Shown: positions 1-42,589 of the stretch, in pieces | Layout of the letters: every line of letters begins with the position of its first letter | How positions within the stretch are numbered: position 1 is the stretch's first letter | Assembly: GCA_030431615.1 (NCBI GenBank) | Contig: JAUIID010000018.1 | Span: 1-42,589 of the forward strand | DNA from: Alphaproteobacteria bacterium | GTDB taxonomy: Bacteria > Pseudomonadota > Alphaproteobacteria > Geminicoccales > Geminicoccaceae | Length of the DNA stretch: 42,589 nucleotides | Reading direction: 5' to 3' | The notes under the pieces: generated by a model | The model's database searches: none | What the model saw: the letters and a program-made list of their open reading frames with translations, nothing else | What the model was told of the DNA's origin: nothing | Position numbers and translations under genes: made by a program

Positions 1-2
1 AG

Positions 3-251
3 CGCGATCCGTTCGAGACCTCCACCGGGGAGCAGCTGAAGACGCTCCAGGGTGTCGGTGGGGCACTCGCCGGACCGGTCACCGCCTATGCCTATGACTG
101 GAACCTGCTGCCCATCGGCCAGGCCCTGTGGCTGAAGGAGCTGGAGACCTACCACACCTTCCCGCCCATGCAGGACCCTTCCAGCTACAATCTCGAGGAT
201 GTCATCCAGCGCGTTAAGAACCTGAATACCTCGAGCCACGCCGGGCAGTGA
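3..251 (+). CDS. Arylsulfatase, C-terminal fragment (cut by window edge)
   Basis: The open frame enters from the left edge and ends at TGA 249-251. The 82 visible residues include LWLKELETYHTFPPMQDP and SYNLEDV, which resemble the C-terminal tail of periplasmic type I arylsulfatases (alkaline phosphatase superfamily). The catalytic N-terminal half, with the formylglycine site, lies outside the window, so activity cannot be judged. A complete arylsulfatase starts 194 bp downstream on the same strand, so this is probably the first of a tandem pair. Its tail differs from the tail of the next gene, so they are not recent identical copies. Family assignment is by motif resemblance only. Confidence 0.7.
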   Translation, partial: RDPFETSTGEQLKTLQGVGGALAGPVTAYAYDWNLLPIGQALWLKELETYHTFPPMQDPSSYNLEDVIQRVKNLNTSSHAGQ

Positions 252-261
252 CGCCGGTAGC

Positions 262-275
262 GGGCGTCGACGCCC
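262..275 (+). terminator. Perfect palindrome in the gap between two sulfatases
   Basis: The 194-bp gap 252-445 contains the 14-nt perfect palindrome GGGCGTCGACGCCC directly after the first sulfatase stop. It could fold as a short GC stem, but no U-tract follows, so a factor-independent terminator is doubtful. The rest of the gap shows no gene; it ends in the ribosome binding site AAGGAGAGG (428-436) of the next gene. Confidence 0.25.
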
Positions 276-445
276 CCGCCAGGACGTCGGCGCCCCTGCT
301 CTTGGCAGCCGGGCAGGTAGCCCGGCCTCGAGCGCATGGCGACCGTGGACATCGAGCTTTCGCCACGGCAAGAAAGCTCGGGTCGTGCCAGATCCAATGG
401 CTCTCGTCGTGCATATTAGCCGCAAGCAAGGAGAGGAATCCCTCA

Positions 446-2104
446 ATGACTGCGTTGACCGATAAGCTGCTGGGGGCGACGATTCCGATCGCGCTCGCAG
501 CCATGCTGGCAGGCCCCCTGCCCGCCGCGGCACAGGACGCCGAACGGCCCAACATCCTGCTGATCGTCTCCGACGATACCGGCTGGGGTGATCTCGGGCC
601 GTATCTTGGTGGCACCGGGCGCGGCATGCCGACGCCGAACTTCGACCGACTGGCCAAGGAAGGCATGGTCTTCACCAACTTCTACGGCCAGCCGAGCTGC
701 ACGCCGGGCCGTGCGGCCATCCAGACCGGCCGCATCCCGAACCGCAGCGGCATGACCACCGTGGCCTTCCAGGGCCAGGGCGGTGGCCTGCCGGCGGCGG
801 AGTGGACGCTCGGCTCGGTCCTCAAGGAGGCCGGCTACAAGACCTACTTCACCGGCAAGTGGCATCTGGGCGAATCGGACTACGCGCTGCCGAACGCCCA
901 GGGCTACGACGTGATGAAGTACGCCTTCCTCTATCACCTCAACGCCTACACCTACCCGGATCCGAAGTGGCACCTGGCGATGAGCCCGGAGCTGCGCCAG
1001 ATGTTCGAGAAGATCACGACGGGTGCGCTCTCGGGCAATGCCGGCGAGCCGGCGAAAGAGGTCTGGAAGGTCAACGGCGAGTATGTCGACACCCCGGACA
1101 AGGGCGTGGTCGGCATTCCCTATCTCGACGCCTATGTCGAGGAGGCCGCGTTCGAGTTCCTCGATGAGGCCGCCAAGGACCCCGACACCCCGTTCTTCAT
1201 CAACGTCAACTTCATGAAGAACCACCAGCCGAACCTGCCGCACCCCGACTTCGAGGGGAAATCCATCTCGAAGTCCAAGTATGCGGACTCCGTGGTCGAG
1301 CTCGACACGCGCGTCGGCAACGTCCTGAACAAGCTCGACGAGCTGGGCCTCGCCGACAGCACCGTCGTCTTCTACACGGTCGACAACGGCGCCTGGCAGG
1401 ACGTCTACCCGGATGCCGGCTACACGCCGTTCCGCGGCACCAAGGGCACCGTCCGCGAGGGCGGCAACCGCGTGCCGTCGATGGTCCGCTGGCCGAACCA
1501 TGTCGCGGCCGGCAGCGTCAGCCACGACATCCTGGGCGGCCTCGACCTGATGGCCACCTTCGCCTCGCTCGCCGGCCACGAGCTGCCGAAAAACGATCGT
1601 GAGGACAAGCCGATCATCTTCGACAGCTACGACATGACCCCGGTCATCACCGGCGCCGGCCCGTCCGAGCGCAAGGACTGGTTCTACTTCACCGAGGACG
1701 AGCTGAGCCCCGGTGCGGTACGCGTCGGTCCCTTCAAGTACGTCTTCAACCTCCGGGGCGACGACGGCGCGGCGACGGGCGGCCTCTCGGTCGACACCAA
1801 TCTCGGCTGGAAGGGTGCCGAGAGCTACGTCGCCACGGTGCCGCAGGTGTTCGATCTGCTGGATGATCCGCAGGAGCGCTACGACATCTTCATGACCACC
1901 TTCACCGAGAGCACCTGGGCCGTGGTTCCGGCCAACGAGTCGGTGCAGAAGCTCATGAAGACCTATGTCGAGTACCCGCCGCGCAAGCTGCAGAGCGAGA
2001 CCTACGCGGGCCCGATCACCCTGACCCAGTACCAGCGGTTCCAGTACGTCCGGGAAGCGCTGGCCAAGGATGGCTTCAACCTGTCGCTGCCGTCCGGCAA
2101 CTGA
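446..2104 (+). CDS. Arylsulfatase, periplasmic (formylglycine-dependent)
   Basis: This is a 552-aa type I sulfatase that hydrolyses sulfate esters in the periplasm. ATG 446 is preceded by AAGGAGAGG at good spacing and begins a signal peptide (hydrophobic stretch to about residue 28, cleavage after PAAAQ). ERPNILLIVSDDTGWGDLG (34-52) supplies the metal-binding Asp pair. CTPGR at residues 85-89 is the C-x-P-x-R motif in which Cys is converted to formylglycine. GKWHLGE and a later DNG motif complete the sulfatase signature. The frame stays open upstream to 248, but that part lacks a signal peptide and a binding site. No formylglycine-generating enzyme is visible, so activation must rely on a gene elsewhere. 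The natural sulfated substrate is unknown. The gene precedes a neuromedin-U-like lipoprotein and a HAD phosphatase, probably in one operon. Confidence 0.9.
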   Translation: MTALTDKLLGATIPIALAAMLAGPLPAAAQDAERPNILLIVSDDTGWGDLGPYLGGTGRGMPTPNFDRLAKEGMVFTNFYGQPSCTPGRAAIQTGRIPNRSGMTTVAFQGQGGGLPAAEWTLGSVLKEAGYKTYFTGKWHLGESDYALPNAQGYDVMKYAFLYHLNAYTYPDPKWHLAMSPELRQMFEKITTGALSGNAGEPAKEVWKVNGEYVDTPDKGVVGIPYLDAYVEEAAFEFLDEAAKDPDTPFFINVNFMKNHQPNLPHPDFEGKSISKSKYADSVVELDTRVGNVLNKLDELGLADSTVVFYTVDNGAWQDVYPDAGYTPFRGTKGTVREGGNRVPSMVRWPNHVAAGSVSHDILGGLDLMATFASLAGHELPKNDREDKPIIFDSYDMTPVITGAGPSERKDWFYFTEDELSPGAVRVGPFKYVFNLRGDDGAATGGLSVDTNLGWKGAESYVATVPQVFDLLDDPQERYDIFMTTFTESTWAVVPANESVQKLMKTYVEYPPRKLQSETYAGPITLTQYQRFQYVREALAKDGFNLSLPSGN

Positions 2105-2117
2105 CGTTGCTTTCGCG

Positions 2118-2168
2118 GCACCTGCGGCGTCGGGAACTCCGAAAATGGGTTTCCGGCACCGCAGGTGC
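2118..2168 (+). repeat. Inverted repeat / stem-loop after the arylsulfatase
   Basis: GCACCTGCGG (2118-2127) is perfectly complementary to CCGCAGGTGC (2159-2168). Pairing extends to 14 of 16 positions if the neighbouring bases are included, with about 19-31 nt in the loop. It lies between the sulfatase stop (2104) and the next start (2216). It may act as a terminator or attenuator, or stabilise the 3' end, which would uncouple the sulfatase from the genes behind it. There is no run of T after the stem. Confidence 0.5.
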
Positions 2169-2215
2169 CCACGGCCTCAGCACTCCGACAGGACTGCGGC
2201 CACCTGGGAGCGAAA

Positions 2216-3184
2216 ATGTCCCGATCGAGACGCATGATCGCCCGCCTGGCATCGGGTCTGATGGTGGTTGCCCTGGGCGCTTGCGCCGGCACCACCCGCG
2301 ATGACGTTCAACCACCCCCGCCCGCAAGCAGCCAGCCGGCCCCGTCACCCGCTGCCGGCAAGGATGCGGCGCCGGGCGGGGCCGCGGGCGCCGGTTCGCC
2401 GCACGGCAACCTCGCCGCGGTCGGCCAGAAGCTCGCCGATCCGACTTCGGATGTCTGGGCGCTGTTCACCGAATTCGACTGGAACTTCGTCCAGGGGGAG
2501 GCGACCTCCGAGTACCGCCATGCGCAAACCATGCTGTTCCAGCCGGTCCTGCCGGTTCCGCTCACCGACGATCTGAAGATGATCACCCGGCCGGTGGTGC
2601 CCGTGGCGAGCGTGCCGGTGCCGGATGGGACCGGCGGCGTCGATCGCAAGACCGGCCTCGCTGACATCCAGTTGCCGTTGCTCCTTGTGCCCAATAAGGG
2701 CCTCACGCTCGGCGGCAGCAGCCTGACCTACGGTGCCGGGCCGACCTTTGTCTTCCCCACTGCAACCAGCGACGATCTGGGCAGCGACCGCTGGGAGGCG
2801 GGGCCGGCGCTTGTCGGCGTCCTCAAGAACCAGCATTTCACGGGAGGCGCGCTAGGCCAATACTGGTGGTCGTATGCCGGCGGCAATCCGGCCACTAGCC
2901 ACGGCTCGCTCCTCTACTTTTTCTTCTACAACTTGCCTGACGCCTGGCAGATTGGCTTCAACCCGACCATCACCTACGATCATGAAGCCGGATCGGGCGA
3001 CAAGTGGAGCGTGCCGATCGGCCTTACCGTCGCCAAGACCACCCGGATCGGCGGCACGCCGGTCAAGTTCCAGTTCGGCGGCGAGTATTTCGTCGTTGAC
3101 CAGGACGACTACGGCCCCCGCTTCCTGCTCAAGCTCAACATCATCCCGGTGATCCCGGCTCTGATCAAGGAGCCGCTCCTGTGA
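2216..3184 (+). CDS. Neuromedin-U-like outer-membrane lipoprotein
   Basis: This 322-aa protein starts at ATG 2216. Its lipoprotein signal peptide ends in the lipobox VALGAC, followed by a low-complexity Pro/Ala/Gly linker to about residue 75. The rest (FTEFDWNFVQGE, GGVDRKTGLADIQL, amphipathic aromatic strands, then FLLKLNIIPVIPALI at the end) resembles bacterial proteins commonly annotated as 'neuromedin U', which look like outer-membrane beta-strand proteins related to the phenol-degradation (MetA-type) porin group. The molecular function of this group is not known to me. It sits between a secreted sulfatase and a HAD lipoprotein, which suggests an envelope role, perhaps substrate passage. 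An upstream ATG at 2165 exists in frame, but the lipobox fixes 2216 as the likely start. Confidence 0.7.
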   Translation: MSRSRRMIARLASGLMVVALGACAGTTRDDVQPPPPASSQPAPSPAAGKDAAPGGAAGAGSPHGNLAAVGQKLADPTSDVWALFTEFDWNFVQGEATSEYRHAQTMLFQPVLPVPLTDDLKMITRPVVPVASVPVPDGTGGVDRKTGLADIQLPLLLVPNKGLTLGGSSLTYGAGPTFVFPTATSDDLGSDRWEAGPALVGVLKNQHFTGGALGQYWWSYAGGNPATSHGSLLYFFFYNLPDAWQIGFNPTITYDHEAGSGDKWSVPIGLTVAKTTRIGGTPVKFQFGGEYFVVDQDDYGPRFLLKLNIIPVIPALIKEPLL

Positions 3185-3203
3185 TGCCCGAAGGAAGGAA
3201 ACA

Positions 3204-4235
3204 ATGATGATTGCCCGAAGAGCGAAGCATATTGCCGCTGCCGCCGTCCTGACGCTGCTGGCTGCGTGCTCGACCACCGAGTCACTGATCCAGCCGGCGG
3301 ATCCGCTGCCGTCCTGGAACGACGGCGCCACGAAGGAGGCGATCACGACCTTCGTCGAGGCCGTGACGACCGAGGGCGGGCCCGACTACGTCGCCCCTGC
3401 CGACCGCATCGCCACCTTCGACAATGACGGCACGCTCTGGCCGTCGCATCCGATGTACACGCAGCTCGTCTTCGCGCTCGACCGCATCAAGGTACTGGCG
3501 CCGCAGCATCCCGAGTGGAAGACGACGCAGCCCTTCAAGGACGTCCTCGACGGCAACCTGGAAGGGCTCGCCCAAGCCGGCGAGAAGGGCCTCGTCGAGC
3601 TGGTGATGGCTTCCCACGCGGGCATGAGCACCGCCGACTTCGAGGCGATCGTCAGCGACTGGTTCAAGACGGCGAAGCACCCGCATTTCGACCGCCTCTA
3701 CACGGACCTCGGCTACCAGCCGATGCTCGAGCTGCTCGACTATCTGCGCGCCAACGAGTTCATGACGTACATCGTCTCGGGCGGCGGCGTGGAGTTCATG
3801 CGGCCCCTGACCGAGGAGGCCTACGGCATCCCCGCCCAGCAGGTGATCGGCTCCAGCATCGCCACCAAGTTCGAGATGCAGGACGGCGAGCCCGTGCTGA
3901 TGCGCGAGGCCAAGGTCGACTTCATCGACGACAAGGACGGCAAGCCCGTCGGCATCAACAAGTTCATCGGCAAGCGGCCGATCGCCGCCTTCGGCAACTC
4001 CGACGGCGACCGCGAGATGCTGGAATGGACCGCGGCCGGTGACGGCAAGCGGCTGATGATGCTGGTCTTCCACAACGACGCCGACCGCGAATACGCCTAC
4101 GGCCCCGCCAATGGCGAGCCCGACACCAAGTTCGGCACCTTCTCGCAGGCGCTGATGGACGAGGCGAACAGCAGCGGCTGGAACGTGATCAGCATGAAGG
4201 ACGACTGGGGCACCATCTTCGCCCCGGTCGAGTAA
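3204..4235 (+). CDS. HAD-superfamily phosphatase, lipoprotein
   Basis: This 343-aa haloacid dehalogenase-like hydrolase carries a lipoprotein signal (LLAAC, Cys22). HAD motif I is FDNDGTLW, with nucleophile Asp73 and acid/base Asp75. YIVSGGG is motif II, a later Lys in FIGKRPIA is the probable motif III, and FGNSDGDREML is the Mg-binding motif IV. The set is complete, so it should be an active phosphatase, similar to phosphoserine-phosphatase-like HAD proteins. The lipobox places it outside the cytoplasm, unlike most HAD enzymes. ATG 3204 and ATG 3207 are adjacent; the binding site AAGGAAGGA (3191-3199) serves either. It follows the neuromedin-U-like gene by 19 bp and precedes a porin-like gene by 7 bp, so these three are probably co-transcribed. 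The substrate cannot be read from the sequence. Confidence 0.85.
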   Translation: MMIARRAKHIAAAAVLTLLAACSTTESLIQPADPLPSWNDGATKEAITTFVEAVTTEGGPDYVAPADRIATFDNDGTLWPSHPMYTQLVFALDRIKVLAPQHPEWKTTQPFKDVLDGNLEGLAQAGEKGLVELVMASHAGMSTADFEAIVSDWFKTAKHPHFDRLYTDLGYQPMLELLDYLRANEFMTYIVSGGGVEFMRPLTEEAYGIPAQQVIGSSIATKFEMQDGEPVLMREAKVDFIDDKDGKPVGINKFIGKRPIAAFGNSDGDREMLEWTAAGDGKRLMMLVFHNDADREYAYGPANGEPDTKFGTFSQALMDEANSSGWNVISMKDDWGTIFAPVE

Positions 4236-4242
4236 GCCCACC

Positions 4243-5049
4243 TTGAACGGCGTCAGAACCCGCCTCGCCGCGTCCGGCCTCGCAGCGCTCGTCTGCGTGG
4301 CCGGGCCGGCGGCGCCGCGCGCGGCCGATGCCCTCGTCGCCGACGAGTGGCAGGTCCAGCTCACGCCCTACTTCTGGGCGCTGGCCCTGGAAGGCAACAC
4401 CAGGGTTCGCGGCATCAAGGGCGAGCCCGATGTGACCTTCCAGGACATCTGGGACAATCTCGACTACGCGGTGATGCTCGAGGGCGAGGTGCGCAAGGGT
4501 CGCTTCGGCCTCTTCGCCAACGTGATCTACGCCGATCTCGGCGACACGGAGAACGTGGACGGCTTCGACGTCAAGGGCGACGCCACGGTCTCCTGGTCCG
4601 GTTTCGGCGGTTTCTACCGGCTCGGCCCCTGGACCGTCCTGCCCGAAGCCGGGGCCCTTGCCCCGAAGGTGGTCGTCGATCCCTATGCCGGCGTCCGCTA
4701 CACCTACGCGGACGTCAAGCTGAAGGTCAGGAACGGCGGCCCGCAGGGCAGCGACGACCAGGACTGGGTGGACCCGATCGTCGGCGTGCGGACGATCTGG
4801 CAGATCGGCCCGAAATGGAGCGTCACCGCACTCGGCGATATCGGCGGGTTCGGCGTCGGCTCCGACTTCACCTGGCAGGCCGCCGGCATGGTCGGCTACA
4901 GCTTCGACCTCTTCGGCGACGACAACGCCAGGGTCCTCGCCGGCTACCGGGCACTCTACCAGGACTACAAGTCCGGCAGCGGCGACAACGAGTTCGAGTG
5001 GGACATGACCCTGCACGGACCGGTCCTCGGCCTCGCCATCGCGTTCTGA
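4243..5049 (+). CDS. Outer-membrane beta-barrel protein
   Basis: The 268-aa reading frame starts at TTG 4243, 7 bp after the HAD gene; no ATG or GTG start fits the signal peptide better. Residues 1-28 form a signal peptide. WQVQLTPYFWALALEG follows, then repeated amphipathic strands rich in Gly, Tyr and Trp (FGLFANVIYADLG, VDPYAGVRYTYADV, WSVTALGDIGGFGVG), and a C-terminal strand ending in Phe (GLAIAF), as expected for barrel insertion by the BAM complex. The specific function is not known. The last ~60 bp recur at 7955-8023 with about four differences, so this gene once had a tandem paralogue. Confidence 0.75.
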   Translation: MNGVRTRLAASGLAALVCVAGPAAPRAADALVADEWQVQLTPYFWALALEGNTRVRGIKGEPDVTFQDIWDNLDYAVMLEGEVRKGRFGLFANVIYADLGDTENVDGFDVKGDATVSWSGFGGFYRLGPWTVLPEAGALAPKVVVDPYAGVRYTYADVKLKVRNGGPQGSDDQDWVDPIVGVRTIWQIGPKWSVTALGDIGGFGVGSDFTWQAAGMVGYSFDLFGDDNARVLAGYRALYQDYKSGSGDNEFEWDMTLHGPVLGLAIAF

Positions 5050-5273
5050 CGCATGCGGCGTTCAGGATCTGGCTAATTAAGCCGACGTAATCCGCCAGCT
5101 CCGGACGCCGCACCGGCATTACCCGTTGATATCCGTGGCACCGCCATTCCAGCGACATGCCGGACTTCAATGCGGCCGATTGCTCCTCCGCCATTCTCAG
5201 GTGAGGCAGAGATGCTCCCTTCTCGGTGCTTTCGCGGACCGGCGTGAGCATTCCTGCCGTGGAGACAGCAGAA
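5050..5273. other. Gene-poor junction with lower GC
   Basis: This 224-bp stretch lies between the outer-membrane protein stop and the converging binding-protein gene. Base composition changes abruptly just after 5055, to AT-richer sequence such as GGCTAATTAAGCC. On the minus strand an open stretch from 5251 to about 5057 encodes HGYQRVMPVRRPELADYVG, which could be a mobile-element remnant, but I cannot assign a family. No start with a ribosome binding site is evident. It marks the left edge of the foreign-looking block. Confidence 0.45.
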
Positions 5274-6110
5274 CTACGGCCAGAGCTTCTCCCGTTCGCC
5301 GAATTGCAGCAGCTCCTCCGCCGTCAGATCGATCAGCTCGACATCGAGGAAGGTTTCCACCCAATGTAGCAGATTGGGTGCATCGGGACGCACGGCGATC
5401 GCGACCAGCAAGGAGCGCGCGCCACCAAGACATGATCGGATCTTAATGTGCGCGCTGGGTTGCTTGTGCAGCAGATAGCGGGATTGCGCCTCGTTGTGGA
5501 CGCTGATCAGGACATCGCCGGCCAGCACGGCTGTGAACTGCTCGGCTGGATCATCGAATAGCTTCGGCTTCGCGTCCGGTTCCAACCGGCGCGCTATCGC
5601 TTCCGGCTGACTTCCCTTCTGAACGGCGACTTGGTCCGGCTCGACCAGCAGGTCGGTGATCTCGTCCAGAGTCGGACAAGTGCTGTGAAAGGGCATCGCG
5701 TCACGCCGGTGCAACAACAGGCTCGGCGCTTCACGTACATAGGGCCGCGTGAAAAGAACCGTGAGGGCTCGTCGGGCGGTCACGAAGATACCGCCCAGCG
5801 CCAGGTCTGCCGTGCCGGCAGCGACAAGGTCGACCAGTTCATCGGACGATACAGCCGTACGATCGAGTTGCAGCTCGACCCCCAGTGCTGCGGCGAGTTC
5901 GCGGGCCAGCCAGAGATCGAAGCCCTGTGGCATCTCGCCTTCGACGTCGACGACATAAGGGGGACGCGCCAGCGTGGGTAGTGCCACCACCAGCCGATCC
6001 GCCTCCATGATCCGAGCGATGTCGGCGAAGTTGGTCTCCGCCGTGTGGCCACCTCTGCCAACGAAGGCGGTGATCAGAAGAGCAACAATCAGGCCGACAG
6101 CGCGAATCAC
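5274..6110 (-). CDS. Periplasmic solute-binding protein (SBP family 3-like)
   Basis: The 278-aa protein has an N-terminal signal peptide (hydrophobic 4-18, then GGHTAE). A family-3 binding-protein layout follows: RLVVALPTLARPPYVV, GFDLWLARELAAALGVELQL, LVAAGTADLALGG, a lobe crossing around VAVQKGS, and FTAVLAGDVLISVHNEAQ. This family binds amino acids or small polar solutes and normally serves an ABC transporter or a histidine kinase. Here no ABC genes are present; its start overlaps the stop of the preceding symporter gene by 4 nt (6107-6110), so translation is coupled. The ligand is unknown. GC is lower than in neighbouring regions, suggesting transfer. It runs antisense to the flanking operons. 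Confidence 0.8.
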   Translation of the reverse strand: MIRAVGLIVALLITAFVGRGGHTAETNFADIARIMEADRLVVALPTLARPPYVVDVEGEMPQGFDLWLARELAAALGVELQLDRTAVSSDELVDLVAAGTADLALGGIFVTARRALTVLFTRPYVREAPSLLLHRRDAMPFHSTCPTLDEITDLLVEPDQVAVQKGSQPEAIARRLEPDAKPKLFDDPAEQFTAVLAGDVLISVHNEAQSRYLLHKQPSAHIKIRSCLGGARSLLVAIAVRPDAPNLLHWVETFLDVELIDLTAEELLQFGEREKLWP

Positions 6111-7414
6111 GACTTCGACTCCCGTTCTCCGGCACTAGTGAGTACCGCCAGCATGTTGGTGGCCTTGACGGTCAACATGGAGCCGAGGGGAGCTGCCAAG
6201 GGCTGTGTCGTGGCCAGCACCACGCCTGCCAGCGCCACGGGAATACCCACTCCCAGCAGGACAGGTGCAATCACCGGCACGAGAATCGCACCGCCACCGA
6301 CCGCCGCCGCGCCGCCGACGATGCAGCCGAAAGCCAGTACCGCCAGATCGCCCGGCCCGAGCTGAACGTCGTATAGCTGGGCCATAAATCCGACCAGAAC
6401 CGAGAACAGCAGAATCTGACCGTGCTGATTGGCAACCACGCCGAATGGTGCCACCGTGTCGGAGAGTTCACGTCGAACGCCAAACTGCAAACGCAGGACT
6501 TCCATGCTGGAATACAACGCGACGAACGGGTTGTCGGTCGCGAGGGCCAGGATCAGCGGTTGTTTCTCTGCGTTGAGCACGAACAGCGGCGAACGGCGGA
6601 CGCAGATGGCGGTCATCGCCGCATAAATCAGGGTCAGAACCAACCCGGCGACCCATAGTGTCAGCAAGAATTGTGCGAAAGCGGCAAACATTGTGGAGTC
6701 GATTTCGGTAACTGCCGAGGCAACGATGCAGAACAGACCAAGAGGCAACGGGATAAGGACCCAGCCAAATACTTTTGCAAAAATATCGTAGAATGTGTTG
6801 ATCACGCGAAGCGTTTCATCGGCGCCAGTGGTGGGTACCACACCAAGCGCCAGGCCGATCAGCATGGAAAAGAACACGATGCTGATGAACTCGCCACTGG
6901 CAAGTGCCGAAAACACGTTGGATGGCACGACCCCTTGCATGAACTGGAGAAATCCACCGGTCTCCACTTCCTCGTGATAGATCCAACGGGACAGCAGGCC
7001 GCTTGCTAGCGTGTCGGAGGTGGTCGCTGTCTCATGGTCTTCGACCTGTGCACCCAGCAGACTTGCAGCCTGATCGCTCAACCCGGCGCCGGGTTGCAGC
7101 AGGTATACGGTCAGCAGCCCGACGATGCAGGGCAGTATCAGACCGATCGCGTAGATACCGGCGAGCCGGCCGAACAGTGGCCGGGTCACTGGATTGCGCA
7201 ACATCTGGCCGATACCCCAAGTCAGGGCGGTAACCAGAATCGGCAGCATGCACATCGAGAGAAGCGCGATGTAGATCGCCGCCAGCGGCCGAAGCTCGAA
7301 TGCAATGTCACGGGCGAATAAACCGCAGAGAACCCCGAGAATCACCCCGGCGATGATTGTCCTGGGGTCGCCCAGGAAGGCAATGATGCGAGGCTGCCTG
7401 TCAGAATCGTTCAT
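6107..7414 (-). CDS. Divergent dicarboxylate/amino acid:cation symporter (DAACS)
   Basis: ATG 7414 follows the binding site AAAAGGA; the frame upstream is open to 7537, but that part encodes a transposase relic. The 435-aa protein has about eight hydrophobic segments plus a GGAAAVGGGAILVPVIAP re-entrant-loop-like region, matching DAACS (GltP/DctA) topology. Signature elements are unusual: where typical members have a serine-rich SSSGTLP hairpin I see FVALYSSMEVLRL, and NQHGQ stands in place of NMDGT. The helix-8 region reads PLAAPLGSMLTVKATNML, without the usual Asp/Arg pair. So the substrate and coupling ion probably differ from glutamate or C4-dicarboxylate carriers. Its stop overlaps the start of a periplasmic binding-protein gene by 4 nt. 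GC is lower than in the surroundings. Confidence 0.8.
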   Translation of the reverse strand: MNDSDRQPRIIAFLGDPRTIIAGVILGVLCGLFARDIAFELRPLAAIYIALLSMCMLPILVTALTWGIGQMLRNPVTRPLFGRLAGIYAIGLILPCIVGLLTVYLLQPGAGLSDQAASLLGAQVEDHETATTSDTLASGLLSRWIYHEEVETGGFLQFMQGVVPSNVFSALASGEFISIVFFSMLIGLALGVVPTTGADETLRVINTFYDIFAKVFGWVLIPLPLGLFCIVASAVTEIDSTMFAAFAQFLLTLWVAGLVLTLIYAAMTAICVRRSPLFVLNAEKQPLILALATDNPFVALYSSMEVLRLQFGVRRELSDTVAPFGVVANQHGQILLFSVLVGFMAQLYDVQLGPGDLAVLAFGCIVGGAAAVGGGAILVPVIAPVLLGVGIPVALAGVVLATTQPLAAPLGSMLTVKATNMLAVLTSAGERESKS

Positions 7415-7492
7415 CGGTCCTTTTCTCTCGCAGCATTGAATTGCGTCCTTGCTGACAAACCGGGTCGGGTGGCGGTCTGCCGGACATTGTGG

Positions 7493-7625
7493 GCTCTCAA
7501 CTTCGACGGGGCTGAGATAGCCCAAGGCTGAGTGCAAGCGCGCTGATTATAGACGCCCTCGATGAAGCGAGGCAGGCTGGCGGAACTTCCTCGAAGATCG
7601 CCTAATCCATTACGTAGACATCCAC
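7493..7625 (-). pseudogene. IS3-family transposase remnant (C-terminus, frameshifted)
   Basis: Read on the minus strand across three frames, this stretch gives DVYVMD, a stop (TAG), AIFEEV, then after a frame change SASLPRFIEGVYNQR, and after a second frame change LHSALGYLSPVEVE. Joined, this matches the well-known C-terminal end of IS3-family OrfB transposases (…FIE-VYN-RLHSALGYLSP…). At least one nonsense and two frameshift lesions are needed to explain it, so it is dead. It lies directly upstream of the symporter gene, and its last frame runs into the symporter frame. It suggests that an IS helped bring in the symporter/binding-protein pair. Confidence 0.8.
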
Positions 7626-7954
7626 CCAGCGAGCGAGACGAACTGGAAGTATTGATCCTGCTGGCGCGGTAATGGCGCAATACGACAAGTCGCCTCAGGC
7701 GGCCGCTGCGTGCAATCGTCTGGTGATGCCCCGGTCACAGGACTGTTCGAAGACTGACCTGGTGACGGGCTCGCGGAGCTCATCCGGGAGTTCGACCGCG
7801 GACTTCCATTGTCCATTCGGTGCGCGGTAGCGCGGCACCTTCACACCCGTAGCCTCGCGGCCACCGGCAGGCTTCCTGCTTCGGATCACTTGAAGACTCT
7901 TGACGATGAAAGGGTCAGGGTGGGTTGTCTCTCCCGCGTCCCGAGTGTGGCGGC
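7626..7954. other. Degenerate non-coding stretch
   Basis: The 329 bp between the IS3 relic and the truncated outer-membrane gene show no convincing gene. A minus-strand open stretch includes VKVPRYRAPNGQWKSAVEL and PVTRSVFEQSCDRG, which may be more mobile-element debris, but I do not recognise it and it has no start with a ribosome binding site. Confidence 0.4.
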
Positions 7955-8023
7955 GACGCCAACGAGTTTGAGTGGGAAACGACCCTGCACGGACCGGTCC
8001 TCGGCCTCGCCATCGCATTCTGA
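7955..8023 (+). pseudogene. 3'-terminal fragment of a second outer-membrane barrel gene
   Basis: In frame with the TGA at 8021-8023, this fragment encodes GDANEFEWETTLHGPVLG followed by LAIAF. It is almost the same as the last residues of the intact barrel protein ending at 5049 (GDNEFEWDMTLHGPVLG then LAIAF). At DNA level the last ~58 nt differ at about four positions, plus one inserted codon; two of the differences are synonymous (TTC/TTT, GCG/GCA). The first six bases after the stop codon begin alike (CGCA). Similarity stops upstream of 7955. I infer a tandem paralogue whose body was replaced by the inserted block 5.05-7.95 kb. Confidence 0.8.
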
Positions 8024-8097
8024 CGCAGGCCGCGCCCGGCGCGATTGCGCGATGGCGCTCCGCCGCCTATGGCGGAGGCCAACCAGCCGGGTACACC

Positions 8098-8733
8098 ATG
8101 CGCAACCTGCACCGCACGCTTCTGGCGCTCGCCTGCTGCCTGCCGGCGACCACGACGCTGGCCCATCCGCACAACTGGATCGACCTCGGGACGCGGCTGC
8201 AGTTCGACGCCGAGGAACGGCTCGCGGCGGTCGAGCTCGACTGGCTCTTCGACGAATTCTACACGGCGTTCATCGCCGAGGAGTTCGTGGGGTCCGGCAC
8301 CGCCCCTTCGGACTTCCTGCGCGATGTCGCGGCCGAGAACCTCGCGAATTTGCGCGCGTACGACTACTTCCTCGACATCAGGCAGGGCGGCGAGCGGCTG
8401 AAGCTCGGCGACGTCAGCCGTTTCGAGACCAGCCTGCGCGGCGAGCGGCTGGCGCTCACCTTCATCATCCCGCTGGCCGAGCCGGTGGCACCGGGTGCCG
8501 AGGGGATCACGCTCGCCGTCTATGACCCGACCTATTATATCGAGGTCCTCTATGCCGAGGGCAGCGGCCCCGAGCTCGTGGGCATCCCCCCGGGCAGGTG
8601 CCGGACCTTCGTCATGCCACCCGCACCCGACTCCGAGACGGTGAGCCTCGCCTACGCCCTCGACATGACCCAGACCGCCGGCGACGGCCTCGGCATTCAT
8701 TTCGCCGAGGTGCTGACGGTGCAGTGCCCGTGA
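8098..8733 (+). CDS. DUF1007 family periplasmic protein
   Basis: The 211-aa protein has a signal peptide (hydrophobic 6-22, ending TLAHPHNW). The new N-terminus starts with a His-rich HPHNWID, the hallmark of DUF1007 proteins, which accompany nickel/cobalt/zinc permeases and are thought to bind or present the metal outside the membrane. DWLFDEFY and YDPTYYIEV are further family-like motifs. ATG 8098 fits the signal peptide; its Shine-Dalgarno sequence is weak (GGCGGAGG lies about 19 nt away). The stop overlaps the start of the permease gene in GTGA (8730-8733), so the two are made together. Function as metal binder is inferred from context. Confidence 0.85.
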   Translation: MRNLHRTLLALACCLPATTTLAHPHNWIDLGTRLQFDAEERLAAVELDWLFDEFYTAFIAEEFVGSGTAPSDFLRDVAAENLANLRAYDYFLDIRQGGERLKLGDVSRFETSLRGERLALTFIIPLAEPVAPGAEGITLAVYDPTYYIEVLYAEGSGPELVGIPPGRCRTFVMPPAPDSETVSLAYALDMTQTAGDGLGIHFAEVLTVQCP

Positions 8734-9659
8734 GAGCAGCGGTGCGCCACTGGCCCTTCGGCCTCGTGCTTCTCGCCCTCGTGCTGGCCGGTCTCTTCTG
8801 GACCTTCGATGTCGGGACCGCCTGGGCGCGGCTCGTGACCTGGACCGTGGCCATGCAGCGCGAGTTGCACCAGGGCCTGGCAACGGCGCTGCGGGCGGTG
8901 GCGGAGAGCGGCCCGCTCGCCGGGTTCGGTCTCGTCGGCCTCGGCTTTCTCTACGGCGTCTTTCACGCCGCCGGCCCCGGCCACGGCAAGGTGGTGATCG
9001 CCACCTATCTCGGCACCCAGAGCGAGACGCTCCGGCGGGGCGTCATCCTGGCTTTCACCTCGGCCTTCCTGCAGGGGATGGTCGCAATCATCGCCGTTGC
9101 CGGTACCGTGCTCGTGCTCGAGCGGACGGCCCGCCAGACCCAGCACCTGGCCGACCAGCTCGAGCGACTGAGCTTCGCCGCGGTGGCGATCCTCGGCTGC
9201 CTGCTCGTCTGGCGCGCCGCCCGGGCTCTGCTCGCCACGGACCCGGCCGGCTGCGGGCATCATCACCACGACCACGGCCACGGCTGCGGCCATCAGCACG
9301 CCCCGGCGCCCGGCTCGGGCCGGGCCTTCGGCGCCGCCCTCCTCTCGATCGGCCTCAGGCCCTGCAGCGGTGCCATCCTGGTCCTCGTCCTCGCCTTCGC
9401 GCTCGACCTGCGCGTGGCAGGTGTCGCCGCGGTGCTCGCCATGTCGCTCGGCACCGGGATCGCGGTGGCCGGCCTCGCCACCCTCACGGTCTACGCCCGC
9501 GACACCGCGAGCCGGCTCGCCGGGCATCTCGACGAGGACGGCCGCAAGGTCGCCCGCCTTGGCCTGGTCCTGGCGCTGCTCGGCGGGCTGTTGATCACCG
9601 CACTCGGCCTGTCGCTGCTCCAGGCGAGCCTGGTTGCCCCGGCGCATCCGCTGCTCTGA
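8730..9659 (+). CDS. Nickel/cobalt permease, RcnA/NicO-like
   Basis: The 309-aa integral membrane protein starts at GTG 8730 inside the DUF1007 stop (4-nt overlap). LYGVFHAAGPGHGKVVIATYL is the conserved metal-path motif (H-x4-GPGHGK) of NicO/RcnA transporters, and SIGLRPCSGAILVLVLA is the second conserved helix. Between them lies a cytoplasmic His-rich loop (HHHHDHGHGCGHQH), typical of metal buffering. There are six to seven hydrophobic segments. Family members either export (RcnA) or import nickel/cobalt; the DUF1007 partner and the urea transporter operon that follows favour nickel uptake for urease, but no urease gene is in the window. The gene ends 140 bp before urtA. Confidence 0.87.
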   Translation: MRAAVRHWPFGLVLLALVLAGLFWTFDVGTAWARLVTWTVAMQRELHQGLATALRAVAESGPLAGFGLVGLGFLYGVFHAAGPGHGKVVIATYLGTQSETLRRGVILAFTSAFLQGMVAIIAVAGTVLVLERTARQTQHLADQLERLSFAAVAILGCLLVWRAARALLATDPAGCGHHHHDHGHGCGHQHAPAPGSGRAFGAALLSIGLRPCSGAILVLVLAFALDLRVAGVAAVLAMSLGTGIAVAGLATLTVYARDTASRLAGHLDEDGRKVARLGLVLALLGGLLITALGLSLLQASLVAPAHPLL

Positions 9660-9679
9660 CCTCCGCGCCGAATAAATCG

Positions 9680-9706
9680 GCACCTGCACAAGAATGACGC
9701 AGGTGC
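9680..9706 (+). repeat. Inverted repeat upstream of the urt promoter
   Basis: GCACCTGC (9680-9687) and GCAGGTGC (9699-9706) form a perfect 8-bp inverted repeat with an 11-nt spacer. It sits 37 bp ahead of the sigma-54 type promoter at 9743. It may be the terminator hairpin of the nickel permease gene (no U-tract) or an enhancer site for a sigma-54 activator. Its spacing is wider than a textbook NtrC site, so I do not call it one. The same GCACCTGC/GCAGGTGC arms occur in the hairpin at 2118-2168. Confidence 0.45.
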
Positions 9707-9742
9707 GCGGTGGCCAACCGGCCAATCGCCCATCCGGACGAC

Positions 9743-9759
9743 TTGGCCCGCTCCTTGCT
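9743..9759 (+). promoter_or_regulatory. Sigma-54 (RpoN) promoter for urtABCDE
   Basis: TTGGCCCGCTCCTTGCT matches the RpoN consensus TTGGCACG-N4-TTGCT at every fixed position but one (A to C). The invariant GG (9745-9746) and GC (9757-9758) are exactly 10 bp apart. Transcription would start near 9770, leaving a ~30-nt leader before ATG 9800. Nitrogen control through NtrC and RpoN is well known for urea transport operons, so position and biology agree. The activator site is not defined. Confidence 0.75.
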
Positions 9760-9799
9760 GATGGCTGCACATAGCACGCACGCAACAAGGGGAACCCAC

Positions 9800-11098
9800 A
9801 TGCGTCATCGTTCTTGGGGACGGCACCTCTCGGCTGCCCTGCTCGGCACCAGCCTGCTCGTGGGCGCCGGCGGCGCCATGGCGCAAGAAACCATCAAGGT
9901 CGGCATCCTGCACTCGCTCTCCGGCACCATGGCGATCAGCGAGACGACGCTGAAGGACGTCATGCTGATGCTGGTCGAGGAGCAGAACAAGAAGGGCGGG
10001 CTGCTCGGCAAGCAGCTCGAGGCCGTGGTGGTCGACCCTGCCTCCGACTGGCCGCTCTTCGCCGAGCGGGCCCGCGAACTGATCGAGGTCAGCGGCGTGT
10101 CCGCCGTCTTCGGCTGCTGGACCTCGGTGAGCCGCAAGTCGGTCCTGCCGGTCTTCGAGGAGCTGAACAACATCCTCTTCTACCCGGTCCAGTACGAGGG
10201 CGAGGAGAGCTCGCGGAACGTCTTCTACACCGGTGCCGCGCCGAACCAGCAGGCGATCCCGGCCGTCGACTACCTGATGGAGGAGGAAGGCGTGGAGCGC
10301 TGGGTGCTCGAGGGCACCGACTACGTCTACCCGCGCACCACCAACAAGATCCTCGAGGCCTACCTGATCCAGAAGGGCGTCGATCCGTCGGACATCGACA
10401 TCAACTACACGCCCTTCGGCCACAGCGACTGGCAGACCCGCGTCGCCGCCATCAAGGACTTCGGCAGCCAGGGCAAGAAGACGGCCGTGGTCTCGACCAT
10501 CAACGGTGACGCCAACGTGCCGTTCTACCGCGAGCTCGGCAATCAGGGCATCGAGGCGCAGGACATCCCGGTCGTCGCCTTCTCGGTCGGCGAGGAGGAG
10601 CTCGCCGGCATCGACACGAGCCCGCTGGTCGGCCATCTCGCCGCCTGGAACTACTTCATGAGCGTCGACACCGACGAGAACGCCGAGTTCATCGACGCCT
10701 GGCACGCCTATATCGGCGACGATGCCCGGGTCAGCAACGATCCCATGGAGGCCCACTACATCGGCTTCAACATGTGGGTCGAGGCGGTCGAGAAGGCCGG
10801 CACCACCGACCCCGACGCGGTCATCGACGCCATGGTCGGCGTCGCCGTGCCGAACCTCACTGGCGGCCTCTCGGCGATGATGCCGAACCACCACATCACC
10901 AAGCCCGTGCTGATCGGCGAGATCCAGGACGACGGCCAGTTCGACGTCGTCTGGGAGACCTCGGGCCTCGTCGTCGGTGACGAGTGGTCCGACTATCTCG
11001 AGGGCTCGAAGGACCTGATCGCCGACTGGCGCGAGCCGATGGCCTGCGGCAACTACAACACCGCCACGGGCTCCTGCGGCGGCACGGTCGGCCAGTAG
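9800..11098 (+). CDS. urtA: Urea ABC transporter substrate-binding protein
   Basis: The 432-aa periplasmic protein opens with ATG 9800 after AAGGGGA. Its signal peptide ends at AMAQ. ETIKVGILHSLSGTMAISE, VFGCWTSVSRKSVLPVFEE, LFYPVQYEGEESS, YTGAAPNQQ and GTDYVYPRTTN are characteristic UrtA sequences of the branched-chain-amino-acid (HAAT) binding family. It captures urea for the UrtBC channel. A longer frame to 9710 exists but covers the sigma-54 promoter and lacks a binding site. The C-terminus has a Cys pair (MACGNYNTATGSCGG), as in many UrtA proteins. It is the first gene of a five-gene operon. Confidence 0.96.
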   Translation: MRHRSWGRHLSAALLGTSLLVGAGGAMAQETIKVGILHSLSGTMAISETTLKDVMLMLVEEQNKKGGLLGKQLEAVVVDPASDWPLFAERARELIEVSGVSAVFGCWTSVSRKSVLPVFEELNNILFYPVQYEGEESSRNVFYTGAAPNQQAIPAVDYLMEEEGVERWVLEGTDYVYPRTTNKILEAYLIQKGVDPSDIDINYTPFGHSDWQTRVAAIKDFGSQGKKTAVVSTINGDANVPFYRELGNQGIEAQDIPVVAFSVGEEELAGIDTSPLVGHLAAWNYFMSVDTDENAEFIDAWHAYIGDDARVSNDPMEAHYIGFNMWVEAVEKAGTTDPDAVIDAMVGVAVPNLTGGLSAMMPNHHITKPVLIGEIQDDGQFDVVWETSGLVVGDEWSDYLEGSKDLIADWREPMACGNYNTATGSCGGTVGQ

Positions 11099-11131
11099 CC
11101 GACCCGGCAGCCCAATGGCGACGAGCGCGAC

Positions 11132-12739
11132 ATGATCCGGTTCCTCATCCTCCTCCTCCTCGGCCTGCTGGCCTGGGCCTCCCCGGCCCGGGCGCAGGAA
11201 CCGGATCATCGAGCGCTCGTCGCCGCCCTTGCCGAGGGTGGCTTCAGCGAGAAGGAGGCGGCCATCCAGGCGGTCGCCGCCACGGGCGACCCGTCGCTCG
11301 TGGCCGTGCTCGAAGCCATGGGCGACGGTGCCCTCTATACCCGCAAGAGCGACGGCCTCGTCCTCATCGGCGAGGAGGACCGCCGCCAGATCACGCTCAT
11401 CGACCCCCTGACCCGGGAAACACTCGAAACCGTCGGCTCCCGCGAGGTCGAACGGGTGCGCGTCAACAACCGCCTGCGCCGCGCCCTCTCCGCCGCGATC
11501 GGTGCGATGACCCTGCTCTCGCCCGACCCGAACGTCCGCAGCGAGGCGGCCCAGTCCGTCTTCCGCAGCGCCGACCCCGAGGCGCTCGAGACGCTCGACG
11601 AGGCGCTGGCCCGCGAGAGCGACGACAATGTCCGGGCCCGACTCGAGCAGGCCCGTGCTGCAGCGCTCCTCGAGACCGATGCCGACCTCGAGACCAAGCG
11701 CGCCGCCATCGACGTCATCACCGCCCGGGGCGACCGCGATGCCCTTTCCCTCCTCGTCGCACTCCGCGCCTCCAGCGAAGGCGAGCTGCAGGAGGCCGCT
11801 GCCACCGGGGCGGCCGCGATCGAGCGCCGGCTGAAGCGCTGGGAGATCGCGCAGCACATCACCTACGGCATCTCGCTCGGATCCGTCCTGCTGCTCGCCG
11901 CCATCGGTCTCGCCATCACCTTCGGCGTGATGGGCGTCATCAACATGGCGCATGGCGAGATGGTGATGCTCGGCGCCTACACCACCTTCGTCGTCCAGGA
12001 GGCGATCCGCTCCTACTACCCTCCCCTCTTCGACAGTTCCCTCTTCATCGCCATTCCCCTGGCCTTCCTGGTCACCGGCATCATCGGCATCGCCATCGAG
12101 CGCGGCATCATCCGCTGGCTCTACGGCCGGCCGCTCGAGACCCTGCTCGCCACCTGGGGGCTCTCGCTGGTCTTGCAGCAGGCAGTGCGCTCGCTCTTCG
12201 GCCCGACCAACCGCGAGGTCGGCAACCCGTCCTGGATGTCCGGGGCGATCGAGATCGGGGCCCTCACCATCACCGCCAACCGCCTCTGGATCCTCGTCTT
12301 CTCCCTCGCCGTGTTCGCCGCCCTCATGCTCATCCTCAAGCGCACCAGCTTCGGCCTCGAGATGCGTGCGGTCACCCAGAACCGGCAGATGGCCGGGGCC
12401 ATGGGCATCCGCACCGGCCGCATCGACGCCATGACCTTCGGCCTCGGCTCCGGCGTCGCCGGGCTCGCCGGCGTGGCCCTCTCGCAAATCGACAATGTCA
12501 GCCCCAACCTCGGCCAGGGCTACATCATCGACAGCTTCATGGTCGTCGTCTTCGGCGGGGTCGGCAATCTCTGGGGGACGCTCACCGGCGCCATGACCCT
12601 CGGCATCGTCAACAAGTTCCTCGAGCCCTATGCCGGCGCCGTGCTCGCCAAAATCCTGGTGCTCGTCTTCATCATCCTCTTCATCCAGAAACGGCCGCGC
12701 GGGCTCTTCGCGCAACGCGGCCGCGCGGTCGAGGCCTGA
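11132..12739 (+). CDS. urtB: Urea ABC transporter permease UrtB
   Basis: The 535-aa protein begins with a signal-like hydrophobic segment (MIRFLILLLLGLLAWAS). A ~200-residue extracytoplasmic domain of helical, HEAT-like character follows, and from about residue 240 a LivH-type permease (GVMGVINMAHGEMVMLGAY, ATWGLSLVLQQAVR, DSFMVVVFGGVGNLWGTL). The long N-terminal extension separates UrtB from ordinary LivH (about 290-300 aa) and is common in proteobacterial UrtB. It forms the membrane channel with UrtC. It starts 33 bp after urtA and stops 7 bp before urtC. Confidence 0.95.
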   Translation: MIRFLILLLLGLLAWASPARAQEPDHRALVAALAEGGFSEKEAAIQAVAATGDPSLVAVLEAMGDGALYTRKSDGLVLIGEEDRRQITLIDPLTRETLETVGSREVERVRVNNRLRRALSAAIGAMTLLSPDPNVRSEAAQSVFRSADPEALETLDEALARESDDNVRARLEQARAAALLETDADLETKRAAIDVITARGDRDALSLLVALRASSEGELQEAAATGAAAIERRLKRWEIAQHITYGISLGSVLLLAAIGLAITFGVMGVINMAHGEMVMLGAYTTFVVQEAIRSYYPPLFDSSLFIAIPLAFLVTGIIGIAIERGIIRWLYGRPLETLLATWGLSLVLQQAVRSLFGPTNREVGNPSWMSGAIEIGALTITANRLWILVFSLAVFAALMLILKRTSFGLEMRAVTQNRQMAGAMGIRTGRIDAMTFGLGSGVAGLAGVALSQIDNVSPNLGQGYIIDSFMVVVFGGVGNLWGTLTGAMTLGIVNKFLEPYAGAVLAKILVLVFIILFIQKRPRGLFAQRGRAVEA

Positions 12740-12746
12740 GCCGACC

Positions 12747-13964
12747 ATGTTCCTGACCCGGCATCTCGGCCCCGGCGGCTGGTGGTTCCTCCTCGCGATC
12801 GCGGCAGTCGCCGTGGCCGTCCCCTACTGCAACCTCGTCCTGCCGCCGGCCCACCCCTTCCACGCCAACAGCTACATCGTCTCGCTGCTCGGCAAGTACC
12901 TGACCTATGCGCTCCTGGCGCTCGCGGTCGACCTGATCTGGGGCTTCTGCGGCATCCTCAGCCTCGGCCACGGCGCCTTCTTCGCCCTCGGCGGCTACGC
13001 CATGGGCATGTACCTGATGCGGCAGATCGGCGATCGCGGCGTCTATGCCAACCCGCTGCTTCCGGACTTCATGGTCTTCCTCAACTGGACGGAGCTGCCC
13101 TGGTACTGGTGGGGCTTCTCGTCCTTCCCCTATGCCATGCTCATGGTGCTGCTGGTGCCGGGTGCGCTCGCCTTCGTCTTCGGCTGGTTCGCCTTCAGGA
13201 GCCGGGTCACGGGCGTCTACCTCTCGATCATCACCCAGGCCGTCACCTACGCGCTGCTGCTCGCCTTCTTCCGCAACGACATGGGCTTCGGCGGCAATAA
13301 CGGCCTCACCGACTTCAAGGACATCCTGGGCTACCCGCTCCAGGCCGGTTCCACCCGTGCTGCACTCTTTGCCGCCTCGGCCATCGCCCTCGCGCTCGGC
13401 TTCCTGATCGCCCGGGCGGTCACCGGCTCGAAGCTCGGCAAGGTGCTGGTCGCGATCCGCGACGCCGAGAGCCGGACCCGCTTCCTGGGCTACCGGGTCG
13501 AGCACTACAAGCTCTTCGTCTTCACCCTCTCCGCCATGATGGCCGGCGTCGCCGGGGCGCTCTACGTGCCCCAGGTCGGCATCATCAACCCGGGTGAGTT
13601 CTCGCCGGCGAACTCGATCGAGATCGTCATCTGGGTCGCCGTCGGCGGGCGCGGCACGCTGGTCGGTGCCGTGGTCGGCGCCGGGCTGGTCAACTACGGC
13701 AAGACCGTCTTCACGACGGCCATGCCCGAGCTCTGGCTCTTTGCGCTGGGTGCCCTCTTCATCGCCGTCACCCTCTTCCTGCCGCGCGGCGTCCTCGGTG
13801 CCCTCGGCGACTACGTGGAGTGGATGCGCCGGCAGAAGCCCGACCCGCTCGCCCATATCGAGGCGCAGCGCCAGGCCAGGCGCGAGGAAGCCGAATCCAC
13901 CGAGCATTTCCTGGCACTCGCCGCCCAGGCCCGTGCCGAGCGCGAGGCGGCGCCCGCCGAATGA
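12747..13964 (+). CDS. urtC: Urea ABC transporter permease UrtC
   Basis: The 405-aa LivM-type permease has about ten hydrophobic segments. Motifs include YALLALAVDLIWGFCGILSL, GHGAFFALGGYAMGMYLM, FGGNNGLTDFKDILG, and AVGGRGTLVGAVVGAGLV near the end. Its polar C-terminal tail (about residues 365-405, rich in Arg, Glu and Ala) probably lies in the cytoplasm. Together with UrtB it forms the urea path. ATG 12747 follows urtB by 7 bp; urtD begins 7 bp after its stop. Confidence 0.95.
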   Translation: MFLTRHLGPGGWWFLLAIAAVAVAVPYCNLVLPPAHPFHANSYIVSLLGKYLTYALLALAVDLIWGFCGILSLGHGAFFALGGYAMGMYLMRQIGDRGVYANPLLPDFMVFLNWTELPWYWWGFSSFPYAMLMVLLVPGALAFVFGWFAFRSRVTGVYLSIITQAVTYALLLAFFRNDMGFGGNNGLTDFKDILGYPLQAGSTRAALFAASAIALALGFLIARAVTGSKLGKVLVAIRDAESRTRFLGYRVEHYKLFVFTLSAMMAGVAGALYVPQVGIINPGEFSPANSIEIVIWVAVGGRGTLVGAVVGAGLVNYGKTVFTTAMPELWLFALGALFIAVTLFLPRGVLGALGDYVEWMRRQKPDPLAHIEAQRQARREEAESTEHFLALAAQARAEREAAPAE

Positions 13965-13971
13965 GCAGCAG

Positions 13972-14742
13972 ATGACCAGACCAGCCCCCCGACCCGGCAA
14001 CGCCAGCGACTCGATCCTCTATCTCGACGGCGTCACCGTCAGCTTCGACGGCTTTCGGGCACTCAACGCGCTGAGCCTGCTGATCGCCCCAGGCGAGCTG
14101 CGCGCCATCATCGGCCCCAACGGGGCCGGCAAGACCACGATGATGGACGTCATCACCGGCAAGACCAAGCCGGACACGGGCGAGATCTTCTTCGAGGGTG
14201 CCATCGACCTCAAGGCGCACGACGAGGCGGCCATCGCCCAGCTCGGCATCGGCCGCAAGTTCCAGAAGCCCACGGTCTTCGAGAACCACACCGTGCGCGA
14301 CAATCTCGAGCTGGCTTTGGCCGGCAAGCGCGGCCCCTTCGCCACGCTCTTCCATCGCCTGAGTGCTGAGGACGCCGATCGGATCGACCAGCTGCTCGGC
14401 ATCATCGGCCTCGCGAAGAGCGCCGAAAGCCCGGCCGGCGGGCTCAGCCACGGCCAGAAGCAATGGCTCGAGATCGGCATGCTGCTGGCCCAGGAGCCGA
14501 AGCTGCTGCTGGTCGACGAACCGGCCGCCGGCATGACCGACGCCGAGACCGCCGCCACCTCCGAGCTCCTCAAGGCCATCGCCCGCGACCATTCCGTGGT
14601 CGTCGTCGAGCACGACATGGCCTTCGTCCGCGACCTCGACTGCCGGGTGACCGTGTTGCACGAGGGCTCGGTCCTCGCCGAAGGCACGCTGGACCAGGTC
14701 TCGGCCGAGCCACGCGTCGTCGAAGTCTATCTGGGCCGATAG
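13972..14742 (+). CDS. urtD: Urea ABC transporter ATPase UrtD
   Basis: This 256-aa LivG-type ATP-binding subunit contains Walker A GPNGAGKTT, the Q-loop region GRKFQKPTVFENHTVRDNLE, a variant signature LSHGQKQWLEIGMLL (LSHGQ instead of LSGGQ, usual in UrtD), Walker B LLLVDEPAAGM and the switch His in VVVVEHDM. It powers uptake with UrtE. ATG 13972 lies 7 bp after urtC; another ATG overlapping the urtC stop (13961) is out of frame. Four bases separate it from urtE. Confidence 0.95.
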   Translation: MTRPAPRPGNASDSILYLDGVTVSFDGFRALNALSLLIAPGELRAIIGPNGAGKTTMMDVITGKTKPDTGEIFFEGAIDLKAHDEAAIAQLGIGRKFQKPTVFENHTVRDNLELALAGKRGPFATLFHRLSAEDADRIDQLLGIIGLAKSAESPAGGLSHGQKQWLEIGMLLAQEPKLLLVDEPAAGMTDAETAATSELLKAIARDHSVVVVEHDMAFVRDLDCRVTVLHEGSVLAEGTLDQVSAEPRVVEVYLGR

Positions 14743-14746
14743 CGCC

Positions 14747-15442
14747 ATGCTCGAAGTCAAGAAGATCGACCTCCACTACGGCGCCGCCCAGGCGCTGCGC
14801 GGCGTCTCGCTCAATGTCGAGATCGGCCAGATCACCTGCCTCATGGGCAGGAACGGCGTCGGCAAGACCTCGACGCTGCGCGCCATCGTCGGCCAACAGG
14901 CGATCAGCGCCGGCGAGATCCGCTGGCAGAAGGAACGCATCGATCGCCTGCGCCCCTACGACCGGACCAGGCGGAACATCGCCTACGTGCCCCAGGGCCG
15001 CGAGGTCTTCCCGCTGCTGACGGTCGAGGAGAACCTCCAGACCGGCTTCGCCCCCCTGCCCCGCGCCATGCGGCACATCCCGGACGAGATCTTCACTCTC
15101 TTCCCGGTGCTGAAATCCATGCTCGGCCGCCGCGGCGGCGACCTCTCCGGCGGCCAGCAGCAGCAGCTCGCCATCGCCCGCGCCCTCGTCACCCGCCCCC
15201 AGCTCCTCATCCTCGACGAGCCAACCGAAGGCATCCAGCCCTCGATCATCAAGGACATCGAGCGCGTCATCGCCCACCTCCGCGACCAAGGCACCATGGC
15301 GATCCTGCTGGTCGAGCAATATTTCGAGTTCGCCCAGCGCCTCGCCGACCGCTTCACCGTCCTCGACCGCGGCGAGGTCATCCTCGACGGCCACCCCGAC
15401 GAGTTCGAGGAAGCCGACGTCAGGCGGCATCTGACGATCTGA
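14747..15442 (+). CDS. urtE: Urea ABC transporter ATPase UrtE
   Basis: This 231-aa LivF-type ATPase contains Walker A GRNGVGKTS, YVPQGREVFPLLTVEENL, signature LSGGQQQQLAIARAL, Walker B LLILDEPTEGIQPSII and switch His region ILLVEQYFEFA (Gln replaces His, as usual in LivF/UrtE). It is the last gene of the operon. A short palindrome follows its stop. No urease subunit or accessory gene follows, though urt operons often sit beside ureases. Confidence 0.95.
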   Translation: MLEVKKIDLHYGAAQALRGVSLNVEIGQITCLMGRNGVGKTSTLRAIVGQQAISAGEIRWQKERIDRLRPYDRTRRNIAYVPQGREVFPLLTVEENLQTGFAPLPRAMRHIPDEIFTLFPVLKSMLGRRGGDLSGGQQQQLAIARALVTRPQLLILDEPTEGIQPSIIKDIERVIAHLRDQGTMAILLVEQYFEFAQRLADRFTVLDRGEVILDGHPDEFEEADVRRHLTI

Positions 15443-15447
15443 GACCC

Positions 15448-15465
15448 GGGAAGGCTGGCCTTCCC
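15448..15465 (+). terminator. Possible terminator after urtE
   Basis: GGGAAGGC (15448-15455) and GCCTTCCC (15458-15465) are perfectly complementary; the likely hairpin is a 6-7 bp stem with a 4-6 nt loop, 5 bp after the urtE stop. A weaker repeat ATCCT…AGGAT follows within 25 bp. There is no clear U-tract. Between 15466 and 15562 I see no gene. Confidence 0.5.
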
Positions 15466-15562
15466 GCACCTATCCTTGATTTCAGGATTGGCGACAGCCG
15501 AAGCGTTGGCACATTCTTGAAGACTTGCGCATCGACGATGCTTGCCGAAAATTCGCGTTGGC

Positions 15563-15775
15563 TCACGTCCGGTCATTTCTGTCACGGCAGGTATCCGGAT
15601 TGGCACCTCTGGCCATACCCCAGAGTTCGTCGAGCGTCGGTACTGCCACCAGCAGAACAGCTCCTCCCCGCGGAATGAACGCGAGGTGCTGACCCGCCGA
15701 CCAGCCTTGCGCGTCGCAAACGGCCCGTGGCACGACAATGCGTCGTTTGCTCGACAACGTCGTCGTTTCAACCAT
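15563..15775 (-). CDS. AbrB/MazE-type antitoxin, apparently orphan
   Basis: The 70-aa protein starts at ATG 15775, with GGAGGGAG 9 nt upstream. TTTLSSKRRIVVPRAVCDA is a SpoVT-AbrB swapped-hairpin DNA-binding motif (usual form: TLSSKG-IVIP-xVRDA), followed by GWSAGQHLAFIPRGGAVLL. The tail TLDELWGMARGANPD and CRDRNDR resembles the toxin-binding tail of VapB-type antitoxins. Antitoxins of this type are normally followed by a PIN toxin gene, but only ~120 bp remain before the urtE end. So the toxin is lost, or the protein acts alone as a regulator. Longer upstream starts exist but lack a ribosome binding site. Confidence 0.7.
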   Translation of the reverse strand: MVETTTLSSKRRIVVPRAVCDAQGWSAGQHLAFIPRGGAVLLVAVPTLDELWGMARGANPDTCRDRNDRT

Positions 15776-15921
15776 CGCCTGCAGCTCCCTCCAGTCGATA
15801 CAAGGCATAGTAGATCGTCCGCGTTCGACGCCTTCCCCTCGACTCCCATCGCCGGTACCCGGTTGCGGCACATATTGCCCCGCCATACCCTCTTCACCCA
15901 CGCAACTTCGAGGAAACCGCC

Positions 15922-16770
15922 ATGTCCGACCATCCAGCCATCGCCGCAGGCCGGGTCGCCGTCGTCACCGGGGCGGCGAGCGGGATCGGGCTGGCGGCCG
16001 CGGAGCGGTTCGCCGAGCGGGGCATGAAGCTCGTCCTGGCCGACGTCGATGTCGGGGCGCTCGAAGCGGCGGCCGAGGGCTTGCGGGCGCGGACCGGACG
16101 GCCCGCGGAGATCATGGCCGTGCCGACCGATGTCGGCGACCGGGTCGCCGTCGAGGCGCTGAAGGACCGTGCCTATGGCGCCTTCGGCGAGGTGGCGGTG
16201 CTCATGAACAATGCCGGGCGCGAGGGTGGGGGGCAGCTTTTCGGCGATCCGGCACGCTGGCAGGCGATCCTCCAGACCAACCTCTGGGGCGTGGTCAACG
16301 GCATCCAGGTTTTCGGCCCGGCCATGATCGCACAGGGGACGACCGGGGCGATCGTCTCGACCGGCTCGAAGCAGGGCATCACCTGCCCGCCCGGCGACAC
16401 CGCCTACAATGTGAGCAAGGCGGGCGTGAAGGTGGCGACCGAAGCGCTGGCCCACGAACTGCGCAACACCGAGGGCTGCAGGGTCACCGCCCACCTGCTG
16501 ATCCCGGGCTTCACCTTCACCGGCTTCACCCTTGTCCGGCACAAGGAGAAGCCGGCCGGCGCCTGGCTCCCCGAGCAGGTGATCGACGAGCTCCTGCAGG
16601 GCATGGCGAAAAACGACTTCTACATCCTCTGCCCGGACAACGACGTCAGCCGTGAGCTCGACGCGAAGCGGATCCTCTGGGCGGCCGGCGACATCGCCGA
16701 GAACCGCCCGCCGCTCTCGCGCTGGCACCCGGACTACAAGGCCGCGTTCGAGCGCTTCATCGAGGAATGA
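15922..16770 (+). CDS. Short-chain dehydrogenase/reductase (SDR)
   Basis: This 282-aa classical-type SDR has the cofactor motif TGAASGIG (residues 16-23), NNAG in VLMNNAGREGG, a catalytic Ser in IVSTGSKQGI, and YNVSKAG as the YxxxK catalytic pair. ADVDV after the second strand suggests NAD preference. GAGGAAA lies just upstream of ATG 15922. The substrate is unknown. It ends 3 bp before the convergent end of aguB, so transcription of the two may interfere. Confidence 0.85.
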   Translation: MSDHPAIAAGRVAVVTGAASGIGLAAAERFAERGMKLVLADVDVGALEAAAEGLRARTGRPAEIMAVPTDVGDRVAVEALKDRAYGAFGEVAVLMNNAGREGGGQLFGDPARWQAILQTNLWGVVNGIQVFGPAMIAQGTTGAIVSTGSKQGITCPPGDTAYNVSKAGVKVATEALAHELRNTEGCRVTAHLLIPGFTFTGFTLVRHKEKPAGAWLPEQVIDELLQGMAKNDFYILCPDNDVSRELDAKRILWAAGDIAENRPPLSRWHPDYKAAFERFIEE

Positions 16771-16773
16771 GGC

Positions 16774-17649
16774 TCAAAGGCCGGCGTCGCGGCCGTCGAG
16801 GGTGAGCAGCGGCAGATAGAGGTCCGGCCGGCGGTCGCGGAAGAGGCCCCAGGCGGCGCGGGTCCGGGCCAGCTCGTCGAGATCGAAGCTGGCGGTTACG
16901 AGGCCCGGCTCGTCGCCGAGCTCGGTGGTGATCCCGCCCGTGGCATCGGTGATGAACGAGCTGCCATAGAAGGTGATGGCACAGTTCTCGCCGACCTCGC
17001 GGCCGATCCGGTTCGACGCGATGACCGGCATGCAGTTGCTCGCCGCATGGCCCTGCATCGCCCGGCGCCAGTGCTCACGACTGTCGAGCCGCGGGTCCTG
17101 CGGCTCGCTGCCGATGGCGGTGGGATAGAAGAGCAGCTCCGCCCCCATCACCGCCATGGCCCGCGCCGCCTCCGGGAACCACTGGTCCCAGCAGATGCCG
17201 ACGCCGAGACAGCCGAACCTGGTCTGCCAGACGCGGAAACCGGTATCGCCCGGCGAGAAGTAGTATTTCTCCTGGTAGCCCGGCCCGTCCGGGATGTGGC
17301 TCTTGCGATAGACCCCCATCACCTTGCCGTCGGCGTCGATCATCGCTAGCGAGTTGAAATAGGCGGTATTGGCCCGCTCGAAGAAGCTGACGGGCAGGAC
17401 GACGCCGAGCTCGGCGGCGAGCCGGCTCATGCGGGCGAGCAGGGGATGGCCCTCGAACGAATAGGCCAGCGCGAAATGCGCCGGTGACTGGTCCTTGCAG
17501 AAATAGACCGATTCGAAGAGCTCCTGCAGCAGCACGATCTGCGCGCCAGCGGCGGCAGCACGGCGCACCAGGCTCTCGGCCCCGGCGACATTGCTCGCCC
17601 GATCCGGGCCACAGGGCATCTGGGTGGCGGCGACGGTCACTTGACGCAT
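16774..17649 (-). CDS. aguB: N-carbamoylputrescine amidase
   Basis: This 291-aa nitrilase-superfamily enzyme splits N-carbamoylputrescine to putrescine, CO2 and ammonia, the last step of the agmatine route. The catalytic triad is Glu43 (LLQELFES), Lys116 (YRKSHIPDG) and Cys153 (VGICWDQWFPE). GPGYQEKYYFSPGDTGF and YPTAIGSEP are typical of AguB rather than other carbon-nitrogen hydrolases. ATG 17649 gives the usual length; a longer frame to 17853 would overlap the divergent MBL gene. No agmatine deiminase is in the window. Ammonia release fits the nitrogen theme of the nearby urea operon, but a functional link is inference. Confidence 0.88.
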   Translation of the reverse strand: MRQVTVAATQMPCGPDRASNVAGAESLVRRAAAAGAQIVLLQELFESVYFCKDQSPAHFALAYSFEGHPLLARMSRLAAELGVVLPVSFFERANTAYFNSLAMIDADGKVMGVYRKSHIPDGPGYQEKYYFSPGDTGFRVWQTRFGCLGVGICWDQWFPEAARAMAVMGAELLFYPTAIGSEPQDPRLDSREHWRRAMQGHAASNCMPVIASNRIGREVGENCAITFYGSSFITDATGGITTELGDEPGLVTASFDLDELARTRAAWGLFRDRRPDLYLPLLTLDGRDAGL

Positions 17650-17729
17650 GCTATCTCCCGTCGGAAGCGCCAGACTATGGCGCCTCGGCTCCGGCTTGGC
17701 AAAGTGGAAAGCCGCGCTTTTGCCCCGAC

Positions 17730-17757
17730 TTGACCCGGTCGCGCAATGCCTTAATTG
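17730..17757 (+). promoter_or_regulatory. Putative sigma-70 promoter giving a leaderless transcript
   Basis: TTGACC (17730-17735), a 16-nt spacer and TAATTG (17752-17757) resemble a housekeeping promoter. Transcription would begin at about 17764-17765, at or next to ATG 17765 of the MBL-fold gene. No Shine-Dalgarno sequence precedes that ATG, consistent with leaderless translation. Confidence 0.4.
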
Positions 17758-17764
17758 CGGCCGC

Positions 17765-18838
17765 ATGAACAGGCGCCGTCTCCTCCAGGCCCTCGGCCTC
17801 GCCGCCCTGCCGACCTTGCTGACGGCCTGCGCCACGGCAGGCGCCAGCGACAACCCGTACTACCAGGGGCCGGCCAGCGACCATTTCGACGGCCACACCT
17901 TCTTCAACCCGGGCGGCACTGCCCCGAGAGGCTTCGGCGACTTCCTCAAATGGAAGCTCGGCGGCAACAAGGCCGAGTGGCCGGCAACCTATCCGAGCCC
18001 CTATCCCGCCGCCGTGCCGGAGGAGCGCCTGCCGCCGGAAGCGCTGCGGCTGACCATGGTCGGTCATGCGACGCTGCTGATCCAGACCGGCGGGCTCAAC
18101 ATCCTGACCGACCCGGTGTGGTCCGAGCGCGCCAGCCCCTGGAGCTTCATCGGCCCGAAGCGCGTCAATGCGCCCGGCATCGCCTTCGACCGCCTGCCGC
18201 CCATCGACGTCGTCCTGGTCACCCACAACCACTACGATCATCTCGACGTGGCGACGCTGGCGCTGCTGCAGCAGGCGCATGATCCGCTGGTGCTGACCCC
18301 GCTCGGCAACGACACGATCATCAAATCGGCCGTGCCGGCGATGCGGGTCGAGGCCCGGGACTGGGGGCAGAACCACAGCCATGCCTCCCTGACCTTCCAT
18401 CTCGAGCCCTGCCATCACTGGTCGGCCCGCGGCCTCGGCGACCGGCGCATGGCGCTCTGGGTCGCCTTCGTGATCGAGGGACCGGCCGGCCGGCTCTACC
18501 ATGTGGGCGACACCGGCTTCGACGATGGCCGCAATTACCGCTCGGCGGAGGCGCGCCACGGGCCCTTCCGGGCGGCCATCCTGCCGGTCGGCGCCTACGA
18601 GCCGCGCTGGTTCATGGCGCCGCAGCACCAGAACCCGGAGGAAGCCGTGGCGGGCCTTCTCGACTGCGGTGCCGCCCATGCCGCCGGCATCCACTGGGGC
18701 ACGTTCCAGCTCACCGACGAGCCCATCGAGGCGCCACTGCACGCCCTCGAGGCCGCCTCTGCGGCAGAGGGCCTGGCCCCCGGGCGCTTCCGCCCGCTGC
18801 GCCCGGGGGAGGTCTGGGACGTGCCGCAAACCGCCTGA
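17765..18838 (+). CDS. MBL-fold metallohydrolase, lipoprotein
   Basis: The 357-aa protein has a lipoprotein-type signal (LLTAC, Cys22) after an N-terminal RRR. The metallo-beta-lactamase motif is HNHYDHLD (154-161). GHATLLIQ, ILTDPVWS and HVGDTGFDDG, and a C-terminal HWGTFQLTDEP, mark the NAPE-PLD/RomA/UlaG-like branch of hydrolases (often phosphodiesterase or lactonase activity). All metal ligands appear present. A longer frame to 17648 is less likely because it would run into aguB regulation and add a non-signal segment. It shares a divergent promoter region with aguB. Confidence 0.87.
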   Translation: MNRRRLLQALGLAALPTLLTACATAGASDNPYYQGPASDHFDGHTFFNPGGTAPRGFGDFLKWKLGGNKAEWPATYPSPYPAAVPEERLPPEALRLTMVGHATLLIQTGGLNILTDPVWSERASPWSFIGPKRVNAPGIAFDRLPPIDVVLVTHNHYDHLDVATLALLQQAHDPLVLTPLGNDTIIKSAVPAMRVEARDWGQNHSHASLTFHLEPCHHWSARGLGDRRMALWVAFVIEGPAGRLYHVGDTGFDDGRNYRSAEARHGPFRAAILPVGAYEPRWFMAPQHQNPEEAVAGLLDCGAAHAAGIHWGTFQLTDEPIEAPLHALEAASAAEGLAPGRFRPLRPGEVWDVPQTA

Positions 18839-18911
18839 ACGGCGAGGAGCGCAACACTTCCTTCATCCCGGTCCGGCAGATTGCGGCGATCTCCAGCGGC
18901 GGAACGGGGCC

Positions 18912-19640
18912 TTGGCTGAGACGAAGGAGGAAAGCGGTCAGCTGCGGCTGGTGCTCGCCGTGCTGCTGGGCGCCGTGCTGGTCGGCTGGGCCGCCCATCC
19001 GCTGGTACCCGAACTGCAGAAGCACCTGCGCTGGCCGACCGAGCCACGCCTCGTGCTGCTCGGCGGGGCAGCACCGCTGCTCCTTGCGTTCCTGGTCGAC
19101 CGACTGGAGAAGGCCCGGTTCCGCGCCCGCCCGCCTCGAGCCCTGGCAGCCGGGCGCATCGTGCATCGGGCCGGCCCCCTGGCCTCGGCCCTGATGCCGA
19201 TCGCCTGGGGCATCTTCGCCGCCGCCCTTGCCAGCATCATGCTGCCCGCCTTTCTCCCCTGGCTCGGCCTGCCGGGGGTGCTGATGACGGGGCTTCTCGT
19301 CTGCCTGCTCGTCCGCTGGTCGCAGCCCCCGGGCCTTCGCCTCGAGCTCGGCCCGGACGGCCTGCGGCTCGAAGGCCGGCGGTCCATCCTGGTCCCGTGG
19401 TCCGCCATCGGTGCGGCCCGCCTCGCCTGGCGGCGGTCGAAAAACGGCACCCACTTCTATCTGGCGCTCGCCGTCGATCGCCCCGAGCGCTACGGCCTCG
19501 GACGCATGTCCTGGCTCGGCCGTCTCGTCACCTCGGGCGAGGAGCCCGGGGACGTCCTCCTGACCTGCCTCGACCGCTTCCTCGCCCGGCCGACGCGCAT
19601 CGTCGAGGACGTGCAGCGCTTCGCCGCTCGCGAAGGGTAG
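18912..19640 (+). CDS. Membrane protein with PH-like C-terminal domain, unknown function
   Basis: I choose TTG 18912, preceded by GGAACGGGG; the frame has no ATG nearby. The 242-aa protein starts with a polar segment (AETKEESGQ). Three to four hydrophobic helices follow (around 12-30, 45-60, 92-140), then a soluble C-terminal region (LRLELGPDGLRLEGRR, LVPWSAIGAARLAWRR, ending LARPTRIVEDVQRF) that reads like a bacterial PH/YcxB-type domain. No catalytic motif is seen. It lies 73 bp after the MBL gene and ends 17 bp before the convergent dnaE2. Confidence 0.6.
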   Translation: MAETKEESGQLRLVLAVLLGAVLVGWAAHPLVPELQKHLRWPTEPRLVLLGGAAPLLLAFLVDRLEKARFRARPPRALAAGRIVHRAGPLASALMPIAWGIFAAALASIMLPAFLPWLGLPGVLMTGLLVCLLVRWSQPPGLRLELGPDGLRLEGRRSILVPWSAIGAARLAWRRSKNGTHFYLALAVDRPERYGLGRMSWLGRLVTSGEEPGDVLLTCLDRFLARPTRIVEDVQRFAAREG

Positions 19641-19657
19641 CCCCGGACCGCCGCATC

Positions 19658-22600
19658 TCAGTGAAAGTTCCGCCCCTTGGGCATGGCGTCCCGGGGATCC
19701 GGCACCGCCCGCTTGAACTCGTCGGCGGGGCTCATGGCGCGATCGAGGGATTCCGTGAAGGCCGCCGGATCGGTGCTGTCTTGGGTCAGGACGTGGAGCT
19801 CGGGCGTGAGGTCGGTGAGCCGGTCGGCGACGAGGTGGATGACCCGGCCCTCGCGCTGCAGCCGGCCGCTCGCCTCGAGCAAGCGGGTGCGCATGACGAT
19901 CGGCCGGTAGCGCTCGAAGACCTTTGGCCAGACGATGATGTTGGCGAAGCCCGTCTCGTCCTCGAGCGTGGCGAAGATGACGCCCTTCGCACTGCCCGGG
20001 CGCTGGCGGACGATGACGAGGCCGGCGATGGCGATACGGCGACCGGGCGGGATCGACCAGAGGTCGCGGGCCGTCGCCAGCCGGCGCGGCCGGAGGTGGT
20101 CGCGCAGGAGCGCCATCGGGTGCGCCTTCAAGGACAGACGGAGGGTCGTGTAGTCCTCGATGACATGCTCGCCGAGGCCCATCTCCGGCAGCTCGGCCCA
20201 GGGCTCGTCGGCATGCTCCAGGGGCGCCAGGTTGGAGCCCGGGAAGCCAGCGCCGTCTTCCGCGGCAGCAAAGAGCGGCAGCTCGCCGTCCGGCAGCGCC
20301 TGCACCGCCCAGAGCGCCTGGCGGCGGTCCATGGCCATGGAGCGGAAGGCGTCGGCCTCGGCCAGGCGGACCAGCGTGGCGTGGTCGAGCCCGGCCCGGC
20401 GCTGCAGCTCGGCCGGGCTGCTGTAGGGCTTGAGCCGGGCGGTGACGAGCCGCAGGGCGGCCGCCTCGCCAAGGCCCTTGATCTGGCGGAACCCGAGCCG
20501 GACGGCGGTCTTCAAGGGCCCGCGCCGGCGGGCCAGCGGCTCCAGCGTGCTGTCCCAGAAGCTCCGGTTGACGTCGACCGGCCGGATCTCGACCCCATGG
20601 TCGACGGCATCGCGCACCAGCTGTGCGGGGGCGTAGAAGCCCATCGGCTGGCTGTTGAGGATGGCCGCACAGAAGACGTCCGGGTAGTGGCACTTGAGCC
20701 AGGCCGAGACGTAGACGAGCAGCGCGAAGCTGGCGGCATGGCTCTCGGGAAAGCCGTAATAGCCGAAGCCCTCGATCTGCCTGAAGCAGCGCTCGGCGAA
20801 GTCGGCGGCGTAGCCTCTGGCGGTCATGCCCTCGATCAGCTTGGCCTGGTAGCGATCGAGCTGGCCGCGCCGCTTGAAGGTCGCCATGGCCCGCCTCAAG
20901 CCGTCGGCTTCCGATGGCGTGAAGCCGGCGGCGACGATGGCGATCCGCATCGCCTGCTCCTGGAAGAGCGGCACCCCCATGGTCCGGCCCAGGACCGCCT
21001 CGAGCTCGGCCGAGGGGAACTCGACCGGCTCCCTGCCCTCGCGCCGGCGGAGATAGGGGTGGACCATGTCGCCCTGGATGGGCCCCGGCCGGACGATCGC
21101 CACCTCGATGACGAGATCGTAGAAGCTGCGCGGCTTGAGCCTCGGCAGCATCGACATCTGCGCCCGCGATTCGACCTGGAAGACGCCTACCGAATCGGCG
21201 TCCTGCAGCATCTCGTAGACGGCGGGGTCCTCCGGTGGCACGGCAGGCAGGTCGATCCTGATGCCATAGGACTGGCGCAGGAGGTCGAAGGCCTTCCTGA
21301 TGCAGGTCAGCATGCCGAGCGCGAGCACATCGATCTTGAGCATGCCGAGGGCGTCGATGTCGTCCTTGTCCCATTCGATCACGGTGCGGTTTGCCATGGC
21401 GGCGTTCTCGATCGGCACGAGGTCCGAGAGCGGGCTCCTCGCGATGACGAAGCCGCCCACATGCTGCGAGAGGTGCCGGGGCGTGTCGATCAGCTCCTCG
21501 GCGAGCCGCATGGTCCGCCGGATCAGGGGATCCTTCGGATCGAGCCCGGCCTCGCTCACATAGTCGAGCCGGAGCCCGTCCCGGCCATAGCCCCAGACCG
21601 ATTTCGAGAGCGCGTCCAGGACATCGGCCGAGAGCCCCATGACCTTGCCGACCTCGCGCATCGCACTCTTCGCCCGGTAGCGGATGACGGTCGCGGTCAG
21701 CGCCGCGTGGTCGCGGCCATAGCGCTCGTAGATGTGCTGGATCACCTCCTCGCGGCGCTCGTGCTCGAAATCGACGTCGATGTCGGGCGGCTCGTTGCGC
21801 TCGGCCGAGATGAAGCGCTCGAAGAGGAGATCGATCCGGGCCGGGTCGACCGCGGTGATGCCGAGGACGAAGCAGACGGCCGAGTTCGCTGCCGAGCCCC
21901 GGCCCTGGCAAAGGATAGCGCGCGAGCGGGCGAAGCTGACGATCTCGTGGACGGTGAGGAAGTAGGGCGCATAGGCGAGCTCGGCGATCAGCGCCAGCTC
22001 ATGGGCCAGGATGCGCCGGATCTTCTCGGGCACCGGGTCGCCATAGCAGTCGACAGCCCCCTCCCAGGTCAGGCGCTCGAGCTCCTGCTGCGGGGTGCGG
22101 CCGTCATAGCTCTCCTCGACCGGGTAGTCGTAGGCCAGCTCGTCCATGGAGAAGGTGCAGCGCCGCATGATCTCGAGGCCGCCGGCCAGCGCCTCGGGCC
22201 AGTCGGCGAAGAGCCGGGCCATCTCGGCCGCGGGCTTGAGGTGCCGCTCGGCATTGGCGAAGAGCCGGCCGCCGGCCGCGGCGATGGTGCAGTGCTCGCG
22301 GATGCAGGTGACGACGTCCTGGAGCGGGCGCCGCCCCGGCACGTGATAGTGCACGTCGTTGGTGGCGAGCAGGCGCACGCCGGCGGCCCGGGCCATGGAA
22401 GCGAGGCCGGTGAGGCGGTCCCAGTCGCCGCCGTCGAGGCGGTGCGTGGCGACGAGGTAGAGCCGGTCGCCCCAGCGCCCGGCCAGCGTCCCGAGCATGG
22501 CGGGATCGGGATCGATGATGGCGAAGACCTGGCCCTCGTCATGCGCCATGACGTCGGCGAGGTGGAGCAGGCAGCTGCCCTTGGCCGCCCGCCGCCGGCC

Positions 22601-22885
22601 GAGCGTCAGCAGCCGCGATAGGCGGCTGTAGGCCGGCCTGTCCATGGGCCAGGCGAGCAGCGACGGGCCGTCCACGAGGTCGAGCCGCACGCCCGGCAGG
22701 AAGCGCAGGCCCAGCTCCTTCGCCTTGACATGCGCCCGCACCAGCCCGGCGAAGCTGTTGCGGTCGGTGACGGCAAGGGCGGCGAGCCCCAGCTCGCGGG
22801 CCCGCTCCACCAGCTCCTCCGGATGCGAGGCACCCCTGAGAAAGCAGAAATTGCTGGTCACCTGCAGCTCAGCGTAGGCGGTCAA
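19658..22885 (-). CDS. dnaE2: Error-prone DNA polymerase III alpha subunit DnaE2
   Basis: This 1075-aa C-family polymerase performs damage-induced translesion synthesis with ImuA and ImuB. The N-terminal PHP domain (YAELQVTSNFCFLRGASHPE) is typical of DnaE2. CQGRGSAANSAVCFVLG is the polymerase motif, PDIDVDFEHERR carries catalytic Asp residues, and QHVGGFVIARSPLSDLVPIE, GVFQVESRAQMSML and an OB fold near the end (IAIAGLVIVRQRPGSAKG) complete the family order. I place the start at TTG 22885, just before the conserved core; an ATG at 23023 would add 46 unrelated residues and overlap imuB. The gap to imuB is 46 bp. It is the third gene of the SOS cassette. Confidence 0.93.
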   Translation of the reverse strand: MTAYAELQVTSNFCFLRGASHPEELVERARELGLAALAVTDRNSFAGLVRAHVKAKELGLRFLPGVRLDLVDGPSLLAWPMDRPAYSRLSRLLTLGRRRAAKGSCLLHLADVMAHDEGQVFAIIDPDPAMLGTLAGRWGDRLYLVATHRLDGGDWDRLTGLASMARAAGVRLLATNDVHYHVPGRRPLQDVVTCIREHCTIAAAGGRLFANAERHLKPAAEMARLFADWPEALAGGLEIMRRCTFSMDELAYDYPVEESYDGRTPQQELERLTWEGAVDCYGDPVPEKIRRILAHELALIAELAYAPYFLTVHEIVSFARSRAILCQGRGSAANSAVCFVLGITAVDPARIDLLFERFISAERNEPPDIDVDFEHERREEVIQHIYERYGRDHAALTATVIRYRAKSAMREVGKVMGLSADVLDALSKSVWGYGRDGLRLDYVSEAGLDPKDPLIRRTMRLAEELIDTPRHLSQHVGGFVIARSPLSDLVPIENAAMANRTVIEWDKDDIDALGMLKIDVLALGMLTCIRKAFDLLRQSYGIRIDLPAVPPEDPAVYEMLQDADSVGVFQVESRAQMSMLPRLKPRSFYDLVIEVAIVRPGPIQGDMVHPYLRRREGREPVEFPSAELEAVLGRTMGVPLFQEQAMRIAIVAAGFTPSEADGLRRAMATFKRRGQLDRYQAKLIEGMTARGYAADFAERCFRQIEGFGYYGFPESHAASFALLVYVSAWLKCHYPDVFCAAILNSQPMGFYAPAQLVRDAVDHGVEIRPVDVNRSFWDSTLEPLARRRGPLKTAVRLGFRQIKGLGEAAALRLVTARLKPYSSPAELQRRAGLDHATLVRLAEADAFRSMAMDRRQALWAVQALPDGELPLFAAAEDGAGFPGSNLAPLEHADEPWAELPEMGLGEHVIEDYTTLRLSLKAHPMALLRDHLRPRRLATARDLWSIPPGRRIAIAGLVIVRQRPGSAKGVIFATLEDETGFANIIVWPKVFERYRPIVMRTRLLEASGRLQREGRVIHLVADRLTDLTPELHVLTQDSTDPAAFTESLDRAMSPADEFKRAVPDPRDAMPKGRNFH

Positions 22886-22931
22886 GGGCGGGACGCCGCG
22901 GCTGAAGGGGCTGGTCGCCCGTGCCCGCGCC

Positions 22932-24473
22932 TCATCCGAACGTCCCGTGCAGGTGCCAGGTCGGCGGCTCGGCCTCGTCGTAGCGGCCTTCGCGATAGAG
23001 CCAGAGATCCCCTCCCCCGGCATCGGTCACCCGGTAGTAGTCGCGCGGGCGGGGGGTCGGGCGATCGGTGCGCCACCATTCGGGCTCGAGACGTTCGGGA
23101 CCGCTGGCGCAGCGGACCGGCTCGCTCCGGCCGCGGCGACGCAGCAGGAGCGGCGGGCCGTCGGGCACCGGGGCCATGGCCTCGATCGGCGCCGGGCGAT
23201 CGAGCAGCCGCAGGGGACGGGGCTGTCCGGCGAGCCAGGCATTGCTGGCGCCCGGCTCGGCGCCGGCCGCATCGGCGACGCTCTGGGCATGCTCCGGCCA
23301 GTGGCTCGCCGCCGGCACCAGCCGGCGGACGGCGGCCGGGCCGAGCCGCGCCTGCAGCTGGTCGACCAGCCGCGCCAGCTCGGCGGCGTCCTGGTCCTGC
23401 GCCAGGTCGACCTGCCGGGCAGCCAGGGGTGCTGCCTCGGTCACCTCGAGCCGCATGCTCTCGATGCCGAAGCCGATGTCGAGCCCGTCGAGCTGCAGCT
23501 CGAAGAGCTTGAGGAGATGCGCCGTGTCACGGCTGGGGCGGCCGGTGCGAACGGTGAGCCGGGCGAGCTCGCCATCGACCCGGAAGAGCAGGAGCTCGAG
23601 CCGGCGCGCCCCGGCCACCGCCCGCTCGAGCTCGCGACCGAGCCGCTGGAGCAGGTCGAGCACGGCAGCACGGATGTCCTCGGTCCGGCCGATCGGCTCG
23701 ACCCAGGCGAGCCCGGCGGCATGGCGGGGCGGCTCGCGCAAGGGGGTAAAGGGTGCTTCCGTCACGCCCATCAGCCGGTCGAGGGCGAGCACCGGCGCCC
23801 GGCCGAAGCGCCGCACGAGGGCCCGCTGCGGCAGTGTGCGGAGCTGGCCGACCCGGCGCAGGCCGAGCCGGACGAGGGTGGTCGTGGTCGCCGGCCCGAG
23901 ACGGAGCGCCTGGACCGGCAGGCGGGCGAGCGCCGCCTTCGCCGCCTCGCCCCTGAGCACGCCCCCGCCCCCGTGGCGCGCCCAGGCCCAGGCCGCCATG
24001 GCACCGTCGGCCACCGCCAGGCGATGGCCGAGGCCCAGCCGGTCGAGCCGGCGGGCGATGCGGTCGAGCAGCCCTTGCTCGCCGCCGAAGAGATGGGCCG
24101 AGCCGGTGATGTCGAGGAGGAGTGCCGCCGTCTCGCGCTCCGCTTCTCCATCGGGGCCGTCGTCGAGGGCGACGTTCGGGGTATAGCAGAGGCAGGCGGC
24201 GGCCAGGCTCTCGAGCTGCCGGCGGTCCGCCAGAGGGGCAGCCGGGGCCAGCGCCAGATCGGGCAGAATCGCCCGGGCATCGGCGAGGCGCAGGCCGGGG
24301 ACGAGGCCGGCCGTGGCGGCCGCGGCATCGACCGCGGTCAGGACCTGACCGCGGGCACCCGGCGCATGGAGTGCGAAGGGCTCGGGCAGCCGCTCACCCC
24401 GCCGCGCGGCGGTGCTGCGCAGCCGGTCGATCGGCAGGTTCACGAGCTGCAGCGAAAGACAGCGTCTTCTCAT
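22932..24473 (-). CDS. imuB: ImuB, inactive Y-family polymerase homologue
   Basis: The 513-aa protein starts at ATG 24473 (MRRRCLSLQLVNLPIDRLR). Y-family polymerases carry catalytic acids at this place; here they are missing, as known for ImuB, which acts as a beta-clamp adaptor for DnaE2. LTAVDAAAATAGLVPGLRLADARA, LLDITGSAHLFGGEQGLLD and RFGRAPVLALDRLMG are typical. It overlaps imuA by 80 nt (24394-24473), which is long, but the conserved N-terminus supports the start. Confidence 0.92.
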   Translation of the reverse strand: MRRRCLSLQLVNLPIDRLRSTAARRGERLPEPFALHAPGARGQVLTAVDAAAATAGLVPGLRLADARAILPDLALAPAAPLADRRQLESLAAACLCYTPNVALDDGPDGEAERETAALLLDITGSAHLFGGEQGLLDRIARRLDRLGLGHRLAVADGAMAAWAWARHGGGGVLRGEAAKAALARLPVQALRLGPATTTTLVRLGLRRVGQLRTLPQRALVRRFGRAPVLALDRLMGVTEAPFTPLREPPRHAAGLAWVEPIGRTEDIRAAVLDLLQRLGRELERAVAGARRLELLLFRVDGELARLTVRTGRPSRDTAHLLKLFELQLDGLDIGFGIESMRLEVTEAAPLAARQVDLAQDQDAAELARLVDQLQARLGPAAVRRLVPAASHWPEHAQSVADAAGAEPGASNAWLAGQPRPLRLLDRPAPIEAMAPVPDGPPLLLRRRGRSEPVRCASGPERLEPEWWRTDRPTPRPRDYYRVTDAGGGDLWLYREGRYDEAEPPTWHLHGTFG

Positions 24474-25107
24474 CCCATTGCACCACCCAGCTTGCCGGCA
24501 CACCGCCCTTGACCCGCCACAAGTCGAGCAGCCAGAGGCGGGCGCCGGGATCGTCGCCAAGGAAGGGCGCCGCCCGCCAGCGGGTCACCGCGGCCGAGGG
24601 GGTGGCATCGGCCCGGCCGAAGCGCAGCAGCAGCCCGGCGGCACCGCCCGCCTCGGCGGCGAGCTGCAGGCGCCGGCCGGCGAGCAGGTCGAGCCCTTCG
24701 ATCTCGGCCACGACGCAGGCCACGGCCGGCGAGCGCAGTGCCTCGTGGGCCGCCCAGAGGACCTCGCCTGCCCGGCGGCAGCGGACCAGGACCAGCCGTG
24801 CCGGGTCGATGCCGAAGCGGGCGAGCCCGGGGCCGTAGAGCGCGCCCTGCCGGGCGGTGAGCGCCGCATCCGCGCACCAGACGAGGGTTCCGGCAGCGCG
24901 CAGGAAGCGGCCGGCAAGGGCTGCCGCCAGGCCACTGGCGAGGCTGCCGCCAATCTCGTGCAAGGTGGCCCGGGGCAGTCCGCCCCAAGGCAGATGCGCG
25001 TCGATGGCGTCGCCGAGGCTTGCCCGGACGGCGCCGAACCGCGCCCCGCTGCCATCGAGGCTGCGGATGCGCGCCCGCAGGGCGGCGAGAGTCGAAGCGT
25101 CGGCCAT
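24394..25107 (-). CDS. imuA: ImuA, SOS mutagenesis protein (RecA-like fold)
   Basis: The 237-aa protein starts at ATG 25107, 19 bp from a LexA box. HLPWGGLPRATLHEIGG and TLVWCADAALTARQGALYGPGLARFGIDPARLVLV match the RecA/SulA-like ImuA family, which recruits ImuB and DnaE2 to damaged forks. LLRFGRADATPSAAVTRWRAAP is the conserved C-terminal part. The last ~27 residues lie in the 80-nt overlap with imuB. First gene of the operon imuA-imuB-dnaE2. Confidence 0.9.
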   Translation of the reverse strand: MADASTLAALRARIRSLDGSGARFGAVRASLGDAIDAHLPWGGLPRATLHEIGGSLASGLAAALAGRFLRAAGTLVWCADAALTARQGALYGPGLARFGIDPARLVLVRCRRAGEVLWAAHEALRSPAVACVVAEIEGLDLLAGRRLQLAAEAGGAAGLLLRFGRADATPSAAVTRWRAAPFLGDDPGARLWLLDLWRVKGGVPASWVVQWDEKTLSFAAAREPADRPAAQHRRAAG

Positions 25108-25125
25108 GAACGGTTCCGGACAAAT

Positions 25126-25140
25126 GTTCTCATTATGTTC
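25126..25140 (-). promoter_or_regulatory. LexA operator (SOS box) of imuA-imuB-dnaE2
   Basis: GTTC (25126-25129), seven bases (TCATTAT) and GTTC (25137-25140) form an exact GTTC-N7-GTTC direct repeat, the LexA site of alphaproteobacteria. It lies 19-33 bp upstream of the imuA start in an unusually AT-rich patch that probably contains the promoter, so LexA would block transcription until DNA damage. Confidence 0.88.
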
Positions 25141-25239
25141 TATTTTCAGACAGGCCCCCGGGTCAAGCCGCCATGCCGGCACCCGCCCTCCGCAGGCGCC
25201 GGCGGCCCCGCACCGCCAGCCCCTCCCCACCGACCTGCA

Positions 25240-25259
25240 ATGTCCGCAAACCGTGTTGG
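25240..25259 (+). repeat. Left terminal inverted repeat
   Basis: ATGTCCGCAAACCGTGTTGG is the inverse complement of 26163-26182 with one mismatch (C at 25244). A looser CTGC lies just outside on both sides. This is the left end of the IS1595-like element. Confidence 0.8.
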
Positions 25260-25326
25260 CCTTAACCAGGCATCAACCCGCCGGCCGCATCATGCGAGCC
25301 CTGTTTCGCGCCGCGGGGCACCCCAC

Positions 25327-26295
25327 ATGCCGAACGCCAGAGACCACCTGCCACCCGGTTCCGGCACGCCCGGGAACTGCCCGTATTGCAGCGGCCCCGA
25401 TCTCGCCCGATGGGGCCGGGCCCACAACGGTCACGCCAGATGGCGCTGTGGCGGCTGCCGGCGCACCTCGTCGACGACCACCGGCACGTTCGCGGCCGGC
25501 ATCCACGCGCCCGACAAGCTCCTGCACGTCATCGCCGACATGGCCGGCGACCGACCGTCATCCTGCCGCCGCCTCGCCGCCCGGCTGGGCCTCGACAAGA
25601 CGACCGTCTGGCGCTGGCGGCAGAAGATCATCGGCACGCTCGTCCGCCCCAAGGCCCCGGAGCCCGACGATAACGGGCCGGCCGAGGCCCTCCGCATCCG
25701 GGAATCACGCAAGGGCTCGAGAGAATGGCTCCGGCATCGCCTCCAGCCCCGGACCGTCCCCGCGCCTGACCGCCCCCGCTGGGTCGATGTCGATCGCCGC
25801 GCCCTGCCCCTTCCCCATCCGTTCGCCACCTACCGGGGCACCGTCTACATCCGCGTCGGACATGACCTCAGCTGCCGCGTGACAGTGATCCCGGCCCTTC
25901 GCGGATCACCGCCAGCACCGCTGCCCGATCAGCCGACCAATGCAGGCCGACCGGACAGCGGGCCGCTCCCCTGGTCCGCAGCAACGCCCCCGCAGCCACC
26001 GCATGACCCGCCCCAGGGCGCTGACCTCGCCCGGTTCATCCGCCCCTTCCGTGGCCCCGCGGCACGCTATCTCGCCGGCTATGCCGCCTGGTTCGCGGCA
26101 TGGCTCGACCGGTCGATGCCGGCCCTGCTCGCCACCCTCGCCCCATTGCCCGACCACCGCCACCAACACGGTTTGCAGACATGCGCAGACCTGATCGAAC
26201 GAGGCCGCCGAAACCCGCACCCGCCGCCCCACCACCCGCCGCTCACCCCGGCGCTCGCCAGTTCCAGCGCTGCCATACCCACCGCCCCACCATGA
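25327..26295 (+). CDS. IS1595-family transposase-like protein with degraded catalytic core
   Basis: The 322-aa protein begins at ATG 25327. A zinc ribbon (CPYCSG…CGGC, about residues 19-41) leads into TTTGTFAAGIHAPDKLLHV and a helix-turn-helix (SCRRLAARLGLDKTTVWRW). RESRKGSREWLRHR and PRWVDVDRRALPLPH match the region that follows the first catalytic Asp in ISSod11-type transposases, but the position where Asp-Glu is expected reads ALRIRES. After VIPALRG a Pro-rich stretch of about 45 residues replaces the part that should carry the second catalytic residue, and FIRPFRGPAARYLAGYAAW restores family similarity near the end. The frame passes the right inverted repeat and overlaps the convergent permease gene by 53 bp. 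It is either a decaying transposase kept open by GC bias or a domesticated DNA-binding protein. Confidence 0.65.
   Translation: MPNARDHLPPGSGTPGNCPYCSGPDLARWGRAHNGHARWRCGGCRRTSSTTTGTFAAGIHAPDKLLHVIADMAGDRPSSCRRLAARLGLDKTTVWRWRQKIIGTLVRPKAPEPDDNGPAEALRIRESRKGSREWLRHRLQPRTVPAPDRPRWVDVDRRALPLPHPFATYRGTVYIRVGHDLSCRVTVIPALRGSPPAPLPDQPTNAGRPDSGPLPWSAATPPQPPHDPPQGADLARFIRPFRGPAARYLAGYAAWFAAWLDRSMPALLATLAPLPDHRHQHGLQTCADLIERGRRNPHPPPHHPPLTPALASSSAAIPTAPP
26163..26182 (-). repeat. Right terminal inverted repeat
   Basis: CCAACACGGTTTGCAGACAT pairs with the left end at 25240-25259 at 19 of 20 positions. It lies within the open frame of the transposase-like gene, which is unusual, since IS transposase genes normally stop before or in the end repeat. 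Confidence 0.8.
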
Positions 26296-27229
26296 CGGCG
26301 ATCAGAAACACCCCCCAAAGTGCCGTCGCCAGATGCTGGTGGGCGCCCATCAGATTGAGCCCGGAGGCGATGGTCTGGAGGATCACGAGGGCGAGCACCA
26401 CGGCCGCCGTCCGCCCGAACCCGCCGAAGGGGTCGACGCCGCCGAGAAAGCAGGCGAGCACGGTGATGAGCAGGTAGGCCTCACCGTGGCCGACCCGGAC
26501 CGAATTGAAGCGGGTCAGCATGAGGATGCCGGCGACCGCACTCATGACGCCCGACAGCACGTAGACCAGCACCAGCACCCGCCGCGTGTCGATGCCGGAA
26601 TAGCGCGTCGCCTCGAGATTGGAGCCGGCCATGTAGGTCGAGAAGCCGAAGCGCGAGCGGCCGAGCAGCACCTGCCAGAGGACCGCCGCCACGAGCAGGA
26701 TCAGGAGCGGCAACGGGATGCCGAGAACCGTGCCGTGCCCGATCGTGGCGATGAAGGGCGGAAAGCCGGAGATGTCGCCGCCCCGGGTCAGGAACTCGCC
26801 GAGCCCGCGCAGGAAGATCATCATCGCCAGCGAGACGAGGATCGGATGCGCGCCGACGAAGGCCACGACCACACCCATCACCCCGCCGGCGAGTGCACCG
26901 ACGACGAGCGCCGCCACCGTGCCGAGCAGCACCACCAGCAGCCCCGCCTCGGGCCCGCCGCCGAGCTGGATGATCCAGGCCATGGCGAGCCCGGCGATGT
27001 TGGCGGTGAAGGTGATCGCGAGATTGAGCCCGCCCGAGAGGATCGGCAGCAGCATGGCCAGCGTGAGGAGACCGAGCTCCGGCAGCTGGAAGGCGATCGA
27101 CTGGAAGGTGCCGGCGGCGAGGAAGCGGGGCGTCGTCAGGCCGAAGAAGACGAGCACCACGGCGAAGAAGACGAGCAGCCCGAGGATATCGCCCTGGCCG
27201 CGCAGGATCCGGGTGAAGGCGGCCTGCAT
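26243..27229 (-). CDS. ABC sugar-type permease (RbsC/LsrD-like)
   Basis: This 328-aa membrane protein has about nine to ten hydrophobic helices (BPD_transp_2 family, CUT2 importers). LPELGLLTLAMLLPILSGGL and ITFTANIAGLAMAWII form the usual N-terminal pair, and GSNLEATRYSGIDTRRVLVLVYVLSG is the typical cytoplasmic loop that meets the ATPase. ATG 27229 overlaps the stop of the other permease by one base (TGATG), so translation is coupled. Its 3' end overlaps the convergent transposase-like gene. The two permeases of the operon differ, so the channel is a heterodimer, as in LsrCD. Confidence 0.9.
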   Translation of the reverse strand: MQAAFTRILRGQGDILGLLVFFAVVLVFFGLTTPRFLAAGTFQSIAFQLPELGLLTLAMLLPILSGGLNLAITFTANIAGLAMAWIIQLGGGPEAGLLVVLLGTVAALVVGALAGGVMGVVVAFVGAHPILVSLAMMIFLRGLGEFLTRGGDISGFPPFIATIGHGTVLGIPLPLLILLVAAVLWQVLLGRSRFGFSTYMAGSNLEATRYSGIDTRRVLVLVYVLSGVMSAVAGILMLTRFNSVRVGHGEAYLLITVLACFLGGVDPFGGFGRTAAVVLALVILQTIASGLNLMGAHQHLATALWGVFLIAVMVGRWVWQRWNWRAPG

Positions 27230-28272
27230 CAGCCCTTGCCTCCCGTCTGGCCCCGGCGCGGGCGGGCAAAGCGCCGAAGGAACGCCTCGAGCCCCTCCAG
27301 ATTGCTCATCGTGATGGCAACGAGAATGACGAGGCCGACGACCATCTGGAAGGCATAGGGGCTCACCCCCATGAGGTTCAGCCCGTTCTGGGTCATGGTG
27401 ACGAGCGTCACGCCGAGCAGTGCGCCCAGGATCGTCCCCCGCCCGCCACCGAGCCGCGCACCGCCCAGCACCACGGCCGCCAGCACATCGAGCTCGCGCC
27501 CGTAGAGCGCGTTCGGCACCACCTCCTGGACGTAATGCGCCTGCATCAGCCCGCCGATCCCGGCACAGACGCCGAGCCAGCCATAGGCGAGGAAATGCAT
27601 CGCGGCGATGTTGATGCCGACCCGCCGCGCGCCCTCCGCATTGTCGCCCATGGCGTAGAGCTGGCGGCCGAGGCTCGAGCGGTTGAGAAAGAGCCAGGTG
27701 GCGGCGACGACCGCCACCATGACCACCACCGGCAGCGTCAGGAACGCGAAATCTCCCCCCGGCGTCTCGAACTCGAAGACGATGATCCGGTCCAGGAGCC
27801 AGTCCGGCAGGTCGTAGATCGACCGGCCGCGCGTGAAGAACATCAAGAGACCGAAGAAGATGTTGAAGGTGGCGATGGTCACCACGATCGAGATGATCCG
27901 GAAATAATAGATCAGTGAGGCGTTGATCGCCCCGAGCATGAAGCCGAAGGCGCTGGCCAGCAGCAGCCCGATGGCCCAGTTGCCGCCACCGAGCTGCATG
28001 ACCGTCACCGCGGTCAGGTACTGGACGACGGAGGCGGCGACCGCGAACGAGATGTCGATGCCGCCGGCCACCAGCACGACGAGGAGGCCGACCGCCATGA
28101 TGGCGTTGAAGGCGCTGATGTTCAGAAGATCGAAGATGTTGGCGAAGGTCAGGAACGTGTCGGTGGCGAGGCCGAGAAAGGCGCCGAAGACGAGGATGAC
28201 GACCACGAGCCATCCCTCGGTCGAGCGCGGCAGCCAGCGGCGCCCGGCGCCGTGCGGGTGTGGCTCAGGCAT
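27229..28272 (-). CDS. ABC sugar-type permease (RbsC/LsrC-like)
   Basis: This 347-aa CUT2 permease starts at ATG 28272, 8 bp inside the end of the ATPase gene. AFNAIMAVGLLVVLVAGGIDISFA is the conserved substrate-path segment, LYAMGDNAEGARRVGI the ATPase-contact loop, and VLGGARLGGGRGTILGALLGV the conserved C-terminal helix pair. It partners with the second permease just downstream. The frame upstream to 28365 overlaps the ATPase and lacks membrane character. Confidence 0.9.
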   Translation of the reverse strand: MPEPHPHGAGRRWLPRSTEGWLVVVILVFGAFLGLATDTFLTFANIFDLLNISAFNAIMAVGLLVVLVAGGIDISFAVAASVVQYLTAVTVMQLGGGNWAIGLLLASAFGFMLGAINASLIYYFRIISIVVTIATFNIFFGLLMFFTRGRSIYDLPDWLLDRIIVFEFETPGGDFAFLTLPVVVMVAVVAATWLFLNRSSLGRQLYAMGDNAEGARRVGINIAAMHFLAYGWLGVCAGIGGLMQAHYVQEVVPNALYGRELDVLAAVVLGGARLGGGRGTILGALLGVTLVTMTQNGLNLMGVSPYAFQMVVGLVILVAITMSNLEGLEAFLRRFARPRRGQTGGKG

Positions 28273-29785
28273 GGACCGCCGCCTCGATCGCCTCGATCGG
28301 CGCCTCGCCCGGTTGGAACTCGCCGACCAGCCGCCCGGCCCGCATGTGCAGGATGCGATCCGCATTGTGGTAGAGCTCGGGAATCTCGTCGGAGATCATC
28401 AGGATGGCGAGGCCTTCCGCCGCCAGCTCGCGGACGATCTGGAAGATTCCCGCCCGGGCACCGATGTCCACCCCGACCGTGGGTGAATCCAGGATCAAGA
28501 GGCGCGGCTCGGTGGCCAGCCACTTGGCCAGCACCACGCGCTGCTGGTTGCCGCCGGAGAGTGTCGCCACGGCGTCCTCCGGCCGGCCGATCCGGATCCG
28601 GAGCCGGTCGACCCAGTCGCCGACCAGCCGGCGCTCCCTTGCCGGATCGAGCAGGCCGAAGAAGCCGAGCAGGCGGTCGAGCACGGTGATTGCGACATTG
28701 CGCGAGATCGACTGCGGCTGGACGAGACCGAGCGAGAGCCGGTCCTCCGAGACATAGGCGATGCCCGCACGGATCGCGTCACGGTTCGAGCCGAGGCGCA
28801 GATCGCGCCCATCGAGGCGCATGCCGCCCCGATCCGGCGCGGTCAGCCCAAAGAGCGTCGCCGCGACCTCGGTCCGCCCGGCACCGAGCAGCCCGGTGAC
28901 GCCCAGGATCTCGCCCGCGTGCAGGCGAAAGCTGATGTCCTCGTACTCGCCGCCCCGGGCGAGCCCATCGACTTCGAGGACCACCGGTGCCGCCGTCAGG
29001 TCCCGGGCGCGTACCACCGCCTCGTGCGCCTCGCCGGTCATCAGCTCGGCGAGCCGGTTCTGGGTCAGCTCCCCTGCGGGAAAGACGCCTACCTTGCGGC
29101 CGTCGCGCAGCACGGTCACCCGCTCGGCGATCTCGAGCACCTCGGCGAGGCGATGGCTGACGAAGACGGTGGCGATGCCGTCGGCCTTCAGCCGATGCAC
29201 CACCTCGAAGAGTGCTCGGGTCTCGGCCTGGGTGAGCGACGCCGTCGGCTCGTCCATGAAGACGAGGCGCGCCTCGGCGACGAGGGCCCGGGCGATCGCC
29301 ACCACCTGGCGCTGGGCGATGCCGAGCTCGCGCAGCGGCCGGCCGGTCGGCAGCGCCACGCCCAGGCGCTCGAGCACGCGGGAGGCGGTCCGCCGCATCG
29401 CCCGGTAGTCGACCCAGCGCGGCCGGCCGCCGAGATTGGCCTCAAAGGCGATGTTCTCGGCGACGGTCATCTCCGGGAAGAGCGCGAGATCCTGCCAGAT
29501 CACCTGGATGCCGAGCCGCCGGGCGGTCACCGGCGTCAGCCCCTCGACCCGCTCGCCGGCGAAGCGCAGCACCGCACCGGGCTCGGGCGCATGCACGCCA
29601 CTGACGATCTTGATCAGCGTGCTCTTGCCGCAGCCGTTCTCGCCGGCGAGGCAATGCACCTCGCCCTCGAGCACGTCGAAATCGACGTCGACGAGTGCCC
29701 TGACCCCGCCGAAGACCTTGGAGACATGCTCGACGGCCAGGACGTGGCGGGCGGCATCACCGCCCGCCACGTCGCCGGCTGCCAT
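28265..29785 (-). CDS. ABC sugar-type ATPase, duplicated (RbsA/LsrA-like)
   Basis: The ~506-aa protein has two tandem ATPase halves. Half one carries Walker A GENGCGKST, IQVIWQDLALFPEMTV, a variant signature LGIAQRQVVAIARAL and Walker B LVFMDEPTASL. Half two carries a degenerate Walker A (GLLGAGRTE), signature LSGGNQQRVVLAKWL and LLILDSPTVGVDIGA. This asymmetric pattern is standard for RbsA-type subunits. GTG 29788 and ATG 29785 are adjacent starts; neither has a strong ribosome binding site, and the gap to the binding-protein gene is about 20 bp. Confidence 0.92.
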   Translation of the reverse strand: MAAGDVAGGDAARHVLAVEHVSKVFGGVRALVDVDFDVLEGEVHCLAGENGCGKSTLIKIVSGVHAPEPGAVLRFAGERVEGLTPVTARRLGIQVIWQDLALFPEMTVAENIAFEANLGGRPRWVDYRAMRRTASRVLERLGVALPTGRPLRELGIAQRQVVAIARALVAEARLVFMDEPTASLTQAETRALFEVVHRLKADGIATVFVSHRLAEVLEIAERVTVLRDGRKVGVFPAGELTQNRLAELMTGEAHEAVVRARDLTAAPVVLEVDGLARGGEYEDISFRLHAGEILGVTGLLGAGRTEVAATLFGLTAPDRGGMRLDGRDLRLGSNRDAIRAGIAYVSEDRLSLGLVQPQSISRNVAITVLDRLLGFFGLLDPARERRLVGDWVDRLRIRIGRPEDAVATLSGGNQQRVVLAKWLATEPRLLILDSPTVGVDIGARAGIFQIVRELAAEGLAILMISDEIPELYHNADRILHMRAGRLVGEFQPGEAPIEAIEAAVHA

Positions 29786-29806
29786 CACCGGATGCCCATG
29801 GAGCCC

Positions 29807-30799
29807 CTAGAGGCCCATGCCGGCGAGTTCGTCGACCGTGTCCTTGTTCAGGGTCACGAGCGCGTCGACGATGATGTTGTGGGTCTCGGCGTCCGGCGAG
29901 ACCACGCCGAGCCCCGGGATCTCGGTGCCGTCCTCGATCGGCTCGCCCTTCTTCAGCATGTCGGCCATGGTGACGAAGACGCGGCCGGCCTCCATCGGGT
30001 TCCACATGAAGCCGCCGCTGATCACCCCGTCATGCACCAGCCGCTGCCCCTGGCCGGGCGAGAACGGCCCGACCACAGCGATCTCGCCGGCCTTGCGCCG
30101 CTCGTCGACGGCACGGCCCGCCCCGATCGGCCCCTGGCTGCCGAAGGCGAGGAAGCCCTTGAGCTCGGGATGGGCACGCATCAGGTCGAGGGCGGTGCTG
30201 CGCGAATCGTCGACGCTCTCGGCAACGCCGAAGCGGTCGGCGACCAGCGTCATGTCCGGGTGGTTGGCCTCGAGATAGGCCACCGCCGCATCGGCCCAGG
30301 CATTGTGCGCCGGCACGGTGAGCGAGCCCACATAGAGCGCGTACTCGCCCTCGCCGCCCACGGCCTCGGCGAACAGCTTGGCATGCGCCTCGCCGAAGCC
30401 CTTGAGCGAGGCCATCTCGAAGTTCCAGTCGACATTCTCCTGGTTCGGGCTCTCGTGGGTGATCACGATGATGCCCTGCTCGCGCGCCCGCGCCAGCACC
30501 GGCTCGAGCACCTCGGCATCGTTCGGCACCACGCCGATCGCGTCCACGCCCTGGGCGATCAGGTCCTCGACGGCGCGCACCTGGAGCGCCGGGTCGGCGC
30601 TGGTCGGCCCGACCATCCAGGCATCCCAGCCCAGCTCCTTGCCCTGCTCCTGGATGCCGACTTCCATGGCGTTGAACCAGGGAATGCCGCCGATCTTCAC
30701 GACCACGCCCATGCGCGGCATATCCTGCGCCATCGCGGTCGACGCCATCAGGCCGATGGCCAGGGCAGCCGCCAGGCCACCAAACATCCGTCGCTGCAT
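29807..30799 (-). CDS. ABC sugar/autoinducer-2-type substrate-binding protein
   Basis: The 330-aa periplasmic protein has a signal peptide (to STAMAQ). RMGVVVKIGGIPWFNAMEVGI, VRAVEDLIAQGVDAIGVVPN, and a later LKGFLAFGSQGPIGAGRAVDE place it in the ribose/LsrB-type binding family (Peripla_BP_4). GGGAGG lies before ATG 30799. The operon order (binding protein, ATPase, two permeases) matches CUT2 importers for pentoses, rhamnose or AI-2. No sugar kinase, isomerase or lsrK/lsrFG gene is beside it, so the ligand stays open. The ~180-bp region upstream (30800-30983) is shared with the divergent cyclase operon. Confidence 0.88.
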   Translation of the reverse strand: MQRRMFGGLAAALAIGLMASTAMAQDMPRMGVVVKIGGIPWFNAMEVGIQEQGKELGWDAWMVGPTSADPALQVRAVEDLIAQGVDAIGVVPNDAEVLEPVLARAREQGIIVITHESPNQENVDWNFEMASLKGFGEAHAKLFAEAVGGEGEYALYVGSLTVPAHNAWADAAVAYLEANHPDMTLVADRFGVAESVDDSRSTALDLMRAHPELKGFLAFGSQGPIGAGRAVDERRKAGEIAVVGPFSPGQGQRLVHDGVISGGFMWNPMEAGRVFVTMADMLKKGEPIEDGTEIPGLGVVSPDAETHNIIVDALVTLNKDTVDELAGMGL

Positions 30800-30983
30800 T
30801 TCAGCCTCCCTGTTTTATGACGGCTGGTCATGCGCGGCCAACCGCGTGATCATTGTTAGCGTACCCCCGCAAATCCTCAAGTGGCTCGCCAGCGACATGC
30901 GGCGATTGCCGGCGCGCCCGCTGACAATTTGCGCTGGTCTGCCGACTGGCCTAACCTTGGGAGTCTGACGGAGGAACGTCGCA

Positions 30984-32843
30984 ATGCAGCGGGTGCTGAG
31001 CGCAATCCTCGCACTCGATATCGTCGACTACAGCCTGCACATGGGCCACGACGACGAGGCGACGCTGGCCGAGCTGAAACGTCTGTTCGACAGGGTCGTG
31101 GAAATCGTCGGCCGCCATGACGGTCGCGTCTTCGGCGAGGCCGGGGACGGCATGCTGGTCGCGTTCGCGAGCCCGGTGCAGGCGCTGCGCTCGGCACTCG
31201 AGATCCGCGCCCAGGTGAACGCGCCGCTCGAAGCCACCGAACAGCTGCATATCCGCCAGGCGCTCTCGCTCGGCGACGTCATCGTGGACGGCGACCAACT
31301 CTACGGCGACGCCGTCAACATCGCCGCCCGGCTGCAGAGCCTCGCCGAGCCGGGCGGGATCGTCGCCTGTGGCGCCTTTCACGAGCAGGTCCGGCGTCAC
31401 GTCGCCGCCGACTTCCGCTCGCTCGGCCGACGCCGGTTGAAGAACATCGACATGCCGGTCGAGGTGTTCCGGCTCGCCACCGGCCCGCCGGCGAACGGGC
31501 GCCGGCGGCGCCTGGCCATGGCGCTGACGGCGCTGGTCGCCCTGGTCCTCGTCACCGCGATCGCGACATACCGGATGCAGGCGGACACCGGCGCCGAAAG
31601 CCAGGTCGGCCACCTGGCGGCACTGGCACCGTTGCGCGAGCGCGGCCCGGCAATCGCCGTCACGCCTTTCGAGGGGCTGGGTGACGATGCGCGCTTCCGC
31701 GTGCTCGCTGACGGCATCGTCGAGGACATCACCACCGATCTATCGAAGATCCAGCAGCTCCAGGTGGTCGCCCGCAACACGACACGGGCCGTGGCCCGGG
31801 AGAACATCGGGCCCAGGGCGATCGCCAGCTCGCTCGGCACCAGCCACGTGCTGGAGGGCACGATCCGCGCCGTCGGCGACAAGTTCCGCATCAACGCCAG
31901 GCTGGTGGACGGCAGTGACGGCCGGACCGTCTGGGGCGAGCGCTACGACGTCAGCCGGCATGACATTTTCAGCGTCCAGAAGGACATCGTCGACGGCGTC
32001 GTGGCCGCCATGGCGCTCAACCTGAGCTCGGACGAGCGGCGCCGCATCGCCCGCCGCGACACGACCAACCTCGCCGCCTACGAGAACTTCCGCAGCGGCA
32101 TCCAGCTGCTCGGGGAAAAGACGCCCGAGGCGCTGGCCGAAGCACTCGTCCACCTGCAGGCGGCGATCGCGATCGATCCCGACTATGCCGCGGCCAACGC
32201 CGCCATCGGCCAGGTCTACTGGTGGAGCTGGGTCTATGGCTGGGAAGACAGCGTCGGCGAAACCTGGGAGACGGCACCGGGCCGGGCGGAGGAGTACCTG
32301 CAGCGGGCGCTGCTCGAGCCCAACGCCGTCGCCTACCGGCTGGCCGCCGACATGAACCTCTATGCACGGCGCTTCGACGAGGCGCTCGGCTTCGCCCAGC
32401 TCGCGGTGGAGCACGATCCGAACGACGTCGCCGGCCACATCATCCGCGCCGAGACGCTGATCTATGCCGGGCGCCCGACCGAAGGCCGGCCCTGGGTCGA
32501 GCTGGCCATGCGACTCGACCCGCTCTTCCCGGCCTATGTCGATTTCGTGCTCGGCATGTCCTATTTCGGCGAGGGCGCCTTCGAGGAAGCGGCAGCGCAG
32601 TTCGAGCTGGCGCTCCAGCGCAACCCCGAGGACTTCGGCCCGGCGGCACCGCTCGCCGCAGCGCTCGTTCATCTCGGCCGGCTCGACGCGGCCAAAATCG
32701 CCTTCGACACCTATGTCGCCGGCTGGCCGGAGGCGAATCTCGACGAGCTCGTCGACTATTGGCCCTTCCAGCACCTGGAGGACGAGGAGCGGCTTACCGG
32801 TCCCCTGCGCCAGCTCGGCCTGCCGCAATCGCCGCCGGCATGA
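30984..32843 (+). CDS. Class III adenylate/guanylate cyclase with TolB-like and TPR region
   Basis: The 619-aa protein has its cyclase domain at residues 1-165. Metal-binding Asp12 (LALDIVDYS) and Asp55 (EAGDGMLVAF) are present, and YGDAVNIAARL supplies Asn112 and Arg116 for transition-state binding. The Lys commonly two or three residues before the GDG turn is replaced (FGEAGDG), so base preference is uncertain. A membrane helix at about 177-195 follows. A domain then starts AIAVTPFEGLGDDARFRVLADGI with LEGTIRAVGDKFRINARLVD, the TolB-like module common in alphaproteobacterial cyclases, and TPR repeats run to about 600. GAGGA precedes ATG 30984. Its stop overlaps the next start in ATGA. It probably makes cAMP or cGMP in response to a signal sensed by the TolB/TPR part, which would lie across the membrane from the cyclase. 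Confidence 0.88.
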   Translation: MQRVLSAILALDIVDYSLHMGHDDEATLAELKRLFDRVVEIVGRHDGRVFGEAGDGMLVAFASPVQALRSALEIRAQVNAPLEATEQLHIRQALSLGDVIVDGDQLYGDAVNIAARLQSLAEPGGIVACGAFHEQVRRHVAADFRSLGRRRLKNIDMPVEVFRLATGPPANGRRRRLAMALTALVALVLVTAIATYRMQADTGAESQVGHLAALAPLRERGPAIAVTPFEGLGDDARFRVLADGIVEDITTDLSKIQQLQVVARNTTRAVARENIGPRAIASSLGTSHVLEGTIRAVGDKFRINARLVDGSDGRTVWGERYDVSRHDIFSVQKDIVDGVVAAMALNLSSDERRRIARRDTTNLAAYENFRSGIQLLGEKTPEALAEALVHLQAAIAIDPDYAAANAAIGQVYWWSWVYGWEDSVGETWETAPGRAEEYLQRALLEPNAVAYRLAADMNLYARRFDEALGFAQLAVEHDPNDVAGHIIRAETLIYAGRPTEGRPWVELAMRLDPLFPAYVDFVLGMSYFGEGAFEEAAAQFELALQRNPEDFGPAAPLAAALVHLGRLDAAKIAFDTYVAGWPEANLDELVDYWPFQHLEDEERLTGPLRQLGLPQSPPA

Positions 32844-33595
32844 GCGACCCGCCGCTGCTGGCGGCTGCCCGTGCCGCCTGTGACGCCCTGCCGCTCTATC
32901 GCGCGCTCTGGTCCCGCCGGCCGACAGTCGAAGCCGACATTCCCTACATCGGCGCCGCCGATCTGCACTGCCTCGACGGTCCAGGCCAGCTCCATGTCGC
33001 CGGTGCCGACCCGGTCGGTGCGGTGCCACCTTTGCGCCGTGGCAGGCCACACCTGGGGTTCACCCGCATCGAGGCCGACGGCGACTGGCTGCTGCGCCAG
33101 CGCCGGCTGATCGGCGCCCTGTCCCGGCTCGGCTCGACGCGGTTGCCGCGCCGGATGGCACTGGTCACGGACGACGCGACAGGGCCCTTCGCCGCCGATC
33201 TCGTCGAGCTGCTCGCCTGGAGCCGGGTCAGCGCCTCCCTCGTCTATGCCGAAGCCGGGCCACGCAGCATCGACCGCGGCATCGAAGCCCTCGCCCCGGA
33301 TCTCGTGCTCCTGGTGGCCGGCGTCGAACGCCCGGCAATCGATGTGCCGCTCGTGATGGTCGTGCATGCCGGCGACCGACCAGCTGCCGCCACGCAAACG
33401 GCACGCCTCCTCGTCTGTGACGAGCTGCAGGTCCTGGCCAGCGCCGGCGCCGGCGAGACCACCTACATTCCGGCCGACGACAGCGTGCGGCTCGAGATCG
33501 ACCCCCGAACCGGGCTGCTCGCCGTGACGAGCCTCGCCTTCACGGCGGCACCGGTGATCCGGCTGCAGGTCGGCCCGGGCGTGGCCCTGGCATGA
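32840..33595 (+). CDS. Unknown protein, apparent pseudo-adenylating (PaaK-like) paralogue
   Basis: The 251-aa protein is coupled to the cyclase (ATGA, 32840-32843) and to the next gene (ATGA, 33592-33595). It has no family motif at first sight. Beside the next protein, the order of features agrees: LPLYRALWSRRPT with IPYIGAADLH matches its SPFYRARLAE with LPPTSRADYR, and near the end LEIDPRTGLLAVTSLAFTAAP followed by VIRLQVG matches its GELLLSTPDIRTQPVLNYRTG. The ATP-gripping Ser/Gly loop and the whole C-terminal lid domain are absent. I infer a truncated, catalytically dead homologue that may serve as a subunit or regulator of the active enzyme. This is inference from eye alignment and could be wrong. 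Confidence 0.55.
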   Translation: MSDPPLLAAARAACDALPLYRALWSRRPTVEADIPYIGAADLHCLDGPGQLHVAGADPVGAVPPLRRGRPHLGFTRIEADGDWLLRQRRLIGALSRLGSTRLPRRMALVTDDATGPFAADLVELLAWSRVSASLVYAEAGPRSIDRGIEALAPDLVLLVAGVERPAIDVPLVMVVHAGDRPAAATQTARLLVCDELQVLASAGAGETTYIPADDSVRLEIDPRTGLLAVTSLAFTAAPVIRLQVGPGVALA

Positions 33596-34899
33596 GCAGC
33601 GACAACCTGCCGGCCAAGAGGACAGGTGCGTTCGTCGCCGGCGATCGCGGCCACATGACGGTCATTGACCGTGACGGGCGAACCGAGGCCCGGCTCCGGC
33701 AGTTCCTCGACCGGCTGGATGCCGAATCACCCTTCTATCGGGCGCGGCTCGCCGAATGCGGCACCGGCACCGCCATCGAGCGGCTCGGCCGCCTGCCCCC
33801 GACCTCGCGCGCCGACTATCGGGGCCCGCTCGCGGCGGAGGCGCTGGCCGGCCTCGGCCGGGAATGCTTCGTCACCGATCGCAGCTCCGGCTCGACGTCG
33901 CGGCCCGTGCTGCGCTTCTGCCGCGGGGCCGACGACCTCGCCGAGCAGGCCGAGACCGAGCGGGTCTTCCGTCGTGCCGGGCTCGGGCCGGGCGACCATC
34001 TGGTCTGCATCGATGTCGGGGCTGCCGCGATCTCTGACTTCTACCAGCGGGCGGCCCGGGCGCTCGGCGTCGAACGCTTCACGTTCCTGCATCTGACCGA
34101 GGATGACGCGCCCGCCTGGCTGGCGCTGCAGCGGCTCGAACCCACTGCCGTGCTCGCCATTCCGAGCCTGATCGCACGCGGCGGCGAACGGCCGTTGGCA
34201 CTCTGGCCCGAGGGTCGCTCGCCGGTACGGATCTGCATCACGGTTGGCGAGCTGCTTCTTCCCCGCCAGCGCACGGCGATCGCGCATGCCTGGGGCTGCA
34301 GGGTTTGCACCTTCTTCGGCACGACCGAGACCGGCGGCTTCGCCAGCGAGTGCGGCACGGCCGACGGCTGCCACTTCCACCCCGAGAGCACGGTGGTCGG
34401 TCTTGCCGATCCGGCATGGGTCGATCCGCTGACGGCCGAGGGCGAGCTCCTGCTGAGCACACCCGACATCCGCACCCAGCCCGTGCTCAACTATCGTACC
34501 GGCGACCGGGTCCGCGTCTCGGTCGGCGCCTGTACGTGCGGCGAGCGGACGCCCCGACTCTGGCCGCTCGGCCGAGACACGGAGACCTTCGTCTTCGCCG
34601 GCGAGAAGTTCACCTACGACGCGTTCCTCGAAGCCCTGCGCGTCGTGGCACCGACGCTGGACGCATGCTCGATCCTGGTCGGCCCGACGACGCAGCGCCC
34701 CGTCCGCCTCACGTTCCACCTGCCGGAGAAGCTGCGCCGGCACGAGAAGGCGCTACGCGCGGCGCTGACCAACGGCATCTTCGAGCTCGACGCGCTCTGC
34801 CGCTACGGCATGGTCGAGGTGCAGCTCGCTTTCAGGGGCCGGCTGCCCCTGGGCAATCGCAAGGGCATCCGCCTCGCGAGGGCTAGGACAGAGCGTTGA
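33592..34899 (+). CDS. PaaK/LuxE-like AMP-forming adenylating enzyme
   Basis: The 435-aa protein belongs to the phenylacetate-CoA ligase-like group of adenylating enzymes. SPFYRARLAECG and LPPTSRADYRG form the N-terminus. SSGSTSRP (98-105) is the phosphate-binding loop, FFGTTETGGFASECG the adenine-binding motif (TTE), and YRTGDRVRV holds the ribose-binding Asp. GRDTETFVFAGEKFTYDAFLEAL opens the C-terminal domain, which ends with GNRKGIR, a possible site of the catalytic Lys. CxCG in GACTCGERTP may bind zinc, as in some PaaK relatives. It should activate a carboxylic acid as acyl-AMP; the acid and acceptor (CoA or protein) are unknown. No phenylacetate pathway genes are nearby. Its end overlaps the convergent small gene by 17 bp. 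Confidence 0.8.
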   Translation: MSSDNLPAKRTGAFVAGDRGHMTVIDRDGRTEARLRQFLDRLDAESPFYRARLAECGTGTAIERLGRLPPTSRADYRGPLAAEALAGLGRECFVTDRSSGSTSRPVLRFCRGADDLAEQAETERVFRRAGLGPGDHLVCIDVGAAAISDFYQRAARALGVERFTFLHLTEDDAPAWLALQRLEPTAVLAIPSLIARGGERPLALWPEGRSPVRICITVGELLLPRQRTAIAHAWGCRVCTFFGTTETGGFASECGTADGCHFHPESTVVGLADPAWVDPLTAEGELLLSTPDIRTQPVLNYRTGDRVRVSVGACTCGERTPRLWPLGRDTETFVFAGEKFTYDAFLEALRVVAPTLDACSILVGPTTQRPVRLTFHLPEKLRRHEKALRAALTNGIFELDALCRYGMVEVQLAFRGRLPLGNRKGIRLARARTER

Positions 34900-35329
34900 G
34901 AATCGATCGCGAGCCCCCGGCTTCCGTGCGGAAGTCGTCGTCATAGCTCTTCAGGGCCGCCTGAAGCGTCGCCCGACCCGGGTGACGACCGGCGAGGTTC
35001 CCGACCTCGCGGCGCAGCAGCCGCACGAGCCTCAGCTCCTCGTCGGCCGCCTCCCTGACCGATGCCACATCGCCGGCCTGCAGGTCCGCGAGGCACTGTC
35101 CGGTCGCCTCTCGATCCCCTTTCAACGGGGACAGCCAATAGCGGTCAATAAAGTCGCGCACTGGCCCTGAATTGCCCTTGGCCGCCTGCTCGGCCACCGC
35201 AACCAGATCGTTCAACAGGGATTGCTCCGCCGTCAGCGCCTTCACCACATCGCCGACACCGACCAGCTGCACCGTCTCTTCATCCCCGGCATCAGCAGGA
35301 CCGACTCCGCCGCCTGCGGTCGCGTTCAT
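34883..35329 (-). CDS. Small unknown protein (148 aa)
   Basis: ATG 35329 follows the strong binding site GGAGGAAA. After a Gly/Ala-rich, probably disordered start, the chain is predicted by eye to be mostly helical: VQLVGVGDVVKALTAEQSLL, FIDRYWLSPLKGD, and EADDEL-like acidic/Arg-rich stretches (ADEELRLVRLLRREVGNL). There is no signal peptide, membrane helix or catalytic motif. I do not recognise a family. It converges on the PaaK-like gene with a 17-bp overlap, so the two may influence one another's expression. Confidence 0.6.
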   Translation of the reverse strand: MNATAGGGVGPADAGDEETVQLVGVGDVVKALTAEQSLLNDLVAVAEQAAKGNSGPVRDFIDRYWLSPLKGDREATGQCLADLQAGDVASVREAADEELRLVRLLRREVGNLAGRHPGRATLQAALKSYDDDFRTEAGGSRSILNALS

Positions 35330-35332
35330 GAC

Positions 35333-35370
35333 GTTTCCTCCGCTTGGCCCCACGTCTCGGCGTGGGAAAC
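35333..35370 (-). promoter_or_regulatory. Leader hairpin that could mask the ribosome binding site
   Basis: In the leader of the 148-aa gene (minus strand), GTTTCC (35370-35365) can pair with GGAAAC (35338-35333), which includes part of the Shine-Dalgarno sequence. CCCACG/CGTGGG (35366-35361 and 35354-35349) forms a hairpin within it. The two can nest with a small shift. This suggests control of translation; it could also be chance. Confidence 0.35.
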
Positions 35371-35491
35371 CGGGCATTCTACCCCATCTGCCCCGCGGAG
35401 GCGATACGCGGCTTCACATGACGATTTTTGCCGGGCTCGACAGGAAAGCGACCAGACCAGGGTGCTACCCTTGCCGCAACTGCGCCCGCGC

Positions 35492-36421
35492 TCAGCCGGC
35501 TCGCACCGCCCCGCCGGCCGCATCGTGTTCGTGGCGGAAGGCGCTGACGGTGAGCAGGCAGGCGGCCTGCTCCTCGATATGCGGCATGTGGCTCGACTCC
35601 TCGAAGATCCGCTCGACGGCGCCCTTGATGCCTTCGACATAGGCCTTGACCACGTGCGGGGTCGCCTCGTCGTGCCGGCCGGAGATGACGAGGGTCGGCA
35701 CCTCGATCCGGTCCAGCCGGTCCTCGATGCTCCAGTTCTTCAGCGTGCCGTTTACGAGAAATTCCGTCGGGCCGTTCATCGTGCCGTAGACCGTCGGATC
35801 GTAGCCGATCCAGTCGATGGTCCGCTGCACTTCTTCCGGCGGCGGCATCACGCGGCAGAGATGCTCGCCATAGAAGATGCGCGACGCCGCCTGGTAGTCC
35901 GGGTGCTGATAGTCCTCGATGTCGTCGTAGTGCTTCAGCGTCGCCTGGACCTGCTCCGGCAACAGCCCCTCCAGACGCTTCATCTCCTCCCGCCAGGTGA
36001 CCATCGAGGCCGGCGCATCGGCAAGCACCAGCGCGTTCAGACCGGCAGGCTTCAGGACGGCGTGTTCAGCCGCCAGCATGCCGCCCCAGGACTGCCCGAG
36101 CAGATTGTAGCGCTGCTCGATGCCGAGATGCCGAAGCAGACCATCCAGCTCTTCCAGGAACGTCTCGACGCACCAGAGTTCCTTCGGTGCTTCGGGCAGG
36201 TGGGTCGAGCGTCCATTGCCGAGCTGGTCGTAGAGGACGACCGGCCGGCCGGTCACCGCTAGATCGGCGAAGGCTTCGAGATAGTCGTGGGTGCAGCCGG
36301 GCCCGCCATGCAGGACGACCAGGGGCACCTTGGCGCTGCCCAGATCGCCCGCGACCTCGTACCAGGTCTCGTATTCGCGGAACGGCGCGCGGCCTTCTCT
36401 CGTGTCGTAGTAAGACGACAT
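35492..36421 (-). CDS. Proline iminopeptidase-like alpha/beta hydrolase
   Basis: This 309-aa hydrolase has HGGPGCTHDYLE (oxyanion region), the nucleophile elbow GQSWGGML, VISGRHDEATP (catalytic Asp region) and SSHMPHIEE (catalytic His). HGGPG and GQSWGG are typical of the S33 proline iminopeptidase family, which removes N-terminal Pro from short peptides; some members hydrolyse amino-acid amides instead. ATG 36421 is chosen because the conserved N-terminus (YYDTREG) follows directly. It lies 16 bp behind an FAD oxidase gene, probably in one operon with it and the zinc dehydrogenase. Confidence 0.87.
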   Translation of the reverse strand: MSSYYDTREGRAPFREYETWYEVAGDLGSAKVPLVVLHGGPGCTHDYLEAFADLAVTGRPVVLYDQLGNGRSTHLPEAPKELWCVETFLEELDGLLRHLGIEQRYNLLGQSWGGMLAAEHAVLKPAGLNALVLADAPASMVTWREEMKRLEGLLPEQVQATLKHYDDIEDYQHPDYQAASRIFYGEHLCRVMPPPEEVQRTIDWIGYDPTVYGTMNGPTEFLVNGTLKNWSIEDRLDRIEVPTLVISGRHDEATPHVVKAYVEGIKGAVERIFEESSHMPHIEEQAACLLTVSAFRHEHDAAGGAVRAG

Positions 36422-36437
36422 TGACGCCTCCTTGCCA

Positions 36438-37526
36438 CTATTGACGCCGTGCTGCCACAGGCGGCAGCCGGGCCGGATCGAAGGGGCTGAGATCAATATT
36501 GGCCGAAGTACCGTCGAGGATCAGTGCGGACAGCGCCTCGCCGGTGGCCGGCCCGTTCAGCATGCCCCAGACGCTGTGACCTGTCGCGACAAATGTGCGC
36601 TGGAGCCCGGGCACCGGGCCGATCAGCGGCAGGCCGTCCTCGGTCACCGGCCGGAAGCAGGCGCCGCCGCGCCGCACCGGGGCGTCGGCGAGCCCGGGCG
36701 CGAAGCCCTCGATCATCAGCCGCAACTGCTCGAGGAAGCGCTCGTCCGCCACCACCGCTGCCGGATCCTCGGGCATGGGCCGTCGGCTCGGCAGGCCGCA
36801 GACATAGGTTGTGCCGTCCGGCCGCGGGATGACCTCGGGCGCCCCCTGCCCGCCGCCCGGCGCCGGGCAGTCGACGAAGAGGGCGGCCGCCGCGGCCCCC
36901 GGGTCGTCGAAGACGAGGCTGTGCCCCTCGAGCCCGTAGACCGCCGGCAGCGCCAGCCAGGCCGCCGCCAGGACCGACCAGGGCCCCATGGCGATGACCA
37001 CCGCATCGGCGGCCAGCACCTCGCCATCGACCACCACGCCAGTGGCCCGCCCGCCATCGGCGCTCCGCTCGATCCCCTGGACGACACCCCCGACCAGCCG
37101 GGCGCCGCGCTCGCCGGCGAGGTCCATCATGCCGGTGGTGAAGGCCTCGGGATCGACCTGCGCCGTCGTCTCCTCCGTGCCGAGCCAGCCGCCGAAGCGG
37201 GCCTCCGGCGCCAGCCAGCCCGGCAGGCCGGCCGCCGCCCGCCCGGCCTGCCGGCTCAGCGTCACGGCCGCCGTCGGCAGGCGCCGATAGCCCCAGCGAT
37301 CGGGGAAGGCCGCCGCCAGCTCCGCGTGCAGCGCAAAGCTGCGCCGCGCCAGCGGCCGCAGCGGCGAGCCATCGCACCAGTCGAGCGCCAGGAACCCGCC
37401 CGACTTGCCGGAGGCCGACCCGGCCACCCGATGCCGCTCCACCACCAGAACCTCGCAGCCCCGCGATGCCAGAAACCAGGCCGTGCAGGCGCCGATCACC
37501 CCGCCGCCGCAGATCACCACCCGCAT
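36438..37526 (-). CDS. FAD-dependent amino-acid/amine oxidase (DAO family)
   Basis: The 362-aa protein starts with the dinucleotide-binding fold VVICGGGVIGACTAWFLASRG (GxGxxG variant GGGVIG) and ends with LPLIGPVPGLQRTFVATGHSVWGM, the C-terminal FAD motif of the DAO family. GKSGGFLALDWC resembles the subgroup related to yeast TDA3/FOXRED1-like oxidoreductases. It should oxidise an amine or amino acid; the substrate is unknown. The proline-peptidase-like neighbour makes Pro or a related imino acid a reasonable guess. Confidence 0.85.
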   Translation of the reverse strand: MRVVICGGGVIGACTAWFLASRGCEVLVVERHRVAGSASGKSGGFLALDWCDGSPLRPLARRSFALHAELAAAFPDRWGYRRLPTAAVTLSRQAGRAAAGLPGWLAPEARFGGWLGTEETTAQVDPEAFTTGMMDLAGERGARLVGGVVQGIERSADGGRATGVVVDGEVLAADAVVIAMGPWSVLAAAWLALPAVYGLEGHSLVFDDPGAAAAALFVDCPAPGGGQGAPEVIPRPDGTTYVCGLPSRRPMPEDPAAVVADERFLEQLRLMIEGFAPGLADAPVRRGGACFRPVTEDGLPLIGPVPGLQRTFVATGHSVWGMLNGPATGEALSALILDGTSANIDLSPFDPARLPPVAARRQ

Positions 37527-37565
37527 CGCATCCTCCCCGTTGCACCGCCGCGCGGCGGCTCGTCG

Positions 37566-38720
37566 TCAGGCCTCCAGCAGATCGGGGTTCGGCACGATGG
37601 TCGATTTCACCGTCTTCATCGCCAGCGCGTCGGCGATGGCCTGCGCGATCCCGGGCTCGGAGAACTCGAACAGCGTCTGCATCTCGTACCATGGATAGCG
37701 GTCACGCGCGTTCCACAGCATGTCGACGCCCTTCGGCAGGTCGTTGGCGGTGAACGCCCAGGATCCCAGCACGTTCAGGTCCTTGGTGCAGATGCGGTGC
37801 CAGTTGGTCTGGATCGAGCCGGCGTCGGTGAACTGGCCCATCTCGACATAGGTCCCGCCGTCACGGAGATACTCGATGCCCTCGGGTCCTGCGGAGGGGT
37901 GGCCGGAGCAGTCGATGACGAGGTCCGCCCCGTAACCGCCGACGATCTCGCGCACGGCTGCGATCCGTGCTTCGGCTGTGACGTGCCGCTCGATGTCGAC
38001 CGTCGCCTCGGCACCGAAGCGGCGTGCCAGGGCCAGGCGCGGGGTCTCCGGGGCACCCACGGCAATCACGCGGCCCGCTCCCATTTCCTGCGCCGCGGCC
38101 ACCGCGAGGATACCGATCGGCCCCGTGCCCTGCACGACCACCGTCGCATTCCAGGGAAAACCGTTCACGCGCTGCGCCCGCTCGAAGGCGCGAATGCACG
38201 AGGTGAGCGGCTCGCTCAGCGCGCCGAGGCGGAGCGGCATGGCGTCCGGCAGCTTGTAGATCTTCGTCCCCGGCAACTCGGCGACGTCGACATAGACCAT
38301 TTCCGCCCAGCCGCCCCAGAGGTGCGGCGGCTTGTCGAAGCCGAGATAGCGACCATAGTAGACCGGCGTCAGGCACTTGTTGGCCGTCTCCGGGTAATGC
38401 ACGCACCAGTCGCAATGCCCGCACGGCATGAGCGGCGGCAGCATGAGCTTGGAGCCGACGCCGATGGGCTTGCCCATGAAATCGGTGGTCAGCTCGTCGC
38501 CGATCTCGACGATGACGCCGGCCAGCTCGTGGCCGAGCGTGAACGGCCAGGGCAGCGGCTTCGGCCAGTGGCCCTTGAGAATGTGCAGGTCGGTGCCGCA
38601 GACACCGCAGGCGCCGATGCGGATCAGCGCCGCCCTGGGTCCAATCTTAGGCCGCGCGACAGTCCGGATCACCGGGCTCGCACCCGGCCCGGCAAAGGTC
38701 GCGACACGGATCTCCTGCAT
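37566..38720 (-). CDS. Zinc-dependent alcohol dehydrogenase (MDR family)
   Basis: This 384-aa medium-chain dehydrogenase has GACGVCGTDLH (catalytic Zn Cys), GHELAGVI with a Zn-binding His/Glu, MPCGHCDWCVHYPETANKC (four Cys structural zinc lobe), and VQGTGPIGILAVAAAQ for NAD(P). ATG 38720 is preceded by GGGGAAG and so is preferred over ATG 38735. The family includes threonine, sorbitol and glucose dehydrogenases; the length and motifs do not separate these. It lies 39 bp upstream of the FAD oxidase on the same strand and is divergent from an ABC importer. Confidence 0.88.
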   Translation of the reverse strand: MQEIRVATFAGPGASPVIRTVARPKIGPRAALIRIGACGVCGTDLHILKGHWPKPLPWPFTLGHELAGVIVEIGDELTTDFMGKPIGVGSKLMLPPLMPCGHCDWCVHYPETANKCLTPVYYGRYLGFDKPPHLWGGWAEMVYVDVAELPGTKIYKLPDAMPLRLGALSEPLTSCIRAFERAQRVNGFPWNATVVVQGTGPIGILAVAAAQEMGAGRVIAVGAPETPRLALARRFGAEATVDIERHVTAEARIAAVREIVGGYGADLVIDCSGHPSAGPEGIEYLRDGGTYVEMGQFTDAGSIQTNWHRICTKDLNVLGSWAFTANDLPKGVDMLWNARDRYPWYEMQTLFEFSEPGIAQAIADALAMKTVKSTIVPNPDLLEA

Positions 38721-38847
38721 GGCCTGCTTCCCCATCGTTTCCAGCGTCGACGCGCCGGGCCGAGAACGTGCCCTGCGGCGGCGGCGAGTTCAAGCCGACG
38801 CGCTGATCGCGGCGCTGGCCGTCCCTGCCGGGCCGCCATGCGTTCGG

Positions 38848-38876
38848 TTGTCATCGATCTGTCACACCGCTAGCGT
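38848..38876 (+). promoter_or_regulatory. Putative sigma-70 promoter of the CUT1 importer operon
   Basis: TTGTCA (38848-38853), a 17-nt spacer and TAGCGT (38871-38876) fit a weak housekeeping promoter in the divergent gap 38721-38924. The start would be near 38883, leaving a ~40-nt leader before TTG 38925. The -10 match is poor. I see no clear operator in the gap. Confidence 0.35.
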
Positions 38877-38924
38877 ACCGCCTGCCGGCATTCCCCGTCC
38901 GGTTGGCGCGCAAGAAGGTGGCCT

Positions 38925-40115
38925 TTGCCCGAAGTGGTGCTCGACGGCCTTACCCGTCGCTTCGGCGAAACGACGGCTCTGGCCGGAATTGACCTCGTCA
39001 TTGCCGATGGCGCCTTCGCCGTGCTGCTCGGGCCATCGGGCTGCGGCAAGTCGACGACGCTCCGGCTGATCGCCGGGCTGGACACGGCCACCTCCGGGCG
39101 CATCCGCATCGACGGCACCGACGTCACCGACCGGCCGCCGGCGAAGCGCGGCCTTTCCATGGTCTTCCAGAACTACGCGCTCTTCCCCCACCTCTCGGTC
39201 GCCGAGAACATCCTCTTCGGCCTCAAGGTGCGCCGCGTGCCATCAGCCGAACGCCGAAGGCGGCTGGAGCGCGCCGCCGACATCCTCGGCCTTGGCCAGC
39301 TCCTCGCCCGCAAGCCGGCGCAGCTCTCCGGCGGCCAGCAGCAGCGCGTGGCGCTGGCCCGCGCCATCGTCGCCGAGAGCCGGCTCTGCCTGATGGACGA
39401 GCCGCTCTCCAATCTCGACGCCAAGCTTCGGGCCGAGATGCGCCACGAGATCCGCGAGCTGCAGCGCCGCCTCGACATGACCATGATCTACGTCACCCAC
39501 GACCAGGCCGAAGCGCTGAGCATGGCCGACCAGGTCGTGCTGATGCGCGACGGCCGGATCGAGCAGGACGCGGCACCGGCCGAGCTCTACGAGCGCCCGG
39601 CCACCGCCTTCGCCGCGAGCTTCGTCGGCACGCCGCCCATGAACCTCCTGCCGCTCGAAGCCTCGGCCGGCGGGCTCGTCGTCGCTGGCACCACGGGCCC
39701 CGTCCTCGCCGAGACGGACGGCGCGCAGCAGCCTGACCTCCTGCTCGGCATCCGCCCCGAGGCGCTCCAGCCGCAAGACGGGCCGGGCTTGCCCGTCACC
39801 GTGACCGACCTCGACTACCAGGGTGCGGATACCGTCCTCGTCTGCGACCTCGGCGGCCACACCCTGCTCGCCCGCGTCCCCGGCCACGCCGCGGCGGCCC
39901 CGGGCAGCAAGCTGCAGCTCGCCTGCACCGCTGCCGACCTCGCCTTCTTTTCCGCCGCCGATGGCCGCCGCGTGGCGCTGTCGGCCGCCGACACCACGAA
40001 CCAGCCACGCATCCTGGGAGGAGTTACCTCATGGACAAGAAGTCATTGCTCGCCGCCACGGCCGTCGTGGCGCTCATCGCCGCCGCCCCCGCGGCCAGGG
40101 CCGAGCTCGAGCTGA
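38925..40115 (+). CDS. CUT1 ABC importer ATPase (UgpC/MalK-like)
   Basis: This 396-aa ATPase starts at TTG 38925 behind AAGAAGGTGG. Walker A is GPSGCGKST, then MVFQNYALFPHLSVAENI, signature LSGGQQQRVALARAI, Walker B LCLMDEPLSNLDAKLR and YVTHDQAEALSMAD. FVGTPPMNLLPLEA begins the MalK-type regulatory TOBE domain, with LGIRPEAL. Homologues end close to ADGRRVAL; here the frame reads on for ~30 low-complexity residues (Ser/Pro/Arg) and overlaps the binding-protein gene by 85 nt. That tail looks like loss of an earlier stop codon or a sequence error. Confidence 0.92.
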   Translation: MPEVVLDGLTRRFGETTALAGIDLVIADGAFAVLLGPSGCGKSTTLRLIAGLDTATSGRIRIDGTDVTDRPPAKRGLSMVFQNYALFPHLSVAENILFGLKVRRVPSAERRRRLERAADILGLGQLLARKPAQLSGGQQQRVALARAIVAESRLCLMDEPLSNLDAKLRAEMRHEIRELQRRLDMTMIYVTHDQAEALSMADQVVLMRDGRIEQDAAPAELYERPATAFAASFVGTPPMNLLPLEASAGGLVVAGTTGPVLAETDGAQQPDLLLGIRPEALQPQDGPGLPVTVTDLDYQGADTVLVCDLGGHTLLARVPGHAAAAPGSKLQLACTAADLAFFSAADGRRVALSAADTTNQPRILGGVTSWTRSHCSPPRPSWRSSPPPPRPGPSSS

Positions 40116-41311
40116 CGCTCAACTTCCCGGTCGCCGTCGGCGGGCCTATCACCGCCATCATCGACGAATATGCGAAGACCTACAGCGAGCAGACCGAGGG
40201 CGTGACCATCCTGCCGGTCTATACCGGCAGCTACCAGGACACGATCACCCGCACGGTCACCGCCTTCAAGGGCGGCAACCCGCCCGACATGGCCGTGCTG
40301 CTCGCCGTCGACACCTTCACCCTCTATGACGAGGACATGATCGTCGCCATCTCCGACCTCGCCCAGAGCGACGAGGAGAAGGCCTGGCTCGCGAGCTTCT
40401 ATCCGGCCTTCCTCGAGAACGGCAGCATCGACGGCCAGCTCTGGGGCGTGCCCTTCCAGCGCTCGACGCCGGTCCTCTACTGGAACAAGGAAGCCTTCGC
40501 CGCCGCTGGCCTCGATCCCGAGGTCCCGCCCGCCACCTGGGAGGAGCAGGTCGAATTCGGCAAGCAGCTGACCCTCAAGGACTCCGCCGGCAACGTCACC
40601 CAGTACGGCGTGCAGATCCCGACTTCCGGCTTCCCCTACTGGCTCTTCCAGGGCCTGACGACGCAGAACGACGTCATCCTGATGAACCAGGACGGCAACG
40701 AGGTGAACTTCGACGACCCCAAGGTCGTGGAAGCGCTCGAATACCTCGTGGCGCTGAGCAAAGAGCACGGCGTCATGGCCCCCGACATCATCGAATGGGG
40801 CACCACGCCGCAGGACTTCTTCCAGGGCCGGACCGCGATGATGTGGACGACCACGGGCAACCTCACCAACGTCCGCAACAACGCGCCCTTCGAGTTCGGC
40901 GTCGCCATGCTGCCGGCGCATGTCCGCCGCGGCGCGCCGACCGGCGGCGGCAACCTCTTCATCCTGCACAGCGACCCCGAGCGCGAGCAGGCGTCGCTCG
41001 ACTTCATCCGCTGGCTGACCACGCCGGAGAACCAGGCCGACTGGTCGATCAAGACCGGCTACGTGGCAACCAGCCCGGCCGCCTGGGAAACCCCGGCCAT
41101 GCAGGAATATGCGAGCGAATTCCCGCCGGCCACCGTCGCCCGCGACCAGCTCGAGTTCGCCGTGGCCGAGCTCTCGACCCACGAGAACCAGCGCGTCACC
41201 AAGGTCTTCAACGACGGGCTGCAGGCGGCGATCACCGGGGCTGCCGAGCCCGCGGCGGCGCTGGCGACCGCCCAGGAAGAGGCGATGCGCATCCTCGCCC
41301 CCTATCGCTGA
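40031..41311 (+). CDS. CUT1 ABC importer solute-binding protein (UgpB-like)
   Basis: The 426-aa periplasmic protein begins at ATG 40031 after GGGAGGAG, with a signal peptide ending AARAE. GGPITAIIDEYAKTYSEQT, PPDMAVLLAVDTFTLYDED, GVPFQRSTPVLYWNKEAF and FFQGRTAMMWTTTGNLTNV are characteristic of family-1 binding proteins near UgpB (sn-glycerol-3-phosphate) rather than MalE. The ligand is a sugar, polyol or glycerophosphoryl compound. Its start lies inside the ATPase gene (85-nt overlap); it ends 49 bp before the first permease. Confidence 0.9.
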   Translation: MDKKSLLAATAVVALIAAAPAARAELELTLNFPVAVGGPITAIIDEYAKTYSEQTEGVTILPVYTGSYQDTITRTVTAFKGGNPPDMAVLLAVDTFTLYDEDMIVAISDLAQSDEEKAWLASFYPAFLENGSIDGQLWGVPFQRSTPVLYWNKEAFAAAGLDPEVPPATWEEQVEFGKQLTLKDSAGNVTQYGVQIPTSGFPYWLFQGLTTQNDVILMNQDGNEVNFDDPKVVEALEYLVALSKEHGVMAPDIIEWGTTPQDFFQGRTAMMWTTTGNLTNVRNNAPFEFGVAMLPAHVRRGAPTGGGNLFILHSDPEREQASLDFIRWLTTPENQADWSIKTGYVATSPAAWETPAMQEYASEFPPATVARDQLEFAVAELSTHENQRVTKVFNDGLQAAITGAAEPAAALATAQEEAMRILAPYR

Positions 41312-41360
41312 GCCACCAGCCGGCGGGCGGGCGATTGGCCCGCCCGCCGGCGATCGCTCC

Positions 41361-42242
41361 ATGGACCGCCGCCTGCTCACCACCCTCTATGCCTGGCTGC
41401 TCGTGCTGCCGGCCATGGTGCTGCTCGTCGCCTTCACCCACTACCCGACCGTCGCGACCTTCTGGGCGAGCTTCTTCTCGACCGCGCGCGGCCGCCGGCC
41501 CGCCAACTTCCTCGGGCTCGACCACTATCGCCGGATGATCACCGACGATCCTGTCTTCCTCCAGGTGGTCTGGAACAACTTCCTCTACGCCCTCGTCACC
41601 ATCCCGCTCTCGATCGGCATCGCGCTCCTCATGGCGCTCTGGGTCAACGAGCGGCTCGCCGGTCGCGGCTTTTTGCGCATGGCCTACTTCACGCCCACCG
41701 TCCTGCCGATGGTGGCAGCCGCCAATATCTGGCTCTTCTTCTACACGCCGGGCTTCGGCCTGCTGAACCAGATCATCGCCCTCTTCGGCGGGCCCGAGGT
41801 CAACTTCCTGGGCTCGCCCGAAACGGCGCTCTGGAGCGTCATGGCGGTCTCGGTCTGGAAGGAGGCCGGCTTCTTCATGATCTTCTACCTCGCCGCCCTC
41901 CAGTCGATCCCGCCGAGCCTGAAGGAGGCGGCGAAGCTCGAGGGGGCTTCCGACTTCCACTTTGTCCGCCGCATCGTCCTGCCGCTGCTCATGCCGACGA
42001 CGCTCTTCGTCCTAGTCAATGCCGTGATCGGCGCCTTTCGCGTCGTCGACCACATCGTCGCCATGACCGGCGGCGGCCCGAGCAATGCCAGCTCGCTCCT
42101 CCTCTTCTACATCTACGAGACCGGCTTCAAGTTCTGGGACACGAGCTACGCCGCCGCCCTCACCGTCGTCCTGCTCGCCGTCCTGATCACCGTCTCGGTG
42201 CTGCAGGTGACCGTGCTCGACAAGCGGATCCACTACCGGTGA
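41361..42242 (+). CDS. CUT1 ABC importer permease (UgpA-like)
   Basis: The 293-aa protein has six membrane helices. AYFTPTVLPMVAAANIW is followed by the EAA motif EAAKLEGASDFHFVRRIVLPLL, the contact with the ATPase. LLTTLYAWLLVLPAMVLLVAF is the first helix. ATG 41361 gives the usual start; its stop overlaps the second permease in GTGA. No strong Shine-Dalgarno sequence is seen. Confidence 0.92.
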   Translation: MDRRLLTTLYAWLLVLPAMVLLVAFTHYPTVATFWASFFSTARGRRPANFLGLDHYRRMITDDPVFLQVVWNNFLYALVTIPLSIGIALLMALWVNERLAGRGFLRMAYFTPTVLPMVAAANIWLFFYTPGFGLLNQIIALFGGPEVNFLGSPETALWSVMAVSVWKEAGFFMIFYLAALQSIPPSLKEAAKLEGASDFHFVRRIVLPLLMPTTLFVLVNAVIGAFRVVDHIVAMTGGGPSNASSLLLFYIYETGFKFWDTSYAAALTVVLLAVLITVSVLQVTVLDKRIHYR

Positions 42243-42589
42243 CGAGCGCTGCGCTGGCCCCCGGCACCGCCGCCACCCGCATCGTCGACACCGGCGCGCG
42301 GTTCGACCACCTCCTCGTCACCGCCGGCGCCTGGCTCCTCGCCATCCTGTGGATCCTGCCACTGCTCTTCGCGGTCTGGGCCGCGTTCCACCCGCCGCTC
42401 TACGCCGCCCGCTTCGACCTCACGGCCCCCCTGACGCTCGACAACTTCACCCGGGCGATGGCGGCCGCCCCTTTCGCCCGCTACATGCTGAACACGCTGA
42501 TGCTGGTCACCATGACCCTCGCCGGCCAGCTCGTGATCAGCACGCTCGCCGCCTTCGCCTTCGTGAGGCTAGAGTTCCACGGCCGCGAC
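42239..42589 (+). CDS. CUT1 ABC importer permease (UgpE-like), cut by window edge
   Basis: GTG 42239 overlaps the preceding stop (GTGA). The 117 visible residues show a first membrane helix (WLLAILWILPLLFAVWAAF), the typical linker LTLDNFTRAMAAAPFARYMLNTL and part of the second and third helices (STLAAFAFVRLEFHGRD) of MalG/UgpE permeases. The EAA loop lies beyond the window. Confidence 0.88.
   Translation, partial: MTSAALAPGTAATRIVDTGARFDHLLVTAGAWLLAILWILPLLFAVWAAFHPPLYAARFDLTAPLTLDNFTRAMAAAPFARYMLNTLMLVTMTLAGQLVISTLAAFAFVRLEFHGRD

Follow-up and report, generated by a model that had tools for sequence, protein, structure and literature searches.

A rare conserved pair of PaaK-like proteins, one predicted to be active and one degenerate, encoded behind a putative membrane cyclase in an alphaproteobacterium

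A two-gene unit, in which a predicted active PaaK-like adenylate-forming enzyme is encoded together with a degenerate, apparently dead relative, was found in a stretch of 42,589 nucleotides (the window) from a bacterium of the family Geminicoccaceae. Acid activation by PaaK-family enzymes serves catabolism and the synthesis of natural products. Judging from the sequence comparisons, the pair is the conserved element of this locus, is rare and is not an accident, and its main features are the conserved pairing itself, a conserved gene overlap, the degenerate sequence of the partner and a distinct subfamily for the enzyme. We give an even chance to the reading in which the module consists of the active enzyme and a PaaK-type relative that is truncated, catalytically dead and translated together with it, the latter serving as the second protomer of the dimer.

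In the window the pair was preceded by the gene of a predicted membrane-anchored class III nucleotide cyclase with a TolB-like/FlgO region and TPRs (619 aa, 30984-32843, plus strand). The gene of the degenerate protein, here called the pseudo-adenylator (251 aa, 32840-33595, plus strand), came second and that of the adenylator third (435 aa, 33592-34899, plus strand), each joined to the gene before it by a 4-nt ATGA stop/start overlap (32840-32843 and 33592-33595, both plus strand). These coordinates and lengths, as well as the 17-bp overlap with a convergent orphan gene of 148 aa (34883-35329, minus strand), were all re-found as the sequence-only reading had given them. Minus-strand transporter genes lay to the left of the trio, the divergent intergenic region before it being 30800-30983, and minus-strand genes lay to the right, so the trio is a candidate stand-alone transcription unit. 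A Shine-Dalgarno sequence, GGAGG, was present in the intergenic region 5' of the cyclase start; none was found at the start of the 251-aa gene and only GTG at that of the adenylator. Since a Shine-Dalgarno sequence is missing at the second and third genes and both are joined by ATGA overlaps, it is suggested that the translation of each is coupled to that of the preceding gene. A fixed stoichiometry had earlier been read from the overlaps; the overlaps themselves were confirmed and, with the Shine-Dalgarno pattern, fit translational coupling, but they say nothing on stoichiometry. The 148-aa gene had no relative other than its own match in 289 genomes of the class; nothing connects it to the trio and it is probably outside the module.

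The pathway of the adenylator pair was not indicated by its neighbours in the window. No phenylacetate, CoA-ester or luciferase pathway genes were present among the window ORFs run against Pfam (those of the trio, the 148-aa gene and 27 others), in agreement with the initial description of the surroundings. Window ORFs, 34 in all, had been picked by GC pattern; the scan did not extend to 14022-14687 (minus) and 24412-26292 (plus), to the antisense-looking 26333-27355 (plus) and 32759-33367 (minus), or to the unpicked ORF 26243-28213 (minus).

Several other groups of genes were seen in the window. A solute-binding protein gene adjoined a sodium:dicarboxylate symporter gene (5277-7414, minus strand), both with a third-position GC of 0.71-0.72, below that of most window genes. 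A NicO nickel-transport gene was overlapped by a DUF1007 gene (7972-9656, plus strand), and a Peripla_BP_5 gene, two BPD_transp_2 permease genes and an ABC ATPase gene (9710-15439, plus strand) formed what presumably is a urea-type ABC transporter. A DNA polymerase III alpha-type gene (Pfam DNA_pol3_alpha), preceded by an unassigned ORF of 523 aa in the same orientation (19661-24503, minus strand), was taken by us to resemble an ImuB/DnaE2-type mutagenesis cassette. The tRNA-Gly that ARAGORN called at 37177-37261 (minus strand) is probably spurious; it falls within an ORF for an FAD oxidoreductase (36441-37526).

Evidence for the pair came from a genome of another class. At this locus, L028, both genes were found in the same order and with the same ATGA overlap (9165-9168), the identity with the window proteins being 28% for the partner and 43% for the adenylator. 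In a further locus, L029, the contig ended inside the adenylator and the upstream side was unreadable; a search of this third genome (G439, 80% complete) revealed no gene for the partner. Hence, two loci showed the pair and one more, at a contig end, showed the enzyme only. The sequence-only reading was prepared to regard the trio as accidental should the 251-aa and 435-aa proteins rarely adjoin each other or a cyclase: they adjoined each other at both of the two readable loci, and a cyclase stood beside them at one of the two, namely the window. An accidental arrangement without function, in which the 251-aa ORF is unrelated or in decay, would agree with the rarity of the pair, no relative of the protein having been found in its own order, own-class samples, plasmids, viral contigs or PDB (plasmids being searched for either 251-aa-type protein). 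We nevertheless regard this as highly improbable, since the open frame, the gene order and the overlap were kept across two classes at 28% identity, and the L028 locus largely refutes it.

The surroundings of the pair differed between genomes. Upstream of it in L028 were a minus-strand gene with a transposase-like HTH, a MARVEL-like membrane protein gene and a CHAD gene, with no cyclase, and downstream a HAD-IB phosphatase gene overlapped the adenylator by 8 nt (TIGR01490, E 6e-20; Pfam HAD, E 3e-18). The adenylator of L029 was followed by a lipoprotein-like gene and then by a convergent PAS-GGDEF gene. The overlapping HAD-IB gene, which hints at a lipid or envelope metabolite pathway, and the lipoprotein-like gene would be compatible with an explanation in which the partner acts in the pathway as a binding protein in its own right, for instance by presenting the acceptor or by keeping the acyl-AMP bound. 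A block of the partner with the core DDATGP, which we take not to be a known PaaK motif, would also suit such a protein. The downstream neighbours of L028 and L029 are, however, different from each other and neither adjoins the window trio, and we think this explanation unlikely.

The partner showed a remote similarity to PaaK-type enzymes. For the 251-aa protein neither Pfam nor NCBIfam gave a family above its cut-off. Its homologue in L028, a protein of 262 aa, was recovered by BLASTP at 92.8 bits and, because this homologue exists (93 bits), the 251-aa gene is considered to be protein-coding in spite of an ORF on the opposite strand whose GC pattern is similar. When a two-row profile of the partners was aligned by HHalign with 18 generic PaaK-like proteins, a score of 44.2 (E 2.6e-5) was reached over 234 collinear columns, and addition of both adenylators to the set gave 41.6 (E 6.3e-5). 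The controls remained far below: against the profile with the two adenylators, 100 column shuffles scored at most 21.0 and the reversed alignment 11.6, and against the generic profile 68 cyclase-segment decoys scored at most 20.4 and the reversed alignment 9.7 (shuffles and decoys were thus each run against one of the two profiles). Against a narrow three-row profile of the adenylator orthologues the match was weak (E 0.031, 24 columns only), so that the partner may stem from outside the adenylator's own subfamily.

Both copies of the partner ended at the YRTGD region, the Asp of which was replaced, and the SGTTG-like motif, the YGxTE motif and the whole C-terminal domain were absent from both. 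The full conserved block, LVxDDATGPxAxxL, and the length were kept between the two at 28% identity. On these alignments, the 251-aa protein is remotely related to PaaK-type enzymes and truncated, with no C-terminal domain and no ATP-site motifs that can be recognised. The name pseudo-adenylator that it had received at first sight was borne out by the HHalign score (44.2, with controls at most 21.0) and by the loss of these elements. Two genomes from the same family (G005 and G008) gave weak matches to it that were rejected: one fell in an ORF lying antisense to genes, and the second in an ORF of 48 codons, where a stop interrupts the matched part.

The adenylator, in turn, retained the usual motifs of a PaaK-like enzyme. 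PaaK-like enzymes carry a P-loop, a YGxTE motif, a YRTGD motif and a C-terminal Lys; in the 435-aa protein SSGSTSRP was found at 98, FGTTET at 242, NYRTGDR at 300 and GNRKGIR at 421, of which SSGST (P-loop-like), FGTTE, YRTGD and the C-terminal Lys were read by us as the adenylate-forming motifs. GTTE, Y301-R302, D305 and R423-K424 were invariant in the three-row alignment of the orthologues. The best PDB match of the three-row orthologue profile was 4r1l, a phenylacetate-CoA ligase (E 9e-21), with residues 26-366 covered, and seven further PDB sequences matched at E 1e-3 or better. This structure match and the run of motifs through to the C-terminal Lys favour the original assignment as a complete PaaK/LuxE-like acyl-AMP former, and the enzyme probably turns a carboxylic acid into acyl-AMP with ATP.

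It fell below the cut-offs of three curated families. The best NCBIfam match, NF045666 (the DVU_1553 family), gave 97.1 bits (80.7 bits for an orthologue), below the curated cut-off of 300; NF053551 (flexirubin FlxY) gave 60 bits, below the cut-off of 520; and TIGR02155, the PaaK of phenylacetate catabolism, gave 18.3 bits against a cut-off of 646, with no paa genes among the ORFs scanned. Flexirubin genes were likewise absent among the window ORFs scanned by Pfam. In a tree of 24 rows the three adenylator orthologues formed one clade (support 100/100) with a stem length of 1.99, which indicates that the adenylator and its orthologues are a distinct new PaaK-like subfamily, as far as their sequences tell.

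Besides the window enzyme, two orthologues were detected in the 398 genomes of a phylum sample (344.7 and 271.0 bits); generic matches, none exceeding 62 bits, came from two more genomes of this sample. Both foreign orthologues fell in the class of genome G385, presumably magnetococcal (2 of 48 genomes), and the partner gene was present in one of these 48, the genome with the complete adenylator. Only the window's own enzyme was found in its order (31 genomes, with three generic matches of 73 bits or less), in a class sample of 289 genomes (13 of them matching generically at no more than 56 bits) and in an overlapping class sample of 385; in another class of the phylum, that of G331, sampled without a positive control, none was found in 185 genomes. 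Plasmids contained only generic PaaK relatives (identity of 34% or less) and phages five weak matches to the L028 adenylator (27% or less). Viral contigs contained no relative of the adenylator or the 251-aa protein, no closer relative of either was retrieved by an exact peptide-word search of genome contigs, and the defence-gene models gave nothing useful. A PaaK-like gene of the same family, at L019, was rejected as an orthologue; it adjoins polysaccharide pyruvyl-transferase-like and glycosyltransferase-like genes, named from reading the ORFs without a family search.

The cyclase was as first described with regard to its regions, although its catalytic domain was matched weakly (Pfam E 0.012, residues 8-134); the TolB-like/FlgO region was found at residues 222-343 (TIGR02800, E 2e-5), and TPRs were present as well. 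Residues D12, D55, D109, N112 and R116 were present, and Gly51 occupied a position at which 11 of 22 relatives have Lys. We presume that D12 and D55 bind metal, that N112 and R116 act on the transition state, that D109 lies on the adenine side and that Gly51 is at the position of the substrate-specifying Lys. Because of this Gly51, the product of the predicted cyclase is uncertain. The family was abundant, with 20 matched stretches, counted as 15 places, in its own genome and matches in 19 of 32 genomes. An extreme expansion, of 52 matched stretches, was seen in one genome of the class, G037 (L034, L052 and other contigs).

It had been proposed that cyclic-nucleotide signalling and acyl activation act in one pathway. 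Such a trio would be a single signalling system, in which the periplasmic TPR/TolB part senses a signal and the cyclase or its product controls the adenylator pair, which would acylate a protein or make a signal. The ATGA coupling of downstream genes lacking a Shine-Dalgarno sequence is in its favour, as is the fact that only the window cyclase had a stop overlapping an ORF of 100 aa or more on its own strand (such an ORF was seen at 0 of the 24 other distinct loci that could be assessed; of 30 loci, the window included, three ran off the contig end, one was a repeat and one had a short flank, and a GC-pattern filter was applied). This overlap lends mild support to a local functional link. However, L028, the only other pair locus with a readable upstream side, has no cyclase; neither pair gene occurred at 29 other cyclase loci (27 distinct, flanks of up to 1.5 kb); and, with 15 places for the family in this genome, a cyclase beside another operon is unremarkable. 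A single system is thus distinctly unlikely in our view. Of the earlier proposal the pair was supported, and the link to the cyclase was seen in one genome only; the cyclase is a local addition to the conserved module that may or may not matter.

For the preferred reading, the dead relative as second protomer, the following course can be envisaged. With ATP, the adenylator would convert a carboxylic acid, aromatic or fatty, into acyl-AMP. The partner would most likely replace the second protomer of the PaaK-family dimer and might thereby determine how the active enzyme is shaped, how stable it is or what its acceptor site is like, the acceptor of the acyl group possibly being CoA, a small molecule or a protein. 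In the window genome the module, placed behind the membrane cyclase in one operon, may be co-expressed under the same signal. The PaaK-family enzyme NatL2 forms a homodimer, and a lysine from one subunit reaches across to the phosphate held by the second (PMC7204872), which makes a dimer-partner role for a dead relative plausible. Single-sequence AlphaFold models of the proteins had pLDDT values of 34 and 32. More tentatively, and with less confidence than the dimer itself, the pair could be a pseudoenzyme-dependent complex whose dead protomer diverts acyl-AMP towards a special acceptor, be it a protein, a lipid or a signal, its output being tied to the membrane cyclase by translational coupling in the window genome.

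If true, an active/dead pair would show that a PaaK-family dimer can specialise into two different chains, and it would offer a simple two-protein system in which to ask what a dead subunit does for the fate of acyl-AMP. No dead or inactive partner of PaaK-type enzymes was described in the titles or abstract openings searched, a weak result with most subscription journals outside the scope; papers sought on this type of cyclase, or on PaaK in connection with cyclases or benzoxazoles, provided background only.

Compared with known systems, the adenylator resembles PaaK-type enzymes (phenylacetate-CoA ligase; PDB 4r1l, 2y4o and 2y27) in the match over residues 26-366 and the core motifs. It differs from them in its separate long-stemmed clade among the relatives compared, in having no phenylacetate genes nearby and in the degenerate relative encoded beside it. 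The DVU_1553 family and FlxY, its best NCBIfam matches, lie far below their cut-offs. Within the same class, class III cyclases that carry TolB-like and TPR regions are numerous as paralogues and share the architecture of the window cyclase, which differs in the Gly at the usual Lys position and in the translational overlap with the downstream gene. Among other adenylating enzymes, the NEDD8 E1 is a pair of active and dead paralogues; one active and one dead homologous chain are common to both cases, but the NEDD8 E1 belongs to another enzyme superfamily and is an analogy only. Finally, sequence matches to the adenylator were found in two PaaK-like ligases, NatL2 (which we take to be PDB 6siw) and AjiA1 (6wuq). 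NatL2 is a homodimer (PMC7204872), whereas the window locus instead co-encodes a degenerate relative of its enzyme.
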